The position numbers were made by a program, and so were the translations under genes. From Pseudomonadota bacterium (GTDB lineage Bacteria > Pseudomonadota > Gammaproteobacteria > Burkholderiales > Gallionellaceae), in NCBI GenBank assembly GCA_021800795.1, contig JAJYYO010000001.1, positions 156,373 through 220,372 on the forward strand: 64,000 nucleotides of DNA. Reading direction: 5' to 3'. The notes under the pieces are model-generated. The model did no database searches. It saw only the letters and a list, made by a program, of their open reading frames with translations, and had not been told where the DNA came from. Below, piece by piece: positions 1 through 64,000 of this stretch (its first letter is position 1; each line of letters begins with the position of its first letter).

Positions 1-18
1 GAAAATACAAAATTCCAG

Positions 19-1092
19 ATGATGATCAAAAGACTTTCCGATAACTGCCTGTCGCTTTATGCCGACCTGCTGCAAAAAACGATAGCCAGCCAGCACGCGG
101 TATTGAATGGCGGTTCTTTTGTTTCCAAAGGCATTAAAGGGGCTGTGTACTGGTACTACCAGACCAGGATTATCGGGCAGACGAAGCAGAAGTATCTTGG
201 TCGAGAATCTGAATCTTTGTTGCAAGATATTGAACAGGCTAAAGCACAAGGTGCATCGTTAAAGGCGATACTTTCAGAGCGCCGACGTCTTGTTGCGATG
301 CTTGGCGCCGGTGGCGCTTCACTGGAAAAGGGCAGACCCGCAAAAATACTTATCAGCATGGCGGATGCCGGGCTTTTTTCCTCCGGTGGTGTACTGGTTG
401 GCTCTTTTGCCTATTCATGCTACGGAAATATGCTGGGTTTCGTGATGGACAACGAGCTATCCAGAACATCTGACATGGATTTTTCTGTCGAGCGAAAAAT
501 GGAGATCGGAATTAGCAGATCGATGCTTGATGAGATCAAGGTGGCTGATCCTTCTTTCAAGATACCGATGCAGATCAACCCATCCATGCCACCTTTCGAC
601 CTTGTTGCCCCGGATGGATTCAAGGTTGAGTTTCTGACCACCAGAGAGAATGCGGCAGATCGTACTCCCATCATGATTGAGCGATTCAGGCTGCATGCAC
701 AGCCATTGGAATTCATGGACTACCTGATTGAAGATACGCAACGCGCTGTTGTCCTTTCCGGTGCCGGAATACCGGTAGTGGTTCCATCCCCGGGAAGATT
801 CGCTTTGCACAAGTTGGCGATATCGCAGCTTCGCCCCATATCGTTTCAGGCAAAAATAACAAAAGATATTGCTCAGGCGGCTTCGATTATTGAAATTTTG
901 CTGGAGGATAATCCCGGTGAACTGGTGTTGGCGGCAGACAAGCTAAAACATCGCAAAGACCTTCTGGCAAAACATATCAAAAAAGGTATTGAGCGGCTGC
1001 CCGAGCGGGTGAGGTTGCCATTTTGCGATGTGGTGGAAATTCCTGAGATTGAGTGGGATACCGAGACTGGTGCCGCAAGGTTGAAATTATAA
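19..1092 (+). CDS. GSU2403-family nucleotidyltransferase-fold protein
   Basis: Predicted cytosolic protein of about 357 residues with a nucleotidyltransferase-like core. Visible motifs are a GSFA turn at residues 128-131 and an acidic pair in SDMDFS (D152, D154), the usual G-S...DxD arrangement of this superfamily. An N-terminal helical region precedes the core and a basic C-terminal part follows. The length and the opening resemble the GSU2403 family, whose substrate is unknown. The reading frame stays open back to base 1 and no clear ribosome binding site precedes the ATG at 19, so the true start may lie outside the window. No functional partner is visible nearby. The fold call is fairly sure; the biological role is unknown. 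Confidence 0.7.
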   Translation: MMIKRLSDNCLSLYADLLQKTIASQHAVLNGGSFVSKGIKGAVYWYYQTRIIGQTKQKYLGRESESLLQDIEQAKAQGASLKAILSERRRLVAMLGAGGASLEKGRPAKILISMADAGLFSSGGVLVGSFAYSCYGNMLGFVMDNELSRTSDMDFSVERKMEIGISRSMLDEIKVADPSFKIPMQINPSMPPFDLVAPDGFKVEFLTTRENAADRTPIMIERFRLHAQPLEFMDYLIEDTQRAVVLSGAGIPVVVPSPGRFALHKLAISQLRPISFQAKITKDIAQAASIIEILLEDNPGELVLAADKLKHRKDLLAKHIKKGIERLPERVRLPFCDVVEIPEIEWDTETGAARLKL

Positions 1093-1151
1093 AAGTTATA
1101 CGCCGATAATTTTTATCGGCGTATAAATTCAAATTGAGCGGCTGCACGCTT

Positions 1152-1715
1152 TCACGCAGTTTTGCCTGAGCGCAGAGTGAGGAGGCTCGGTACGATTTTC
1201 GCCCCGGCGCGCTTCATTGCCCATAGTGCAAAGCGCTTCTTCCAAGCGGCGTTGGTCGCAACAGCGTTTTCAATGATATGAACGGTGTAGCCCCGCTTGA
1301 CTGCTTCGACCACCGTTGAGCGGACGCAACCTTCTGCGAAGACACCCAACACGTAAAGTTCTTGAACGCCGTGCGCGCGAAGGTACTGTTCGAGTTCTGG
1401 ATTTGAGAAGGCGCTCGGGCTGGCCTTGGCGATGACCTTTGCCGAGCCAGAACTCTCAAGCCGCGCATCAAGTTCTGCGCCAGTGCTTCCGGCAACAGCG
1501 GCTCCTTTGCGAAAGAAGTTGGCAATTCGCGCCGTTGCAGGGAACTGGTTCAGCACGAGGATTGGCAGCGCTTCGGCAAGGACTCTCTTTGATAGCACCT
1601 CGTTTGCTACTTGAAGCACTGCCTCGGCACCGTGCCCGTCTACAGGCATACGGCCTCCTTCGCTGTTGAGGAAGTCTTTCTGAAGGTCCATGAGTAGTAC
1701 AGCGGATTTCGGCAT
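1152..1715 (-). CDS. Isochorismatase-family cysteine hydrolase
   Basis: A 187-residue cytosolic alpha/beta hydrolase of the isochorismatase/nicotinamidase superfamily. The candidate catalytic triad is D10 (in LLMDLQKDF), K97 (in VIAKASPSAF) and C130 (in GVFAEGCVRST), all in the expected order and spacing. Family members hydrolyse amides or vinyl ethers such as nicotinamide, N-carbamoyl compounds or isochorismate; the substrate here cannot be told from sequence. The ATG is preceded by AGAAGG at good spacing. A perfect 20-bp palindrome lies just upstream of that site and may control expression. The gene follows hicBA on the same strand and could be read through from it. Confidence 0.75.
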   Translation of the reverse strand: MPKSAVLLMDLQKDFLNSEGGRMPVDGHGAEAVLQVANEVLSKRVLAEALPILVLNQFPATARIANFFRKGAAVAGSTGAELDARLESSGSAKVIAKASPSAFSNPELEQYLRAHGVQELYVLGVFAEGCVRSTVVEAVKRGYTVHIIENAVATNAAWKKRFALWAMKRAGAKIVPSLLTLRSGKTA

Positions 1716-1725
1716 GCTTGCCTTC

Positions 1726-1745
1726 TAACCAATCATGATTGGTTA
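1726..1745. promoter_or_regulatory. 20-bp perfect palindrome upstream of the isochorismatase gene
   Basis: The bases TAACCAATCATGATTGGTTA read the same on both strands. The site lies between the end of hicA and the start of the hydrolase gene, immediately 5' of its Shine-Dalgarno sequence. It has no following T-run, so it is more likely an operator or an RNA hairpin than a terminator. Confidence 0.4.
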
Positions 1746-1748
1746 CAG

Positions 1749-1961
1749 TTACAGATCATTTGGTGACAGGCCAGTATGCTTTGCAACACGTGTTAGCATT
1801 TTTGGGCCGATTTCATCGCCATCATGGAAGGCGAAAACAAAGTCGGGCCATCCACCACGGGCAAGGGTTTTGTGTGAGCCTGATTGTCGCTTGATTTGCC
1901 AGCCAAGATGCAATAAAGCAGCGAGAAGACGCTTGGCTTTGATCGATGGCCACTGGCTCAT
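1749..1961 (-). CDS. hicA: HicA-type mRNA interferase toxin
   Basis: A 70-residue protein with the dsRBD-like HicA fold. The active-site histidine sits in the family motif GSHKTLA, followed by the FAFHDGDEIGPKML segment that ends in the usual C-terminal helix. HicA toxins cleave mRNA independently of the ribosome and are neutralised by HicB. The start codon overlaps the end of hicB by four bases, so the two are translationally coupled, antitoxin first. Length is normal and nothing looks damaged. Confidence 0.85.
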   Translation of the reverse strand: MSQWPSIKAKRLLAALLHLGWQIKRQSGSHKTLARGGWPDFVFAFHDGDEIGPKMLTRVAKHTGLSPNDL

Positions 1962-2167
1962 GCCATGACTGGGATGGAAATGTTTATGGAAAAGGGACGA
2001 TTTTCGCTACGCTCAAGTCGTTCAGCAATAACGCGAAGTGCGAGAATCTCAGCCTTGGACATTGCTTCCAGGGATGTCGCGCCGTAAGCTAAGACTCCCG
2101 GCAACTCCGGGATTTCCGCAAGCCAACGCCCGTCTGATTCTTGTTCCTGTTCTATGGTGAAATTCAT
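1958..2167 (-). CDS. hicB: HicB-type antitoxin
   Basis: A 69-residue HicB antitoxin with the partial RNase H-like fold: WLAEIPELPGVLAYGATSLEAM is the typical core. It binds and inhibits HicA. The short form ends soon after the core (SINISIPV), without an obvious helix-turn-helix or ribbon-helix-helix extension, so DNA-binding autoregulation may be weak or use another surface. I chose the ATG at 2167 because GGAG lies at good spacing upstream; a TTG twelve bases earlier is in frame but overlaps that site. Confidence 0.82.
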   Translation of the reverse strand: MNFTIEQEQESDGRWLAEIPELPGVLAYGATSLEAMSKAEILALRVIAERLERSENRPFSINISIPVMA

Positions 2168-2254
2168 TTTTTTCTCCAATTTGGTTCGCGCTGACGGATG
2201 AATTTTACTCCAAGATTGTTGACTTTCTCCACCGAAGCGGTAGAAAAAGCATAG

Positions 2255-2764
2255 TTATTGATTAACAACAAGTGTATTGCTTGATGTGATGCGCCGGGCG
2301 CCGTTGTAGCGGGTGCGCCAGTATTTATCATTCATGCTGCTCATCATGATGGCTTTGCCGCTACGGGGTGAGTGTACGAAACGGTTTTCACCGACAAAAA
2401 TGCCGACATGAGAGTATGGGCTGTGGGCGGTATTGAAAAATACCAGATCACCGGGTTTTAGCTGATCCTGGCCCAGCGGTGTTCCGGCGCGGCTCATCTC
2501 TGCACTGGTACGCGGCAGCTGCAAGCCCAGCGAATTACGGAACACATATTGCACAAATCCGCTGCAATCGAAGCCGTTGGTGCGCGATTTTCCGCCATAC
2601 TGATAGGGCGTGTCGTACAGGCTGATTGCGTAAATCGCCAGATTGTTCATCTGCGCATCGTCGCTGTGCGGCGCAACGGACGCTGCCGGCGCGGGCGTGT
2701 CATGGCGCGTCGTACCGCATGCGCTGAGCAGCAACAGGATTGACAATGTGATGAAATATTTCAT
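2255..2764 (-). CDS. NlpC/P60 family lipoprotein endopeptidase
   Basis: A 169-residue outer- or inner-membrane-anchored cell-wall hydrolase. A signal peptide ends in the lipobox LSAC, so C16 should be lipidated. The catalytic domain covers roughly residues 40-160, with C67 in NGFDCSGFVQYVF, H119 in YSHVGIFVG and a third polar residue, H131. The family cleaves D-glutamyl-mesoDAP type bonds in peptidoglycan stem peptides (Spr/MepS, NlpC). The frame is open 66 codons further upstream, but the start at 2764 gives the correct signal peptide. The gene is divergent from the secretin-like gene, with about 43 bases between the starts. Confidence 0.85.
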   Translation of the reverse strand: MKYFITLSILLLLSACGTTRHDTPAPAASVAPHSDDAQMNNLAIYAISLYDTPYQYGGKSRTNGFDCSGFVQYVFRNSLGLQLPRTSAEMSRAGTPLGQDQLKPGDLVFFNTAHSPYSHVGIFVGENRFVHSPRSGKAIMMSSMNDKYWRTRYNGARRITSSNTLVVNQ

Positions 2765-2807
2765 GGTCGTGAATTTACGGTAGAGTATATGAACTTGTAA
2801 AGGGAAA

Positions 2808-3587
2808 ATGATGAAAAGATTGATTATTTTGATATGTCTGCTGCTGGCAAGCGGCGCACAGGCAAACGAACTTGAGGTTATCAGTCTCAAGCATCGCAGC
2901 GCCGAGGAATTGCTGCCCGTCATCCGGCCTTTGCTGAATAAGGGCGAGGTGGCCAGCGGCATGAATTATCAGCTCATTTTGCGCGCTTCACCGCGCAGCG
3001 TTGCGCAAATCAGGCATCTGCTGGACGAAATCGACATGGTGCCGCGCCGCCTGAAAATCACCGTCATGCAGAATGTCGACAGCGAAACGGCAGCAAGCCT
3101 GACAGAAGCGGGCGCAGGAAATGGTGAGCTTAACGCGAGGATAGTCAGCACCCGTTCGCTGGATGATGATAAAAAGACCCAGCAGTTGCAAGTGCTGGAA
3201 GGCAACCGTGCGCTGGTGAAGAGCGGCCAGTCCGTGCCTGTCACGCAGCAGGTGCAAAATGTCTGGGGCACGCTGGTGACAGAAACCACCCAGTACAGGG
3301 ATGTCGACAGCGGTTTTTATGTGTTGCCGCGCATCCACGGCGACACGGTGACGCTGGAAATCAGCGCGCAGAACGACTCGCTTGCGCCGAATCAGAATGC
3401 AAGCGACTATCCGGTCACTCGTACGCAACAGACCGTCAGCACTGTTTCCGGTCGCCTGGGCGAGTGGATAAACGTGGGTGGAACGGGGCAGCAGGGCAGT
3501 ACGGACAATTCAGCCATCACTACGCGCAGCACGTCAAGACTCAACGAGCAGCGCAACGTGCTGATCAAGGTGGAAGAGGTAAACTAG
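2808..3587 (+). CDS. Short secretin/NolW-like periplasmic protein
   Basis: A 259-residue exported protein with a cleavable signal peptide (about residues 1-19, ending GAQA). Residues 20-75 (LEVISLKHRSAEELLPVIRP and the following helix) match an N-domain of secretins such as GspD or PilQ. The rest includes a stretch, VKSGQSVPVTQQV, resembling the start of the secretin beta domain, but the protein is far too short to build the full outer-membrane pore. No other type II secretion or pilus gene is adjacent. Its 3' end overlaps the convergent histidine kinase gene by 23 bases. Homologues are usually annotated as secretin-like or hypothetical; its role is unknown. Confidence 0.6.
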   Translation: MMKRLIILICLLLASGAQANELEVISLKHRSAEELLPVIRPLLNKGEVASGMNYQLILRASPRSVAQIRHLLDEIDMVPRRLKITVMQNVDSETAASLTEAGAGNGELNARIVSTRSLDDDKKTQQLQVLEGNRALVKSGQSVPVTQQVQNVWGTLVTETTQYRDVDSGFYVLPRIHGDTVTLEISAQNDSLAPNQNASDYPVTRTQQTVSTVSGRLGEWINVGGTGQQGSTDNSAITTRSTSRLNEQRNVLIKVEEVN

Positions 3588-4869
3588 GAGCCTGTCGATA
3601 GCGAAAAATCAGCCCGCCCCCTTGCGGGCGTTCATGCAAGCTCACGATCCCATTCAGTCGGATTGCAGCTTCTCTTGCGATCGCCAGGCCCAGTCCGCTG
3701 CCTTCGCCGGCGGTTCCCGGCATCCGGTAGAACGAATCGAATACGCGCTCGCGTTCGGATACCGGAATTCCGGGGCCGTTATCCACCACTTCGATGATTG
3801 CACCGTCATCGTCCGGAATTAAGCGCAGCGTCACTTCGCCTCCCTCGGGCGTGTATTTCAGCGCATTTTCCAGCGCGTTTCTGAGGATCAGGCGGAGCGC
3901 ATCGGGTTCGGCATACAGTGAAAGCGGCGCGATTTCATCGAGCCCGAGATCGATGCGCCGGGCTTCGCTAAACGGCAGGTATTCGGCTATCAGCTCCCTC
4001 GCCATTGCCGAGACATCGGTCAATACTCGCTCGCGCGCGTCAGCCTGGGTTCCGGCAAGATTGAGCAGTTGTTCCGTCAGATGGCGCGCCCGTTCGATGC
4101 CGTCCTGAAGCGGGGATATGCGTTCGCGCATCGCTTCCAGCGATCCTGCGTGCAGCAGATTCTGCGACTGTATCGACAGCGCGGTGAGCGGGCTTCTGAG
4201 TTCATGTGCCGCATCGGCGATGAAACGCCTTTGCTGCCCCATCAGGTGATTGACCTTTTTCAGCAAACGGTTGATGGCGTGAACAAAGGGAATGATTTCC
4301 TGAGGCAGATCATCGCTGTGCAGCTGGCGCGGGTGATGCGCCGACTGCTCGTCCAGACTCCTGGCTAGTTTGGCGACAGGCGCCAGTTGGCTGCGCACGA
4401 TGCGTACAATCAGCCACACCATGAGGGGTAACAGAAGCAGCAAGGGAATCAGCGTGCGCAGTGCACTATTCACAGCGATTTCATCACGCGCCTCGGTGGG
4501 TTGCACGACGACCGTGCGCATTTGTCCGCCACGCACAAAAACACGCATCTGCCCGCTGTTGAGCGTGTGCAGGCCGGGCGACAAATCGTTTTTGAGCCAG
4601 ACGGGAGCAGTATCGCCGGGCAATCGATAGATCGTGACGCGAGAGTCCGGGTCACTGATGCCCTCATTGTTTATATCCATTTGCTGTGCAGCAGATGTCT
4701 TGCTCGTGCCGCCCGCCAGAAGTACGGCGATCTGTCGCAGCATGTCGTCCTGAAACTCTTTTGCTTCCGAATAGGCAAGCGCAAAGGAAGCCACCGCGGC
4801 CAACAGCCCGGCGAGCAGAATTGCGGTACCCAATACCAGCGAGAGATGCCGTTGCAAGGAGCGCTTCAT
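3565..4869 (-). CDS. Two-component sensor histidine kinase (QseC/PmrB-like)
   Basis: A 434-residue inner-membrane kinase. One membrane helix lies near residues 10-32, a short periplasmic sensor follows, a second helix near residue 150 (LIPLLLLLPLMVWLIV) leads into a linker, then HisKA with the phosphorylated histidine in ADAAHELRSPLTAL and an HATPase domain with N (NALENALKY), G1 (DNGPGIP) and G2 (GEGSGLGLAI) boxes. Architecture and sequence resemble QseC/PmrB. The start was placed at 4869 because it gives the N-terminal helix and overlaps the upstream response regulator by four bases. The ligand is unknown. Confidence 0.85.
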   Translation of the reverse strand: MKRSLQRHLSLVLGTAILLAGLLAAVASFALAYSEAKEFQDDMLRQIAVLLAGGTSKTSAAQQMDINNEGISDPDSRVTIYRLPGDTAPVWLKNDLSPGLHTLNSGQMRVFVRGGQMRTVVVQPTEARDEIAVNSALRTLIPLLLLLPLMVWLIVRIVRSQLAPVAKLARSLDEQSAHHPRQLHSDDLPQEIIPFVHAINRLLKKVNHLMGQQRRFIADAAHELRSPLTALSIQSQNLLHAGSLEAMRERISPLQDGIERARHLTEQLLNLAGTQADARERVLTDVSAMARELIAEYLPFSEARRIDLGLDEIAPLSLYAEPDALRLILRNALENALKYTPEGGEVTLRLIPDDDGAIIEVVDNGPGIPVSERERVFDSFYRMPGTAGEGSGLGLAIAREAAIRLNGIVSLHERPQGGGLIFRYRQAPSLPLPP

Positions 4870-5528
4870 ATTGATTTTTCCACCATCCATCCTGCACCGC
4901 GCACATTTTTTATGACATCCGCACCCAGCTTTTTCCGCACGGCGTGAATCAGAAAATCGACGGCATTGCTTTCCACTTCTTCGTTCCATCCATAGATGCG
5001 TTCCTCCAGTTCGGCCCGCGTGAGTATCGCGCCGGGACGCAGCAGCAACGCATGCAACAGCGCAAACTCGCGTGCACTCAGAAGCACCGCTGTATCGCCG
5101 CATTGCGCCTGATGGCTGGACGGGTCGAGCGTCACATGTCCGTTGGTGAGTGCCGGCGCAGCCTGACCGCCTTTACGCCGTACCACCGCCCGTATGCGTG
5201 CCAGCAATTCGCTGACATCGAAAGGTTTCACCAGATAATCATCCGCACCGTAATCCAGCCCGCGGATCCGATCTTCCACGCCGTCACGCGCGGTAATGAC
5301 AATGACCGGCAGCGGATTGCCGCTTTGCCGCAATTGCCGCAGCACTTCCAATCCGTCGCGTCCGGGCAAACCCAGATCGAGCAAGACAGCCTGATGCTCG
5401 CCGTTTTTAAGCACGCTGCCGGCGGTTATGCCGTCCTTGACCCAGTCCACGGCGTAGGCGGCATCCTTGAGGGCGACGGATACCGCAGCCCCAATCATCA
5501 AGTCATCTTCTATCAATAGAATACGCAT
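4866..5528 (-). CDS. OmpR-family response regulator (QseB/PmrA-like)
   Basis: A 220-residue transcription regulator: receiver domain at residues 1-115 with phosphoacceptor D51 and the conserved KPF lysine, followed by a winged-helix DNA-binding domain (GRxxSRAEL-like region at ILTRAELEERIYGW, then SNAVDFLIHAVRKKLG). It is the first gene of the two-gene operon and overlaps the kinase gene by four bases. QseB/PmrA relatives control envelope or lipid A modification genes; the targets here cannot be read from the window. The adjacent NlpC hydrolase and secretin-like gene are possible but unproven. Confidence 0.86.
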   Translation of the reverse strand: MRILLIEDDLMIGAAVSVALKDAAYAVDWVKDGITAGSVLKNGEHQAVLLDLGLPGRDGLEVLRQLRQSGNPLPVIVITARDGVEDRIRGLDYGADDYLVKPFDVSELLARIRAVVRRKGGQAAPALTNGHVTLDPSSHQAQCGDTAVLLSAREFALLHALLLRPGAILTRAELEERIYGWNEEVESNAVDFLIHAVRKKLGADVIKNVRGAGWMVEKSI

Positions 5529-5683
5529 TAACGCCTTTCATACACTCGAAGCATTCCCTGGCAAAAACCACAAGCCCTGAGCACCGGAATTGTGTATTTT
5601 CAAAAAATCCAGTCCATTGTTGGTCATGCGCGCCTCTTCAGAATTGTCACTGAGTTTACCGGATATCTTGCGAATTATCCGGG

Positions 5684-6931
5684 TTAAGCGTTGATAAAAT
5701 GCTTGTTGACCAAACGGTTCAGCAATGTCGCCAGCGTGCTGTCATCGGCATGGCTTGCCTCCTGGTAAAGGGAAGAGGCGATGCCGCTGAAGGTGCGCAG
5801 CAGTTCGGGGTCGAAGTGACTGCCGCTGTCGCGCCGCAGCATGTCCATTGCCTTTTCGAAATCGAAGGGTTGCTTGTAGGGGCGCGTCGAGGTGAGCGCA
5901 TCGAACACGTCGACAATTGCAAAGATTCGCGCATTCAAGGGGATTTCTGCGCCCTTCAGCCCCTTCATGTAGCCGCTGCCGTCGAATTTTTCGTGGTGGA
6001 ACTCCACCACCTCCCTTGCCCCCGCCAGCCATTCCGATTTGCTGATGATGTCCACACCCATCAGCACATGGTTGCGCATCATCGTAAACTCCTCATCAGA
6101 CAGGCTGGCGGGTTTGAGCAGAATATTATCGCGGATGCCAATCTTGCCCACATCGTGCAGGAAGGCACCCGCAATCAGATTGCGTATCTGCGCGCTGGGC
6201 AGCCCCAGGGTCTCGGCGAGGCGAGCCGCATAAATGGTGACCCGGTAATTGTGGCTGTTGGTGTCGGAATCCCGCTTGGCGATGGCGCTGCCCAGCACAT
6301 CCATCAACTCGATATTGCCTTTGAGCAAGTCGGAAGTGAGCTTGATCAGTCCCCGGTTGAGAGAAATGATGATGGGGTAGAGCATGATGGCTGTGATGAA
6401 GATCACGGCGACCACCAGGAGCAGGGTGCGGATGATCTCGGATTGGATATTGCGCAAGGTTTTGGCGTCAACCTGGTAGACGCCCTCGAAATAACCGATC
6501 AGTTCCCCGCTTTTATCCTGAAGTGGCAACAGCACCTGTATGAACGACTTCCCGTCAATCAGGAAATTCTTGTGATAAGCGGCGTTCTCCAGCGGGAAAG
6601 GGTGGGCATACCGTTCGAGCTTTTGTTCTGTCGCCTCCCTGCCCGGGCTGACCTCCCGCAATATTTGCCTCTTGTGTTCATCGTAGAGTTCAAGGACGAT
6701 GAAATGGCCTTTGAGGAATTCGTCTGCCTTTTGCTTCAGCGTTTCCATCTGGCTAACACTGGCCTGGTCAAGTTCGACTGTAAAGGAGTGCGATTCATCC
6801 ACTGCCATGCCAAGCATCTGCATGTCAACTTTCATCATTTCCAGGTAAAACACCGCCCCGCCGATTACCAGAGACAGCGATAACCACCCAAGCAGAAGGC
6901 GCTTGACGATTTTTTTATGGATGTTTTGCAT
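5684..6931 (-). CDS. Membrane HD-GYP domain phosphodiesterase
   Basis: A 415-residue protein with an N-terminal membrane helix (about residues 12-32), a periplasmic sensory region, a second helix near residue 170 (TLLLVVAVIFITAIMLYPIII) and a C-terminal HD-GYP domain. HDVGKIG and the later metal-ligand histidines are present, and the signature reads HHEKFDGSGYMKGL, so the proline of GYP is replaced by methionine. The metal-binding residues look complete, so hydrolysis of c-di-GMP to pGpG or GMP is likely but not assured. The gene stands alone between the two-component pair and the ABC exporter operon. Confidence 0.82.
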   Translation of the reverse strand: MQNIHKKIVKRLLLGWLSLSLVIGGAVFYLEMMKVDMQMLGMAVDESHSFTVELDQASVSQMETLKQKADEFLKGHFIVLELYDEHKRQILREVSPGREATEQKLERYAHPFPLENAAYHKNFLIDGKSFIQVLLPLQDKSGELIGYFEGVYQVDAKTLRNIQSEIIRTLLLVVAVIFITAIMLYPIIISLNRGLIKLTSDLLKGNIELMDVLGSAIAKRDSDTNSHNYRVTIYAARLAETLGLPSAQIRNLIAGAFLHDVGKIGIRDNILLKPASLSDEEFTMMRNHVLMGVDIISKSEWLAGAREVVEFHHEKFDGSGYMKGLKGAEIPLNARIFAIVDVFDALTSTRPYKQPFDFEKAMDMLRRDSGSHFDPELLRTFSGIASSLYQEASHADDSTLATLLNRLVNKHFINA

Positions 6932-6967
6932 GGATGCGAATAGCCACCAAGGCCAATCAACTCAACA

Positions 6968-7501
6968 TCAAACAGCGGTGCTGCGGCGATAGCGACGCCA
7001 GGCTATCATGCCCAGCACAAGCACGGGCACACCGAAGGCAACCGGCAGGATACGCCCCGATTCCACCACCGGCTTGCGCCGCACCTGGAAATCCACGAAC
7101 GGGCTGGTCATTACATGACCCGTTTCCCGGTCCACCGCGCTGATTACCACCCGGTAGGCACCTGCCTGGATGAGGCGCATGGGCCAATCCACATTCACCT
7201 TCTGCCCCGGTTGCAGGATGGCCTGGGTCACCGCCTTGTGGGCGCTCCAGTCTTCCAGATCCACCGGTTGTTCGTGGCCCGGATCCACCTGCACCAGGCT
7301 GATCCACGTCACGACGCCGTGGGCTGTCTGAGTACCAGGGTTCTCAATTACGCTGTGGAATTTGAGCCAGTCTCCCATCTGCGGCGAAGGCGGGTTGGCC
7401 TGTTCCGGCGCGAGGGAAATGCTCAGAGAGTCGGCTGCCCGGGCATTGCCTGCGCCCATAATGAACAGAGTCAAGAGTAAGCGGACGATAATTTTTTTCA
7501 T
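6968..7501 (-). CDS. Exported, C-terminally anchored protein of an ABC exporter operon
   Basis: A 177-residue protein with a cleavable signal peptide (residues 1-22, ending ARA), an extracytoplasmic beta-rich region of CARDB/immunoglobulin-like character (FHSVIENPGTQTAHGVV) and a C-terminal membrane helix (residues about 152-168) followed by a short basic tail. It follows the ABC permease by 13 bases and is the third gene of that operon. It could be an accessory or substrate-contact subunit of the exporter. I do not recognise a named family. Confidence 0.6.
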   Translation of the reverse strand: MKKIIVRLLLTLFIMGAGNARAADSLSISLAPEQANPPSPQMGDWLKFHSVIENPGTQTAHGVVTWISLVQVDPGHEQPVDLEDWSAHKAVTQAILQPGQKVNVDWPMRLIQAGAYRVVISAVDRETGHVMTSPFVDFQVRRKPVVESGRILPVAFGVPVLVLGMIAWRRYRRSTAV

Positions 7502-7514
7502 GATTATTTCTCCG

Positions 7515-8267
7515 TCAAATTTCCATCTTGCGCATGCTGCGGATGGCGAACACCGCAGTCAACACCAGCCAGACCAGCGCGATGGACAGACGGGTGAGTT
7601 GCATTGAGATCGGCTGAGAATCGATCACTACGCTGTCAAAGGTATTGACTGCGGCGGAAAACGGATTCACCGCGTCAAATAATTGACCGATAGTGCTCTG
7701 GCGCAGACTCGGACCCAACAATAACGGGCTGGCCAGCAACATCAGCGTAATCAGCGAAGTCAGCAGAGCGGATCGGACGCTGCGCAATCGTGCCGACAGT
7801 GCGATTCCTAGGAAGCCGAAACCCAGCACCACAGGTGTGCCGAACAGTGCCAGATAGGTCACGGCTTGAGTGAGGTTCTGTCCGCTCGACCCGACTGCCC
7901 ATACATAGGGCAGACTGAGCAAATACATGACGACCCAGCCCGCGATTTGACCGCCCATCTTGCCGAATACGATCTGGGACGGTGTGACCGGTGCCAGCAG
8001 CAGCGGCATCAGACTGCCGCGCTCCCGCTCACCCGCTACGGCATCACTACCGAGTACCACCGCAAGGAGCGCGCCCAGAGTAGTGACCGTGCCCATCACC
8101 ATATAAACAACTTGAGCATTGTCCAGCAGGCTAAGTTCGGTGTTGCTCACCAGCAGCAGGCTCAGCACCGACATGATGATGGAGAGCGCCAGCAACCAGG
8201 CAAGACCGCGTCCGCTCATCAGCAGTTCCCCGCCTTCCTTGCGGGCGATCAGGGTAATCGGGTTCAT
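7515..8267 (-). CDS. ABC-2 type transporter permease
   Basis: A 250-residue integral membrane protein with about six hydrophobic segments and the ABC-2 pattern of a short cytosolic N-terminus, a first helix, and a GSDAVAGERERGSLMPLLLAP loop that is typical of NosY/ABC-2 permeases. The start shares one base with the stop of the ATPase gene (TGATG), so the two are coupled. Together they should form an exporter; the cargo is unknown. The best-known relatives are NosFY and gliding or Na+-export systems, but none of the diagnostic neighbours (NosD, NosL) is present. Confidence 0.82.
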   Translation of the reverse strand: MNPITLIARKEGGELLMSGRGLAWLLALSIIMSVLSLLLVSNTELSLLDNAQVVYMVMGTVTTLGALLAVVLGSDAVAGERERGSLMPLLLAPVTPSQIVFGKMGGQIAGWVVMYLLSLPYVWAVGSSGQNLTQAVTYLALFGTPVVLGFGFLGIALSARLRSVRSALLTSLITLMLLASPLLLGPSLRQSTIGQLFDAVNPFSAAVNTFDSVVIDSQPISMQLTRLSIALVWLVLTAVFAIRSMRKMEI

Positions 8268-9181
8268 CAGGCTGCCTCCTTCGCTTCGGTTACTGACATG
8301 TAAAGTTCTTCCAGTCCGCCGCCCTCGCGGTGGATTTCATCAATCCGTATGCCGGCATCCAGCAGCTTGCGCCACGCGCCGGCAGGCTTGATGTGGCTTG
8401 CGATTTCCACATGCCACCAGTCGCCCGCGCGGGCCAGCAGGGTGATGTCGTCGGGAATACGCAGCGTTTCGTCGGTTGAGTCAACGCGCAGCCGATAGCG
8501 CACCGCCGCGCGCTGCGCAGACAGCAGGTCGGCGATGGAGCCCTCCAGCAGGGTACGGCCCTGTGCGATGATGCCGATGCGGGTACAGAGCCGATCCACA
8601 TCGTCGAGCAGGTGCGTGCACAGAAGGATGCCCACGCCATGATTTACGCTCAGATCAAGCAGCACGTCGTGGATTTCCCGGCGTCCGCGCGGATCCAGTC
8701 CGTTGGTGGGCTCGTCCAGGATCAGTAATTCGGGTTGGTTGATGAGCGCACGGGCCAGGCCGAGCCGCTGCCGCATGCCGCGTGAATAGGTGGCTATCGG
8801 TGCCGGACTTTGACCCGCCAGGCCGACCCGGCTCAACAGGTGGGCAGTCTCGGTTTTATCCAGGTTCTTTTGATATAGGCTGGCGAACCACATCAGGTAA
8901 TCGCCGGCGCTCATCCAGTCATAAAAACCTGCCTGTTCAGCCAGCACACCGATCCGGCTGTGCAGGTGCAGCGAGTCGGCAACAGGGTCGAGGTCCAGTA
9001 CCCGGACTGACCCTGCGGTAGGTGCCCGCAGCCCGGTGATGACTGAAATGGTCGTGCTTTTCCCCGCGCCGTTTGGGCCGAGCAGTCCGTAGATCTGGCC
9101 TTTTTGCAGTGTCAGGTTGACATCCCGCAATACCGCATGGGTGCCAAGGTTGAGTTTCAGATTGCGTATTTCAATCAGCAT
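8267..9181 (-). CDS. ABC transporter ATP-binding protein
   Basis: A 304-residue cytosolic ATPase. Walker A is GPNGAGKST at residues 35-43, the signature is the variant YSRGMRQRL, Walker B is LLILDEPTNGLD, and the H-loop histidine follows in LLCTHLL. A C-terminal extension of about 80 residues is typical of ABC-2 exporter ATPases. The ATG at 9181 has AAGGGGG at correct spacing, so the longer frame upstream was not used. First gene of a three-gene operon with the permease and the anchored exported protein. Confidence 0.87.
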   Translation of the reverse strand: MLIEIRNLKLNLGTHAVLRDVNLTLQKGQIYGLLGPNGAGKSTTISVITGLRAPTAGSVRVLDLDPVADSLHLHSRIGVLAEQAGFYDWMSAGDYLMWFASLYQKNLDKTETAHLLSRVGLAGQSPAPIATYSRGMRQRLGLARALINQPELLILDEPTNGLDPRGRREIHDVLLDLSVNHGVGILLCTHLLDDVDRLCTRIGIIAQGRTLLEGSIADLLSAQRAAVRYRLRVDSTDETLRIPDDITLLARAGDWWHVEIASHIKPAGAWRKLLDAGIRIDEIHREGGGLEELYMSVTEAKEAA

Positions 9182-9261
9182 CGCTACCCCCTTAGTTAGC
9201 CTTGAGGTTTGAAAATGAGCCCCCATCCCATATGATCAGGGACGGGAGTCGTCATTACTTG

Positions 9262-9594
9262 TTAGTCCGGATTCTTTCCTTCCGGCGCATTTTCCAGCAC
9301 CTTGCCGGTCTTTGCGTCCACGCCGACTTCCTGGGTGACTTTACCCTGCCGGATATCGAAGGAATAGCGCAGGCCGCTGCCGCCTTCCTCTTTCTCCAGT
9401 TCTTCATCGGTAACTTTACCCGGGTGAGCCTTGAGCGCAATCTCGCGTGCCTCCTTCATGCTGACCTTGGCTTCCCCTGCGAGTTCCTGTCCCGTGTAGG
9501 CGGATGCATTCACCGCGAATGCGGCCATCGTGACGGCCAGCAAGGCCAATACGTTCTGTTTATACGTTGTGTTGAAAAGGGTATATTGTTTCAT
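9262..9594 (-). CDS. PepSY domain exported protein
   Basis: A 110-residue protein with a signal peptide ending near residue 32 (NASA) and one PepSY domain (KVSMKEAREIALKAHPGKVTDEEL, then YSFDI and VDAKTGKVL). Small periplasmic PepSY proteins are thought to inhibit proteases or to sense or bind ligands, often beside two-component systems. The neighbours here are an ABC exporter and a P-type ATPase. TAAGAGG precedes the start. Function beyond the domain is unknown. Confidence 0.78.
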   Translation of the reverse strand: MKQYTLFNTTYKQNVLALLAVTMAAFAVNASAYTGQELAGEAKVSMKEAREIALKAHPGKVTDEELEKEEGGSGLRYSFDIRQGKVTQEVGVDAKTGKVLENAPEGKNPD

Positions 9595-9704
9595 GGTAGT
9601 TTGCCTCTTAAAGTTGATTTAAATTCGGCAGACGTATTTGCATCTACCGTGATGATCAATCTACTCCCCAAGAATTAGCCCATCATTAGCACCGATGCCG
9701 ATAC

Positions 9705-12700
9705 TTATCTCTTCCCTGACAAGGGCTGATGTGCATAGCGCACAAGATCGGCGGCGTGATCCGTGGCGATATGGACGGTTCCGGCGATCGCAAGGGTCGC
9801 GAGCATGAGTGCCGCCAGCCGCCTGGGCTTAAGTTCTTCATGGGTCTGGTATACATGGGCTACGGCCAGCGCCGCGATCCATGCCGCCCCGAAACTCAGG
9901 CCGCCGAGCACGTCAGACAGCCAGTGTGCGCCCAGATACAGCCGGGAGAAAGCGATCAGCGCGATCAGCAGCACCGCTGCGAGTGCGAACACCTTGCGCA
10001 GGCGGTGCTGATCGCCGCGGCATAGCAGGAATGCCAGGAATCCGTAGGCGACGATGCTCAAGGTGGCGTGACCGCTTGGAAAGGAAAACTGTTCGACTCC
10101 GCCATAGAGCGGGCCTGGCCGTGGTCGATGCAGGGTCAACTTGAGCACCTTGATCAGGGTCTCCGCCACGCCTATTGCAGCGAGCCAATACGCTGCGGTA
10201 TGCCAGAGGCGATGGACGGTGAACCACCCCAGGGCGACCAGGATCACCGGCAACAATACCTGTACGTCCCCCAGCTCCGTGATCGCGACCATCAGGCTAT
10301 CCACTGCCGGAGTTCGCAGATTCTGCAAGAGGCCGTAGACAATGGCATCTGCTTCCACCAGCGGGTCGTGGCTTAGCAAATCCTCCAATACCCCGAAGAA
10401 CAGCCAGGCACTGCCGAGAATGAGAAGCGCGGCCCAGACGAGGAACCATTTCGGGCTTTCCCGGCTGACCAACCAAACCAGGATATCCCTCCACTGAAAG
10501 CGCCGGCCCCTCGCCAGCTCGGGACTTGCGCGGGCTGCCGCTTGCGAACTCCTGTGCAAAGCGGCGCCTGCGGCTATTGCAATGCCGGCAACGACAATCC
10601 ACGTCCCGGCCGGCAACAGTTCCAGCGCAAAGAATGCCCGGAGCGGCGGCACGGCCAGAACCATTGCAAACGCGGCCGGCATCGCGCCGATAAGAAGCAG
10701 GCGAGCCGATCCGATGGGCCTGACCAGCATGGCGAGTACCCACCAGGCTACGGAGAACAGGACAACTGTTGCGGCAGTGCGCGCCTCGCTGATGCTTCCC
10801 GCGAGATAGTCGTTAACGAGGGCGTAGGCGGCAAAAGTGGCAACCGCTGCGAAGAGCCCAGCAGGTATCGCGAAGCGGAGGACACGCTCGACGAAACCGG
10901 GACGGACCCGCTCCGCATTGTGTTCGAAGGAGAGGAAGAAGGCCGGAATGCCGATCGTGAGAGAACCGACCAGGGTCAGATGGCGAGGCAGGAATGGAAA
11001 AGTGACATCCGCAATGCCCACGGCGAAAGCGAGGAGCATGGCATAGACGGTTTTCGTCAGGAAAAGCACAGCCAGCCGTTCGACGTTACCGATCACCCGG
11101 CGGCCCTCGGCGACGACCAGGGGCAGGTTCGCAAACCGGTTGTCGAGCAGGACAAGTTGCGAGACCGCGCGCGCAGCCCCGGTTCCGGCGCCCATGGCGA
11201 TGCCGACGTCGGCCTGCTTGAGTGCGAGGATGTCGTTTACGCCATCCCCCACCATGGCGACCACGTGGCCCCTCGCCTGTAGCGCGGCGATGATCGAGCG
11301 CTTGTCTTGCGGAGATGCACGCCCGAACACCGCGCGTGTTTCCACGAGCTCGGAGAGCGCCGCCGGATTCTCCGGCAACTGTCGTGCATCCACTGGATCG
11401 ACGGCGTTCTCCATGCCGACTTTTATCGCAACCTGGCTTACCGTGCCGGGATGATCTCCTGAAATCACTTTTACCGTGATGCCTTGCCCGGCGAAATACC
11501 GCAGTGTTTCGGCTGTGTCGGCACGGACCCGTTCGGCCAGCAGCACGAGTGCGACCGGAACAAGATCGGCGGGCAGGCGATCCGGGGTAAGTTCGCCGTA
11601 CGTGCTGGCAAGGAGAAGCACGCGTCGCCCGGTTTGGGCGTGGTTTTCTGCACGGGCCCGCACGGTTTCGCTTCCCGGGATGTGGGCCAGGAGCACCTCG
11701 GGGGCGCCAAGAACCCAGGTACCCAGTCCATCAAGCGTTGCGCCGCTCCATTTGCGAGCCGACGAGAAAGGCACCGGGCCGCTGGAAACAACGCCACGTG
11801 CGTTGGGATAGGCGTGCCCGATTGCCTGCAAGGTGGCATTCGGATGGGAGTCTGTTGCCGCGAGTGCCGCCAGTGCGTTTAGCGCGTCGGGATGGGCTGC
11901 CAGCAACTCGACGTGCTCGACTTCGGGCTCCCGCTCGGTCAGTGTGCCGGTCTTGTCGAGGCAGATGACGTCGATTCTCGCCAGGGTCTCGGTCGCCGGT
12001 AGGTCCTGTACGAGCGTCTTCCGGCGCGCCAATCGAATCGCCCCCAGGGCGAGCGCCGCGCTGGTCAGCAGCACCAGGCCCTCGGGCACCATGGCAACCA
12101 CGCCGGCGGCGGAAAAAAGCAGCGCGCCGGTCAGATGCACCTGTGCGATGACCTGGCTCCCAAACAGGAGCAGGGCTGTCGGGACAATCGCCCATGTCAC
12201 GTAGCGGAGCATCCGGTTGATCCCGGCGCGCAGCTCGGAGTGCGCCAGGATGAAGTGTCTGGCCTCTTTGGCGAGGCTGTTGGCATAGGCAGCCGACCCG
12301 ACCCGTGTTGCCCGGTAGCGCCCGTTCCCGGCAATCGCAAAGCTCCCCGAGAGCACCGTCTCGTCCACCCCTTTGGGCACAGGTTCGGCTTCGCCGCTTA
12401 AAAGGGACTCGTCCACTTCCAGGCTGTCGGCTGAAAGCAGGACGCCGTCCACCAGAATCTGATTGCCGGGGGCCAGATCGAGAATGTCATCGAGGACGAT
12501 CTCCGTTGCCGGGATTTCGAGGATGCGCCCCGAGCGAACCACGCGGGCCTTGGACTGGCTAAGCAGCGCGAGGCGCTCCAGCGTCCGTTTTGCCCGCATT
12601 TCCTGAATGATCCCGATCAGGGAATTGATGACGAGAACACCGCCGAACAACGCGTCCTGCCATGGCCCCACTGCGAGGATGACGACGAATAGCGAACCCA

Positions 12701-12845
12701 GCAGCGCGTTGAAGCGGGTAAGGACATTTGCGCGAACAATCTCCCATCCCGCCCGGCTGGTGGGTTCCAATACCCGGTTGGCTTCGCCTCTTTCGCGGCG
12801 TGCCTGTACTTCTGCGTCACTCAGGCCATCAAAGCTGTCCGGCAT
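9705..12845 (-). CDS. P-type cation ATPase fused to a PAP2 phosphatase
   Basis: A 1046-residue membrane protein made of two enzymes. Residues 1 to about 770 are a P-type ATPase: actuator motif LLSGEAEP at 148-155, membrane motif VPEGL at 253-257, phosphorylated D297 in DKTGTLT, and the hinge MVGDGVND. The sequence around PEGL and DKTG resembles mycobacterial CtpE, a Ca2+ pump, more than heavy-metal P1B pumps; there is no CPC motif or heavy-metal-binding domain. Residues from about 860 are a PAP2 domain with all three motifs: KLTLHRPRP, PSGH and SRLYLGAHWLSD. The start at 12845 agrees with the CtpE-like N-terminus. The pumped ion and the lipid or pyrophosphate substrate are unknown. Confidence 0.85.
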   Translation of the reverse strand: MPDSFDGLSDAEVQARRERGEANRVLEPTSRAGWEIVRANVLTRFNALLGSLFVVILAVGPWQDALFGGVLVINSLIGIIQEMRAKRTLERLALLSQSKARVVRSGRILEIPATEIVLDDILDLAPGNQILVDGVLLSADSLEVDESLLSGEAEPVPKGVDETVLSGSFAIAGNGRYRATRVGSAAYANSLAKEARHFILAHSELRAGINRMLRYVTWAIVPTALLLFGSQVIAQVHLTGALLFSAAGVVAMVPEGLVLLTSAALALGAIRLARRKTLVQDLPATETLARIDVICLDKTGTLTEREPEVEHVELLAAHPDALNALAALAATDSHPNATLQAIGHAYPNARGVVSSGPVPFSSARKWSGATLDGLGTWVLGAPEVLLAHIPGSETVRARAENHAQTGRRVLLLASTYGELTPDRLPADLVPVALVLLAERVRADTAETLRYFAGQGITVKVISGDHPGTVSQVAIKVGMENAVDPVDARQLPENPAALSELVETRAVFGRASPQDKRSIIAALQARGHVVAMVGDGVNDILALKQADVGIAMGAGTGAARAVSQLVLLDNRFANLPLVVAEGRRVIGNVERLAVLFLTKTVYAMLLAFAVGIADVTFPFLPRHLTLVGSLTIGIPAFFLSFEHNAERVRPGFVERVLRFAIPAGLFAAVATFAAYALVNDYLAGSISEARTAATVVLFSVAWWVLAMLVRPIGSARLLLIGAMPAAFAMVLAVPPLRAFFALELLPAGTWIVVAGIAIAAGAALHRSSQAAARASPELARGRRFQWRDILVWLVSRESPKWFLVWAALLILGSAWLFFGVLEDLLSHDPLVEADAIVYGLLQNLRTPAVDSLMVAITELGDVQVLLPVILVALGWFTVHRLWHTAAYWLAAIGVAETLIKVLKLTLHRPRPGPLYGGVEQFSFPSGHATLSIVAYGFLAFLLCRGDQHRLRKVFALAAVLLIALIAFSRLYLGAHWLSDVLGGLSFGAAWIAALAVAHVYQTHEELKPRRLAALMLATLAIAGTVHIATDHAADLVRYAHQPLSGKR

Positions 12846-13240
12846 GGCTGTTATCCTGGATCTGTGTGATTTGTAGTGGGTATGTAAATACACAATTAAC
12901 TTCTGCCGGGGGCAGCCCGGCGGCTGGTTACTTTCTTTTGAATCGCCAAAAGAAAGTAACCCAAGAAAAGGCGACCCCGGTTTGCCGCGCCTTTGGCGTA
13001 CCCTCGACAACTAACAAACGTCGGGGCTGCGGAACTCGCACGACCGCTGCGCGACCACGTGCTCAAACAGTCCTCGCCCAACTGCACCGCCGTTTGTTGG
13101 TTATCTTCGGCGGCGCACAGGGGCTTTAGGCGGTTAAAGAATTGCGCTAATTTCGTCGCTTTATTCCTGACGGAATTTTCGTATTACCCACTGCATTTCA
13201 TATTGAACCGTTATCCTTGAATCAATACATGATTTACGGG
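12846..13240. other. Gene-free interval holding an intergenic repeat
   Basis: No coding sequence is supported here. From 12926 to about 13130 lies a dispersed-repeat-like block that begins with a perfect 15-bp inverted repeat and continues with a GC-rich segment (GGCGACCCCGG, later AACAGTCCTCGCC) of a kind I recognise as recurrent in proteobacterial intergenic regions. The remainder up to the RND gene is AT-rich and shows nothing clear. Confidence 0.5.
12926..12961. repeat. Perfect 15-bp inverted repeat (stem-loop)
   Basis: GGTTACTTTCTTTTG and its exact reverse complement CAAAAGAAAGTAACC are separated by six bases. The stem-loop starts the intergenic repeat block and lies between the P-ATPase gene and the first RND pump gene. 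It is not followed by a T-run on either strand, so it is probably part of a mobile repeat rather than a simple terminator. Confidence 0.7.
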
Positions 13241-16200
13241 TCATCCTCTCTCAAAGCGCCCGAAGCGCAAAGCCAGTGTCGGCAGCACCAGCAGATTCAG
13301 AATCGTCGACGTCATCAGGCCGCCGAGAATGACGACCGCCATCGGCCCTTCGATTTCGTTGCCGGGTGTCCCGCTGTACAGAGCCAGCGGCAACAGACCC
13401 AGACCGGTGACCAGGGCCGTCATCAATATCGGCACCAGCCGCTCGGATGCGCCGCGCTTGGCGGCTTGCGGCCCCCAGACCATGCCCTCACTGGTCACCA
13501 GATGCTGGTAGTGGGAGATGAGCATGATCGAATTGCGCAGGGTAATGCCGAACAGGGTGACAAAGCCGATCAGGGAGCCCAGCGTCAGGTTGCCGCCGGT
13601 GAGCAGCACGGTCGCCACGCCGCCGACCAGCGCAAACGGCAGGTTCACCAGCACCAGCAGCAGCGCGCGCGTGCTGCGCAGCGCCATGAACAGCAGCAGT
13701 AAGACGCCGATTCCCGCCACGACGGCGTTAACCAGCAAATCATGCTGCGATTGCGCCCGCGCCTGCGCTTCACCGGCGAATAGCGCATAGCTTCCGTTGG
13801 GGAAAGCTACGTCCCGTTTGATACGTGTCTGCGCCTCCGCGACAAAATTGCTTATCGCCCGGCCCCGCACGCCGGATGCCACGCTTTGCAGGCGCTGCCC
13901 GCCGGTATGCTGGATTTGGTAGCGGCCGACGGATTGCTCAATATCGGCCAGTTGTCCGAGCGGAACGGTCACGCCCTGCAAATTGCGCAACGGCAGCGAT
14001 CCCACTTGCGCCGGACTTTCGCGATGGGCAGGACTCAAGGACACGGCAACATCGTAGATGCGGTTGCCTTGATAAACCTGAGCGACGGTGACCCCCTGGT
14101 AAGCGGCCTGGATTGCCTCCAGCACATCGACCGGCTCGAAACCGAAGCGCGTCAACTGATCCTGCCGCAAGCGGATGACCAGTTGCGGCGTGCCGGGCGG
14201 CGACTGCACGCCGACGCCGACGGCGCCCGGAATGGTATTCAATATCCGCGCGATTTCCTGCGCCTTGGCATCGAGGACATCGAGGTCGTTGCCGAAGATA
14301 TTGACGACGACCGGCGCCGTATAGCCGGAAATGGTCTCGTCTATCCGCTCGGTTAAGAAAGTGTTTGCGGAGGTGGTCAGACCCGGAAAGTTTGCCAGGG
14401 TGCGCCGGATATCGTCCAAAGTACGCGCCTGCTCGCTCCCCGACATCGGCTTGAGATCGACCTCGAATTCGCTGGTGTTGACGCCCACCGGATCGACCAC
14501 CTCGGCGGCCCGCCCGGCCCGTTGCGCGACCAGTCGCACACCCGAAATTTTGCCCAAAGCCCGCGTGATCTCGCGTCCGATGCGCATCGATTCGGCCAGA
14601 GAGGTGCCGGGCGCTGCCGCCATGTGCACAATGTAATGGCCTTCCTTCATCTCCGGAATAAAGCTGCCGCCAAGCAAGGGCAGCGTCGCCAGCGCCGCGA
14701 TGCACAGCACGGCGATCGCCGTAATGATCAGCCGCGAGCGGTGCTCGACGCGGGACAACAGCCTGCCATAGCGCGTCTTCAATCCTTGCGTCAGCCGCGG
14801 CTCTTCCGCTTGCAGCGGCCTGTTCGTCAGCAGAACATAAGCCAGCGCCGGCGTGACGGTCAGGGCCACCACCAGCGACGCCAGGATGGCGAGGATGTAA
14901 GCGATGCCGAGTGGGGCAAACAGTTTGCCCGCGACGCCGGACAAGGTCAGCACCGGCAGGAATACCAGGGCGACGATAAAGGTCGCGAATACCACCGCGC
15001 TGCGCACTTCGAGGGATGCCTTCAGCACCACGCGCGCGGCGGATAACGGTTTTGCCAGCGCCTGATTCTCGCGCAACCGGCGCAAAATGTTTTCCACATC
15101 GACGATAGCGTCATCCACCACCTCGCCGAGCGCGATGGCCAGGCCGCCGAGGGTCATGGTATTCAGGCTGACGCCGAAATAATGCAGGACGATGACCGCC
15201 GTCAGCAAGGACAAGGGAATGGCCGTGGCCGAGATAAAAGCGGTTCTGACATCGAGCAGAAACAGGAACAGCACGGCGATGACCAGCACGCCGCCCAGCA
15301 GCAGCGCGGTGCGCAGATGACCGATAGCCGCCGCGATAAAATTGGCGGGCCGGAAAATATCCGCGTGCAGTGTCACCTGCTCGGCAGCCAATACCGGTTT
15401 CAATCCCGCCAGCGCCTGCTCCACCGACTCGGTGACTGACATGGTGTCCGCGCGGTACTGGCTTTCGATAATCAGCATCACGCCGGATTTGTCTGCGATG
15501 GACGCGGCGCCGACTGCGGGCGCCGGCGCAATGGCGACATTGGCCACATCCCCCAGATGGATGCCGAAGCCGTTTTTATAACTCACCACGACCTGGGCCA
15601 GCTGCGCGGCGGTTTGTATCTGCCCTTCGCTATTGATGACGATGCGCTGGTTGGAATTTTCCAGAAAACCCGCGCCGCGCACACCCGTCGCGCGTCGGGC
15701 GGCACTCAGCACATCCTGCAGGGACAATCCATAACGCAGCAGTTTCTGCGGGTCGACCTGAATCTGAAATTGCGGCACATCGCCGCCGAACACCACTGCG
15801 TCGGCAACGCCCGGCAGACCGAGCAGTTGCGGTCGCAAGGTCCATTGCGCGAGCTTATACAATTCCATGGCGGAACGGGTGTCGGAGGTCAATCCGATGA
15901 CCAGTGCCACACTGGTCGATGAGCTGAGCGGCAGCGGCGCGGGCGGCTTGACGCCAAGCGGCAGCTTGCCCGCGACCGCGCCCAGGCGCTCGGACGCCAG
16001 TTGCCGTACCCGGTACACATCCATGCCGCTGCGAAAAGTCATGGTGACCATGGACAAACCTTGCAGCGATTTGGAGCGCAGGGTTTCCAGCCCGACCGTG
16101 CCCCCCAGCGCGTTCTCGATCGGCTGGGTGACCAGCACCTCGACCTGTTCGCTGGACAGGCCGGGCGCCTCGGTCTGGATGATCGCCAGGGGCGGGGCGA

Positions 16201-16324
16201 ACTCCGGAAACACATCCAGATGCGACTGGTAGAGCGTATAGATGCCGTAGCCTGCCAGCAGGCACGCCAGGCTGATCACCACGCCGCGCAGACGGATGGC
16301 AAAACGGACAATGGCGGTCAGCAT
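13241..16324 (-). CDS. RND efflux pump, CzcA/CusA-like inner-membrane subunit
   Basis: A 1027-residue proton-driven exporter with the RND layout: a first membrane helix, a large periplasmic pore domain, helices 2-7, a second pore domain, helices 8-12. Overall sequence is of the heavy-metal (HME) type, for example LDVFPEFAPPLAIIQTEAPGL and the QPIEN motif. The helix-4 charge relay reads GEVVDDAIVDVEN, whereas CzcA has an additional Asp in DFG at this point, here replaced by ALG. Metal specificity is therefore uncertain. It is the third gene after a TolC-like lipoprotein and an adaptor on the same strand, forming a complete tripartite pump. Confidence 0.85.
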   Translation of the reverse strand: MLTAIVRFAIRLRGVVISLACLLAGYGIYTLYQSHLDVFPEFAPPLAIIQTEAPGLSSEQVEVLVTQPIENALGGTVGLETLRSKSLQGLSMVTMTFRSGMDVYRVRQLASERLGAVAGKLPLGVKPPAPLPLSSSTSVALVIGLTSDTRSAMELYKLAQWTLRPQLLGLPGVADAVVFGGDVPQFQIQVDPQKLLRYGLSLQDVLSAARRATGVRGAGFLENSNQRIVINSEGQIQTAAQLAQVVVSYKNGFGIHLGDVANVAIAPAPAVGAASIADKSGVMLIIESQYRADTMSVTESVEQALAGLKPVLAAEQVTLHADIFRPANFIAAAIGHLRTALLLGGVLVIAVLFLFLLDVRTAFISATAIPLSLLTAVIVLHYFGVSLNTMTLGGLAIALGEVVDDAIVDVENILRRLRENQALAKPLSAARVVLKASLEVRSAVVFATFIVALVFLPVLTLSGVAGKLFAPLGIAYILAILASLVVALTVTPALAYVLLTNRPLQAEEPRLTQGLKTRYGRLLSRVEHRSRLIITAIAVLCIAALATLPLLGGSFIPEMKEGHYIVHMAAAPGTSLAESMRIGREITRALGKISGVRLVAQRAGRAAEVVDPVGVNTSEFEVDLKPMSGSEQARTLDDIRRTLANFPGLTTSANTFLTERIDETISGYTAPVVVNIFGNDLDVLDAKAQEIARILNTIPGAVGVGVQSPPGTPQLVIRLRQDQLTRFGFEPVDVLEAIQAAYQGVTVAQVYQGNRIYDVAVSLSPAHRESPAQVGSLPLRNLQGVTVPLGQLADIEQSVGRYQIQHTGGQRLQSVASGVRGRAISNFVAEAQTRIKRDVAFPNGSYALFAGEAQARAQSQHDLLVNAVVAGIGVLLLLFMALRSTRALLLVLVNLPFALVGGVATVLLTGGNLTLGSLIGFVTLFGITLRNSIMLISHYQHLVTSEGMVWGPQAAKRGASERLVPILMTALVTGLGLLPLALYSGTPGNEIEGPMAVVILGGLMTSTILNLLVLPTLALRFGRFERG

Positions 16325-16352
16325 GGCATCACGCCGGCGTGATTTTTCATGT

Positions 16353-17411
16353 TCAGTCGCATTCCGGATCCTTGCAGCCCGAACCGCCGGGCGGCGGCTT
16401 CAACTCCTCGGAAAGCAGCAGTTGCGCGCCGCTGACGACGACACGCTGCCCCGGTTTGAAGCCTTCGCTCATAAAAACTCCGCCCTGCATCGGGGATTGC
16501 TGCGCCACCGGATAGCGGCCGAAACGCTCCGCGCTTATTTGCAGGTAGGCCCAGGGCTGGCCGCCGTACCAGACAATCGCGCCGGCGGGGATAAGGACTC
16601 CGCGCGCGGTTTGCCCGGCCGTGGGCAGGTACGCGGCAATATTGCTGCCGGTCGCTATCGGCGCCGCAGTGCGATAAATAAAAGCGCTACCCTGCATCAC
16701 AGGATCGCTTTGCGGCGAGGGCGAAACCAGATAGGCCGGCAGCCGCCGGTTATCGTTTATGCCTATCTGGATCCGGGCGGGCGCCGCGATGCTGTCGCCT
16801 GGCGGCAGGGTAACGCGCAACAACACTTCCTGGCGCTGCAAAAGCCGCTCGAACTCGGACGAATGGGGGTCAACAAGTGCCCAGCGCGCCAGTGTCTCGC
16901 CGAACTGCTGCCGCGCCGAGGCGCGGATGTTCTGCACATTAAGCGCGGCGGCAGCCGATCTGGCCTGATCGGACAGATAAACCGCCTGTGACGCCTTATA
17001 AATTTTAAGGGAGACGTTTTGATTGTCCTGATACAGGAGGCGGTTGCGCTCGTACTCCTGCCGGGAGGCTGCTGCCGTTGCGCGCACCGCCTCGGCATCG
17101 GCCAGCGCCAGGCTGTAGCGCATGCGCAGATCGATAAGCGGCTGCAAATCCAGCACCGTGCCATAGGCCTCCGTTTCCGCCCGATTGCTCGCAGCGGACA
17201 AGGGTTCGGTGCGGATGCCGCTTTGCGTTTGGGTGGCGGTGTCCAGCGTCACCACGGTCACGCCGTTCACAATGGCAACCTGTTGCGTGGCCGCAGGCGT
17301 AGCTGCCCCCGCATCACGTTTTCCCTGCATCCATAACCAGACGATGATCGCAGAAAGACAGGTCAACAGGATGGCGAGAGCGATGCGTTTGGTATTAATC
17401 TGCGAATTCAT
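16353..17411 (-). CDS. RND efflux periplasmic adaptor (HlyD/CzcB-like)
   Basis: A 352-residue membrane-fusion protein. One N-terminal membrane helix (about residues 10-27) anchors it; a long alpha-helical hairpin (residues about 90-170) and beta-barrel domains follow. It bridges the pump and the TolC-like channel. The C-terminus ends SGCKDPECD, with two cysteines among acidic residues, which could bind a metal. The gene starts two bases after the TolC-like gene ends and lies 28 bases upstream of the pump gene, so the three are one operon. Confidence 0.82.
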   Translation of the reverse strand: MNSQINTKRIALAILLTCLSAIIVWLWMQGKRDAGAATPAATQQVAIVNGVTVVTLDTATQTQSGIRTEPLSAASNRAETEAYGTVLDLQPLIDLRMRYSLALADAEAVRATAAASRQEYERNRLLYQDNQNVSLKIYKASQAVYLSDQARSAAAALNVQNIRASARQQFGETLARWALVDPHSSEFERLLQRQEVLLRVTLPPGDSIAAPARIQIGINDNRRLPAYLVSPSPQSDPVMQGSAFIYRTAAPIATGSNIAAYLPTAGQTARGVLIPAGAIVWYGGQPWAYLQISAERFGRYPVAQQSPMQGGVFMSEGFKPGQRVVVSGAQLLLSEELKPPPGGSGCKDPECD

Positions 17412-17413
17412 GT

Positions 17414-18793
17414 TTAATCTTCTCTGTTAACGGCTTGAATATCGGTCGCCGATAGCGGCCGCTGCATGGCATCTTCCAGTTGGCCGATATGCTGTTGCAC
17501 CAGCATCAGCGCATCCTGACGGGCCAGGGTGTTGGTGTAAAATTCGTACCGGGCGAGGTTCAATGCCAGCCGATCCAGTTCGCCTGCCTGAAAAACCCTT
17601 TGCAGGCCTTGCAATTGGTGCTGTTGCGCCGATAACAAAGCGTCGGCGAGTTGCAAATTCTTTAACGCGGCACGGTAATTTTGTACTGCACGGTCCGTGT
17701 CATCGATGGCCTGCGCCTGTAGCGCGTTGACGCGCGCGGCCAGTTCCTTGCGGCGCGCAGTGGCTTCGGCAATCGGCCCCTGATTCTGATTGAAAAGGGG
17801 CAGCGTGATGCCGGACATCGGCAGTACGAACTTATTCGCCCCCGCATCGAAAGTGTAGCCGGGCCCGATATGAATATCGGGATACTGCCGGGCAATTTCC
17901 AGTTGCAGTGCCGCCTGGCCGGCCTCGTATTCCGATAACGCCGCCAATAGATCGGCGCGGTTAAGTATCGCCCGACGGCGAGCGTCATCGACTGGAATAT
18001 CGGGATAGACCCGCTCGAACGCATCAAAACGGACGTCGACGTGACGCATCGCGCTCACCGGCAATCCAATGATAGACGCCATTTGTGCGCGCGCATCCGC
18101 GATTTGTTTTTGCGTATTCGCCAGATCAAGGCGATTCCGGGCGAGGGTAATGTGTATCTGATTGTCTTCCAGTTCTGATGCAGCGCCCAAAGACAGCCGT
18201 TTATCCAGCATCCCGGCAACTTGCTGCTGTACCGCGAGCTGCTGCTCCAGAATCGATGCCCTGCGGATTGCGCTATACAGCATGAGCATCTGATCACGCA
18301 ACCGGCTGCGCACTTGCCAGGCAACGTTACCGATATTGAAGCGCGCGGCGTTGGAATGTTGTTGTGCCTGTTCGATCCGGTAGCCGCGCTTGCCGGCAGT
18401 CTCGATCGGGATATCCAGACCCAGGCCGTAGGTGTAGGGAGGTTCGCCGACTTGGGGATTGGTGGCGTAGTACGCAAGCGGAAGTTGCAGAGCAGGATTG
18501 GGACGCTGTCCCGCGCTCTGGATGGCTGCCTGACTGGCGCCGTGCTGGGCGCGCGCGATATCCAGGGTCGGACTGTAATAAAAAGCAGCCAGCGTCAGCG
18601 TGTTCAAATCCCAGACGCCGGGCGCACAGGCGCCGCCGCAGTGTGCAGCAACGTACCGCCGCAATTCCGGGTCGTCCAGCGTGCGCGCGTCAAAAGCGTT
18701 CATCAGCGCCGCCGGCGCGACAGGCTGCGCGTGGTAAGTCGCACAACCGCTGAGTGATACCGCGATCGAACATAAAGCAGCAGTGATTTTCAT
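17414..18793 (-). CDS. TolC-family outer-membrane efflux lipoprotein
   Basis: A 459-residue outer-membrane channel subunit. The signal peptide ends in LSGC, so it should be lipidated at C17. Two OEP repeats with long coiled-coil helices follow, including the conserved GLDIPIETAGKRGYRIEQA and the proline-containing PLFNQNQGPIAEA region. First gene of the RND operon. Its first 119 bases are repeated exactly at 21695-21813 as part of a chimeric pseudogene, a clear sign of a local duplication. Confidence 0.85.
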   Translation of the reverse strand: MKITAALCSIAVSLSGCATYHAQPVAPAALMNAFDARTLDDPELRRYVAAHCGGACAPGVWDLNTLTLAAFYYSPTLDIARAQHGASQAAIQSAGQRPNPALQLPLAYYATNPQVGEPPYTYGLGLDIPIETAGKRGYRIEQAQQHSNAARFNIGNVAWQVRSRLRDQMLMLYSAIRRASILEQQLAVQQQVAGMLDKRLSLGAASELEDNQIHITLARNRLDLANTQKQIADARAQMASIIGLPVSAMRHVDVRFDAFERVYPDIPVDDARRRAILNRADLLAALSEYEAGQAALQLEIARQYPDIHIGPGYTFDAGANKFVLPMSGITLPLFNQNQGPIAEATARRKELAARVNALQAQAIDDTDRAVQNYRAALKNLQLADALLSAQQHQLQGLQRVFQAGELDRLALNLARYEFYTNTLARQDALMLVQQHIGQLEDAMQRPLSATDIQAVNRED

Positions 18794-18794
18794 G
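18676..18794. repeat. 119-bp segment duplicated at 21695-21813 (copy A, in tolC-like gene)
   Basis: The 5' end of the TolC-like gene, including its start codon and lipoprotein signal, is identical base for base to 21695-21813. A second short match, AAAAAGCAGCCAGCGT near 18579-18594, continues the homology in the other copy, consistent with an internal deletion between two CCAGCGT direct repeats. Confidence 0.9.
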
Positions 18795-18878
18795 ACCTTG
18801 AATTTTGCTCCTGTTTATACGTCTACCGATTGTTTTTCGTTCTAACGATCATGGCAAGAAAGCCGCCCCTGATCATGC

Positions 18879-19291
18879 AAGGATTCTCGCAGGGATGATG
18901 CCCCGCGGGCAAGCGGGGTTCGCAGGTATATTGCCCTGTGGACAATAACTCGCATCAACTCGCAAACCCGCCATGATCGTTCCCTCCCTTGCAGGGCGCG
19001 TTTCAGCGGAACTGAAACCGTTCTCAAGGCGCGGAGCATGCTCCGCGAAACCCCTTGCTCACCCCCACGTTCCCCTTCTGATGGAACTACTGGTGAAACT
19101 ACTCAATTCTGGCTAAGGGCTAAAGCCCAAGCCATCATGGATAGCCAATCCACTGATGAAACAACTAGCCATCCCACTAAGCAACCCAAAGACGGTTGCC
19201 AAGTGGTTGGTTATAAGCCAGCAAGCTGGCAAGTGTCTGGTTATCCCGGAGGGCGAGGGGTATGGTTCGTCGCTTCGCGAGTTTCACGTTA
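18879..19291. repeat. Dispersed intergenic repeat, copy R1 (long form)
   Basis: Starts with GGATTCTCGCAGGGATGA and ends with CGCGAGTTTCACGTTA, the same borders as the copy at 40783-40908. Internal blocks such as CTGATGGAAC, ACTAAGC and CTGGTTATC plus CCGGAGGG are shared with the copy at 58886-59045. It also contains a perfect palindrome around AGCATGCT. This is a mosaic, non-coding element; no transposase is associated. Confidence 0.7.
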
Positions 19292-19317
19292 AAAAATGGA
19301 AGACACTTCTTATAAGG

Positions 19318-19347
19318 ACTTTCACCGTTAACTCAGACGGTGAAAGT
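19318..19347. terminator. Perfect 11-bp stem-loop near the 3' end of the sensor kinase gene
   Basis: ACTTTCACCGT and ACGGTGAAAGT flank an eight-base loop. It lies about 100 bases beyond the stop codon of the minus-strand kinase gene. No T-run follows on that strand, so a termination role is only possible, and it may instead be an mRNA-stabilising or repeat hairpin. Confidence 0.4.
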
Positions 19348-19451
19348 ATAAGGCACGGGATGGAACCGGAAGATGACCGCAACCTTACCAATTGGTCATC
19401 TTCAAACGCGTCAATTCCGAGAGACGAAACCGTGCTGAGAATGGAGAGTGC

Positions 19452-20870
19452 TCAGGCAGTACCGGCTGCGTTAATAAACGTCAGCGTGACAACCGTACCA
19501 TGATCGAGTTCGCTCTGGATGGAAACCGTTCCACCATGCAAATGCATTATCGACTGAACAATGGCAAGACCGAGGCCTGTGCCATACCCATGCCGCAAGC
19601 GCGCCCCATCGGCACGGTAAAAGCGCTCAAGTACACGGGGCAAGTCTTCGGGCGCTATCCCGCACCCGGTATCGCTTATGGTAATCTCTGCCGCGTGATT
19701 CCGTAGCGTCTTCGCTTCGATGACAATTTGTCCACCGCTTGGCGTATGGCGAAGTCCATTACCGACAAGATTGCCCAACGCACGCCGCAAGAGACCAGAA
19801 TCCGCGAATACGTTCCCATTGCCTCGGGCAATCAAGGTGACACCTTGCTCATCGGCCATCGCTTGGTAAAAGGCGCAGACGGCGGCGATTTTCTGTTCCA
19901 TGTCCAGCAACTGCCTGTCGAGCTGCGCGGCCGGCTGTTCAGTGCGCGCAAGGAACAGCAGTGCCTCCACCATGTGGGATAGACGATCGTACTCGTCCAT
20001 CGCCGATTCGATGCAAGCCCGGTAATCCTCGCTCGACCGGTCCCTCGTGAGCGTAATTTCTGCTTCCCCTCGCAGGATGTGGAGCGGCGTGCGCAGTTCG
20101 TGTGCGATGTCGGCCGAGAAGCACGAGATGCGGGCGAATGAATCTTCGAGGCGCGACAGGAGATGATCGAAGTTTGTCGCAAGCGGCCTTAACTCTGAAG
20201 GCCAAGCTTCGTTGCCAACACGACGGTGCAGGTCTCCCGCGCCCAGCTCATCGACGATAGCGGCCAGCCGTGAAGCGGGCCGCATGCCGCGACGGGCGAT
20301 CAGGTAACCCGCAGCAGTAGCAAACATCATGGCGACGGCGATGATGAGAAGCAATGTTCTCCAGTAGGTAGCCAGAAGTTGCCCCTCTTTTGACAGGTCT
20401 AAGGCTGCGTGCACCGTGAAACGGGAAGAATCCATGTCGAATGTGCCGGACATCACGCGATATTTTCGTCCATCGCCGGCATTCCAGTCCCACCCGCGTT
20501 CATCGTCCGGAAACCGGGCGGCGAAAAGGCCGACCGCGGCATTGGAGATGGGACTTGCGGCAACGACCTGCCCTTGCATATCCAGCACCCGGATGTATAT
20601 GCCTCGAAACGTTGTCGCCTCGTGCTGAACTTCTTCGCGCAAGGCCGCGTAGTCACTTGGATGAAGCAGCAGCACGGCGCGTACCTCGGCGATTTTGCCC
20701 GCAAGGAGTTGATCGTCCTCCCGGCTGAGTCGGTCTGCGAGCACCCAATACAGAACACTGCCGGTCGAGGCGATCAGAGCTACGCTGAGCAGCGCATACC
20801 AAAAGGTGAGGCGCGCGGCAATCGAACCTGTTCTTCCTGTTGCAGTCTCAGTCCCGCTCTTCGAGGACAT
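19452..20870 (-). CDS. Heavy-metal-type sensor histidine kinase (CusS/IrlS-like)
   Basis: A 472-residue inner-membrane kinase: membrane helix at about residues 28-50, periplasmic sensor domain, second helix near residue 170, HAMP domain (ARRGMRPASRLAAIVDELGAGD), HisKA with SADIAHELRTPLHIL, and HATPase with NLVGNGLRHTP, DTGCGIAPED and YGTGLGLAIVQ. This arrangement is characteristic of the CusS/IrlS/PcoS family that senses periplasmic Cu, Ag or Cd. It overlaps the response regulator gene by 23 bases. The natural targets would be the neighbouring RND operons, but this is inference. Confidence 0.86.
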   Translation of the reverse strand: MSSKSGTETATGRTGSIAARLTFWYALLSVALIASTGSVLYWVLADRLSREDDQLLAGKIAEVRAVLLLHPSDYAALREEVQHEATTFRGIYIRVLDMQGQVVAASPISNAAVGLFAARFPDDERGWDWNAGDGRKYRVMSGTFDMDSSRFTVHAALDLSKEGQLLATYWRTLLLIIAVAMMFATAAGYLIARRGMRPASRLAAIVDELGAGDLHRRVGNEAWPSELRPLATNFDHLLSRLEDSFARISCFSADIAHELRTPLHILRGEAEITLTRDRSSEDYRACIESAMDEYDRLSHMVEALLFLARTEQPAAQLDRQLLDMEQKIAAVCAFYQAMADEQGVTLIARGNGNVFADSGLLRRALGNLVGNGLRHTPSGGQIVIEAKTLRNHAAEITISDTGCGIAPEDLPRVLERFYRADGARLRHGYGTGLGLAIVQSIMHLHGGTVSIQSELDHGTVVTLTFINAAGTA

Positions 20871-21522
20871 ACCCCACTCCCCGTAACGTGTGAATCAGTT
20901 TGCGATTGTAAGGATCGTCCACTTTTCTCCGCAGCCTGCGGATGGCCACATCGACAACATTACTGTCACCGTCGAAATTCATGTCCCACACCTGCTCTGC
21001 GAGCCTTGTGCGGGTCAACACCTCGCCTGGATGGCGCAGGAGATATTCCAGAAGCCGGTATTCCTGCGGGGCGAGTTCTATCTGTTTCCCTGCCCTTAAC
21101 GCCTTGTGCCGCAACAAATCTATTTCGAGATCGGCGAATCGGAGCATCTCGGGCTGGCGAGCTGGTGCCCGGCGCAAAATACTGCGTACCCGCGCAAGCA
21201 GTTCCGAGAAGGCGAACGGCTTCACCAGATAATCATCGGCGCCTGAATTCAAACCCTTCACACGGTGGGAGACGGCATCCAACGCAGTAAGCAGGATGAC
21301 GGGCTGATCCTGCCGATATTTCCGGATTTCCTGAAGTACCCACCACCCGTCGCGCTTCGGCAGCATGATGTCGAGCACGACCACCTCATAGTCGCCTGTC
21401 GTGGCCAGATGAAGCCCATCGACGCCGTCCATGGCAACGTCTACCACAAAACCTTCCTCATTGAACCCTCTTGTGAGGAAGGCGGATATCTTGGGCTCGT
21501 CTTCAATGACCAGAATTTTCAT
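20848..21522 (-). CDS. Heavy-metal-type response regulator (CusR/IrlR-like)
   Basis: A 224-residue OmpR-family regulator with receiver domain (phosphoacceptor D51) and winged-helix DNA-binding domain (LTRTRLAEQVWDMNFDGDSNVVDVAIRRLRRKVD), closely matching CusR/CopR/IrlR. The ATG at 21522 overlaps the stop of the upstream chimeric pseudogene by four bases, so translation of the regulator may depend on ribosomes reading that remnant. It forms an operon with the kinase gene. Confidence 0.86.
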   Translation of the reverse strand: MKILVIEDEPKISAFLTRGFNEEGFVVDVAMDGVDGLHLATTGDYEVVVLDIMLPKRDGWWVLQEIRKYRQDQPVILLTALDAVSHRVKGLNSGADDYLVKPFAFSELLARVRSILRRAPARQPEMLRFADLEIDLLRHKALRAGKQIELAPQEYRLLEYLLRHPGEVLTRTRLAEQVWDMNFDGDSNVVDVAIRRLRRKVDDPYNRKLIHTLRGVGYVLEERD

Positions 21523-21812
21523 CGTTCGTTGCCAGTTGCGGAAGAATAGCGAAGAACATCGCTCGCATGTTGAATGGCGACATGAGCGCTTCCTGCAATC
21601 AGCAGGGTAAGGGCCACGAGCGCTGCCAGCCACTTTGTTCCAATCTCTTCGCTGAATTGGTAAATGGCCAACGCCGGACCGAAATAAAAAGCAGCCAGCG
21701 TGCGCGCGTCAAAAGCGTTCATCAGCGCCGCCGGCGCGACAGGCTGCGCGTGGTAAGTCGCACAACCGCTGAGTGATACCGCGATCGAACATAAAGCAGC
21801 AGTGATTTTCAT
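21519..21812 (-). pseudogene. Chimeric remnant: tolC 5' end joined to PAP2-like 3' end
   Basis: A 97-codon open frame made of two unrelated parts. The first 39 residues are identical to the N-terminus of the TolC-like lipoprotein encoded at 17414-18793. The remainder aligns with the very C-terminus of the P-ATPase/PAP2 fusion protein: WLAALVALTLLIAGSAH here against RLAALMLATLAIAGTVH there, followed by HASDVLRY against HAADLVRY. It lacks every catalytic motif of PAP2 and the whole TolC barrel. Its stop overlaps the response regulator start, suggesting that an intact PAP2 gene once headed this regulatory operon. Confidence 0.85.
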
Positions 21813-21813
21813 G
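21695..21813. repeat. 119-bp segment duplicated from 18676-18794 (copy B)
   Basis: Exact copy of the TolC-like gene start in the same orientation, 3.0 kb away. Homology stops one base past the start codon, so no promoter was copied along with it. The direct-repeat arrangement means that recombination between the copies would delete the kinase/regulator pair. Confidence 0.9.
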
Positions 21814-21819
21814 GCAGGT

Positions 21820-23028
21820 TCATTCTATATGACGGTGTACTCTGCGCAAGCCGGGTTGCCAGGCCAAACCCAGCAGCGCAACAAGGCAGAACGCTGCGCC
21901 GGCGTAAAACGTGAATGCCGCGCCAAACTGATCCCACAGCAAGCCGGCCAGCGCGCTGGCGATCAGCATGGCGATTCCGCTCATCAGATTGAAAAAACCG
22001 TAGGCTGTACCGCGCAGGTCTGCGGGCGCGGTATCGGCGATCATCGTTGCCAGTAACCCTTGAGTGATGCCCATGTGAACGCCCCACAGGGCGACACCGG
22101 CCAGGACAACACTCCAGTGATCGTTGATGGCGAACACCAGGTCAGCCGCAATCAGGACGATGAGACCCAATGCCAGCAGCGTCTTGTGGCTGATGCGGTC
22201 GGAGAGTTTGCCGAATGGATAGGCCGATACCGCGTAGATCATATTCATCGCCACCATCACCAGCGGCACCAGTGCGAGCGGCACGCCGCTTTGTTGCGCA
22301 CGCAGCACAAGAAACGCCTCGCTGAAGCGGGCCAGCGTGAACACGGCGCCGATAGCCACGACCCACCAATAAGGTGCGCCAAGACGCTTGAGATTTTCCC
22401 GTTGAATCGGATTTGAACGCTTGTTACCCTCGTGGCGTTCAGGTTCGCGTATGCCGAACAACAGCAATGCCACAGCCATTGTTCCCGGAATCACGGCGAC
22501 CCAGAACACCGCCCGGAAGTCGTCGGCCCACAGCAGCATCAGGACAACCGCAAGCAGCGGGCCGAGAAACGCGCCGACGGTGTCGAGAGACTGGCGCAGC
22601 CCGAATGCCGCGCCGCGCAGCTGGGGCGGCGTGATGTCGGCAACCAGCGCATCGCGCGGTGCGCCGCGTATCCCCTTGCCGACGCGATCCGCCAGGCGTG
22701 CGGTCAGCACGATGCCGATCGTGGGGGCCATTGCAAACAGCGGCTTGGTCAGTGCGCCCAGGGCATAGCCTGTCACGGCAAGTCCCTTGCGCTTGCCCAG
22801 ATAATCGCTCAGGGGCCCCGAGAACACTTTGACGATCAGCGCCGTGGATTCGGCCAGCCCTTCGATCATGCCGACCGCAAGGACACTGGCGCCCAGCGTG
22901 GTGACCATGAACAAGGGCAGCAGGCTGTGGATCATTTCGGAGGAAATGTCCATCAGCAGACTGACGAAGCCGAGTACCCATACGCCTGCGGGAATCCGGT
23001 TCAGATCGTTTTTTGTTATGCTAGTCAT
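21820..23028 (-). CDS. MFS transporter
   Basis: A 402-residue permease with twelve predicted membrane segments. The family motif between helices 2 and 3 is present as GPLSDYLGKRKG, and RLADRVGKGIRGAPRDALVAD follows in the region of helices 4-5, typical of a bacterial MFS subgroup annotated as drug or metal exporters. The ATG at 23028 is preceded by AGAGG; the open frame upstream was not used. It lies seven bases before the chimeric remnant, in the same direction as the metal-sensing regulator. The substrate is unknown. Confidence 0.83.
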   Translation of the reverse strand: MTSITKNDLNRIPAGVWVLGFVSLLMDISSEMIHSLLPLFMVTTLGASVLAVGMIEGLAESTALIVKVFSGPLSDYLGKRKGLAVTGYALGALTKPLFAMAPTIGIVLTARLADRVGKGIRGAPRDALVADITPPQLRGAAFGLRQSLDTVGAFLGPLLAVVLMLLWADDFRAVFWVAVIPGTMAVALLLFGIREPERHEGNKRSNPIQRENLKRLGAPYWWVVAIGAVFTLARFSEAFLVLRAQQSGVPLALVPLVMVAMNMIYAVSAYPFGKLSDRISHKTLLALGLIVLIAADLVFAINDHWSVVLAGVALWGVHMGITQGLLATMIADTAPADLRGTAYGFFNLMSGIAMLIASALAGLLWDQFGAAFTFYAGAAFCLVALLGLAWQPGLRRVHRHIE

Positions 23029-23151
23029 CTTCAACCTCTGGTGCGCAGCCGCTGTGCCGCAGTACGCAGGCATGACCGGTTTGCAGCGTACACGTCGAAC
23101 CGGCAAGAATTTCTCGTTTTAAGGCCAAAAAACATCTTAATACGGGCGCCA

Positions 23152-26100
23152 TTATGCTGATTTGCGCTCAAGCACGCTATACAACACCGGCATGACCAGC
23201 AATACCAGCGGCAGTTGCAGCATCAGCCCGGCGATGATGGCGATTGCCAACGGTTGTTGCATCGCCGAACCCTGCCCGATGGCCAGCGCCAAGGGCAGCA
23301 GGGTCAGAATGGCCGCCAGGGTCGTCATGATGATCGGTCGCATCCGGTTTATTCCCGCTGCTATCAAGGCTTCGGCGAGGCCAGTCTCGGGCGGCAGGCT
23401 GAAATACTCCGAAAAATAAAATATCGCGACCTCCGTGACGATCCCGACGATCATCGTCATGCCCATCATGGCCGAGATGTTCAACTCGATGCCCGTCACC
23501 CACAGGCCGACAAACACCGCCGACAAGGACAGCAAGGGCATCAGCAAAATAGCCAGCGCGACCCGGAAGCGTTCGTAAATAAACAGCAACAGCAGAAACA
23601 CCAGCGCAACAGCGGCGGCGAACACCTTTATCATGCCCTGGAAGGCGATTTGCTGCTGCTTGTAAAGTCCGCCCAGTTCATAGTAAACGCCTGGCGGCAG
23701 CATGCCGGGCGTGTTCATCGTCCGTTTCACATCGCGTATCACCGACCCCATGTCGCGTCCGCTGATGCGCGCCGTTACCGCCACCATGCGTTTGAAGTTC
23801 TCCCGGCTGATTTGCGGTTGTCCGGAAACGCTACTGAATGACGCCACGCGTCTCAACGGGAAAAAATGACCATCCGGCGCGCGCAGCAGCAGTTTCCCCA
23901 GCTCGTTTTCGCTGCTGCGCAATGCTTCAGGCAACCATACGCGCACGCCGATCATCTTGATGCCTGCGCGAATCTGCGTGGTGACTTGTCCGCTCAGTGC
24001 GTCCTGTACCATCAGCGTGACCGTTCCGGGGTCAACGCCTTCCAGCGATGCCTTTACACGGTCAACCACGATGTTCAGCGCGTCTCCGGCCGGGTTGATG
24101 CCGTTGCGGATTTCCACCACGCCCTGGATTTTGGCAAGACTTGCAGCGGTTTTCTCGGCCAGTGAGGTGAGCGTGCTCATGTCATTCGAGAATATCTTCA
24201 CTTCGATCGGCTGCGGCACGGCGGTCAGATCACCGATCAAATCCTCCATCAACTGGGCCGTTTCAATATCCAGTCCCGGTACCTGCCGGGCTACCTGGTT
24301 GCGAATCTCGTTCATCACCTCTTCAATCGGGGCGCGCGGTTGAGGCTTGAGACGAATAAAAAAATCGCCCTGATTGGCCTCGGTCAGGCCGCCGCCTAAC
24401 TGCGTGCCGGTGCGGCGCGAATAAGTGTCCACATTTGGATTGGCGCGAATGATTGTTTCCACCTGGCGCAGCAGCCGGTCGGTTTCAGTCAGCGAGGTGC
24501 CGGGTTCCGAGCGGTAATCCAGAATAAAGCCGCCTTCGTCCATTGTCGGCATAAAGCCCGAGCCTACCTGATGGTAGGCAATCCAGCCCAGCGCCAGCAC
24601 CGGTAAAACTCCGATCAGCACCAGCAGCGGTCGCGCCAGCAGGCGGCGCATCAGCGCGTCGTATCTTGCGTGTAGCCATTCGGTTAAACGCCCGCCCTCC
24701 TTCTGGTTGGCGTCTTTTTCACCCAGCAGGTGATCCGCCAGAATCGGCACGGCCAGCCAGGTCACCAGAAAGGAAATGACCAAGCCGGACGCCATGGTCA
24801 ATGACAATGCGCGGAAGAATGCGCCGGTCACGCCATCCAGAAAAGCCAATGGCACGAAGATGATCACCGTGGAGGCGGAGGAAGCGGTCAGGGGGCGCAA
24901 AAATTCGCGTGCCGCCGTTAATACCCGCCCGTGATGATCGTCCGATGCGCCGCGCAAACGACGCACGATATGCTCGATCATCACAATCGCATCATCGATG
25001 ATCAATCCCACCGCAGCGGCCATGCCGCCCAGCGTCATGATGTTGAAACTCATATGGAACACATCCAGCAACACCACTGTGGCGGCCAGCACGGCAGGCA
25101 CCACGACCATGGCGATCAGCATGATCTTCAGATTGCGCAGAAAAGCCAGCAGCACCAGGGCTGCCAGGGCGATGCCGATCAGAATGGCATCCCGCACGCT
25201 GGCGGCAGATTCCACCACCAGCCGGCTTTGGTCATACCAGTTGGCCAGTTTTACGCCCTTGGGCAGGCGATAGCCATCCAGTTTAGCCTTGATGCCATCG
25301 GCAATTTGCACGCTGTTGCTGCCGGGCTGCTGATAGACCTGTACCAGTACCGCATCATGCCCGTCCGCGTTCACGCGTATCCACTGCGGCACCGTGCTGC
25401 GCTTGACTTCGGCCACATCCTCCAGACGAACCAGGCCATTGCTGCCGCTTCTGAGCACGGTCTGCCGCACTTCTTCAATACTTTTCAAACGCGTGTCAGC
25501 GATCCCGAGGTATAGCTTGTAGTGGTCCTCCAGCCTCCCCACCGCCGTCACAACATTGGCAGCAGCCAGTGCTTTTGAGACGTCAGACATCGCCAGCCCG
25601 TAAGCCTGCAAACGCGCCGGATCGACCATCACCTGAAACTCTTCCTGGGCGCCGCCGGCAACCTGTATGCGTGCTACTCCCGCCACGCCCGACAGCAGCG
25701 GGCGCAACTGGTATTGCCCCAGATCGTAGAGTTGCGTAAGCGGCAAGGTGTCCGATGTCAGGCTGTACGCTAAAACCGGAAACACCGTCGGATCCATGCG
25801 TTTGACCGACATCTGCGTGCCTGCAGGCAGTTGCGGCAGAAGCTGCGCGACCGCCTGGCTTATTTCTGTGGCAGCCAGCGGCATGTCGCTGCCCCAGGCA
25901 AAATTGACCGACATTTCCGCCGAGCCGCGGCTGGTCGTCGAACGTACATTCTGTACGCCCGGCACGCGTCTTATCGCCTCTTCCGCCAGCATGGTGACCT
26001 GAATTTCCATCTGCTCGGCAGGCCGGTCACCTGCATCCAGCGTGACGACGACGCGCGGAAAATCCACATTGGGAAACAGTGCGACGGGCAGTTTGAACGC

Positions 26101-26178
26101 GGCGAACAGCCCCGCGACTGCCAGCATCAGCAGGAAAAACAGGATGGAACGACGATGCGTCTGCATCCAGTCGTTCAC
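23152..26178 (-). CDS. RND efflux pump, inner-membrane subunit (second system)
   Basis: A 1008-residue RND exporter with twelve helices and two large periplasmic loops. Opening FPNVDFPRVVVTLDAGDRPAEQMEIQVT is typical. The helix-4 proton relay is GLIIDDAIVMIEH, nearer to multidrug (HAE) pumps than to the metal type, although the overall sequence falls between the two. It overlaps the adaptor gene by four bases and forms a second complete tripartite operon that is clearly different in sequence from the one at 13.2-18.8 kb. The substrate is unknown. Confidence 0.83.
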   Translation of the reverse strand: MNDWMQTHRRSILFFLLMLAVAGLFAAFKLPVALFPNVDFPRVVVTLDAGDRPAEQMEIQVTMLAEEAIRRVPGVQNVRSTTSRGSAEMSVNFAWGSDMPLAATEISQAVAQLLPQLPAGTQMSVKRMDPTVFPVLAYSLTSDTLPLTQLYDLGQYQLRPLLSGVAGVARIQVAGGAQEEFQVMVDPARLQAYGLAMSDVSKALAAANVVTAVGRLEDHYKLYLGIADTRLKSIEEVRQTVLRSGSNGLVRLEDVAEVKRSTVPQWIRVNADGHDAVLVQVYQQPGSNSVQIADGIKAKLDGYRLPKGVKLANWYDQSRLVVESAASVRDAILIGIALAALVLLAFLRNLKIMLIAMVVVPAVLAATVVLLDVFHMSFNIMTLGGMAAAVGLIIDDAIVMIEHIVRRLRGASDDHHGRVLTAAREFLRPLTASSASTVIIFVPLAFLDGVTGAFFRALSLTMASGLVISFLVTWLAVPILADHLLGEKDANQKEGGRLTEWLHARYDALMRRLLARPLLVLIGVLPVLALGWIAYHQVGSGFMPTMDEGGFILDYRSEPGTSLTETDRLLRQVETIIRANPNVDTYSRRTGTQLGGGLTEANQGDFFIRLKPQPRAPIEEVMNEIRNQVARQVPGLDIETAQLMEDLIGDLTAVPQPIEVKIFSNDMSTLTSLAEKTAASLAKIQGVVEIRNGINPAGDALNIVVDRVKASLEGVDPGTVTLMVQDALSGQVTTQIRAGIKMIGVRVWLPEALRSSENELGKLLLRAPDGHFFPLRRVASFSSVSGQPQISRENFKRMVAVTARISGRDMGSVIRDVKRTMNTPGMLPPGVYYELGGLYKQQQIAFQGMIKVFAAAVALVFLLLLFIYERFRVALAILLMPLLSLSAVFVGLWVTGIELNISAMMGMTMIVGIVTEVAIFYFSEYFSLPPETGLAEALIAAGINRMRPIIMTTLAAILTLLPLALAIGQGSAMQQPLAIAIIAGLMLQLPLVLLVMPVLYSVLERKSA

Positions 26179-27203
26179 GGCTTGGCCTCCCGCACCATCA
26201 TGCCGTCCTGCAACTCATAATTGCCTGACACAACTACTTTGAGCGCACTGTCGAGCGCGCCGCTGACCGCTGCGCTGGTTTCGCGTTCCACGCCCACCGT
26301 CACAGGCACCCGCCTGGCATGACCGTTGCGTATTTGAAACAGAAAGCTGCCTTGTTCGTCGCGCAGCACGGCGGAACGCGGCACGACCCAGGATTCCCTG
26401 TTGTCCAGCGCGATCGTGCCGCGTATTTGCATGCCGGGCAGCAGGCTGCTGGTTGCGCCCTGTAATTCGACATCCACGTCAACCAGACGGGTGAGCGGAT
26501 TGATTACACCGTGAATTTGCAGCAATCGGGACGCCACCGCAGCTTGGTTGCCAAACACCGAAGCAATCTCGACCGTCATGCCGACCCGCAAACGTGCGAT
26601 GTCTTCCGGTTCGATGCCCAGTGTGGCGCGCAACTTGCCAACCTTCGCCAATTGCATGATTAAAGCGCCTGGCAACAGGCGATCACCTTGTTGTACGGCA
26701 AGCTGCGATACCACGCCATCAAACGATGCGCTGACCCGTTGCGTCCCCACTCCGGCGCCGATGCCGGTTTGCGCGGCCAGGTTTGCCTGTGCATCCTGTA
26801 ATGCCTTGCGTGCAGCGGCCAGTTGCGTCTGTGTGGCAAGCTGATGTGCAGCCAGATCCTCGACACGTTTCAGTTCGCTGCGCGCAAAAACCTCCGTTGT
26901 TTCCGTCTGGCGATACAGTGCGGCTGCATTCGGATCAGTTACAAATTCCAGCAAGGCCTGATTACGCTTGACGACCTGTCCTGCCACTACGTACAGGCGT
27001 GCAATTTGACCTGCGCGTGGAAAACTGATGTTTTCAGTCGCGCCGGTGGCGGGCATTACACTGCCATAGGCAGTCAGTCTCTCGCCTATGGGTTGTCTGC
27101 GCAGGGTATCGGATTTAATCAATACGCTGGGCGCCGCATTTTCGGGCGCGCCAGCGGCGGGCAACATCAGGATCATGAACAGCAGTGCGAACAGTATTTG
27201 CAT
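26175..27203 (-). CDS. RND efflux periplasmic adaptor (second system)
   Basis: A 342-residue membrane-fusion protein with a cleavable signal peptide (MQILFALLFMILMLPAAGA) rather than a membrane helix. The lipoyl-like domain (ISFPRAGQIARLYVVAGQVVKRNQ), helical hairpin and beta-barrel follow in order. The gene is placed between the TolC-like gene (2-base gap) and the pump gene (4-base overlap). Confidence 0.82.
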   Translation of the reverse strand: MQILFALLFMILMLPAAGAPENAAPSVLIKSDTLRRQPIGERLTAYGSVMPATGATENISFPRAGQIARLYVVAGQVVKRNQALLEFVTDPNAAALYRQTETTEVFARSELKRVEDLAAHQLATQTQLAAARKALQDAQANLAAQTGIGAGVGTQRVSASFDGVVSQLAVQQGDRLLPGALIMQLAKVGKLRATLGIEPEDIARLRVGMTVEIASVFGNQAAVASRLLQIHGVINPLTRLVDVDVELQGATSSLLPGMQIRGTIALDNRESWVVPRSAVLRDEQGSFLFQIRNGHARRVPVTVGVERETSAAVSGALDSALKVVVSGNYELQDGMMVREAKP

Positions 27204-27205
27204 CG

Positions 27206-28564
27206 TTATTCCTTTTTTTCCGCAAGTGCAGTTTCAGGCAACTCGCCGCCCAGCAAAGTCAACAGTGCTACGCGCTGTTCCAGTAAAGTCTGTTTGATGA
27301 GGATCGCTTCAGCCTGTTTTGCCAGATGGGCATTGCGCAGATTGGTATACATCAGACTGTCAATATTACCGACAGCAAAGGCGCTCTGTGCGTTGCTCGC
27401 AGCAACCCCGAGGGCTGTTTCACCCCGTTCTGCATTGTGCAATTGCAGTTCAAGCAACTGCTGATCCTGCAAAATCCGTGCAATCTCGGTGGTGGCGGTA
27501 TTGATACGCAGTTGATATTCGTCATGCAATTTTTGGCGGGTGGCCTGCTCGATCGCAATGTTGCCGCGATTGCCATTGAAAATAGGCAGGCTCAGTGTCA
27601 TGCCCACGCCCTGTGTAGATACTCCGAAGGTATCGCGGGCGCGGGTCAAACCGATGTTGAGCACCGGAAACTGCGCCAGTATGGACATGCGCAAGCGCTG
27701 CTCCTGGCTCGCGTAACCGAATTCCAGCGCACGCAAATCCGGGCGACGTTGCGCCAGATGCGCGATATTCTGTTGAATTTTTGCCTCATCCAACGAGGGT
27801 ATGTCCGCGCTACCCACCAGCAGCAGTCGGGTGTCAGGCGATAATCCCAGCAAGTCGTTGAGTGCGTGCCGATTGGTATTGATCTGGCGCGATAAATCAT
27901 TGATCGTGGTTTCCATGTTTTGCAACGCAGCCAGATCAAGATTGGCCGTATCCAGCGTCACTTCACCTAACCTGGCGGCCTGATCAGTTGCGGCATAACG
28001 TGCTGCAAGCAACTCATGTTCCTGCTGCAGGATGCCCAGCAGTTTTTGTTGCGCCATGTTGCGCACAAATAACAGCCGCGCCCCGCTGACGACTTGCCAC
28101 TCCTGCCACAGCAAATTGAGATCGGTCTGCTGCACAGTCGCTTGCGCTGCGCGCTTGCCGGCCGAGCGTGTCAGCAACCCGTTCACGTTATAACTCAGTC
28201 CCAGGTTAAACCCGTTGATGCTGCCCGAATCGGCATTGCGCGGCGAATCGCGTGCTATTCCCAGCTGCGGGTCCGGCAATAAGCCGGCAGCAAAAGCCTG
28301 GGCGTGACTGATGCCCAAATCATCCCGGGCAATCTTGAGTTGTGGATTGTTCGCGACGGCCAGCATCGCCACCTCGGTCATATCCAGTCCGTCGTCAGGA
28401 TCAAACGGATGGGCAGCCAGTTCGGGCAACGGCATATCCGCCGCATTGACGACAATATGCGAAATGTCACGGGTGGCATTGGACCGTGTGCTGAGCGGTG
28501 AAGGATGATAAGCGGCACATCCGGCCAATCCGGCAGCAAACAGTAATGAAATATATTTTTGCAT
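27206..28564 (-). CDS. TolC-family outer-membrane efflux lipoprotein (second system)
   Basis: A 452-residue channel subunit with lipobox LAGC (C15) and two OEP repeats rich in long coiled-coil helices, including TLSLPIFNGNRGNIAIEQATRQ, the conserved bend region. The start at 28564 gives the lipoprotein signal; the frame is open further upstream but without any signal. First gene of the second RND operon. Confidence 0.83.
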   Translation of the reverse strand: MQKYISLLFAAGLAGCAAYHPSPLSTRSNATRDISHIVVNAADMPLPELAAHPFDPDDGLDMTEVAMLAVANNPQLKIARDDLGISHAQAFAAGLLPDPQLGIARDSPRNADSGSINGFNLGLSYNVNGLLTRSAGKRAAQATVQQTDLNLLWQEWQVVSGARLLFVRNMAQQKLLGILQQEHELLAARYAATDQAARLGEVTLDTANLDLAALQNMETTINDLSRQINTNRHALNDLLGLSPDTRLLLVGSADIPSLDEAKIQQNIAHLAQRRPDLRALEFGYASQEQRLRMSILAQFPVLNIGLTRARDTFGVSTQGVGMTLSLPIFNGNRGNIAIEQATRQKLHDEYQLRINTATTEIARILQDQQLLELQLHNAERGETALGVAASNAQSAFAVGNIDSLMYTNLRNAHLAKQAEAILIKQTLLEQRVALLTLLGGELPETALAEKKE

Positions 28565-28766
28565 CGGCGTTTTACTGAATATATTTTCGATATGCGTTCT
28601 ATCAAATTTCCATGGATATAAGGCGATCACCAAGTCATGCCTGTCCGTAAAGATAACGATCGACTATTAGCTCAGAATTAGCGGGCTGTTTGAAGCGGAT
28701 TGTACTATGGCGGATAGTGCGCTTTTTGTTAAAAAGCGCGACTAGCCGGACGCGATCATGAAGGCG

Positions 28767-29177
28767 TTATTGGCCCTGGATGGAAGAGTGTTCGCGCTGC
28801 TTTCCGCACGCTATGTTCAATAGCGCCTCTTCAGCGCTGTCGGGCTGAACGACGGCCCATTTTCCGGAGGTATTGTTGCTGTAAATCAAGTCGCCGGTAG
28901 CCATATTGCCCGCATGAGCAGACATGGCGATCACTCTGGATTTTTTGTCCCGGCAGGCATATTCCCGTCTGATTTTCATCGATAAATAAGTCAGGTCTCC
29001 GAAACTGCGCGGCGTTTTTAAATCGAACAGCCCCCACATTTTGGTATGTCCGCCATGTTGAGTGTGATTCGTATCGACGTAGGCAGTTTCGTCATTGCTG
29101 TCTCCTATGCGTTGCCATTCGGCAGAGGCTGTTGTGGAAAACGTCGCGAGTATCAGTATCAGCAGGTAATTGCGCAT
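28767..29177 (-). CDS. Surface-adhesin E-like exported protein
   Basis: A 136-residue protein with a signal peptide ending TASA (residue 19) and the single domain of the surface-adhesin protein E family (WQRIGDSNDETAYVDTNHTQ, then MWGLFDLKTPR, YACRDKKSRVIAMSAH). Two cysteines probably form a disulfide. Despite the family name, most such proteins have no shown adhesion function. It stands alone; about 200 bases without a gene separate it from the TolC-like gene. Confidence 0.7.
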   Translation of the reverse strand: MRNYLLILILATFSTTASAEWQRIGDSNDETAYVDTNHTQHGGHTKMWGLFDLKTPRSFGDLTYLSMKIRREYACRDKKSRVIAMSAHAGNMATGDLIYSNNTSGKWAVVQPDSAEEALLNIACGKQREHSSIQGQ

Positions 29178-29352
29178 GAGTGAGCATCAAAAAAATCGAC
29201 AAGTGTTAAACACTACCACCAAATGCTGATTGTGATCGCGTTTGACGAAAAAAATCATCATTCACGCAGCGTCGTGGTGCGGCAGTTCAGGTATATTGCA
29301 AGACTACATAATAGTTGGCGAGTTATATGATGCCATCCTGGCGGGAGAATAA

Positions 29353-30564
29353 ATGATGAACAACGTGGTCGAGTTAATTTTGCAATACAACGCCGGTCGC
29401 GAACCGGAGCGGCTTGCCCTGAAATACCGTGCCATCCGGCAGGATCCGTTTTCCTTCATGCGGGGAACCTGCCATTTGTACTACAGGGACTGGCCGGTTT
29501 TGGACACGCAACTTAACGATGCGCCGCCGGCCTGGATTTGTGGCGATTTGCACCTTGAGAACTTTGGCTGTTATAAAGGTGACAATCGTCTGGTCTATTT
29601 CGACCTGAATGATTTCGACGAGGCGGTGCTTGCCCCGGCAACATGGGAACTGGCTCGCTGGCTGACGAGCATACTGGTGGCGGCTGAATCCCTGAAGTTA
29701 CCTGAGGTTGATGCCTTGTCACTGTGCCGGATCGGCCTGGACAGCTATGCTGCGGCCTTGAGGTCAGGCAAGGGCAGATGGCTGGAACGTGAAACCGCAA
29801 AAGGGATGGTACGCAACTTGCTTGATCCCATGACATTGCGAAGCAGAAAGACTTTTCTGGACAGCCGTACCTCAGTGCGCAAGGGGAAGCGCAGTATCAC
29901 CGTGGATAAAAAACGTGCGCTTGCATTAAAGCCTGAGGAAAAGGCACAGGTTATGGCCTTTGTTGAGACGTATGCCAGTGAACAGCCCAAGCCGGACTTT
30001 TATCGTCCCCTGGATGCGGCAAGGCGTATTGCCGGCACCGGCAGCCTGGGTGTCGCACGATATGTGATTCTGATCGAGGGTCGGGGTGGGCCGGATGAAA
30101 ATTTTCTGCTGGACCTTAAACAGGCCGTGCCCAGCGCGCTGACGCCGTATGTTGTGCACAAGCAGCCTGAATGGACCAGCGAGGCGCATCGCGTCGCCAG
30201 TGTACAGCGCTGGGCGCAAGCCATCTCGCCGGCGTTTCTGTCGGCGGTGAGCTTTGCCGATAAGCCCTTCCTGTTTAAAGGGCTGCAACCGACTCAGGAC
30301 AGGCTGGCGCTGGAAGGATGGAAGGGCAAACTGGGACGGCTGGAGCAGGTGGTGTGCAGCATGGGTGAAATCGTGGCATGGAGTCATTTGCGCAGCGGCG
30401 GCAGGAGTGGTTCGGCCATCGCGGATGAATGGATCGCCTTTGGCGACAGGCGCGACTGGCAGGCTCCCTTGCTTGCGCTGGCCAGGCGGCAGGCTGCAAA
30501 AAATGAATCTGACTGGGAAAAATATGCCAGGGAATATGATCGTTCAGGGAAGTCCTGGCTTTAA
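29353..30564 (+). CDS. DUF2252 family protein
   Basis: A 403-residue protein of the DUF2252 family, which has a distant kinase-like (aminoglycoside phosphotransferase) fold. Recognisable segments are RMxxxPFxFxRG-like QDPFSFMRGTCHLYYRDW, ICGDLHLENFGCY (catalytic-loop-like HxEN) and YFDLNDFDEAVLAPATWELARW. Family members often occur in stress-related genes, but no reaction has been shown for this type. GGGAGAATAA precedes the ATG. It runs toward trigger factor and is followed by about 200 bases of spacer. Confidence 0.78.
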   Translation: MMNNVVELILQYNAGREPERLALKYRAIRQDPFSFMRGTCHLYYRDWPVLDTQLNDAPPAWICGDLHLENFGCYKGDNRLVYFDLNDFDEAVLAPATWELARWLTSILVAAESLKLPEVDALSLCRIGLDSYAAALRSGKGRWLERETAKGMVRNLLDPMTLRSRKTFLDSRTSVRKGKRSITVDKKRALALKPEEKAQVMAFVETYASEQPKPDFYRPLDAARRIAGTGSLGVARYVILIEGRGGPDENFLLDLKQAVPSALTPYVVHKQPEWTSEAHRVASVQRWAQAISPAFLSAVSFADKPFLFKGLQPTQDRLALEGWKGKLGRLEQVVCSMGEIVAWSHLRSGGRSGSAIADEWIAFGDRRDWQAPLLALARRQAAKNESDWEKYAREYDRSGKSWL

Positions 30565-30765
30565 ACTTTAAACGGTTCGGGCTGCGGCATGTCTGTCAAG
30601 CAGGATTCTGTTACAATTGTTCGGGAGCACACGATGTGCAGGAACGCAGATGGCGACATTTAGTTGTGTGGCTATTATTTCGCGGGTTGCTTCAACGACC
30701 CGGATAGAGTCGGCGTTTCTCACATGGTCGCAACCTATTTAAATTTAAATTCAAGGAAATACAGC

Positions 30766-32064
30766 ATGCCCAGCGTAGAAACAGTGAGCGCGTTAGAACG
30801 TCGCCTGAACGCAACTATTCCCCAGCAAGCCGTCCGTGGCGAGGTGGCTGCCCGCTTGAAGCGCCTCGGGCGCACCGCGAAAATCGCGGGATTCCGCCCG
30901 GGCAAGATTCCCGGAAAGATACTCGAACAGCATTACGGTATGGAAGCGCGTCAGGAAGCGCTGGGCGAGGCTTTGCAGAAATCGTTTTTTGCTGCCGTTC
31001 AGGCTCAGGAATTGAAAGTGGCCGGCGATCCTCAATTCACCGTAAAAACCAACGACTGGAATGCCGATGAAATCGAATACAGCGCAACTTTCGAGGTATA
31101 TCCCGAAGTGGTGTTGGGCGATGTCGCAGCGCAATCGCTCGTGCGTTCGACCTACGAATTGAGTCAGGCGGATGTGGATAACACGATCGCCACGCTGCGC
31201 AAGCAGCGCGCGACCTATGAGGCGGTGACCCGTGCAGCGCAAAACGACGACAATGTTGTGATCGACTTTGTCGGTATGCTGGATGGCGCGGTGTTCCAGG
31301 GGGGAGAGGCGAAGGATTATCCGGTCACGCTCGGTTCGGGGCGCATGATGCCCGAGTTTGAGGCGGCTATCGCCGGCATGAAGGTCGGCGAAATTAAAGT
31401 ATTCGAGATGACTTTTCCGGAAAATTACCACGGTAAGGATGTGGCCGGCAAGCAGGTGACTTTTACTGTCACGGTGAACAGCGTTGCAGGTCCGGTATTG
31501 CCGGAAATTGACGCGGAATTTGCAAAATCGGTCGGCATCATCGATGGCGATGTGACCCGTCTGGAAGATGAAATCCGCAGCAATCTGTCGCGTGAAGTGA
31601 TGCGTCGCCTGAAGGGTCGCAACAAGGACGCGGCGATGGATGTCTTGCTGAGCGTTGCGCAGTTTGAATTGCCCCGCTCAGTGGTGCAATGGGAAATGCA
31701 GCGGCTGATGGAGCAGACGGCGCAGGAGATGGAACAGCGAGGCATGGCGAAGAAGGGTATGCAATTGCCGCCTGAATTGTTCCGTGAACGTGCCGAAAAA
31801 CGCGTCAAGCTGGGGCTGATTCTGGCCGATCTGGTGGAAAAGTTTGACTTGCGGGCTCAGCCGGAAAAGGTCAGGGCGCTGGTGGAAGATTATGCACAGA
31901 GTTTTGAGCATCCTGAAGAAGTGGTTCGCTGGCATTATGCCGATCCGGCACGTTATCAGGAAATCGAGAATCTGGTGCTGGAAGAGAACGTGGTGGATTG
32001 GGTGTTGGCCCGTGCCAAAGTTGTCGATAAGGCGCTGGATTTTTCTGAATTGATGGGGAATTAA
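30766..32064 (+). CDS. tig: Trigger factor, ribosome-associated chaperone
   Basis: A 432-residue chaperone and peptidyl-prolyl isomerase. The ribosome-binding loop is seen as [12 protein letters not shown] at about residues 43-54, the FKBP-type isomerase domain at about 150-245 ([13 protein letters not shown]...[17 protein letters not shown]), and the helical chaperone C-terminus after that. Start 30766 with AAGGAAAT upstream; a longer open frame begins 102 bases earlier but adds nothing conserved. It heads the tig-clpP-clpX cluster; clpP begins one base after its stop codon. Confidence 0.96.
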
Positions 32065-32065
32065 C

Positions 32066-32701
32066 ATGCATTACGACGAAAGACCTTTGTCCGGGCACCG
32101 GCAAGAGCCGCAAAATATCGGCATGATACCGATGGTGATAGAAACCAGCGGGCGCGGCGAGCGAGCCTATGACATTTATTCGCGCCTGCTCAAGGAGCGC
32201 ATAGTGTTTCTGGTCGGCGAAGTGAACGATCACAGCGCCAATCTGATCGTGGCGCAGATGTTGTTTATGGAATCGGAAAATCCGGACAAGGACATACATT
32301 TTTACATTAACTCGCCGGGCGGTTCGGTCACCGCAGGCATGGCGATCTATGACACCATGCAGTTCATCAAGCCGGCCGTCAGCACTCTGTGCATCGGTCA
32401 GGCCGCCAGCATGGGCGCGTTTTTGCTGACTGCGGGTGAGAAGGGCAAGCGTTTCTGTCTGCCCAATTCGCGCGTGATGATACATCAGCCGCTGGGTGGT
32501 TTCCGCGGGCAGGCCTCCGACATCGAAATTCATGCGCGTGAAATTTTATATCTGAAACAGAAGCTGAATCAGATGCTGGCGCACCATACCGGACAGACGG
32601 TTGAGGCGATCGAGCGCGATACCGATCGCGATAACTTCCTGAGTGCGGAAGATGCTGTGAAATATGGCTTGGTTGATCAGGTGCTGGATAAGCGTGTTTA
32701 A
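32066..32701 (+). CDS. clpP: ATP-dependent Clp protease proteolytic subunit
   Basis: A 211-residue serine peptidase that assembles as a double heptamer and degrades proteins fed by ClpX or ClpA. Catalytic S115 is in [10 protein letters not shown]140 in MIHQPLGG, and the third acidic residue in ERDTDRD. A short propeptide precedes the mature N-terminus (about MIPMVIETS). It starts immediately after tig and is 23 bases upstream of clpX; the three are likely one transcript. Confidence 0.97.
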
Positions 32702-32724
32702 CGATAACTTGATGGAGAGTTAGT

Positions 32725-33975
32725 ATGGCTATCGATAAAAAATCAGGTGAAAAATTGCTCTACTGCTCATTTTGCGGCAAGAGTCAGCATGAAGTTCGCA
32801 AGCTGATCGCGGGGCCGTCGGTATTCGTCTGCGACGAGTGCATCACCCTGTGCAATGACATCATGCGCGAAGAGATTCAGGGCGATAGCGCCCGGGGTGA
32901 CAAGTCCGATCTGCCGGTGCCCAAGGAGATTTGCGCGACGCTGGACGAATATGTGATCGGTCAGGAACGCGCCAAGCGCATTCTGTCTGTGGCGGTTTAT
33001 AACCATTACAAGCGGCTGAAGTGCAGCACCAATGACGGTGTGGAATTGTCCAAGAGCAATATCCTGCTGGTGGGTCCTACCGGTTCAGGCAAGACTTTGC
33101 TGGCGCAGACAATGGCGCGCATGTTGGACGTGCCGTTTGTGATGGCGGATGCGACCACGCTGACCGAAGCGGGTTATGTGGGCGAGGATGTCGAAAACAT
33201 CATTCAAAAGCTGTTGCAGGCCTGCGACTATAACGTCGAGAAGGCGCAGCGCGGCATCGTGTATGTGGATGAAATCGACAAGATTTCCCGCAAGTCGGAC
33301 AATCCGTCGATCACCCGCGATGTTTCCGGTGAAGGCGTGCAGCAGGCCCTGCTCAAGCTGATTGAGGGTACCAAGGCCTCGATTCCGCCGCAGGGCGGGC
33401 GCAAGCATCCGAATACCGAATTTCTGCAAGTGGACACCACCAATATATTGTTCATTTGCGGCGGTGCCTTCGACGGTCTTGAGAAAATCATTCGCAATCG
33501 TTCATCCAAGGCAAGCATAGGTTTCGGTGCGACTATCCGTTCCGTGGATGAACGTAAAACAGGCGAAACGCTGCGCGATGTGGAGCCCGAGGATCTGGTC
33601 AAGTTCGGTCTGATTCCCGAGTTCGTCGGCCGTTTGCCGGTAGTGGCAACGCTCGAAGAGCTGGATGAAGCCGCCATGAAGCAGATTCTCACTGAACCCA
33701 AGAATGCGCTGACCAAGCAGTATCAGAAGCTGTTTGCAATGGAAGGCGTCGATCTTGAGTTTCGTGAAAACGCGTTGCTGGCGATTGCCAAAAAGGCCTT
33801 GTCGCGCAAAACCGGTGCACGGGGTCTGCGTTCGATTCTGGAGCAGGCGCTGCTGGATGTGATGTTCGATCTGCCATCCATGGAGAATGTCAGCAAGGTG
33901 GTGTTGGACGAAGCAGGGGCGTCGGGTGAAATCAAACCCATCATCGTCTATGCGGATACGCCCAAGGCGGCCTGA
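32725..33975 (+). CDS. clpX: ClpX, AAA+ unfoldase of ClpXP
   Basis: A 416-residue protein. The N-terminal zinc-binding domain carries CSFCGKS and CDECITLC, Walker A is GPTGSGKT, Walker B is [10 protein letters not shown], and the ClpP-contacting loop contains IGF (KASIGFGA). It unfolds substrates, including ssrA-tagged proteins, and threads them into ClpP. A strong GC hairpin with a T-run follows the gene, separating it from lon. Confidence 0.97.
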
Positions 33976-34000
33976 TCCTTCCAGTCCGGCAACAAGTTGG

Positions 34001-34027
34001 AAAAACCGGCATTCGCCCGGTTTTTCA
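34001..34027 (+). terminator. Rho-independent terminator after clpX
   Basis: Arms AAAAACCGG and CCGGTTTTT with a short loop, the second arm ending in a T-run. It closes the tig-clpP-clpX transcript before the lon promoter. Confidence 0.8.
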
Positions 34028-34056
34028 AAAAAGTTTGTTTATCTTGTCCGGCGGGG

Positions 34057-34084
34057 ATTGAATTGCCTCACTCTATCCCCATCT
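34057..34084 (+). promoter_or_regulatory. Predicted RpoH (sigma-32) promoter of lon
   Basis: ATTGAAT at 34057-34063 and CCCCATCT at 34077-34084 with 13 bases between them match the heat-shock consensus CTTGAAA-N13/14-CCCCATnT. It lies 31 bases before the lon start codon. Confidence 0.7.
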
Positions 34085-34114
34085 AGCAATCCTGACAACG
34101 AATAGGTTATTGCC

Positions 34115-36523
34115 ATGTCCAAACGAGATATCCCAATTGAGCTTCATCCACTGTTACCTTTGCGCGATGTGGTTGTATTTCCGCATATGGTTATTCCGCT
34201 GTTTGTCGGACGCGCCAAGTCGATCAAGGCGCTGGAGCTGGCGATGGAAGCCGGTCAATCCATCGTGCTGGTCGCACAAAAAACCGCCTCCAAGGATGAT
34301 CCGGGGACGGAAGATCTGTTTACCATCGGCAGCATGGCGAATGTTTTGCAGATGCTCAAGCTGCCTGACGGTACGGTCAAGGTGCTGGTAGAGGGAACGC
34401 ACCGCGTCAATGTATTGCGGGTGGAGGATGTAGACAGCCATTTTGTGGCCGAAGTCGACATAGTTCCCAGCGACGACAGGGCAGGAAGTGAAACCGAGGC
34501 GATGCGCCGCGCCCTGATCGCGCAGTTCGAGCAATTTGTCAAACTCAACAAAAAAATCCCGCCGGAAATCCTGTCTTCGTTGACCGGTATTGACGACGCC
34601 GGTCGTCTGGCCGATATTGTCGCCGCCCACCTGCCGTTAAAACTGGAACAAAAGCAGGAGGTGCTGGAGATTTCCGATGTCAAGCTACGCCTGGAACATC
34701 TGCTTGGATTGCTGGAAGGCGAGATCGATATATTGCAGGTCGAAAAACGTATCCGCGGACGCGTCAAGCGTCAGATGGAGAAAAGCCAGCGCGAGTATTA
34801 TCTGAACGAGCAGGTCAAGGCGATCCAGAAAGAGCTGGGCGAAGAAGAGGATGGCGCCGACTTCGAGGGGCTGGACAAGAAGATAAAGGCTGCCGGCATG
34901 CCCAAGGAGGCGCGTGCCAAGGCCGAGGCCGAACTCAAGAAGCTGCGTCTGATGTCGCCGATGTCTGCGGAAGCGACCGTCGTGCGCAACTATATCGACG
35001 TGCTGATTGGTCTGCCGTGGAAGAAAAAAACCAAGATCAGCGAGGATCTCAAACAGGCTGAAGTGGTGCTGGAAGAAGATCACTATGGTCTGGACAAGGT
35101 GAAAGAGCGCATCCTGGAATATCTGGCGGTGCAGCAGCGTGTTGACAAGCTCAAGGCGCCTATTTTGTGTCTGGTAGGTCCCCCCGGTGTGGGCAAGACC
35201 TCGCTCGGCCAGTCCATTGCGCGAGCCACCAACCGCAAGTTTGTGCGCATGTCTCTGGGCGGCGTGCGCGATGAATCCGAGATTCGCGGCCATCGTCGCA
35301 CTTATATCGGCTCCATGCCGGGCAAGATATTGCAGAACATGAGCAAGGTCGCAGTCAAAAACCCGCTGTTCCTGCTGGATGAAGTGGACAAGATGGGCAT
35401 GGATATGCGGGGCGATCCGTCTGCAGCTTTGCTGGAAGTGCTGGATCCGGAGCAAAACGCGTCCTTTGTCGATCATTACGTCGAAGTGGAATATGATCTG
35501 TCGGATGTCATGTTCGTCGCGACGGCCAACACGCTGAACATACCCGATGCCCTGATGGATCGCATGGAAATCATCCATGTCTCAAGCTACATGGAAGATG
35601 AGAAGATCAACATTGCCACCCGTTATCTGGTGCCCAAGGCGATCAAGAACAACGGACTGAAGCCGGAAGAAATCAGTATTGCCGAGACCGCGTTGCGCGA
35701 CATCGTGCGTTATTACGTGAGGGAAGCAGGCGTGCGTGGCTTAGAGCGTGAGATTTCCAAGATTTGCCGCAAGGTGGTAAAGGCTTTATTGCTCAAGTCG
35801 CGCGAAAGCAAGGTGGTGATCAATTCGCGAAATCTGGATAAGTATCTGGGCGTGCGTCGTTATTCCTACGGTGTGGCCGAGAAGCACAATCAGGTAGGGC
35901 AGGTGACCGGGCTTGCATGGACTGAGGTGGGCGGTGAATTGCTTACCATTGAGACGGTGGTTCTGCCGGGCAAGGGTAAAACCACCACCACGGGCAAACT
36001 GGGTGAAGTCATGCAGGAGTCGATACAGGCAGCCTTGAGTGTGGTGCGCGGTCGCACCAAGCGTCTTGGCATTGATGAGGATTTTTACCAAAAAAATGAC
36101 CTGCATATTCATTTGCCGGAAGGTGCGATTCCAAAAGACGGACCGAGTGCGGGTGTCGGGATGTGCACTGCGATGGTGTCGGCGTTGACGGGTATTCCGG
36201 TGCGCGCCGATGTAGCCATGACGGGTGAAATTACCCTGCGCGGGGAAGTGTTGCCTATCGGCGGTCTGAAGGAAAAACTGATTGCCGCCCAGCGGGGCGG
36301 TATCAAGACAGTTTTGATACCGGAAGAAAACGTCAAGGATCTGTCGGAGATTGCCGACAATGTTAAAAACAAGCTCGACATCCATCCGGTTAAATGGATA
36401 GAGCAGGTGCTGGATCTGGCGCTGGAACGCAAGCCCGTGCCGCGTGATGATGCGGATGTGGCAACGGTGGAGCTGGTCGGCGAAGCTGTGCTGGCTGAGC
36501 CTGTTGTGGCGACCAAGCATTGA
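34115..36523 (+). CDS. lon: Lon ATP-dependent protease
   Basis: An 802-residue cytosolic AAA+ serine protease, the usual length for LonA. The N-terminal substrate-binding domain starts ELHPLLPLRDVVVFPHMVIPLFVGR, the AAA+ domain carries GPPGVGKTSLG and the Walker B region FLLDEVDKMG, and the C-terminal peptidase has the catalytic Ser in PKDGPSAG and the Lys in GGLKEKLIAAQRGG. It degrades misfolded and some regulatory proteins. A predicted heat-shock promoter precedes it and hupB follows, as in many proteobacteria. Confidence 0.97.
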   Translation: MSKRDIPIELHPLLPLRDVVVFPHMVIPLFVGRAKSIKALELAMEAGQSIVLVAQKTASKDDPGTEDLFTIGSMANVLQMLKLPDGTVKVLVEGTHRVNVLRVEDVDSHFVAEVDIVPSDDRAGSETEAMRRALIAQFEQFVKLNKKIPPEILSSLTGIDDAGRLADIVAAHLPLKLEQKQEVLEISDVKLRLEHLLGLLEGEIDILQVEKRIRGRVKRQMEKSQREYYLNEQVKAIQKELGEEEDGADFEGLDKKIKAAGMPKEARAKAEAELKKLRLMSPMSAEATVVRNYIDVLIGLPWKKKTKISEDLKQAEVVLEEDHYGLDKVKERILEYLAVQQRVDKLKAPILCLVGPPGVGKTSLGQSIARATNRKFVRMSLGGVRDESEIRGHRRTYIGSMPGKILQNMSKVAVKNPLFLLDEVDKMGMDMRGDPSAALLEVLDPEQNASFVDHYVEVEYDLSDVMFVATANTLNIPDALMDRMEIIHVSSYMEDEKINIATRYLVPKAIKNNGLKPEEISIAETALRDIVRYYVREAGVRGLEREISKICRKVVKALLLKSRESKVVINSRNLDKYLGVRRYSYGVAEKHNQVGQVTGLAWTEVGGELLTIETVVLPGKGKTTTTGKLGEVMQESIQAALSVVRGRTKRLGIDEDFYQKNDLHIHLPEGAIPKDGPSAGVGMCTAMVSALTGIPVRADVAMTGEITLRGEVLPIGGLKEKLIAAQRGGIKTVLIPEENVKDLSEIADNVKNKLDIHPVKWIEQVLDLALERKPVPRDDADVATVELVGEAVLAEPVVATKH

Positions 36524-36675
36524 ATTTGTCCTGCGGGTGCATATAAAACTTGACCAAAGCTCCGCCGCCTTGATATAAAGCTGTAAGCCGCCTGTCAGGC
36601 TTCTTTCCCGTGAAAGAAGCCCGGGAGGTTGCAAGGTTTTCAGTCTAATTTTAACAACGAGCGAAGGGGATGTAC

Positions 36676-36948
36676 GTGAACAAATCTGATCTGGTTGACG
36701 CAATTGCAACATCGGCTGATATTTCCAAGGCTGCGGCAGGCCGTGCGCTGGACGGCATGCTGGAAGCCGTTAAAGCCGCCTTGAAAAACGGTGAAGAGGT
36801 AAGTCTGGTTGGTTTCGGTTCCTTCAGCGTGGATGAACGCGCAGGGCGCACAGGGCGTAATCCGCGCACAGGAGAGGCGATCACCATCAAGGCTGCGAAG
36901 GTTCCCAAATTTCGCGCTGGTAAAGGTCTCAAAGATGCTGTAAACTAG
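36676..36948 (+). CDS. hupB: HU-type histone-like DNA-binding protein
   Basis: A 90-residue nucleoid protein. The DNA-embracing arm motif [12 protein letters not shown] with the intercalating proline is present. I chose the GTG at 36676 because GAAGGGG lies six bases upstream of it and the product then starts [10 protein letters not shown] as HU proteins do; the ATG at 36670 would sit directly on the ribosome binding site. It follows lon and precedes the first tRNA pair. Confidence 0.93.
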
Positions 36949-36960
36949 CGGTCTTTAGTC

Positions 36961-37036
36961 GGGTGCTTAGCTCAGTTGGTAGAGCGTCGCCCTTACAAGG
37001 CGAATGTCGGCGGTTCGAACCCGTCAGCACCCACCA
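36961..37036 (+). tRNA. tRNA-Val (TAC), copy 1
   Basis: A 76-base cloverleaf with acceptor stem GGGTGCT/AGCACCC, D-arm AGCTCAGTTGGTAGAGC, anticodon TAC in CCTTACAAGG, T-arm GGTTCGAACC and encoded CCA. It is identical to the copy at 39242-39317. Confidence 0.97.
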
Positions 37037-37080
37037 AAGTGGTAAGCGGAGCGCAGTAAGTGACAAGTGGTACAAGTTTT

Positions 37081-37157
37081 GGAGTGGTAGTTCAGTTGGT
37101 TAGAATACCGGCCTGTCACGCCGGGGGTCGCGGGTTCGAGTCCCGTCCACTCCGCCA
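37081..37157 (+). tRNA. tRNA-Asp (GTC), copy 1
   Basis: A 77-base cloverleaf with anticodon GTC in CCTGTCACG, T-arm GGGTTCGAGTCCC and encoded CCA. It is 44 bases after tRNA-Val and is followed by a rho-independent terminator. Identical to the copy at 39370-39446. Confidence 0.97.
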
Positions 37158-37162
37158 AATTG

Positions 37163-37187
37163 AGGCGAACGAAAGTTCGCCTTTTTT
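37163..37187 (+). terminator. Rho-independent terminator after tRNA pair 1
   Basis: AGGCGAAC and GTTCGCCT form a stem with a GAAA loop and are followed by a T-run. Confidence 0.85.
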
Positions 37188-37199
37188 CATATCCGTCAG

Positions 37200-37284
37200 T
37201 AACGTTACATTCGCGTAGCGATTCGTTCGCTTCCTCGCCCGTTTACGGGAGAGGATTGTGGCGAGGGTTACGGGCATGGCGGAT
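37200..37284. repeat. Dispersed intergenic repeat, copy R2
   Basis: In reverse orientation it reads GCCATGCCCGTAACCCTCGCC...CTCTCCCG...CGAACGAATCGCTACGCG, sharing order and borders with the copy at 40783-40908. It lies between the first tRNA pair and ppiD and contains a hairpin around CTCTCCCGT/ACGGGCGAG. Confidence 0.65.
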
Positions 37285-37339
37285 TCAATATCCGGTGTGG
37301 CAACTTTGCCATGCCCGTTCTTAAACGCCTGGGGTCGCT

Positions 37340-39235
37340 ATGTTTGATTTTGTTCATGAGAAAAAAAGATTGGTACAAATAGTCCTGCTGTTGATTATTT
37401 TGCCCTTTGCGTTTTTCGGTGTGGATTCGTATCGTCATTCGGGCGACACGGATGCGCCTGCAACCGTGAACGGCACAAAAATTACCCGTCAGGAGTTCGA
37501 TAGCGCATTGCGCCAGCAGCAAGACAGGATGCGCCAGATGCTGGGTGCCAATTTTGATCCGGCCATGTTTGACAAGCCGGATATGAAACGCGCCATCCTG
37601 GACAATCTCATTGCGCAACGTCTGCTGATCGATCAGGCACGTGCCGCAGGTTTAACGGTGACCGATGCGCAGGTCGCGCAGGTGATAGCCGGCATAGATG
37701 CGTTCAAAGAGGGCGGCAAATTCGACAAGGCTCGCTATGTCAGTGCGCTGGCTGAAAAAGGCATGACGCCCGTGATGTTCGAGGCGCGCGTCAAGGACGA
37801 GCTGGTCGGTCAGCAGCTGCGTGAAGCCTATACGCAGAATGGTTATGCTGCCAATACCGTTGCAGACAGGGTGATCGCGATAAACGAAGAGCAGCGCATC
37901 ATCAGCGTGGCGCAGGTGGCCTTGCAATCCTTTATTGATCAGGCAAAAGTCGATGAAGCGGAAATCAAGAACTATTACGATCAGAATCAGAAGGATTTTC
38001 AGGTGCCTGAGCAGGTCAGGGTCGAGTACGTAAAGTTTTCAAGCGCCGATCTGATGGACAAAGCCGATGTCAAGCCTGAAGATGCAAAAAAATATTACGA
38101 TGAACATCAGGCTGAATTTTCTACGCCTGAACAGCGCGAGGCTTCACATATTCTGTTGACGGTTGCGGCTACTGCACCGCAGGCGGAGCAGGATGCCGTC
38201 AAGGCCAGGGCTTCGGAGTTGCTCAAACAGGTCAGGCAACACCCCGACCAGTTTGCCGAACTTGCCAGAAAAAATTCGCAAGACCCCGGTTCCGCTGCAA
38301 AAGGCGGCGATCTCGGTCTGTTTGGCCGCGGCATGATGGTGAAACCCTTCGATGATGCCGTTTTTGCCATGAAACCAGGTGAAATCAGCGACCTGGTCAA
38401 GTCGGACTTCGGCTATCACATCATCAAACTGACGGCGATCAAGGCAGCGCATATCTCGCCGTTTGACGATGTGAGTGCGGGAATATTGTACAAGCTGCGC
38501 CAGCAGAAGGCAGCGGATTCGTTTGCCGAGCTGGCGGACAAGTTCGGCAATACCGTCTATGAGCAAAGCGATACCTTGCAGCCGGCAGCAACGCTTGCGG
38601 GCGTCAAGGTCGCACAGAGCGGCTGGTTGACCAAAGGATCGGTGGCGGATGATGTCTGGACGGCTAAAATGATGCAGGCGGTGTTCAGCGACGACGTCAT
38701 CAAAAACAAGCGCAACACCGCGGCGATTGAAGTGGCGCCCAATACGCTGGTTGCTGCGCGCATGCTGGAGCACAGGGCGGCCAGCGTGAGCAGTCTGAAA
38801 GATGTGCAGGATGTGATCAAACAAAAATTATTACATCAAAAAGCGCTGGACATGGCCGTAAAACAGGGTAAAATGCTGCTCGGTCAATTGCAGCAGGGTG
38901 GTCATCCTGCGCTGGATTGGTCGGTTGCTCAGACGATTACTCATGCTCAACATGGTGCGCTGGATGTAGCGATGGTGCGCCAGTTGTTTCAGGCAGACAG
39001 TACCAAACTACCCCAGTATATCGGTGCGGAATCCCCACAGGGCGGTTACACGCTGGTGCGCGTAGATGCCGTCAAGGGTGGCGAGAAACCCGATGATGCG
39101 AAGCGTGCGCGTTACGCCCAGCAGTTGCGTCAGATGACCGGTGAAGAGATGTTTCAGGCTTACCTGGCGGATGCAAGGAGCCGTGCCAAGATTGTGGTGA
39201 AGTTGCCTGAAGCGGCGGCACCAGCAGGACAGTAA
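37340..39235 (+). CDS. ppiD: PpiD-like periplasmic folding chaperone
   Basis: A 631-residue inner-membrane protein facing the periplasm. One membrane helix lies at about residues 13-31 ([19 protein letters not shown]), then a SurA-like N-terminal chaperone domain, a central parvulin domain ([12 protein letters not shown]...[42 protein letters not shown]) and a C-terminal chaperone region. It associates with SecYEG and assists folding of newly exported proteins. Flanked on both sides by identical tRNA-Val/tRNA-Asp pairs, which is unusual. Confidence 0.9.
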
Positions 39236-39241
39236 TAATAC

Positions 39242-39317
39242 GGGTGCTTAGCTCAGTTGGTAGAGCGTCGCCCTTACAAGGCGAATGTCGGCGGTTCGAA
39301 CCCGTCAGCACCCACCA
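39242..39317 (+). tRNA. tRNA-Val (TAC), copy 2
   Basis: Identical over all 76 bases to the copy at 36961-37036, starting six bases after the ppiD stop codon. Confidence 0.97.
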
Positions 39318-39369
39318 GACAAAACCGGTAAAAACGAGCCGGTAGCTTGTAGCATGAAGTAGCAGTTTT

Positions 39370-39446
39370 GGAGTGGTAGTTCAGTTGGTTAGAATACCGG
39401 CCTGTCACGCCGGGGGTCGCGGGTTCGAGTCCCGTCCACTCCGCCA
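39370..39446 (+). tRNA. tRNA-Asp (GTC), copy 2
   Basis: Identical over all 77 bases to the copy at 37081-37157. The spacer after tRNA-Val differs from that in the first pair (52 against 44 bases), though both end GTTTT just before the tRNA. Confidence 0.97.
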
Positions 39447-39451
39447 ATATC

Positions 39452-39484
39452 AAAAAAGCCGTTGAGAAATCAACGGCTTTTTTG
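39452..39484 (+). terminator. Rho-independent terminator after tRNA pair 2
   Basis: AAAAAAGCCGTTGA and TCAACGGCTTTTTT with a GAAA loop form a strong, nearly symmetrical terminator. Confidence 0.9.
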
Positions 39485-39627
39485 TTGTCTATAACCGGCA
39501 AAAATCCACGCTTCAGAAGATAATACATGGAAGATTTGGTGTTATATTGCTGCTCTGCAACCACGACTGAAGCTTGGCAGGGCGTTTGCGCTGGACTGAA
39601 TCCACAGGCCGCAGCGGATTCAAAATG

Positions 39628-39658
39628 GATGAATTGCTACGTGAGTTTTACGTTAACC
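39628..39658. repeat. Dispersed intergenic repeat, fragment R3
   Basis: Only the right border is recognisable: GAATTGCTACGTGAGTTTTA followed by CGTTAACC, close to the border CGAATCGCTACGCGAGTTTC of copy R4. It lies just before the DMT permease gene. Confidence 0.5.
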
Positions 39659-39671
39659 GAAAGTTGAACAG

Positions 39672-40721
39672 ATGAACTGGAAAGAAGGCTTGCGCCAGCC
39701 GGGCGTACCTCAGGCACTGACTGCGGCCTTGCTGTTCGGGGCCGGCACGCCACTGGCGAAAGGGTTGCTCCATGCATTGAGTCCGTGGCTGCTGGCAGGA
39801 CTGCTTTATCTCGGGTCAGGGCTGGGGTTGGCGCTGTATCGCAGCCTGACCCAGGCGCCTGCCGTGCGCCTTCCCAGGGGTGAGTTGTTCTGGTTTATTG
39901 GCGCCATCCTGGCGGGCGGTGTCGCAGGCCCCGTATTGCTGATGATCGGTTTGACCGGCATGCCTGCCTCGGGGGCCTCTCTGTTGCTCAATGCCGAAGG
40001 CGTCTTCACCGCGCTGCTGGCGTGGTTCGCCTTCAGGGAAAACTTTGATAGACGCATCGCGCTTGGCATGGCCGCCATCGTAGCAGGGGCTTTTATCCTG
40101 AGCTGGTCGAAGGATACCAGTATGGCCGGGCTGTGGCCGATGCTCTCCGTACTTGCTGCATGTCTGGCCTGGGGAATCGATAACAACCTGACCCGCAAGA
40201 TTTCGCTCAACGACGCCACCTGGATTGCTTCGGTGAAAGGTCTGGCATCAGGCAGCGTCAATTTGATCATCGCCTTCTCGCTGGGCGCTACCCTCCCGAC
40301 ACTGCCGGATTTGGCCGCTGCGATGGTGCTCGGTTTTTTTGCCTACGGGGTGAGTCTGGCCCTGTTTGTGGTGGGCCTGCGCCATCTGGGCACTGCAAGG
40401 ACAGGCGCCTATTTTTCGGTCGCGCCTTTTTTCGGCGCTTTGCTTGCCATCTTGATGGGAGAGCCGGTCACCATGCCGCTCATCGCAGCGGGCTTACTGA
40501 TGGCGCTGGGTACCTGGCTGCATCTGTCCGAGCGTCATGAGCACAGCCATTTTCACACAGCGTTGATGCATGAGCACGAGCATGTTCACGATGAGCATCA
40601 CCGGCATGAACATGACTATTCAGTGCCGGGTGACTGCACACATCGCCATCCGCACGAGCACAAACCGATGACCCACACTCACGCGCATTTTCCGGACGCG
40701 CATCATCGGCACGACCATTGA
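39672..40721 (+). CDS. DMT/EamA permease with His-rich C-terminal tail
   Basis: A 349-residue permease. Residues 1 to about 290 contain ten predicted membrane helices in two EamA repeats (for example EGVFTALLAWFAFRENFDRRI at the end of the first). The last 60 or so residues are hydrophilic and extremely histidine-rich (HEHSHFH, HEHEHVHDEHHRHEHD, HRHPHEH, HTHAHF, HHRHDH), a plausible zinc, nickel or cobalt binding or sensing segment in the cytosol. EamA proteins export metabolites or transport other small molecules, so a metal role is inference from the tail only. Confidence 0.8.
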   Translation: MNWKEGLRQPGVPQALTAALLFGAGTPLAKGLLHALSPWLLAGLLYLGSGLGLALYRSLTQAPAVRLPRGELFWFIGAILAGGVAGPVLLMIGLTGMPASGASLLLNAEGVFTALLAWFAFRENFDRRIALGMAAIVAGAFILSWSKDTSMAGLWPMLSVLAACLAWGIDNNLTRKISLNDATWIASVKGLASGSVNLIIAFSLGATLPTLPDLAAAMVLGFFAYGVSLALFVVGLRHLGTARTGAYFSVAPFFGALLAILMGEPVTMPLIAAGLLMALGTWLHLSERHEHSHFHTALMHEHEHVHDEHHRHEHDYSVPGDCTHRHPHEHKPMTHTHAHFPDAHHRHDH

Positions 40722-40782
40722 TAAATGGGGAAATCCTGGGGTTCCCCGCATGGCTGGAACGGTCATGGCAGGCAATAATGTA

Positions 40783-40908
40783 AAGATTCTCGCAGGGATG
40801 AGGCCCTGCGGGCATCAACTCGCAAACCTGCCATGCCCGTTCCCTCACCCAAACCCTCTCCCGGAGGGAGAGGGAACGAACGAATCGCTACGCGAGTTTC
40901 ACGTTAAA
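40783..40908. repeat. Dispersed intergenic repeat, copy R4
   Basis: Begins AAGATTCTCGCAGGGATGAG, contains the hairpin CCCTCTCC-CGGAG-GGAGAGGG at 40854-40874 and ends CGCGAGTTTCACGTTAA. It is the clearest copy and lies between the convergent DMT permease and trxC genes, where the hairpin could also act as a terminator. Confidence 0.7.
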
Positions 40909-40985
40909 TGCATCCTGCATTTTGTCTGTGTTCCCCGTGTTGCGCGTCAAATACCGTACTTTGATTCACGAATTGAGCGGACCTG

Positions 40986-41420
40986 TCATCCCTTCGATTT
41001 AGCCCACTGCACGATACCGCCGACATCCATGGCGCCCGCCTGACGCGCGACTTCACGGCCGCCTTTGAACAGGGCGAGCGTGGGAATGCTGCGGATGTTG
41101 TAGCGCCCGGCCAGTTCCTGTGCCTGCTCGGTATCCAGTTTGGCCAGGCGCATGGCGGGCTCCAGCAGCTCCGCTGCTTTTACAAAAGCGGGGGCCATCA
41201 TTTTGCACGGGCCGCACCAGGGCGCCCAGAAATCCACCAGCACCGGGAGGTCGCAGCGTTCGATGTGCCGGTTGAAATTGTCCTTATTTAATTCGACCGG
41301 GTGCGCGTCGAACAAGGGCTGATGGCATTTTCCGCAGACCGGACGCTCGGCAAGCTTTGCCGAAGGAACTCTATTTACGCCGTCGCAATGCGGGCAGACG
41401 ATATGCAGTGATTCATTCAT
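40986..41420 (-). CDS. trxC: Thioredoxin 2
   Basis: A 144-residue cytosolic thiol-disulfide oxidoreductase of the TrxC type. An N-terminal zinc ribbon has C9, C12, C29 and C32 (CPHC, CGKC), followed by a thioredoxin domain with the active site WCGPC (C69, C72) and the cis-proline segment RSIPTL. TrxC is induced by oxidative stress in other bacteria. AGGAG precedes the start. Confidence 0.93.
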   Translation of the reverse strand: MNESLHIVCPHCDGVNRVPSAKLAERPVCGKCHQPLFDAHPVELNKDNFNRHIERCDLPVLVDFWAPWCGPCKMMAPAFVKAAELLEPAMRLAKLDTEQAQELAGRYNIRSIPTLALFKGGREVARQAGAMDVGGIVQWAKSKG

Positions 41421-41482
41421 GGCAGTCTCCTGTATGGTTTTTTAATCCTCAATCCTTCACGCCACAACTTGGGGCTTCGCCC

Positions 41483-42388
41483 TCAATCCTTAATAATTCG
41501 CATCGAAAGATCGAGCGCCTCGACATCCTTGGTGAGAGCGCCGATTGAAATGCGATCCACGCCGGTTTCGGCGATTTCGCGCAGTGAAGATAAGGTAATG
41601 CCGCCCGAGGCTTCCAGTTCTGCGCGACCGGCGGTCTGCGCGACGGCGGCGCTCAATACATCCAGATCGAAGTTGTCGAGCAGGATCAGTTTTGCACCGG
41701 CGGCCAGCGCTTCGTCCAGTTGCATCAGGTTTTCCACTTCGATCTGCACGCTGATGCCTTTAGGGGCCAGCTTGAAAGCAGCTTCAAGCACGGCGGCAAT
41801 GCCGCCCGCAGCGGCGATATGGTTTTCCTTGATCAGAATGCCATCATAAAGCCCTGCGCGCTGGTTATATCCGCCACCCATGCGCACGGCGTATTTCTGT
41901 GCATGGCGCAGGCCGGGCAAGGTCTTGCGCGTATCCATGATCTTGACGCTCAGGCCGGCCACCGCATCCACATAGCGCCGGGTGGTAGTGGCCGTGCCGG
42001 ACAAGGTCTGCAACAGGTTCAGTGCGCTGCGTTCTGCGGTGAGCAGGGCGCGCGCCGACCCGTTGATTTTACAGAGGGTTTGTCCGGGATGAATCGCGTC
42101 GCCATCCTTTGCATGCCAGATGATTTTGCAGTCGGCATCGAGCGTAAGGAAACATTCGTCAAACCATGCTTTGCCGCATAATATGCCGCTTTGCCGGGTG
42201 ATCACCTGTGCGCGGGCGCTTGCAGTTTCCGGCAATAACCGGGCGGTCAGGTCCCCATTGTTGATGTCTTCATCCAACGAGTTCTGGACGTTCTGTCTGA
42301 TGTGCTGGGTAAGAAATGTCACGGCGGCTTTAAACTGGGTCAGGAAGGAGTAGTATAAGGCAAGTTGAATGGACTTGAAATTCTTCAT
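41483..42388 (-). CDS. nadC: Nicotinate-nucleotide pyrophosphorylase (quinolinate phosphoribosyltransferase)
   Basis: A roughly 300-residue enzyme that converts quinolinate and PRPP to nicotinate mononucleotide in de novo NAD synthesis. Recognisable are [67 protein letters not shown] and the C-terminal [30 protein letters not shown]. The ATG at 42388 has GGTGGGG upstream, but the family normally begins nearer to the GTG at 42322, and the putative clpB promoter overlaps the region between the two. The start is therefore uncertain. Confidence 0.92.
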
Positions 42389-42402
42389 CTGTTGCCCCAC
42401 CT
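42374..42402 (+). promoter_or_regulatory. Predicted RpoH (sigma-32) promoter of clpB
   Basis: CTTGAAA at 42374-42380 is a perfect -35 heat-shock element and CCCCACCT at 42395-42402 is a -10 with one deviation; the spacer is 14 bases. The element is 33 bases upstream of the clpB start and overlaps the divergent nadC 5' end. Confidence 0.75.
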
Positions 42403-42435
42403 GAGTCTCATCCGAAAGTTATCGAGGAGTGCGCC

Positions 42436-45021
<2,586 letters not shown>

Positions 45022-45028
45022 AAAAAGA

Positions 45029-45050
45029 GTCCGGGTTTCCCGGGCTTTTT
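45029..45050 (+). terminator. Rho-independent terminator after clpB
   Basis: GTCCGGG and CCCGGGC with a TTT loop, followed by five T. Confidence 0.85.
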
Positions 45051-45167
45051 GCGTATTTAGCCAGCTTGATTTGTCTGACTCATGTGTTGTGGTAGTGTTT
45101 CTAAATAAACTGGTCTAGTATAGGTTCTGTATGAGATAGGGGTTTGCCTAGACGTTTCTCCGAAAGA

Positions 45168-46325
45168 ATGAGTTATATGCCAGTCGTGTTGCACAGAATG
45201 ATGCTGTTTGCCTTGTTGTCTGGCATTTTTTTTGCGTCAGCTAACGTTGACGCGAGTGGATTTGACCCTGTTCCCGTGTATGCTGTTTTCCCGCCGCTCA
45301 AACATCATATTTCTGCTGATGAAGCGCTCGCCACCGGCCACGTGCTCGATGAGACGTATGCAATGGCAGCGCCTGCCAGCCGGTCATGGCATATTGCCTT
45401 TCTGTTTCCGCATATCAAGGACCCCTACTGGATTGGCTGCAGTTACGGGGTAATCAGCGAAGCCCGACGGCTGGGTGTCGCGGTCGATATTTTTCCGGCA
45501 GAAGGATATGACGATCTGGTCGGCCAGTTGCGCAGGATGGACGAAGCCATTGCGTCCAAATACGACGCCATCGTTATTTCACCGATCAGCCAGACTGCCG
45601 ATAATGCATCCATCGCGCGTGCGCGTGCGCACGGCATTCCGGTTTTTGAGCTGGCGAACGACAGCAACAGTGACGATCTGACGATCAAGATCACCAGTTC
45701 ATTAAAAAGCATGGGTGGCGATGCGACTCGCTGGTTGATCAGGGATGCGCAAAAACGCGGGTTAAAGACCGTCAATGTCGCGTTGTTGCCAGGTCCCGTC
45801 GATGCGGGCTGGGTCAAGGGTGAAGTCGAGGGTACACTGGAGGCTGCGCGTCATGCCCCGATTAAAGTCAATATCGTCGATATCAGGTACGGCGACAGCG
45901 ACCTGATCGGGCAATCGCAATTGGCCTCAGCGCTGCTCGCCAGACACGGGAAAACGCTGGATTATATTATCGGCTGCAGCGGTTGCGCGCCGGCGGCGGT
46001 ATTGCCGGTAAAAATGTCCGGGCTGTCGGGAAAAGTCAGGATAGTCGCCTACGACCTGACCCGGGAAGTGGCTGAATTTGTGCGTCGAGGCGAAATTGTT
46101 GCCTCAGCCGACACCAAGGCGGTGAGCCAGGCAAGGGTTGCGATCAATGCAGCCGTCAATTTTCTGGAGAAAAGAGAGCTTGAAATGCCGCATACGCGTC
46201 TGGTCAAGCTGGGAATGCTGGATCGCAGTAATTATGCGGGATACAATTTTGATGTATCCATTGCACCGAAAGGATACGAGCCTGTTCTTTCTTACGTACC
46301 CATTCGGCCGCCCATGCCAAAATGA
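45168..46325 (+). CDS. TorT-like periplasmic binding protein
   Basis: A roughly 385-residue exported substrate-binding protein of the LacI/ribose-binding fold. After a signal peptide (LFALLSGIFFASANVDA) the N-terminal extension and body resemble TorT, the periplasmic partner of the TMAO sensor kinase TorS: WHIAFLFPHIKDPYWIGCSYGVISEARRLGV and YDAIVISPISQTADN. Its stop codon overlaps the start of a membrane diguanylate cyclase gene (ATGA), so the protein probably presents a ligand to that enzyme rather than to a TorS kinase. The start is uncertain: ATG at 45168 or 45177, or the upstream TTG at 45144. The ligand is unknown; TMAO is not shown. Confidence 0.78.
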   Translation: MSYMPVVLHRMMLFALLSGIFFASANVDASGFDPVPVYAVFPPLKHHISADEALATGHVLDETYAMAAPASRSWHIAFLFPHIKDPYWIGCSYGVISEARRLGVAVDIFPAEGYDDLVGQLRRMDEAIASKYDAIVISPISQTADNASIARARAHGIPVFELANDSNSDDLTIKITSSLKSMGGDATRWLIRDAQKRGLKTVNVALLPGPVDAGWVKGEVEGTLEAARHAPIKVNIVDIRYGDSDLIGQSQLASALLARHGKTLDYIIGCSGCAPAAVLPVKMSGLSGKVRIVAYDLTREVAEFVRRGEIVASADTKAVSQARVAINAAVNFLEKRELEMPHTRLVKLGMLDRSNYAGYNFDVSIAPKGYEPVLSYVPIRPPMPK

Positions 46326-48163
46326 AAGCATTGCGTCTCAGAAATAAACTGGTGCTGGGCGCTGTGGCTATCAGTGCCGTCATGGCAAGCGCCTTCATGC
46401 TGGCCGTTTCATGGGTAACCAGCCAGCAGTATTTTGATCAGTCAAGCGCTACGTTGAACAAGGCATCCAAAACGATCAATGATAACCTGATTGACCGTAA
46501 AAACAGTCTGTTGTATGCATCTCGGCAGTTGGCCGCCGAGAAAAATCTGGGCTCGACCATTTGGTATCTTGGCCAATATGAGCAGTCGGATGTCGGCAGC
46601 GAGATACTGTCCAGCACCTACCAGAAATTACTGCGCGACACCTAGAAGATAGGGCGTGTCGCGAGGCTGTCCCGTATTGCCATTTACGATTCCAGCGGAC
46701 GGCTGGTTTCATTTGCGCTGTTCGGCAGTCATGGTGATCAGGTCGGCTTTGTCGAGCGTTATCCATTGCCTGTGTTTCATGTGGCCATGCAAAACGAGGG
46801 CGAAGAGTTAAACTTAAAAAATCTCCAAAAAATGCATTCCTTCAACGGACTGGGCCTTGAGCTGGGCGACCGCTTGCCGTCGCAGGAGCGTGTGCGCTAT
46901 GCGGTGGTGAATTCAAGGCTGGCGATCGAGTCCCGTGTTCCTGTCATGGGTGAGACGTTTAACCCGGGCAGCGGGAAACAGGAATTCAAACAGCTGGGCC
47001 TGGTCGTCGGGATGCAGGCGCTGGACGAGGATTTTGTCGGTTATCTGTCGCGACTGACCGATGTCAAAATCAATGTCTTCACGCAGGCGGGCTACAGCAG
47101 CGGTGACTTGCCCGGTTACCTTAATCCGGTCGAGACTGCGCATGAGGGCGAGAGATTGAAACTGCCTTCATTGAATGAGATCAGCGTCGGCGGCCTGCGT
47201 TATTACCAGCGTCTGATTCCGCTCTACAACGGTCAGCAACGCATCGGCAGTATTGCCGCGTTGCAGTCGCAGGCCATTATCCGGAAAAATATCTGGGAAA
47301 TGGAACGTACGCTGGGGCTGATTGCGGCTGCCTGTTTGTTGCTGATCTTTCCGTTTGTCTGGTATCTGGCCAATTCCATTTCCCGCCCGCTGATCTTGCT
47401 GAGCAAGATATTCCGGGACGTCGCAGGCGAAAGAGAGACGCTGAACGAGGAACTGGGGGTTTTGGCAAATCGCCGGGGCGATGAACTCGGGGAGCTCACC
47501 CAGAGTTTTATGGGTATGAATGACGCGGTCAATCAGAAGATTCAGCTGATTAACGAGATCAATGCCTCTCTTGAGGATAAGGTCGCTCGTCGTACGATGC
47601 AATTGTGTCTGGCGAATGAGGAGCTGACCAAGCTTGCACGCCATGACGTACTGACCGGGTTGCCGAATCGCCAGCTGGTCAGTGACCGGCTGGTGCAGGC
47701 GCTCGTTGTTGCAAAACGGGATCAGACGCGCGTCGCGCTGATGTTTATCGATCTGGATGAGTTCAAACCGATCAATGATACGCAAGGGCATGCCATTGGC
47801 GATTTGATGTTGAAGGAAACGGCTGGCCGCATACAGCATTGCATACGCGAAATGGACACGGTATCGCGTATTGGCGGCGATGAGTTTCTCGTTCTGTTGC
47901 CCGTCATCGAGGCGGTGCAGGATGCTGTCACCGTAGCGGAAAAAATACGCTTTGCGCTCAATCAGCCGTTCGTGCTTGCGGGCCAAAGCTTGCGTATTTC
48001 ATCCAGCATCGGGATTGCCATTTATCCTGAGCATGGCTCGGATGAGAGCGCCTTGCTCAGGAATGCTGATTCTGCCATGTACGATGCCAAGAATAGCGGG
48101 CGCAATGCGGTGAAGCTTTTTGAACAACCGATCCTTGCGGACCAGCCCAAGTTCGATTTCTGA
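46322..48163 (+). pseudogene. Membrane diguanylate cyclase interrupted by one amber codon
   Basis: One continuous frame of 614 codons broken only by TAG at 46643-46645 (codon 108). Before it: membrane helix at residues 13-33 and part of the periplasmic sensor. After it the same frame continues with sensor sequence (RVARLSRIAIYDSSGRLVSFALFG), a second helix (LGLIAAACLLLIFPFVWYLANSI), HAMP-like linker, coiled coil and a GGDEF domain with an intact RIGGDEFLVLL active site. A second, internal start would give a protein lacking the first helix. The stop may be a real nonsense mutation (CAG to TAG would explain it), a read-through site or a sequence error. It overlaps the TorT-like gene by four bases. 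Confidence 0.85.
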
Positions 48164-48191
48164 ACGCGTTTTCAGCAGAGCGCGTTGTCGG

Positions 48192-48263
48192 TTACTTGAC
48201 CGGCGGCACTTCTTTTTTGGGTTTTTTGACTTCCTTGTTTTTGCGCTGCTGACCTTTGGCCAT
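48192..48263 (-). CDS. 23-residue lysine-rich small protein
   Basis: A short gene with a strong ribosome binding site (AAGGAG, eight bases before the ATG). The product begins MAKGQQRKNKEVKKPKKE and ends PPVK; it is very basic and probably binds nucleic acid or is disordered. Very similar short proteins starting MAKGQQR are annotated as hypothetical in many proteobacteria. It lies alone between the diguanylate cyclase and kup, on the kup strand. Function unknown. Confidence 0.65.
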   Translation of the reverse strand: MAKGQQRKNKEVKKPKKEVPPVK

Positions 48264-48314
48264 GATCGTTCTCCTTTTTGGTTGAGTGAACCGTGTTGTA
48301 GCGTGATTATAGCG

Positions 48315-50180
48315 TCAGATTTCGATACGCGTACCCATTTCGATGACGCGATTGGTCGGAATCTTGAAGAAGTCCGCTGCATTCATGGCATTCTTTGACA
48401 ATACCAGGAACAGCCGTTCGCGCCATTTTGTCATGCCGGGGTTAGGGCTGGAGACGATCATGGCGCGCGATATGAAGAACGAGGTGCTCATCATGTCGAG
48501 CGGCAATCCCCAGGCGGTGCACAGCTTCAGGGCTTCCGGCAGATCGGGCATCTCCATGAAGCCGTAGAAGACTCTCACGCGATAGAAATTTTTTCCCATG
48601 TCATCGACCAGCAGACGGTTGCCCGGAGTGACATAGGGTTTGTCCTCGACGATCACGGTCAGCAGGATGTTGCGTTCGTGCAGCACCTGATTGTGTTTGA
48701 TATTGTGCAACAGCGCGGAGGGCGCACCTTCTCCGATGCTGGTCAGGAATATAGCCGTACCCGGCACATGGTTGATATTGTCCGCGTCATCCAGGACGAG
48801 CTGAATCGGTACGGATTGCCGGGAAATTTCCTCGAACAGTAATTTGCGTCCTTTTTTCCAGGTGGTCAACACGGTAAATGAGATGACCGCGATGCCAATC
48901 GGGAACCAGCCGCCCTGCGGTATCTTCATGGCGTTGGCGGCAAAGAAGGTGATGTCGGTGACGAACAGTACGGAAATCAGGGGGATGACAATGGCCCATG
49001 ACCAGCGCCAGTACAATATCATTACAAAGCTGATCATGACGGTGGTGATGGTCATGGTGCCCGTAACGGCGATGCCATACGCTGCCGCCAGATTGCCGGA
49101 GCTCTGAAAGGCGAATACCAGGAACAGCACGGCCAGATATAAGGTCCAGTTGGTCAGGGGCACATAGATCTGTCCTTGCGCCTTGTCGGAGGTCTGGCGA
49201 ATTTCCATGCGCGGCAGAAAGCCCATTTGCACCGATTGATTGGCGATGGAAAATGCGCCGGAAATCACGGCTTGTGATGCGATCACCGTTGCTGCGGTGG
49301 CGAGCAGTACCATGGGCACCAGTGCCCAGGCAGGGGCGAGCAGATAGAAAGTGTTTTCGATGGCTTTGGGGTTGTGCAGCAGCAGCGCGCCCTGGCCGAA
49401 ATAATTCAACACCAGTGCAGGAAGCACGAAATAGAACCATGCCAGGCGTATCGGATATTTGCCGAAGTGTCCCATGTCGGCATACAGCGCTTCGCCGCCG
49501 GTGATGGCAAGCACGATGGAGCCCAAAGCCAGAAAGGAGATCCAGGGATCTGCAATCAGGAAACGGTAAGCGTAAACAGGATTAAGCGCCCACAATACCT
49601 GCGGGCTTTTGAAGATGGACAGCAGGCCGAAGCCACCCAGACAGACAAACCAGACGATCATGATCGGGCCGAATGCCATGCCGACCGTTGCGGTGCCGCG
49701 TTTTTGAATAAAAAACAATCCGGTCAGCACGATGACCGTGAGGGGTAGTATATAGATCTTGAACTGGTGTGAGACCAGATCCAGTCCCTCGACTGCCGAA
49801 AGCACAGAAATCGCCGGTGTGATCATGCCATCGCCGAAAAACAGCGCGGCGGCAAGTACGCCGAGCGCCGTGACCAGCCATTTTATTCTGGGATTTTTTG
49901 CGGTCAGTTCACTGACCAGCGCCAGCAAGGCCAGCGAGCCGCCTTCTCCACGGTTATCCGCACGCATGATGATGGTCACGTATTTGAACGATACCAGCAG
50001 CATGATGGTCCAGAACATCATCGACAGCACGCCCAGAATATTCGCTTCGATGACAGGCAAGGGGCTTGCGCCGGTGAAGGTCGTTTGCAGCGCATATAGC
50101 GGGCTGGTGCCGATGTCGCCGAACACCACGCCGATTGCACCCAGCACCAGCGTAGGCATTTTTTGATGTGTGCCGCTCAT
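48315..50180 (-). CDS. kup: Kup-type potassium uptake protein
   Basis: A 621-residue proton-coupled K+ importer. The start [21 protein letters not shown] is the Kup signature, about twelve membrane helices follow, and a C-terminal cytosolic domain of about 170 residues ends the protein. GGGAGAG precedes the ATG. Upstream of it is a 734-base interval without recognised genes but with a repeated motif. Confidence 0.95.
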
Positions 50181-50265
50181 TGACTCTCCCTGGTTTTCTC
50201 CTCTACGGAAGAATGGGGCGGGACTTTACACCTAAAGCAGGATTTGCGCAGCCATTACTGTTCAT

Positions 50266-50413
50266 ACAAAATAAAGTTGTACCGAAAAACTGCCCTATCT
50301 CTTTGATTTTTATAAGCCAGAATTCCGCGCTGAATAAATATAGTTGTATCGTGGCTCGGTATACTTTCATTGATCGCTTCAATTAATCACAAAATTAAGT
50401 TGTATCGAGAAAC
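50266..50413. repeat. Short AT-rich repeats upstream of kup
   Basis: Segments 50266-50290 and 50389-50413 differ at only three positions of about 24 (core AAGTTGTA-CGA-AAAC), and 50341-50351 carries the same core. Spacing is 50-75 bases. They may be operators or remnants of a repeat array. Confidence 0.4.
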
Positions 50414-50876
50414 GTATGCCGATCGTCAACTATGTGATCGCTCGACTCTAAGGTTAAAAAAGGATTAAGTCCGTAAACTGCTGTAAATTCGGGGGCTGGT
50501 AGCCACCGCTTCGATTCGGTAAATTAACGTTGTCGAGACGACTAATATGGACGAATTTAACGACTGGGCCGCATTAAAAAATACGCCCGTTGATGACGGA
50601 AATGTCATTGCCATGAACGGCTAAAAAACGTGATATACCGAATCTAAATTTACAGCACTTTTTGGACTTGGCCTCATGCCGCTGTTCTGTTTTGAGGCTG
50701 AATCGGAATTCACTTTATATCGAGGTATGATTTTAGGTCTTTGGGTATGACGAACCGGAAATAAAACATCCCATGCCGGTTTCGGCAGAGATGCGTAGCA
50801 AGCTTGATGGGCATATCGGCCTCCGCGTTGTGGCACGCCAAAGTGGCACACTTGAGTTGAAAACCGTCAAGTCATA

Positions 50877-50911
50877 AGAAAAACGCCAAGACTTTCAAGG
50901 TCTTGGCGTTC
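50877..50911 (-). terminator. Rho-independent terminator of ssrA
   Basis: On the minus strand AACGCCAAGAC and GTCTTGGCGTT form an 11-bp stem followed by T, directly after the tmRNA 3' end. Confidence 0.85.
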
Positions 50912-50914
50912 AAT

Positions 50915-51283
50915 TGGTGGAGACGGCGGGAATTGAACCCGCGTCCGCAAGCACTCTACAGGCAGTTCTACATACTTAGCCATGTTATTTGATTTAATCC
51001 CGGACACGCCAACTGGCGGGCTGGTACGGGACTAGTCACCTTGGTTTTAGCTTCGTACAAAGTAACCCTGCACGACACGATTCTGTGTAATTTACCTCAC
51101 TCATCTCGGTCTTGCGACTTTGAGCCCCTCCACAGACAGCAGGGTGTGAGGTCTAGCCGACTAAGCGGCTAAAGCGTAGTTTTCGTCGTTTGCGACTAGT
51201 TTTTTCCAGCTGATTTACGAGGTTGCGGGTCCTCGGTATGCCCTACTCTGCTTTGCAACCCACGTCGAAGCCATGTCGTCCCC
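50915..51283 (-). ncRNA. ssrA: Transfer-messenger RNA (tmRNA)
   Basis: A one-piece 369-base tmRNA. The 5' end GGGGACG pairs with CGTCTCC before the encoded ACCA 3' end, and the T-arm is GGTTCAATTCC. The tag frame at 51161-51193 encodes ANDENYALAA followed by TAG, the standard degradation tag recognised by ClpXP. A TACAAT -10 element lies at 51301-51306 in the minus orientation. tmRNA rescues stalled ribosomes with SmpB, which is not in this window. Confidence 0.96.
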
Positions 51284-51323
51284 GGTTTCGAAGCATGCTG
51301 ATTGTAACACGCATCAGACGGGT

Positions 51324-51370
51324 ATCAGGTCGAGAAGTTCCATCGGATGATTGATTATTGCGTGCATGAA
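51324..51370 (-). pseudogene. gph: Remnant of a gph 3' end next to ssrA
   Basis: On the minus strand it encodes HAIINHPMELLDLIPV and a stop, almost the same as the last residues of the intact phosphoglycolate phosphatase encoded at 61091 (HAIIDHPMELLHLIART). Over 51324-51364 the DNA matches 61104-61144 with only about four mismatches in 41 bases. The rest of the gene is missing. It marks one side of the hydrogenase region and could be an old attachment-site copy. Confidence 0.75.
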
Positions 51371-51478
51371 ACGGCCGCAGGTCGGTTGTTGCTGTGTCGT
51401 ACGAGAGGGGTGTATTGACACCTATAGTAAAAATGGTCAAGATTCAAAATCTTATTTGGCTCTTATTGGGGTTGCATC

Positions 51479-51778
51479 ATGGAACAATTATTGGCTGGCC
51501 GTTCTGTCAGTATCACCGAGCTTAAACGCAGTCCCAGCGCCTTTATCGAGCAGGCGGGTGATGAAGCCGTCGCGGTGCTGAACCATAACCGCCCGGCGGC
51601 CTACCTGGTGCCTGCGGCACTGTATATGCGTCAAATGGCCTTGCTGGAAACGGCTGGGTTGCGTGTAGCCATCGCAGCCAGCCGACGTGATCCGCGTCCC
51701 GCTATTCCGGCAGAGCGGATGTTCGACGAGATGGATGCGGCAATCGATCAGGTGGTTAAAGAACAAGCAGATGCGTAA
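51479..51778 (+). CDS. Phd/YefM-family antitoxin (StbD-like)
   Basis: A 99-residue antitoxin: the DNA-binding N-terminus reads SVSITELKRSPSAFIEQAGDEAVAVLNHNRPAAYLVP, typical of YefM/StbD proteins, and the C-terminal part would wrap a RelE/ParE toxin. Its TAATG stop/start junction leads into a ParE-like toxin gene that is frameshifted, so this antitoxin now has no intact partner beside it. It lies at the ssrA-proximal end of the proposed island. Confidence 0.78.
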   Translation: MEQLLAGRSVSITELKRSPSAFIEQAGDEAVAVLNHNRPAAYLVPAALYMRQMALLETAGLRVAIAASRRDPRPAIPAERMFDEMDAAIDQVVKEQADA

Positions 51779-52080
51779 TGGGTGTCGTGGCACAATTCGC
51801 TGCGCTGGCGCGCAAGGATTCACTGGAAATCGCCCGTTATATTGCTCGCGATAATCCACAGCGCGCCCATTCCTTCGTAATTGAACTGCGCCGGCGCGTT
51901 GCTGGCCGAACAGCCTGAATTGGGTGCTCCAAAGCAGAGTGGGCGGATGGTTTGCGTATGCTTTCTCACGGGCGTTATTTGATTTTCTTTTCTGCGACAG
52001 AGGGCGGTATCCTGATAGAGCTGCACAGCGCGCGCAACCTCTCTCCGTTGTTTGATCATTCGGGTGATTCGGCGGCATAA
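51778..52080 (+). pseudogene. RelE/ParE-family toxin, inactivated by frameshifts
   Basis: The frame starting at 51778 gives QFAALARKDSLEIARYIARDNPQRAHSFVIELRRR and then shifts; a second frame continues LLAEQPELGAPKQSGR and a third ends SHGRYLIFFSATEGGILIELHSARNL. Joined together they make a normal ParE/RelE-like toxin of about 100 residues with net length preserved. Two compensating frameshifts, and stops in each single frame, make a functional product unlikely unless they are sequence errors. Confidence 0.75.
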
Positions 52081-52299
52081 GTTTGCCAATTGATTACCTG
52101 AATTTTATCAATAGCGCAGGGTTTGCTGGTAGATTGCGAGAATGGATTTATAGCAGGGATGCCGAAGGCAGGAACGGTCAATTGGCTACTCACAAAGCGG
52201 ATGCCGCTCAGGCGGTAGAATGTGCCAATTGCGGTCATTCGTGAAAGACACAAAACCTTAGCGTCCTTCAAGGTATTGCATCTACGCTGTTTATAATGC

Positions 52300-52973
52300 C
52301 CTAACGCAGCGTTGCCTGCCGTGTTTTCATTTCGCGAGACAAAATCAAGCTGTGGCCCGCACACATGGCAGGCCAGCGGTTGTGCATGAAAGCGCCGGTT
52401 AGTCGGGTCTTCATATTCTGCACGGCAGGCTTTGCATAATGTAAAGCTGGTCATCGTAGTATGCGGCCTGTCATAGGGCATGCCGGTGATCAGCGTATAG
52501 CGCGGCCCGCATTGGGTGCAATTGATGAACGGGTAGCGATAGCGACGGTTATTGGGATTGAGCATCTCGCGGCGACAGTCGTCGCACAGAAAATTGTCCG
52601 GAGGAATGTGGATGTTGCCATGCAAGGATTCTTTACTGGGCAGAATGGAAAAGCTGTTCAATTCGCGCGGTGGTATATGCACGCATGAAACTATATAGGG
52701 GCGCGCCAGCGGTAGCGTCTCAGAAATGAGGGCAGCAGCAAACGCATCCAGTGCATCAGTTTTGCCTTGTGCCTCAACCAATACTTCACCGGTGAGATTC
52801 TGCACGATGCCTTGCAGGCCTAAACGCTGCGCCAGGTTATACACAAAGGCGCGATAGCCCACGCCCTGTACTCGCCCACCTATCAGTCAGCGCCGGGATT
52901 CGTGCAATGAAAGGGAAAAATGCGGCCCGTCAATATTCATGTGCATGACGGGTGAGTGAAACAATTGCGACAT
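52300..52973 (-). pseudogene. hypF: Truncated hypF, hydrogenase maturation carbamoyltransferase
   Basis: Matches only the N-terminal third of HypF: the acylphosphatase signature GGRVQGVGYRAFVYNLAQ and both zinc-finger motifs (CDDCRREM...CTQCGPRYT and CKACRAEY...CHVCGPQL). There is an in-frame TGA at 52887-52889 between the probable start (52973) and the acylphosphatase signature. After CGPQL homology stops and the YrdC-like and carbamoyltransferase domains are absent. The remaining frame runs on to 52056 in unrelated sequence. HypF makes the cyano ligands of the [NiFe] site, so a working copy must exist elsewhere if the hydrogenase is active. Confidence 0.82.
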
Positions 52974-53009
52974 AGCGGATACAACATACGAAGGCTGGGC
53001 TGATTAAAG

Positions 53010-53591
53010 TCAGGCGGCGGTAAGCAGGTAGACGCCGCTCACTGCGATAACAATGCCCAAAGCCTGAGCGATGACCGCATGACGCTTGCGCGATGCAACA
53101 CCCATAGCAATACCGATCAGATGCAGCGTCGCGGTCGCAGCGAGAAAACCCGGCGCATAAGTCGTAGGGGATGCCGAACCAGGCAATTCAAGGCCGTGCG
53201 CGTAGCCGTGCAGCAAGCCGAACAGCGCGGTGATCGCCATGCTGAGCGTTGCGGGCAGCTGCAATGAAAGTGCAACCAGCAATCCCAGTGCCAGTACAGA
53301 AGTGGCGATGCCGGCCTCGACCAAAGGCAGTGAAGGCCAGCGCATCGCGATAGCGGCCCCGATGGCGAGCATGCTCATGAACGTGGCGGGCAGCAGCCAG
53401 ATTTTTTTACCGCCGCCTTGGGCCGCCCAGAGTCCGACCGCGAGCATCGCAAGCAGGTGATCGATTCCCGAAAACGGGTGCATCAGTCCTGCTGAAAAAC
53501 CCGACACATCGTGGCCGGGGTGGGCGATAGCAACGTTGCTCAAAGAAAATAGAAAAAACACTGCCAGAAGTTTTGTGGTCGAAATGCGCAT
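53010..53591 (-). CDS. hupE: HupE/UreJ-family nickel permease
   Basis: A 193-residue membrane protein with signal peptide (ending AIA, followed by the mature HPGHD) and about six helices. The metal-binding signature HPFSGIDHLLAMLAVGLWAAQ is intact, and LLHGYAHGLELPG later supplies further histidines. HupE proteins import nickel for [NiFe] hydrogenase. AAGGAG precedes the ATG at 53591, and the gene follows the large subunit gene directly on the same strand, as the last gene of the operon. Confidence 0.88.
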   Translation of the reverse strand: MRISTTKLLAVFFLFSLSNVAIAHPGHDVSGFSAGLMHPFSGIDHLLAMLAVGLWAAQGGGKKIWLLPATFMSMLAIGAAIAMRWPSLPLVEAGIATSVLALGLLVALSLQLPATLSMAITALFGLLHGYAHGLELPGSASPTTYAPGFLAATATLHLIGIAMGVASRKRHAVIAQALGIVIAVSGVYLLTAA

Positions 53592-53608
53592 GTTGTTCTC
53601 CTTGAGCA

Positions 53609-55381
53609 TTATTTAATTTGAATCTCGACCAGCTCTTCGCCATTTGGATCGGTCACATGCACTGCGCAGGCGATACAAGGATCGAAACTGTGGATGGTGC
53701 GCAATATCTCGATTGGCTGTTTCGGGTCGTACAACTGGTGGCCTTTCAGGGCCGCTTCGTAAGGGCCTTCCTGGCCCTGCGCATCGCGCGGGCCGGCATT
53801 CCAGGTGCTGGGCACCACCGCCTGATAATTGTCTATTTTTTCATCCTTGATCACAACCCAGTGCGCCAATGCGCCGCGCGGCGCTTCCGTGTAGCCTACG
53901 CCTTTGCTAATCTGTGGCCAGGTGGAGGGATCCCACAGCGTGTCATTGTGCGTCTTTACATCGCCTGCCTTGATGTTGGCGATCAGATGGTCATACCAGC
54001 CCTGCATGCTGTCTGCGAAGATTTTTGTCTCCAGCGTGCGGGCGGCGGTGCGTCCCAGCGTCGAGTAAAGCGCGGTCACCGGCAGATCGAGTGTCTTCAG
54101 TGTCATTCCGACCAGTTCGCGGGTCTGTTCATGACCCCTGGCATACAGCATCAGCACCCGCGCAAGCGGTCCCACTTCCATCGGCTTACCCTGCCAGCGC
54201 GGAGACTTCAGCCACGAGTAGGATGCATCCGTGTCGAGGTTTGCATAGGGTGGTTTGGGCCCGGTGTAATTCAGCGCTGTCTCCCCCTTGTAGGGATGCA
54301 GGCCTTTTTCCTTGCCGACGCTGTAGTCGTACCAGGAGTGCGAGACAAATTCCTGTATCTGATTTTCTGCATTCAGATCGACCGGGTGGATGGTGGACAG
54401 GTCGCGATTAAGGATCACCCCCGATGGAATGAGGAACGAGGCCGGATCGTCCATGCCTGTAGCCGGGAAGTCGCCGTAGGCGAGAAAATTGCCGACCCCT
54501 TCGCCCTGCTTGCTCCAGTCCTTGTAAAAACCCGCAATCGCCAGCGTGTCCGGCACATACACCTGATCCACAAAATCGCGCATCTGGCGGATGATGTTCT
54601 GTACGGTTTCAAGTCCTGTCATATTGAGCGAAGTGGCCGCTTCTCCTCCGCGAAAATGCGGACCGTTACCGTTCCCCTCATGCTGGGGATGCACGCTGAT
54701 GGCGCACGGCACGCCGCCGACCAGAAAATTGGGGTGGGGATTTTTGCCGCCGAAAATCGCGTGCAGTTTTGCCACATCGCGCTGCCAGGCCAGCGCATCC
54801 AGGTAATGCGCGACCGCCATCAGATTGGCTTCAGGTGGCAGCTTGTAGGCCGGATGTCCCCAGTATCCGTTGGCGAAAATACCGAGTTGCCCGCCTTCGA
54901 CGAAGGTCTTGATGCGCTTTTGCACATCGGCGAAATAACCGGGCGAGGATTTTGGATAGGAGGGGCTGACAGTCTGCGCAAGTTCAGAGGTGGCCTTCGG
55001 GTCGGCTTTCAAGGCCGATACTACATCCACCCAGTCCAGCGCGTGCAGATGATAGAAATGCATCACATGGTCGTGCACAAATTGCGCGGCGATCATCAGG
55101 TTGCGGATCAGTTGCGCGTTGGGCGGCACCTCAATTTTCAGCGCATCTTCCACCGCGCGCACCGAAGCGATGCCGTGCACCAGCGTGCAGACGCCGCAGA
55201 TGCGCTGTGCAAATGCCCATGCATCGCGCGGATCGCGGCCGCGCAAAATGATCTCGATACCGCGCACCATGGTGCCCGCACTGGAAGCGCGGATGATGCG
55301 ATTGTCGGCATCGGTCTCAGCCTCGATGCGCAAATGGCCCTCGATGCGGGTGACAGGGTCGACTACAATCGTTTGCGTCAT
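53609..55381 (-). CDS. hynL: [NiFe]-hydrogenase large subunit (Isp-type, group 1e-like)
   Basis: A 590-residue catalytic subunit. Both nickel-binding motifs are intact: RICGVC (C62, C65) near the N-terminus and DPCIACAVH (C569, C572) near the C-terminus. The 15 residues after the terminal histidine (VTDPNGEELVEIQIK) are the peptide that the maturation protease removes. It splits or forms H2 at the Ni-Fe(CN)2CO centre on the periplasmic side, carried there by the Tat signal of the small subunit. It overlaps isp2 by four bases. The order small subunit-isp1-isp2-large subunit is the HynS-Isp1-Isp2-HynL arrangement known from Thiocapsa and Allochromatium. Confidence 0.94.
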   Translation of the reverse strand: MTQTIVVDPVTRIEGHLRIEAETDADNRIIRASSAGTMVRGIEIILRGRDPRDAWAFAQRICGVCTLVHGIASVRAVEDALKIEVPPNAQLIRNLMIAAQFVHDHVMHFYHLHALDWVDVVSALKADPKATSELAQTVSPSYPKSSPGYFADVQKRIKTFVEGGQLGIFANGYWGHPAYKLPPEANLMAVAHYLDALAWQRDVAKLHAIFGGKNPHPNFLVGGVPCAISVHPQHEGNGNGPHFRGGEAATSLNMTGLETVQNIIRQMRDFVDQVYVPDTLAIAGFYKDWSKQGEGVGNFLAYGDFPATGMDDPASFLIPSGVILNRDLSTIHPVDLNAENQIQEFVSHSWYDYSVGKEKGLHPYKGETALNYTGPKPPYANLDTDASYSWLKSPRWQGKPMEVGPLARVLMLYARGHEQTRELVGMTLKTLDLPVTALYSTLGRTAARTLETKIFADSMQGWYDHLIANIKAGDVKTHNDTLWDPSTWPQISKGVGYTEAPRGALAHWVVIKDEKIDNYQAVVPSTWNAGPRDAQGQEGPYEAALKGHQLYDPKQPIEILRTIHSFDPCIACAVHVTDPNGEELVEIQIK

Positions 55382-56661
55382 GGCATCTCCCTCGAATTGA
55401 TTTCTGCTGTCGCAAGGTGATCGGCGATCATCTCAGTCAGTCCTGTAACATGCACATTCATCTTGTAGTGTTCAAGCCCCTCTTCCAGCACGATACGGCA
55501 ATTGGCGCAGGCGGTGACCAGCGTTTTGGCGCCTGTCGCTTCAAGTTGCGACTTCTTGGTCTTGAATGCAACAAGGCGCAAGTTTTCCGCTTCATCGATT
55601 GCGCTCACGCCGCCCCCGCCGCCGCAACACCAGTTCATTTTGCCCGGGTCGCTCATCTCAACGTAGTTGTTTGCCACCAGTTTTAGAAGTTTGCGCGGCT
55701 CTTCCAGCACACCGCCGCGCCGCACCAGCTGGCAGGGATCATGAAAGGTGAGTCTGGCTTCCTCGAAGCCCGAGATCTTGAGTAGGCCCTGATCGTAAAA
55801 GCCATCCAGCACTTCGAGTATATGCAGCACGTCAAAGGTGTAGGGGCGGCCGATCAGGTTAGGTCCTTCCCAGCGCAATGCGGTATAGGCATGACCGCAT
55901 TCCGGGCTGATCACGGTTTTGACCTTGAGTTTTTCCGCGCCATCGACGATGCGCTGAACAAGCACGCGCGCAATGTCGGAAACGCCGATCTGTATGCCGC
56001 TGTTGGTGGCTTCGAAAGCGTCCGAGCACAGCGTCCAGCTTTTCTTTGCCTGCTTCATGATGCGGGCAATGGCCGCCAGATATTCGGGAAAACTGATGAT
56101 CTCCATCGAGGACATCAGCACCATGTATTCCGCACCCGTCACATCCAGCGGAATCTCAATGCCGGTATCTTCAAGGACATGTTTCATCTGCGCTTTCACC
56201 GCAGGCAGACGCACGCCCATCGGGCTGCCGATTTCCACAGAACGTCCGGCGGCTTCAACCAGTCCGTCGGGTGCATGACCCGAGATGGCCATGCCCTCGC
56301 GCAGTTTGCGCACCATGTAGACGATGTCATTGCCCACTGGGCAGACCAGTGAGCAGCGGCCGCACAGCGTACAACTGTCATACACCAGCGGCTGCCATGC
56401 GTCCAGTTCATCATCGGTGACAGGTTTGGATAAACCCAGCATTTTCGTCAGCCTGCCGGTCAGGGTATATTCCTGCTGGTAGACACGGCGCAAGGGTTCG
56501 AGCTTGTGGATGGGCGTGTATTTAGGGTCGCCCGTTTCGGTGTAAAACAGACAGGCCTCGGCGCACAGGCCGCAATGCACGCAGCTGCTGAAAAAACTGG
56601 CGATGGGCGCATCGATGATTTCCTTCAGGACACCGATGCCTTTGTTGAGTGTAGCGCTCAT
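55378..56661 (-). CDS. isp2: Isp2, HdrD/DsrK-like iron-sulfur protein of the hydrogenase
   Basis: A 427-residue cytosolic electron carrier. Two [4Fe-4S] motifs lie near the N-terminus (CVHCGLCAEAC at C27-C37 and CTLCGRCSLVC), and the C-terminal half carries CCG-type motifs (CCGGGGG, then CANCR) as in heterodisulfide reductase HdrD and DsrK. It probably exchanges electrons between the cytosolic side of Isp1 and a thiol/disulfide or other cytosolic partner. It overlaps both neighbouring genes by four bases. Confidence 0.88.
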   Translation of the reverse strand: MSATLNKGIGVLKEIIDAPIASFFSSCVHCGLCAEACLFYTETGDPKYTPIHKLEPLRRVYQQEYTLTGRLTKMLGLSKPVTDDELDAWQPLVYDSCTLCGRCSLVCPVGNDIVYMVRKLREGMAISGHAPDGLVEAAGRSVEIGSPMGVRLPAVKAQMKHVLEDTGIEIPLDVTGAEYMVLMSSMEIISFPEYLAAIARIMKQAKKSWTLCSDAFEATNSGIQIGVSDIARVLVQRIVDGAEKLKVKTVISPECGHAYTALRWEGPNLIGRPYTFDVLHILEVLDGFYDQGLLKISGFEEARLTFHDPCQLVRRGGVLEEPRKLLKLVANNYVEMSDPGKMNWCCGGGGGVSAIDEAENLRLVAFKTKKSQLEATGAKTLVTACANCRIVLEEGLEHYKMNVHVTGLTEMIADHLATAEINSREMP

Positions 56662-57317
56662 ACTGCCACCCCCTTCTTCGCATTCACATCGCCGTTATAC
56701 CAGCGCGATCCCCACAATGTAAAGACGTGCATCAGCTTGGTGAAAGGCAGAAAAACCAGCAGCAGTTCGACGCTTATAATATGCAGCGCCAGCATCGCAG
56801 TGTAGGGCAGCAGCAGGTGATGGGTTGCAAGATAGCCGGTCAGTACCGGCAAAAAGGTCAGCATCCAGGCGGCGTAATCTTCAAAGGTGGAGAGGAAGCG
56901 CTTGACCGGTTTGTTGATGCGCTCCACCAGTACCAGCACCATGGCGGCCAGCGTCACAACTGTCGCTGCATCAATGAACTGAGCGGGCAGATTCGGCCAC
57001 CACACGCCGGTCAGCGACTGTATCAGCTTGATGTGCTGGGCGGACAACAACACGACGATGAACAGGCCGATATGAAACACATAGCCTGCCACATAACTTG
57101 CAGGCGATTTCTTGAACATGCCGGGCGGCGGCAAGGATCGGCGAAATACGGTATGCAGCCCGGAGGCGCCGGCGCGATGGCGTGGTGTGGCAAGATCCGG
57201 CTTGCGTCCCAATGTGTAGATTTCCAGCAGGCGCAACAGTGTGCCGAGCACGAATATCCCGATGGCGATATTCAGGCCCATGCCGCGTACCCAGGTCAGA
57301 AACAGAACTTCATTCAT
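56658..57317 (-). CDS. isp1: Isp1, NarI/DsrM-like membrane cytochrome b of the hydrogenase
   Basis: A 219-residue integral membrane protein with about five helices and histidines placed as in NarI/DsrM (YVFHIGLF, THHLLL, ALHIISVE) for haem b binding. It should carry electrons from the periplasmic hydrogenase to Isp2 or to quinone. It overlaps the small subunit gene by eight bases and isp2 by four. Confidence 0.85.
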   Translation of the reverse strand: MNEVLFLTWVRGMGLNIAIGIFVLGTLLRLLEIYTLGRKPDLATPRHRAGASGLHTVFRRSLPPPGMFKKSPASYVAGYVFHIGLFIVVLLSAQHIKLIQSLTGVWWPNLPAQFIDAATVVTLAAMVLVLVERINKPVKRFLSTFEDYAAWMLTFLPVLTGYLATHHLLLPYTAMLALHIISVELLLVFLPFTKLMHVFTLWGSRWYNGDVNAKKGVAV

Positions 57318-58401
57318 GTTGCTTCTCCAGGTCGGCGATAGTCGCTGTTACATGCACCGATTTTGCCGCCCTTTTTTTGAAGCGGTTAGCGATTGAAACA
57401 CCGACACCGATAGCCGCCCCTGCGATTGCCGCATCAGTACTCAGGCTCAGCGCGCTGGCCGGCATAGACAGCGCGCTGTAGAAACTGCCCGCATCCCAGA
57501 AATGCGGCTCGGAACAACCGAGGCAGCCGTGCCCGGATTCAATCGGGAAGCTGGTCCCGCCATTCCATTTGGTCGTAGCGCAGGCGTTGTGGGTCGTCGG
57601 CCCCTTGCAGCCCAGTTCAAACAGACACCAGCCATTACGCGCACCTTCATCGTCAAACGTCTTGGCAAATTTCCCCTGATCATAAAAAGGTCGGCGATAG
57701 CAACGGTCGTGAATGGTTTCCCCATAAAATGACCTGGGCCGACCCAGATCATCCAGTTCAGGTAACGCGCCGAAGGTAAGGTAGTGAGCGAGCACGCCGG
57801 TGATCACCGCAGGGATCGGCGGGCAGCCGGAAATATTGACGACGGGTTTGTCCTTGATGATGTCGGATACGGACACCGCACCGGTCGGATTGGGTTTTGC
57901 GTTCGGGATGCCGCCGAAGGATGCGCAGGTGCCGACCGCGATGATCGCCGCCGCACCCTTGGCGGCTTCCTGCAACAGGTCGAGGTTGGTGCGCCCGGCG
58001 ATGGTGGAGTAGATACCGCCGTCATGCAATGGTATAGAGCCATCCACCACCAGCAGATACTTGCCATAGAAATTCCGCATCGCATCTATACGCGACTTTT
58101 CAGCAGCAAAACCTGAGGCGGCCTGCAACGTGTGATGATAGTCGAGCGAAATCATGTCGAAGATCAGGCTCTCCAGCGTCGGCGTGTACGAGCGGGTCAG
58201 CGACTCGGTGCAGCCGGTGCATTCCTGAAATGACAACCAGATCACCGACGGTCGCGTAGCCTTGCTCATTGCGTCGGCAATCGCATTCGCTGTGCCTGGC
58301 GGCAGCGCCATGATAGAGGCCATTGCGGCACAGAACTTCAAGAACGCGCGGCGGCTGATGCCCTGCTCCCTGAGTCGTTCTCCCAGCGTTTCATGATCCA
58401 T
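57310..58401 (-). CDS. hynS: [NiFe]-hydrogenase small subunit (Tat-exported)
   Basis: A 363-residue iron-sulfur subunit. A Tat signal (SRRAFLKFCAAMASIMALPP) heads it. The proximal cluster motif is CTGCTES (C61, C64), so the extra cysteines of oxygen-tolerant hydrogenases (CTCCS) are absent; distal and medial ligands follow in HDRCYRRPFY, LGCKGPTTHNAC and GHGCLGCSEP. A C-terminal helix (AAIAGAAIGVGVSIANRF) anchors it to the membrane. I chose the second of two adjacent ATGs because of its spacing from GAGG. A copy of the dispersed repeat lies just upstream. Confidence 0.93.
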   Translation of the reverse strand: MDHETLGERLREQGISRRAFLKFCAAMASIMALPPGTANAIADAMSKATRPSVIWLSFQECTGCTESLTRSYTPTLESLIFDMISLDYHHTLQAASGFAAEKSRIDAMRNFYGKYLLVVDGSIPLHDGGIYSTIAGRTNLDLLQEAAKGAAAIIAVGTCASFGGIPNAKPNPTGAVSVSDIIKDKPVVNISGCPPIPAVITGVLAHYLTFGALPELDDLGRPRSFYGETIHDRCYRRPFYDQGKFAKTFDDEGARNGWCLFELGCKGPTTHNACATTKWNGGTSFPIESGHGCLGCSEPHFWDAGSFYSALSMPASALSLSTDAAIAGAAIGVGVSIANRFKKRAAKSVHVTATIADLEKQHE

Positions 58402-58421
58402 CATGCACCTCGCTCTTAAAT

Positions 58422-58495
58422 AAAACTCGCGCAAGCGTTCGTCTGTTCCCTCTCCCTGTGGGAGAGGGTTTGGGTGAGGGAAAGCGGGTATGGCT
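58422..58495. repeat. Dispersed intergenic repeat, copy R5
   Basis: Contains CTCGCGCAAGCGTTCG and the hairpin CCCTCTCCCTGTGGGAGAGGG followed by TTTGGGTGAGGGAA, the same parts as copy R4 in reverse orientation. It separates the HupH-like gene from the small subunit gene and overlaps the HupH-like stop codon. Confidence 0.65.
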
Positions 58496-59123
58496 AGTTG
58501 TCAGTATTCGCATCAATGCCATGCCCGCCAAGTTGAGCCTGCAATCTTTCCAGTCCTGCATGCACATCTTCAGGCTGACTCTTGATGATTTCGGGAATCG
58601 TCGTGATTTCCAGCATATCCGCCACGATATCGCCCTCCACGTTGTAGTGGGTCACCCACCATACGCCGGGATATTGCGTTTCAAAAATTTCGCTGGGACC
58701 GATGGCATCGATACGCACGGATACTTCTCCCCTGCCCAGTGTCAGGCGCAGCTGTTCATATTCACCCGGTGCAAAAGGCAGGCTGCTAAGAGCTATCATG
58801 CCGGTTTCATGATTGTGATCCAGCTTTTCAAGACACGTGACAATCTCGACCAGCAGTGCTCGGATGTTGCCGATGGAATACGCTTCGTTAACATGAAACT
58901 CGCGCAAGCGTTCGTTTGTTCGGCTTCGCCCCCCTCGCTGCGCTCTCCCCTCCGGGAGATAACCAGCGACTTTGCCATCGTCTTGTGATGGCTTAGTCGA
59001 ATGGCTAATCGTTCCATCAGGGTTTGGGTGAGGGAAACAGGCATGATCAGATTCATTGTCAGGAGCGATAATTTCTCCGTGCCTGATGGTCTGAACTTGG
59101 ATAGGGATGGTTTGAGCGTTCAT
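58494..59123 (-). CDS. HupH/HyaF-like hydrogenase accessory protein carrying a repeat insertion
   Basis: A 209-residue protein. Residues from about 85 to the end form one HupH/HyaF domain (ALLVEIVTCLEKL...LSSLPFAPGEYEQLRLTLGRGEVSVRIDAIG...YPGVWWVTHYNVEG), involved in assembly of the small subunit in other species. Residues about 27-78 (FPHPNPDG...SHSTKPS...GYLPEGR...NERLREFHVN) are not protein-like; they are a translation of the dispersed intergenic repeat (58886-59045), which has inserted without breaking the frame. E. coli HyaF is longer, with two such domains. The ATG at 59123 overlaps the protease stop by four bases and has GAGGAG upstream. Confidence 0.82.
   Translation of the reverse strand: MNAQTIPIQVQTIRHGEIIAPDNESDHACFPHPNPDGTISHSTKPSQDDGKVAGYLPEGRAQRGGRSRTNERLREFHVNEAYSIGNIRALLVEIVTCLEKLDHNHETGMIALSSLPFAPGEYEQLRLTLGRGEVSVRIDAIGPSEIFETQYPGVWWVTHYNVEGDIVADMLEITTIPEIIKSQPEDVHAGLERLQAQLGGHGIDANTDN
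58886..59045. repeat. Dispersed intergenic repeat, copy R6, inside a coding sequence
   Basis: Reverse orientation; contains CTCACCCAAACCCTGATGGA, ACTAAGCC, CTGGTTATCTCCCGGAGGGG and ends CGCGAGTTTCATGTTAACG, so it shares blocks with R1 and R4. Its sequence supplies about 50 codons of the HupH-like gene. Confidence 0.75.
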
Positions 59124-59599
59124 GCGCACCACTCCTCAATCAATTGCAATGCCTGATTACAGGCAAGCTTGATTGCGCCGGCAACAGGAGGCGATGGCAT
59201 TTCACCCCACGCAATAGTTTGCGGCTGTATGCCGATCAGTGCGCGATGGCGCGGTAGTTGATCTGTGAGCAGCGCAATGGCCATCAGGTCGATCAGGCTC
59301 ACCTCATGCACGCTGCATTTTCGGTTGCTGCCGATGAAATCATCCATACGCTCACCTTCGAAAACCCTGGTAGTGCCGGGCTTTCCGTCGTAGTGTGCCG
59401 CATCGATGACGATCAGATTGTCCGCATCCTCGATGGCACCCGCCAGCGTGAAGCTCAACGTGCCGCCGTCCATCAGTTCGATGTCGTTGCGTTGTTCTGT
59501 CAGGCCGGCAAGCTGCCGTATCGCATGAACGCCCGCACCTTCATCCTGCAACAGAATGTTGCCGATGCCCAGTATCAAGGTTTTAGTATGGACTGTCAT
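59120..59599 (-). CDS. Hydrogenase maturation protease (HyaD/HupD family)
   Basis: A 159-residue endopeptidase that cleaves the C-terminal peptide of the large subunit after nickel insertion. The start GIGNILLQDEGAGVHAI holds a nickel-binding Glu, and later acidic and histidine residues occur in IDAAHYDGKPG and CSVHEVSL, in the expected order. First gene of the hydrogenase operon. The start at 59599 avoids a 12-codon extension lacking any conservation. Confidence 0.88.
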   Translation of the reverse strand: MTVHTKTLILGIGNILLQDEGAGVHAIRQLAGLTEQRNDIELMDGGTLSFTLAGAIEDADNLIVIDAAHYDGKPGTTRVFEGERMDDFIGSNRKCSVHEVSLIDLMAIALLTDQLPRHRALIGIQPQTIAWGEMPSPPVAGAIKLACNQALQLIEEWCA

Positions 59600-59718
59600 G
59601 ACTAAATCCAGTTGTACCCGATGGGAACAGCGCATGATGCAGGATCTGCGCGCTAATACGAGCAGATTACACCGTTATGTGTAAATCACAACTGAGTAAT
59701 TTTATCAACTTAACAAAG

Positions 59719-59747
59719 TTAACGTATCACCTTCACAGGGCTATACT
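59719..59747 (+). promoter_or_regulatory. Possible sigma-70 promoter of hypC
   Basis: TTAACG (59719-59724) and TATACT (59742-59747) with a 17-base spacer lie 30 bases before the hypC start. The neighbouring TTAACAAAGTTAA (59710-59722) is a small palindrome that could be an operator for this divergent promoter region. Confidence 0.45.
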
Positions 59748-59777
59748 GCGTTATGTTTTAACCTCAGGAAAACGGCC

Positions 59778-60020
59778 ATGTGTTTAGGTATTCCCATGCA
59801 AATTGTCGCGATCATTGGCTACAATGCACGCTGCACAGCAAAGGGCGTGATGCGCGACGTGAGCCTGTTTATGCTGCAGGATGAACCCATCACCGTGGGT
59901 GATTTCGTGATGGTGCATGTGGGCTATGCCTTGCAGAAGTTGACCGAACAGGAAGCCGGTTTGACCTGGGAATTGCTCGATGAATTGCTGGCAAATGATC
60001 CGGATGAACAAGGCAACTGA
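59778..60020 (+). CDS. hypC: Hydrogenase maturation chaperone HypC
   Basis: An 80-residue protein beginning [10 protein letters not shown], with the essential C2, and containing the family core (RDVSLFMLQ...[16 protein letters not shown]). HypC carries the Fe(CN)2CO unit with HypD and delivers it to the large subunit precursor. AGGAAA precedes the start. It is divergent from the hydrogenase operon and followed four bases later by a broken hypD. Confidence 0.93.
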
Positions 60021-60024
60021 GGTC

Positions 60025-60345
60025 ATGAAAAGTGCACAACACTGGCTGAACCTTATCCGCGCGCTGCCGCTCACGCGCCCAGTGCGCATCATGAATGTGT
60101 GCGGCGGACACGAGCGCGCTATCACAATGGCGGGACTGCGCAGTGCATTGCCGAAAAACGTTGAGTTGATACCCGGACCCGGTTGTCCGGTATGCGTATG
60201 CCCTGAAGAGGATGTGTACCGCAACTGGCCATGCATGCAGGCGTGATACTGGCAGCCTTCGGCGACATGCTGCGCGTGCCGGTGAATGTGCCCAAAAAGA
60301 AGCGCGCTCGCTGGAACAGGCCAAGGGCGCCGATATACGACCGAG
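60025..60345 (+). pseudogene. hypD: hypD, 5' fragment with frameshifts
   Basis: The first frame gives the HypD N-terminus ([21 protein letters not shown]...[19 protein letters not shown]) and stops at 60246. A second frame continues [19 protein letters not shown] and a third AR-SLEQAKGADIRP, so at least two frameshifts are present. All later parts of the normal protein (about 370 residues), including its iron-sulfur cluster motif, are missing. The ccdAB module starts right after it. HypD is needed to build the Fe(CN)2CO group. Confidence 0.85.
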
Positions 60346-60371
60346 TATTTCGAGCATCGTCATGATCTGCC

Positions 60372-60412
60372 TTGACTTGATTTCTATGATGCGTATGATT
60401 ATGCGTATCATT
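60372..60412 (+). promoter_or_regulatory. Promoter and tandem operator of the ccdAB operon
   Basis: TTGACT (60372-60377) and TATGAT (60394-60399) have a 16-base spacer. Two 12-base direct repeats, ATGCGTATGATT and ATGCGTATCATT (60389-60412), overlap the -10 and end just before the ribosome binding site. This is the layout of an autoregulated toxin-antitoxin operator. Confidence 0.55.
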
Positions 60413-60428
60413 GTTTAAGGAGTTCGTC

Positions 60429-60680
60429 GTGCAAATCCATTTAACCTCGTCCGCTAAAAAAGGCCGTCTGTCCTTATCAATCGATCAGGATTTGCTGGAT
60501 CGCTTTGAGCCCTACAAGCATCAGGTCAATTTTTCAGCACAGGCTGAGCAGATGCTTGCCCGGATTTTGGAAGAGTTTGAAAATCGCGCCTGGGTGGAAC
60601 GCAATTCAGAGGCGCTGCTGGCGCATGGAAGAGACATTGCCGTAACCGGCCCGGCTGGCGCTGAGTTTGACCGGATCTGA
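60429..60680 (+). CDS. ccdA: CcdA-family antitoxin
   Basis: An 83-residue antitoxin. The N-terminus (IHLTSSAKKGRLSLSIDQDLLDRF) is ribbon-helix-helix-like and would bind the tandem operator, while the C-terminus (ENRAWVERNSEALLAHGRDIA) matches the CcdB-binding tail of CcdA. The GTG at 60429 has AAGGAG six bases upstream; a TTG at 60411 is in frame but lies before that site. Confidence 0.85.
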   Translation: MQIHLTSSAKKGRLSLSIDQDLLDRFEPYKHQVNFSAQAEQMLARILEEFENRAWVERNSEALLAHGRDIAVTGPAGAEFDRI

Positions 60681-60682
60681 TT

Positions 60683-60994
60683 GTGGCTCAGTTCGATATT
60701 TATCCCAATCCAGGCACAAAACGCGCAGAAATACCCTATCTTGTCGCCGTCCAGAACGACCATATCACCAGCAAAACCGGTGCGACCGTCGTCATTCCAC
60801 TGCGTGCCAATGCGCAACCTGTCGATGTGATGGCACCGCTCATTGAGGTGTCCGGAGCAGGGCGCTTTGTGCTGTCCACCGACGAAATTTTTGTGATAGA
60901 TGCCTCCCGGCTCAAATCTCCCGTAGCAAAACTGAGTGCAGAGGATCGCGCAAAAATCAGGCCCGCCATAGACAAAGTCATCGGCGAATACTGA
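60683..60994 (+). CDS. ccdB: CcdB-family gyrase-poisoning toxin
   Basis: A 103-residue toxin matching CcdB over its length (FDIYPNP at the start, YLVAVQNDHI, VVIPLRAN, the final AEDRAKIRPAIDKVIGEY region). CcdB traps DNA gyrase on DNA. It begins with GTG, two bases after the ccdA stop codon, and both genes look intact. The chromosomal gyrA lies only 1.7 kb away. Confidence 0.88.
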   Translation: MAQFDIYPNPGTKRAEIPYLVAVQNDHITSKTGATVVIPLRANAQPVDVMAPLIEVSGAGRFVLSTDEIFVIDASRLKSPVAKLSAEDRAKIRPAIDKVIGEY

Positions 60995-61063
60995 TTATCG
61001 AGGCCCGTGAGGGTCAGACTCGATTTTCTTGAGCCAGCCATTTTCTGACCTCCCGTAATAGTC

Positions 61064-61081
61064 ACGGTTTTTTAAAACCGT
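61064..61081. terminator. Possible terminator hairpin between ccdB and gph
   Basis: ACGGTTTT and AAAACCGT with a two-base loop, lying between the convergent ccdB and gph genes. The T and A runs are within the stem, so it could serve either direction. Confidence 0.5.
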
Positions 61082-61090
61082 AATTGCTGT

Positions 61091-61846
61091 TTATGTTCGC
61101 GCAATCAGGTGGAGAAGTTCCATCGGGTGATCGATTATCGCGTGTGCGTCCCATTCGTTGAGTTTTGCATCTGCACTGATGTAGCCGTAACGGGCGATCA
61201 CGCCGCGCATCAGTGCCGCGTTGGCCGCCTGCATGTCGCGCAGATCGTCGCCCAGATACAGGCAGTGTTCAGTTGCTACGCCGATGAGTTCGCAGGCTTT
61301 TTTCATCGGTTCAGGATGCGGTTTGGCGTTTGCGCAGGTGTCGCCGCTGACCAGGCAGGCCGCGCGATCCGCGTAACCCAGCGCTTGCATCAGGGGGAGG
61401 GTATAGATGTGCGGTTTGTTGGTGACAATGCCCCAGGGAATGCCGCGCTGTTCCAGTTCGTCGATCAACTGATCCATGCCGCTGAACAGTTGTGTCAGCA
61501 CGCAGATGTTGCTCGCATAATGTTCGAGAAAAATGTCGCGAAGCGCCTCGAAATCCGGCGACTCAGGTGTGATATTCATGCCGACCTTGAGCAGCCCTGC
61601 CGAGCCGTGCGAGGCCTGCGGGCGCAGCACTTCGAGCGGCAGCGGCGGCAGGTTACGCGAGGCTCTTGTGTAATTTAAGGCTGCGGCAAGATCGGGCGCG
61701 GTGTCGGCGAAGGTGCCGTCAAGGTCGAACAAAACCGCTTTGACCTCAGAAGACAGAGGACTGACGACAGAAGACAGAATATTGTTTGCCGCTGCGCGGC
61801 ACGACATATCAGGAGCGCAGCCAAGCTGCGACAAAACTTCTGTCAT
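61091..61846 (-). CDS. gph: Phosphoglycolate phosphatase
   Basis: A HAD-family phosphatase that recycles 2-phosphoglycolate; about 251 residues from the start chosen. Motif I is FDLDGTFADTAPDL, motif II lies in WGIVTNK, motif III/IV in KPHPEPM and YLGDDLRDM. The conserved part begins VKAVLFDLDGT, but the 30 or so codons before it lie in an inverted-repeat element (61747-61870), so the natural start seems to have been replaced. ATG 61846, just after the ubiG stop, is the most reasonable start; others at 61882 or 61807 are possible. A fragment of the gene end is duplicated at 51324-51370. Confidence 0.88.
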   Translation of the reverse strand: MTEVLSQLGCAPDMSCRAAANNILSSVVSPLSSEVKAVLFDLDGTFADTAPDLAAALNYTRASRNLPPLPLEVLRPQASHGSAGLLKVGMNITPESPDFEALRDIFLEHYASNICVLTQLFSGMDQLIDELEQRGIPWGIVTNKPHIYTLPLMQALGYADRAACLVSGDTCANAKPHPEPMKKACELIGVATEHCLYLGDDLRDMQAANAALMRGVIARYGYISADAKLNEWDAHAIIDHPMELLHLIART

Positions 61847-61870
61847 CTGTATTCTATCCTCTGTCATCTG
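61747..61870. repeat. Inverted-repeat element at the ubiG/gph junction
   Basis: The arm 61747-61780 (CAGAAGACAGAGGACTGACG onward) and the arm 61837-61870 are imperfect inverted copies (roughly three quarters identical) rich in GACAGA motifs, with a 56-base centre. It covers the codons before the conserved gph N-terminus and the last codons of ubiG. Confidence 0.55.
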
Positions 61871-62558
61871 AACGGCAGGCAACCATATAATTCACGCTGG
61901 TATCCTTGCCCAGTGAATAAATTCTGGATATCGGGTTGTAGCTCATGCCGGTCAGATCGGCAACCGTCAATCCCGCATTGCGGCAGGATTGCGCAACTTC
62001 GGAAGGTTTCAGGAATTTGGCGTAGTCATGGGTGCCGCGCGGCAGCATTTTCAAAATGTATTCCGCGCCGATCACGGCAAACAGATAGGACTTCGGATTG
62101 CGGTTCAGTGTCGAAAAAAATACCCAGCCGTCCGGTTTGACCAGTTTTGCGCAGGCTGTAATCACGCTGTCAGGGTCCGGCACGTGTTCGAGCATTTCCA
62201 TGCAGGTGACGATGTCGAAGGAATCCGGGCATTCTGCTGCCATGTCTTCAACGGCGATCTTGCGATAGTCGACTTGTCTGCCGCTCTCCAGCAGGTGCAG
62301 TTTGGCAACTTGCAGCGCCTTGTCGGACAGGTCGATGCCGGTGACGACAGCCCCCATTCCTGCCATGCTCTCCGACAGAATGCCGCCGCCGCAGCCGATA
62401 TCCAGCACGGTCTTTCCGGCAAGTCCGGCCTGCCTGTCGATATAGTTCAGGCGCAGCGGGTTGATCTCGTGCAGCGGCTTGAATTCGCTGTTCGGGTCCC
62501 ACCATTTGTGGGCCAGTTGGGAGAATTTTTCGATTTCGACGGGATCTGCGTTGCTCAT
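61854..62558 (-). CDS. ubiG: Ubiquinone biosynthesis O-methyltransferase
   Basis: A 234-residue SAM-dependent methyltransferase acting on both O-methylation steps of ubiquinone synthesis. The opening [30 protein letters not shown] is characteristic, motif I is [13 protein letters not shown], and the C-terminal part includes [17 protein letters not shown]. The start at 62558 fits the family N-terminus. Confidence 0.94.
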
Positions 62559-62718
62559 GGCGGGTGCGTGATTGGGTTGCTGGAGTGTGACTGTAGCAAA
62601 ACTTGCGGGAAGAACCAAGTTCTCCTGTTGCTTGCCGTTGGGGCGTCTGTAATGGCTGGATGGATAATGACTGTCTGTGGTAAACTCGCTAGCTGTTTTT
62701 TGGGCTAAATACTACACA

Positions 62719-64000
62719 ATGGAACAATTCGCTAAAGAAACCCTGCCGGTCAGCCTGGAAGAAGAAATGCGCAAGTCCTACCTGGACTACGCGATGAGCG
62801 TGATCGTCGGGCGCGCACTGCCGGATGTGCGCGACGGCTTGAAGCCTGTACATCGACGCGTGCTGTTTGCCATGCACGAGCTGTCGAACGACTGGAATAA
62901 AGCTTACAAGAAATCGGCGCGTATCGTCGGTGACGTGATCGGTAAATACCATCCGCATGGCGATACCGCCGTGTATGACACCATCGTGCGCATGGCACAG
63001 CCGTTTTCGCTGCGCTACATGCTGGTGGACGGGCAGGGTAACTTCGGTTCGGTGGACGGCGATAATGCGGCGGCGATGCGTTACACCGAAATCCGCATGG
63101 CGAGGATCGCGCATGAATTGCTGGCTGATCTTGACAAGGAAACGGTGGATTTCGGGCCGAACTACGACGGTTCAGAACATGAACCGCTGGTGTTTCCGGC
63201 GCGTTTCCCGAATCTGCTGGTGAACGGTTCTTCCGGCATCGCGGTGGGCATGGCGACCAATATTCCGCCGCACAACATGACCGAAGTGATCGATGCGTGT
63301 CTCGCGCTGCTGCAAAATCCCGAGATGGATATCGAGGAGCTGATCGAATATGTGCCTGCGCCCGATTTTCCGACCGCCGGTTTTATCTACGGTCTGGCGG
63401 GCGTGAAGGAAGGCTATCGCACCGGGCGCGGTCGCGTGATCATGCGCGCGCGCTGCCACTTCGAGGATATCGGTAAGGGGGAGCGTCAGGCGATCATCAT
63501 CGACGAGCTGCCCTATCAGGTGAACAAGGCGAATCTGTTGATGAAAATCGGCGAGATGGTGCGCGAGAAACGCCTGGAAGGAATTTCCGAAATCCGCGAC
63601 GAGTCGGACAAGTCGGGGATGCGTGCGGTGATTGAACTCAAGCGCGGCGAGAATGCCGAAGTGCTGCTCAACAAGCTGTACAAAGACACGCAGATGCAGG
63701 ACAGTTTTGGCATCAACATGGTCGCCATCGTGGATGGGCAGCCCAGGTTGCTGAATCTGAAGCAGGTGATGGATGCGTTCCTGCGCCATCGCCGCGAAGT
63801 GGTCACGCGTCGCACCATTTTTGAACTGCGCAAGGCGCGCGAACGCGGTCATGTGCTGGAAGGTCTGGCGGTTGCCCTGTCCAACGTGGACGAAATCATC
63901 GCGCTGATCAAGGCAGCCCCGGCACCGTCAGATGCCAAGCGCGAGCTGATGGCGCGCGGCTGGAGTTCGACGTTGGTTGAAGATATGCTGAGCCGGGTCA
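62719..64000 (+). CDS. gyrA: DNA gyrase subunit A (5' part)
   Basis: The first 427 codons of gyrA, running off the end of the window. The product starts [20 protein letters not shown], followed by [25 protein letters not shown]. The active-site tyrosine is in [10 protein letters not shown]. In the quinolone-resistance region the sequence is [12 protein letters not shown], with Thr where E. coli has Ser83 and an unchanged Asp87. Gyrase introduces negative supercoils; CcdB, encoded nearby, targets this subunit. Confidence 0.97.

Follow-up and report, generated by a model that had tools for sequence, protein, structure and literature searches.

Genomic islands bounded by direct repeats insert in the ends of genes, with sites in tRNA, tmRNA and protein genes, the dusA type included, and where ssrA is the target its 3' end is the usual hot spot. 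When direct repeats stand beside the end of a gene, they are often read as integrase att sites. In the case presented here the same signature is also explicable by a coding end that overlaps the promoter of its neighbour, and a genus-wide comparison can separate the two readings. We describe a locus in a window of 64,000 nt (the whole stretch of DNA that was analysed), from what seems to be a bacterium of the iron-oxidiser type, in which a hydrogenase-bearing block lies between gph and ssrA (Table 1). It resembles gene-end islands in combining an accessory block, a direct repeat, a rebuilt gene and an empty site in relatives. It differs from them in that no integrase was detected, in its host-like G+C, in a repeat that overlaps a promoter-like element, and in a point of insertion that is 5' of ssrA and not at its 3' end.

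Table 1. Features of the gph–ssrA region, in window coordinates
Feature	Position	Strand	Basis or remark
ssrA (tmRNA), one-piece	50915..51283	-	tag ANDENYALAA
Extended -10-like TGTTACAAT of ssrA	51301..51309	-	4 nt downstream of GGAACTT-N16-TCTGA element
GGAACTT-N16-TCTGA element upstream of ssrA, AlgU/sigmaE-like	51314..51341	-	contains relic gph stop codon
ssrA-side copy of 41-bp repeat	51324..51364	-	relic of gph 3' end
Phd/YefM-family antitoxin	51479..51778	+	Pfam
Truncated hypF	52056..52862	-	Pfam; acylphosphatase and HypF zinc fingers only
hupE	53010..53609	-	Pfam
hynL, [NiFe] hydrogenase large subunit	53609..55381	-	Pfam
isp2-type Fe-S/CCG protein	55378..56661	-	Pfam, NCBIfam; DsrK/TmcB-like below cut-off
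isp1-type membrane protein	56658..57317	-	NCBIfam, TmcC/HmcE-like below cut-offs; 0 Pfam families
hynS, hydrogenase small subunit	57310..58434	-	Pfam, NCBIfam
hupH	58494..59132	-	Pfam
hupD, hydrogenase maturation protease	59120..59635	-	Pfam, NCBIfam
hypC	59778..60020	+	Pfam, NCBIfam
Truncated hypD	59980..60246	+	Pfam; profile positions 3-66 of 351
ccdA antitoxin	60411..60680	+	Pfam
ccdB	60683..60994	+	Pfam
gph-side copy of 41-bp repeat	61104..61144	-	last codons of intact gph, HAIIDHPMELLHLI
gph, phosphoglycolate phosphatase-type HAD hydrolase, intact	61091..61882	-	Pfam HAD_2; TIGR01449 180.7 bits, cut-off 180; homology used in the analysis starts near 61750

The two repeat copies have the same orientation, are identical at 37 of 41 positions (90%) with a spacing of 9780, and form the longest direct-repeat family that a repeat search finds within 50–63 kb; they bracket an accessory block of about 9.7 kb. 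Outside the 41 bp, in either direction, similarity between the copies is at chance level. The gph-like frame beside ssrA runs on past the repeat to a stop of its own (HAIINHPMELLDLIPV, stop codon at 51314–51316), and a query of ssrA plus this fragment matches the genome at two places, the ssrA locus and the gph end. An earlier, sequence-only reading had pointed out the intact last codons of gph and their diverged copy, as well as the accessory character of everything between them, and both observations hold: Pfam supports every named block gene from the antitoxin to ccdAB, the isp1-type membrane protein excepted, including the hydrogenase operon and the broken hypF and hypD. Its decayed RelB/ParE pair is in part confirmed, in that an antitoxin is present, but one of the Phd/YefM and not the RelB family; no intact partner frame follows it, and a ParE-like remnant is visible by eye only. 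Toxin–antitoxin genes sit just inside both block ends. A contrast in G+C across 51–61 kb, for which the same reading had proposed to look, did not emerge against the gph side: in 1-kb steps the values are 0.51–0.59 in the block, 0.55–0.59 on the gph side and 0.46–0.56 on the ssrA side, and base composition is ruled out as evidence of foreign origin.

Is the block an insertion, or a remnant of an older arrangement? We sampled 67 other genomes of the genus and tallied adjacency from match coordinates. In 42 of them gph directly precedes ssrA and in 4 the two are separated by 1.6–4.7 kb; 6 have them on different contigs, and in 15 one of the two genes has no usable match. A hydrogenase between the two genes occurs in none of the 46 genomes with both on one contig. 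In the gph tree, the clade that holds the window (SH-aLRT 85, not starred) has six further members, and all of them have gph adjoining ssrA. Relatives carry the empty site, and the block is a derived insertion between gph and ssrA. Genomes with ssrA adjoining gph and the segment absent, for which the earlier reading had proposed to look, therefore exist, and the ssrA–hydrogenase–gph order that it had named as contrary evidence was seen neither in the 46 nor, by eye, in other genera among the matches listed. Its second contrary case, a relative with the hydrogenase but without the fragment at 51324, had no chance to occur, as the hydrogenase holds this position in no other genome.

A 532-aa frame between gph and ssrA is shown only in G123 and G132; the tree label ‘cyclase between’ was assigned from the gph–ssrA distance alone for G057, G010, G041, G022, G003 and G009, and by eye for G114. 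G102 has the order gph, ssrA relic, about 1.4 kb, full ssrA, with 79% similarity over 38 bp between the leader DNA before the relic and that before the full gene, and G119 carries ssrA twice, both copies complete and 96.5% alike, with one lying beside gph. The left end of the block, searched in 76 genomes of the genus, yields partial matches only, in the antitoxin region of G052 and G077, plus short scraps. ccdAB is matched in 7 of 75 other same-genus genomes, in one over just 49 bp; six of these seven genomes have it on a contig other than that of gph, and in G144 gph was not found. Among 17 loci from named relatives, the best reaches 82% at gph. The neighbour downstream of ssrA in the window, kup, lies 67–103 kb away in G065 and G083.

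Before ssrA a conserved layout, GGAACTT-N16-TCTGA followed by TGnTACAAT, is recognisable; GGAACTT is spelled by the gph codons for Glu-Leu, and the gph stop sits in TCTGA. We compared 64 ssrA upstream regions, 21 non-coding and 43 adjacent to gph. Of the 21 regions where gph coding sequence is impossible, 12 have the element, always with a spacer of 16 (12/12), and of 40 gph genes that adjoin ssrA, 38 have GAACTT or GAACTA among their last codons, these 12 and 38 positives being related sequences rather than independent events. The expectation from shuffling is 0.0009 per mononucleotide-shuffled sequence, and in the rest of gph CTT and CTA together make up 167 of 1470 Leu codons. The search pattern does not find the element in 9 of the 21 non-coding and 7 of the 43 adjacent regions, and it is therefore not indispensable; its universality is ruled out by its absence from G052, G077, G096, G104 and others, and in G072 and G107 gph adjoins ssrA, yet the GAACTT codons are absent. 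G142, one of the seven adjacent negatives, was probably missed owing to a long leader. A tree-based independent-pairs test of codon against adjacency found only 2 supported pairs (p = 1), and its G028 positive is false, with GAACTA in another position. The ssrA-side gph fragment thus overlaps a promoter-like element that is conserved in front of ssrA. This overlap is another sufficient reason for the fragment to persist beside ssrA, one that can explain the 41-bp repeat without an att site.

In much of the genus, then, gph leads directly into ssrA, its last codons overlapping the element before ssrA. In the lineage of the window this boundary holds a 9.7-kb segment that bears the operon of an Isp-type [NiFe] hydrogenase together with truncated hyp genes and two toxin–antitoxin loci, and the shared stretch is present twice, once ending intact gph and once before ssrA. 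We consider it probable that the boundary is a dual-use stretch of which both copies were kept, by gph for its C-terminus and by ssrA for its promoter; should both genes depend on it, an insertion can be tolerated only where each side ends up with a copy. Least certain is how the second copy arrived. It may have come on DNA, imported or duplicated and either local or a relative's, that included both a gph end and the ssrA promoter, redundant parts being lost afterwards; such a path is suggested by relatives in which an ssrA relic or a second ssrA gene is found. Beside gph in the window no ssrA relic rises above chance, and the duplication-and-loss path is therefore argued by analogy. The fragment differs from the G059 gph end at 3 of 41 positions, from the window's own at 4, and from all others examined at 7 or more. 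Since it is slightly nearer to the end of G059, another species, than to the window's own, a recent local duplication is not favoured, and the notion that the two window copies are each other's nearest among all species is ruled out; one copy may have been imported.

A different origin is proposed by the classical model, in which an integrative element with its own gph end recombined site-specifically into the gph 3' end and restored the gene. Its integrase would have been lost later, and attL and attR would be the two copies of the 41-bp repeat. The sharp-ended repeat, rebuilt gph, empty site in relatives and toxin–antitoxin genes within both block ends all accord with it; so does G068, where the same gap holds a 4.7-kb insert with a pair that by eye looks Phd-family-like, and a recombinase-like frame about 0.7–1.3 kb beyond the ssrA 3' end in G126 (by eye) indicates that recombinases reach this neighbourhood. 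However, a Pfam scan of the 13 larger block frames found no integrase, nor did inspection by eye show one in the remaining inserts of the gap or in the listed flanks of separated gph and ssrA. Beside ssrA in G068 only GGAACTT of gph is recognisable, and on that side this is all that the two inserts share; promoter overlap can account for the repeat without an att site. We regard site-specific integration as unlikely, though an integrase may have been lost. From the sequence-only reading, which had favoured insertion into the gph 3' end by an element that rebuilt the gene, there survive the insertion between gph and ssrA, the block edge at the gph 3' end, and the intact gene with its end copy; nothing points to an integrase or an att core, and its remark that no integrase remains agrees with the scanned frames. 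It also appealed to ssrA as a hot spot, but this insertion is on the 5' side and not at the usual 3' end. A search for a second ssrA 3' end across the block from ssrA found none; two tRNA-Asp genes, located elsewhere in the window, gave weak matches.

Homologous replacement, in which DNA from a relative brought in the block plus a gph end at one side or the other and left one gph end foreign, would give the same final arrangement. It fits the slightly smaller distance of the fragment from the G059 gph end and the discordant similarity of the hydrogenase genes described below. Three against four differences in 41 bases are, however, too few for ranking, and the window's gph, compared in thirds with six clade members (77–83, 71–78 and 77–79% identity), has no clear break of ancestry. 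Among the matches listed, moreover, no other genome has gph or ssrA adjoining a hydrogenase, and we judge this import improbable, more so than integration. That ssrA–hydrogenase–gph is an ancient order lost in relatives is scarcely credible, since nothing was found in its favour, the six other clade members have gph directly at ssrA, other genera have the two genes adjacent or 1.5–2.4 kb apart among the matches listed, and the outer flanking genes of six relatives' hydrogenase loci differ, by eye, from each other and from those of the window.

What kind of promoter might the dual-use stretch contain? In hexamers and spacing the ssrA element agrees with the AlgU/sigmaE consensus GAACTT-N16/17-TCtgA, as given in PMC10651043, and the genome encodes an RpoE-family sigma factor (TIGR02939, 312.9 bits, cut-off 236.15). 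It differs from such promoters in lying inside the last codons of the gene before it, with an extended -10 directly following, and in that no regulon is seen in its own genome: the same pattern gives 3 matches against 10 for the reversed control, with no element seen by eye facing rpoE, so that a sigmaE regulon is unsupported by this search. In the stationary-phase sigma section of PMC5493296, E. coli ssrA stands among constitutive promoters. Among the literature titles listed, none reports an ssrA promoter overlapping a gph end. We advance only tentatively, as a possibility that we would not bet on, that in this family, taken as Gallionellaceae, an AlgU/sigmaE-type stress promoter drives tmRNA with its -35 in the last gph codons and its -10 containing the gph stop, and that this overlap lets only insertions leaving a copy on each side survive, such that an island-flanking direct repeat can arise by selection and not from integrase att sites. 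Should the element prove to be a genuine stress-sigma promoter, these bacteria would couple ribosome rescue to envelope stress.

The hydrogenase cargo has its own history of similarity. HynL is 89% identical to that of G009, a member of another genus, 79–86% to those of six same-genus genomes (G035, G131, G106, G056, G139 and G059) and 90–92% to those of five others of the genus, whereas gph is 61% identical to that of G009 and 68–79% to those of the same six. We count this discordance in favour of mobility of the cargo. The operon shares with Isp-type [NiFe] hydrogenase operons, which belong to group 1e, the order hynS-isp1-isp2-hynL, the membrane-protein and Fe-S/CCG genes lying between those of the small and large subunits, together with hupE, hupH, hupD and hypC, and differs in having truncated hypF and hypD genes, one towards each end of the block. 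The first ~80 residues of hupH overlap an inserted dispersed repeat. Elsewhere in the genome, contig C46 carries an intact hypD and, by eye, a hypF-like frame of 796 aa, and maturation of the hydrogenase is presumably supplied in trans by these hyp copies.

Between gph and ssrA, the tmRNA gene, the window carries a 9.7-kb hydrogenase block that is an insertion. We tallied match coordinates in the 67 same-genus companions of the window's own genome (G000; 3.2 Mb, 63 contigs) within a 150-genome family sample. The gph gene lies directly upstream of ssrA in 42 of them (G119 is tallied here although it has a second ssrA), 1.6–4.7 kb from it in four (G068, G102, G123, G132) and on a separate contig in six (G052, G077, G086, G096, G104, G136), the other 15 having no usable match to gph or ssrA. 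None of the 46 genomes with both genes on one contig has a hydrogenase large-subunit match between them; among the remaining 21, strong matches occur in G104, on a contig carrying neither gene, and in G144, with no placement relative to them. In the gph tree (62 rows) the window clusters with G074, G126, G138, G048, G083 and G065 (SH-aLRT 85, not starred); gph adjoins ssrA in all six, and only G126 has a full-length large-subunit relative, on another contig. The sequence-only reading, which proposed an element inserted at the gph 3' end, called for a search for a strain with ssrA directly adjoining gph and the block missing; relatives with this arrangement exist, and the insertion is shown.

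Its other observation, that the gph end is present twice, 9.8 kb apart with the hydrogenase genes between, is borne out by a 41-bp direct repeat, identical at 37 of 41 positions and the longest within 50–63 kb of the window. On the minus strand the copy beside ssrA, a relic of the gph 3' end, reads HAIINHPMELLDLIPV, and the last codons of the intact gph read HAIIDHPMELLHLIART. Similarity between the two sides beyond these 41 bp does not rise above chance.

Coordinates of the features discussed (L numbers are loci taken from the sampled genomes)
Feature	Source	Position	Strand
gph	window	61091-61882	minus
ssrA	window	50915-51283	minus
Repeat copy, gph side	window	61104-61144	
Repeat copy, ssrA side	window	51324-51364	
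Stop of ssrA-side copy	window	51314-51316	
kup	window	48315-50180	
tRNA-Val/tRNA-Asp pairs and enclosed frame	window	36961-39446	
Dispersed repeats	window	58423-58510, 58888-59045	
ssrA relic and full ssrA	G102	L101:3263-5225	
Two complete ssrA genes	G119	L112:3-370, L113:2317-2684	
Permuted tmRNA genes	G028, G098, G114	L114:2727-3059, L115:14187-14521, L116:12850-13181	

What could make the end of gph worth keeping beside ssrA? Aligned ssrA upstream regions read GGAACTT, 16 bases, TCTGA, a few bases, an extended -10-like TGnTACAAT and then ssrA. We scored 64 such regions, out of 128 genomes with an ssrA match. Where the genes adjoin, the Glu-Leu codons of gph spell GGAACTT and its stop falls within TCTGA. 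The gph end runs into the promoter in 43 of the 64 regions, with the full pattern in 36 of these. The Glu-Leu codons are GAA CTT or GAA CTA in 38 of 40 adjoining gph genes (exceptions G072 and G107), and CTT and CTA together make up 167 of 1,470 leucine codons in the rest of gph. Of 22 non-adjacent gph rows, four scored positive for the codon pattern: the window, G068, G096 and G028, where the hit lies at another position and is a false positive. Outside any possible gph coding the element matches in 12 of 21 regions, always with a spacer of 16, against 0.0009 matches per sequence after mononucleotide shuffling, and is missing from nine. As the sequences are related, the matches cannot be counted as separate events, and testing codon against adjacency on the tree gave two supported pairs only. 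Among these 12 are the window, the two G119 copies (one beside gph but out of its frame) and genomes of four other genera (G008, G009, G010, G022). Despite the relatedness of the sequences, selection seems to act on the stretch at the DNA level, the simplest reading being a predicted promoter element of ssrA.

The element resembles AlgU/sigmaE promoters: published sources give the AlgU consensus as GAACTT-N16/17-TCtgA (PMC10651043) and the RpoE elements as -35 GGAACTT and -10 TCAAA (PMC12153292), with a differing -35 for Neisseria sigmaE (PMC2893595). An RpoE-family sigma factor is encoded in G000. Counting against an AlgU/RpoE-type reading, the pattern has three matches genome-wide in G000 versus 10 reversed controls, and none was seen there facing rpoE.

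If gph and ssrA both need the overlap, an insertion splitting it without supplying a second copy would harm one of them. This dual need would explain the edge position and the short repeat without an integrase, and a boundary serving both genes has the best support as the reason why the repeat was retained. The second copy could have come from regional duplication followed by loss. The gph–ssrA region does get duplicated in relatives: in G102 an internally deleted ssrA relic right after gph is followed after about 1.4 kb by a full ssrA, with alike leader DNA before each, and the two complete ssrA genes of G119 are 96.5% alike. No ssrA relic remains in the window, so this path rests on analogy. 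The 4.7-kb gap in G068 holds an apparent Phd-family pair (by eye).

Over its 41 bases the fragment beside ssrA differs from the G059 gph end at three positions, from the window's own at four and from all others examined at seven or more, so one copy may have been imported, and a recent, purely local duplication is not favoured. Taken in thirds, the window's gph shows no clear mosaic against clade members. An integrase, since lost, may have made the insertion.

By eye, the frames upstream of the second ssrA in G119 resemble mazEF and a restriction subunit. In G123 and G132 (L100, L102) a 532-aa frame, cyclase-like by eye, separates gph from ssrA, and a gph-like 3' end is still found upstream of ssrA, immediately past the stop of that frame.

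Between hynS and hynL the block encodes first a TmcC/HmcE-like membrane protein and then a DsrK/TmcB-like Fe-S protein, the gene order of Isp-type [NiFe] hydrogenase operons; it also has hupE, hupH, hupD and hypC. Both hypF and hypD are truncated and lie near its two edges. At the ssrA edge there is a Phd/YefM antitoxin that lacks an intact partner, and at the gph edge ccdAB. An intact hypD lies on another G000 contig (C46), together with a second hydrogenase (large subunit 59% to the block's) and a hypF-like frame (by eye). Hydrogenases of several types are reported from Gallionellaceae (PMC10734462). The block's large subunit is 90–92% identical to those of five same-genus genomes, 89% to that of G009, from another genus, and 79–86% to those of six further same-genus genomes, whereas the window's gph is 61% identical to that of G009 and 68–79% to those of the latter six; this discordance fits horizontal spread. 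Dispersed repeats account for about 40 of 45 own-genome matches of the block (76–92%), and one copy sits at the hupH start, adding some 80 residues poorly matched by hupH of four relatives.

Whereas in 42 of the 67 same-genus genomes gph is followed at once by a one-piece ssrA on its own strand, the tmRNA gene downstream of gph in G028, G098 and G114, of the same genus, is circularly permuted, in two pieces and on the other strand; in G114 some 1.5 kb of other sequence intervenes. Betaproteobacteria are known to have permuted tmRNA forms (PMC11915505). On the other side of ssrA, kup follows directly in the window but lies about 67 kb downstream in G065 and 103 kb in G083, in the same orientation, which suggests large insertions 3' of ssrA in those genomes or a loss in the window. 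By eye, G126 (L118) has a frame like a piece of a serine recombinase 0.7–1.3 kb past the ssrA 3' end, and other members of its clade have differing accessory frames there. Elsewhere in the window a tRNA-Val/tRNA-Asp pair occurs twice, flanking a 631-aa frame that by eye resembles a peptidyl-prolyl isomerase.
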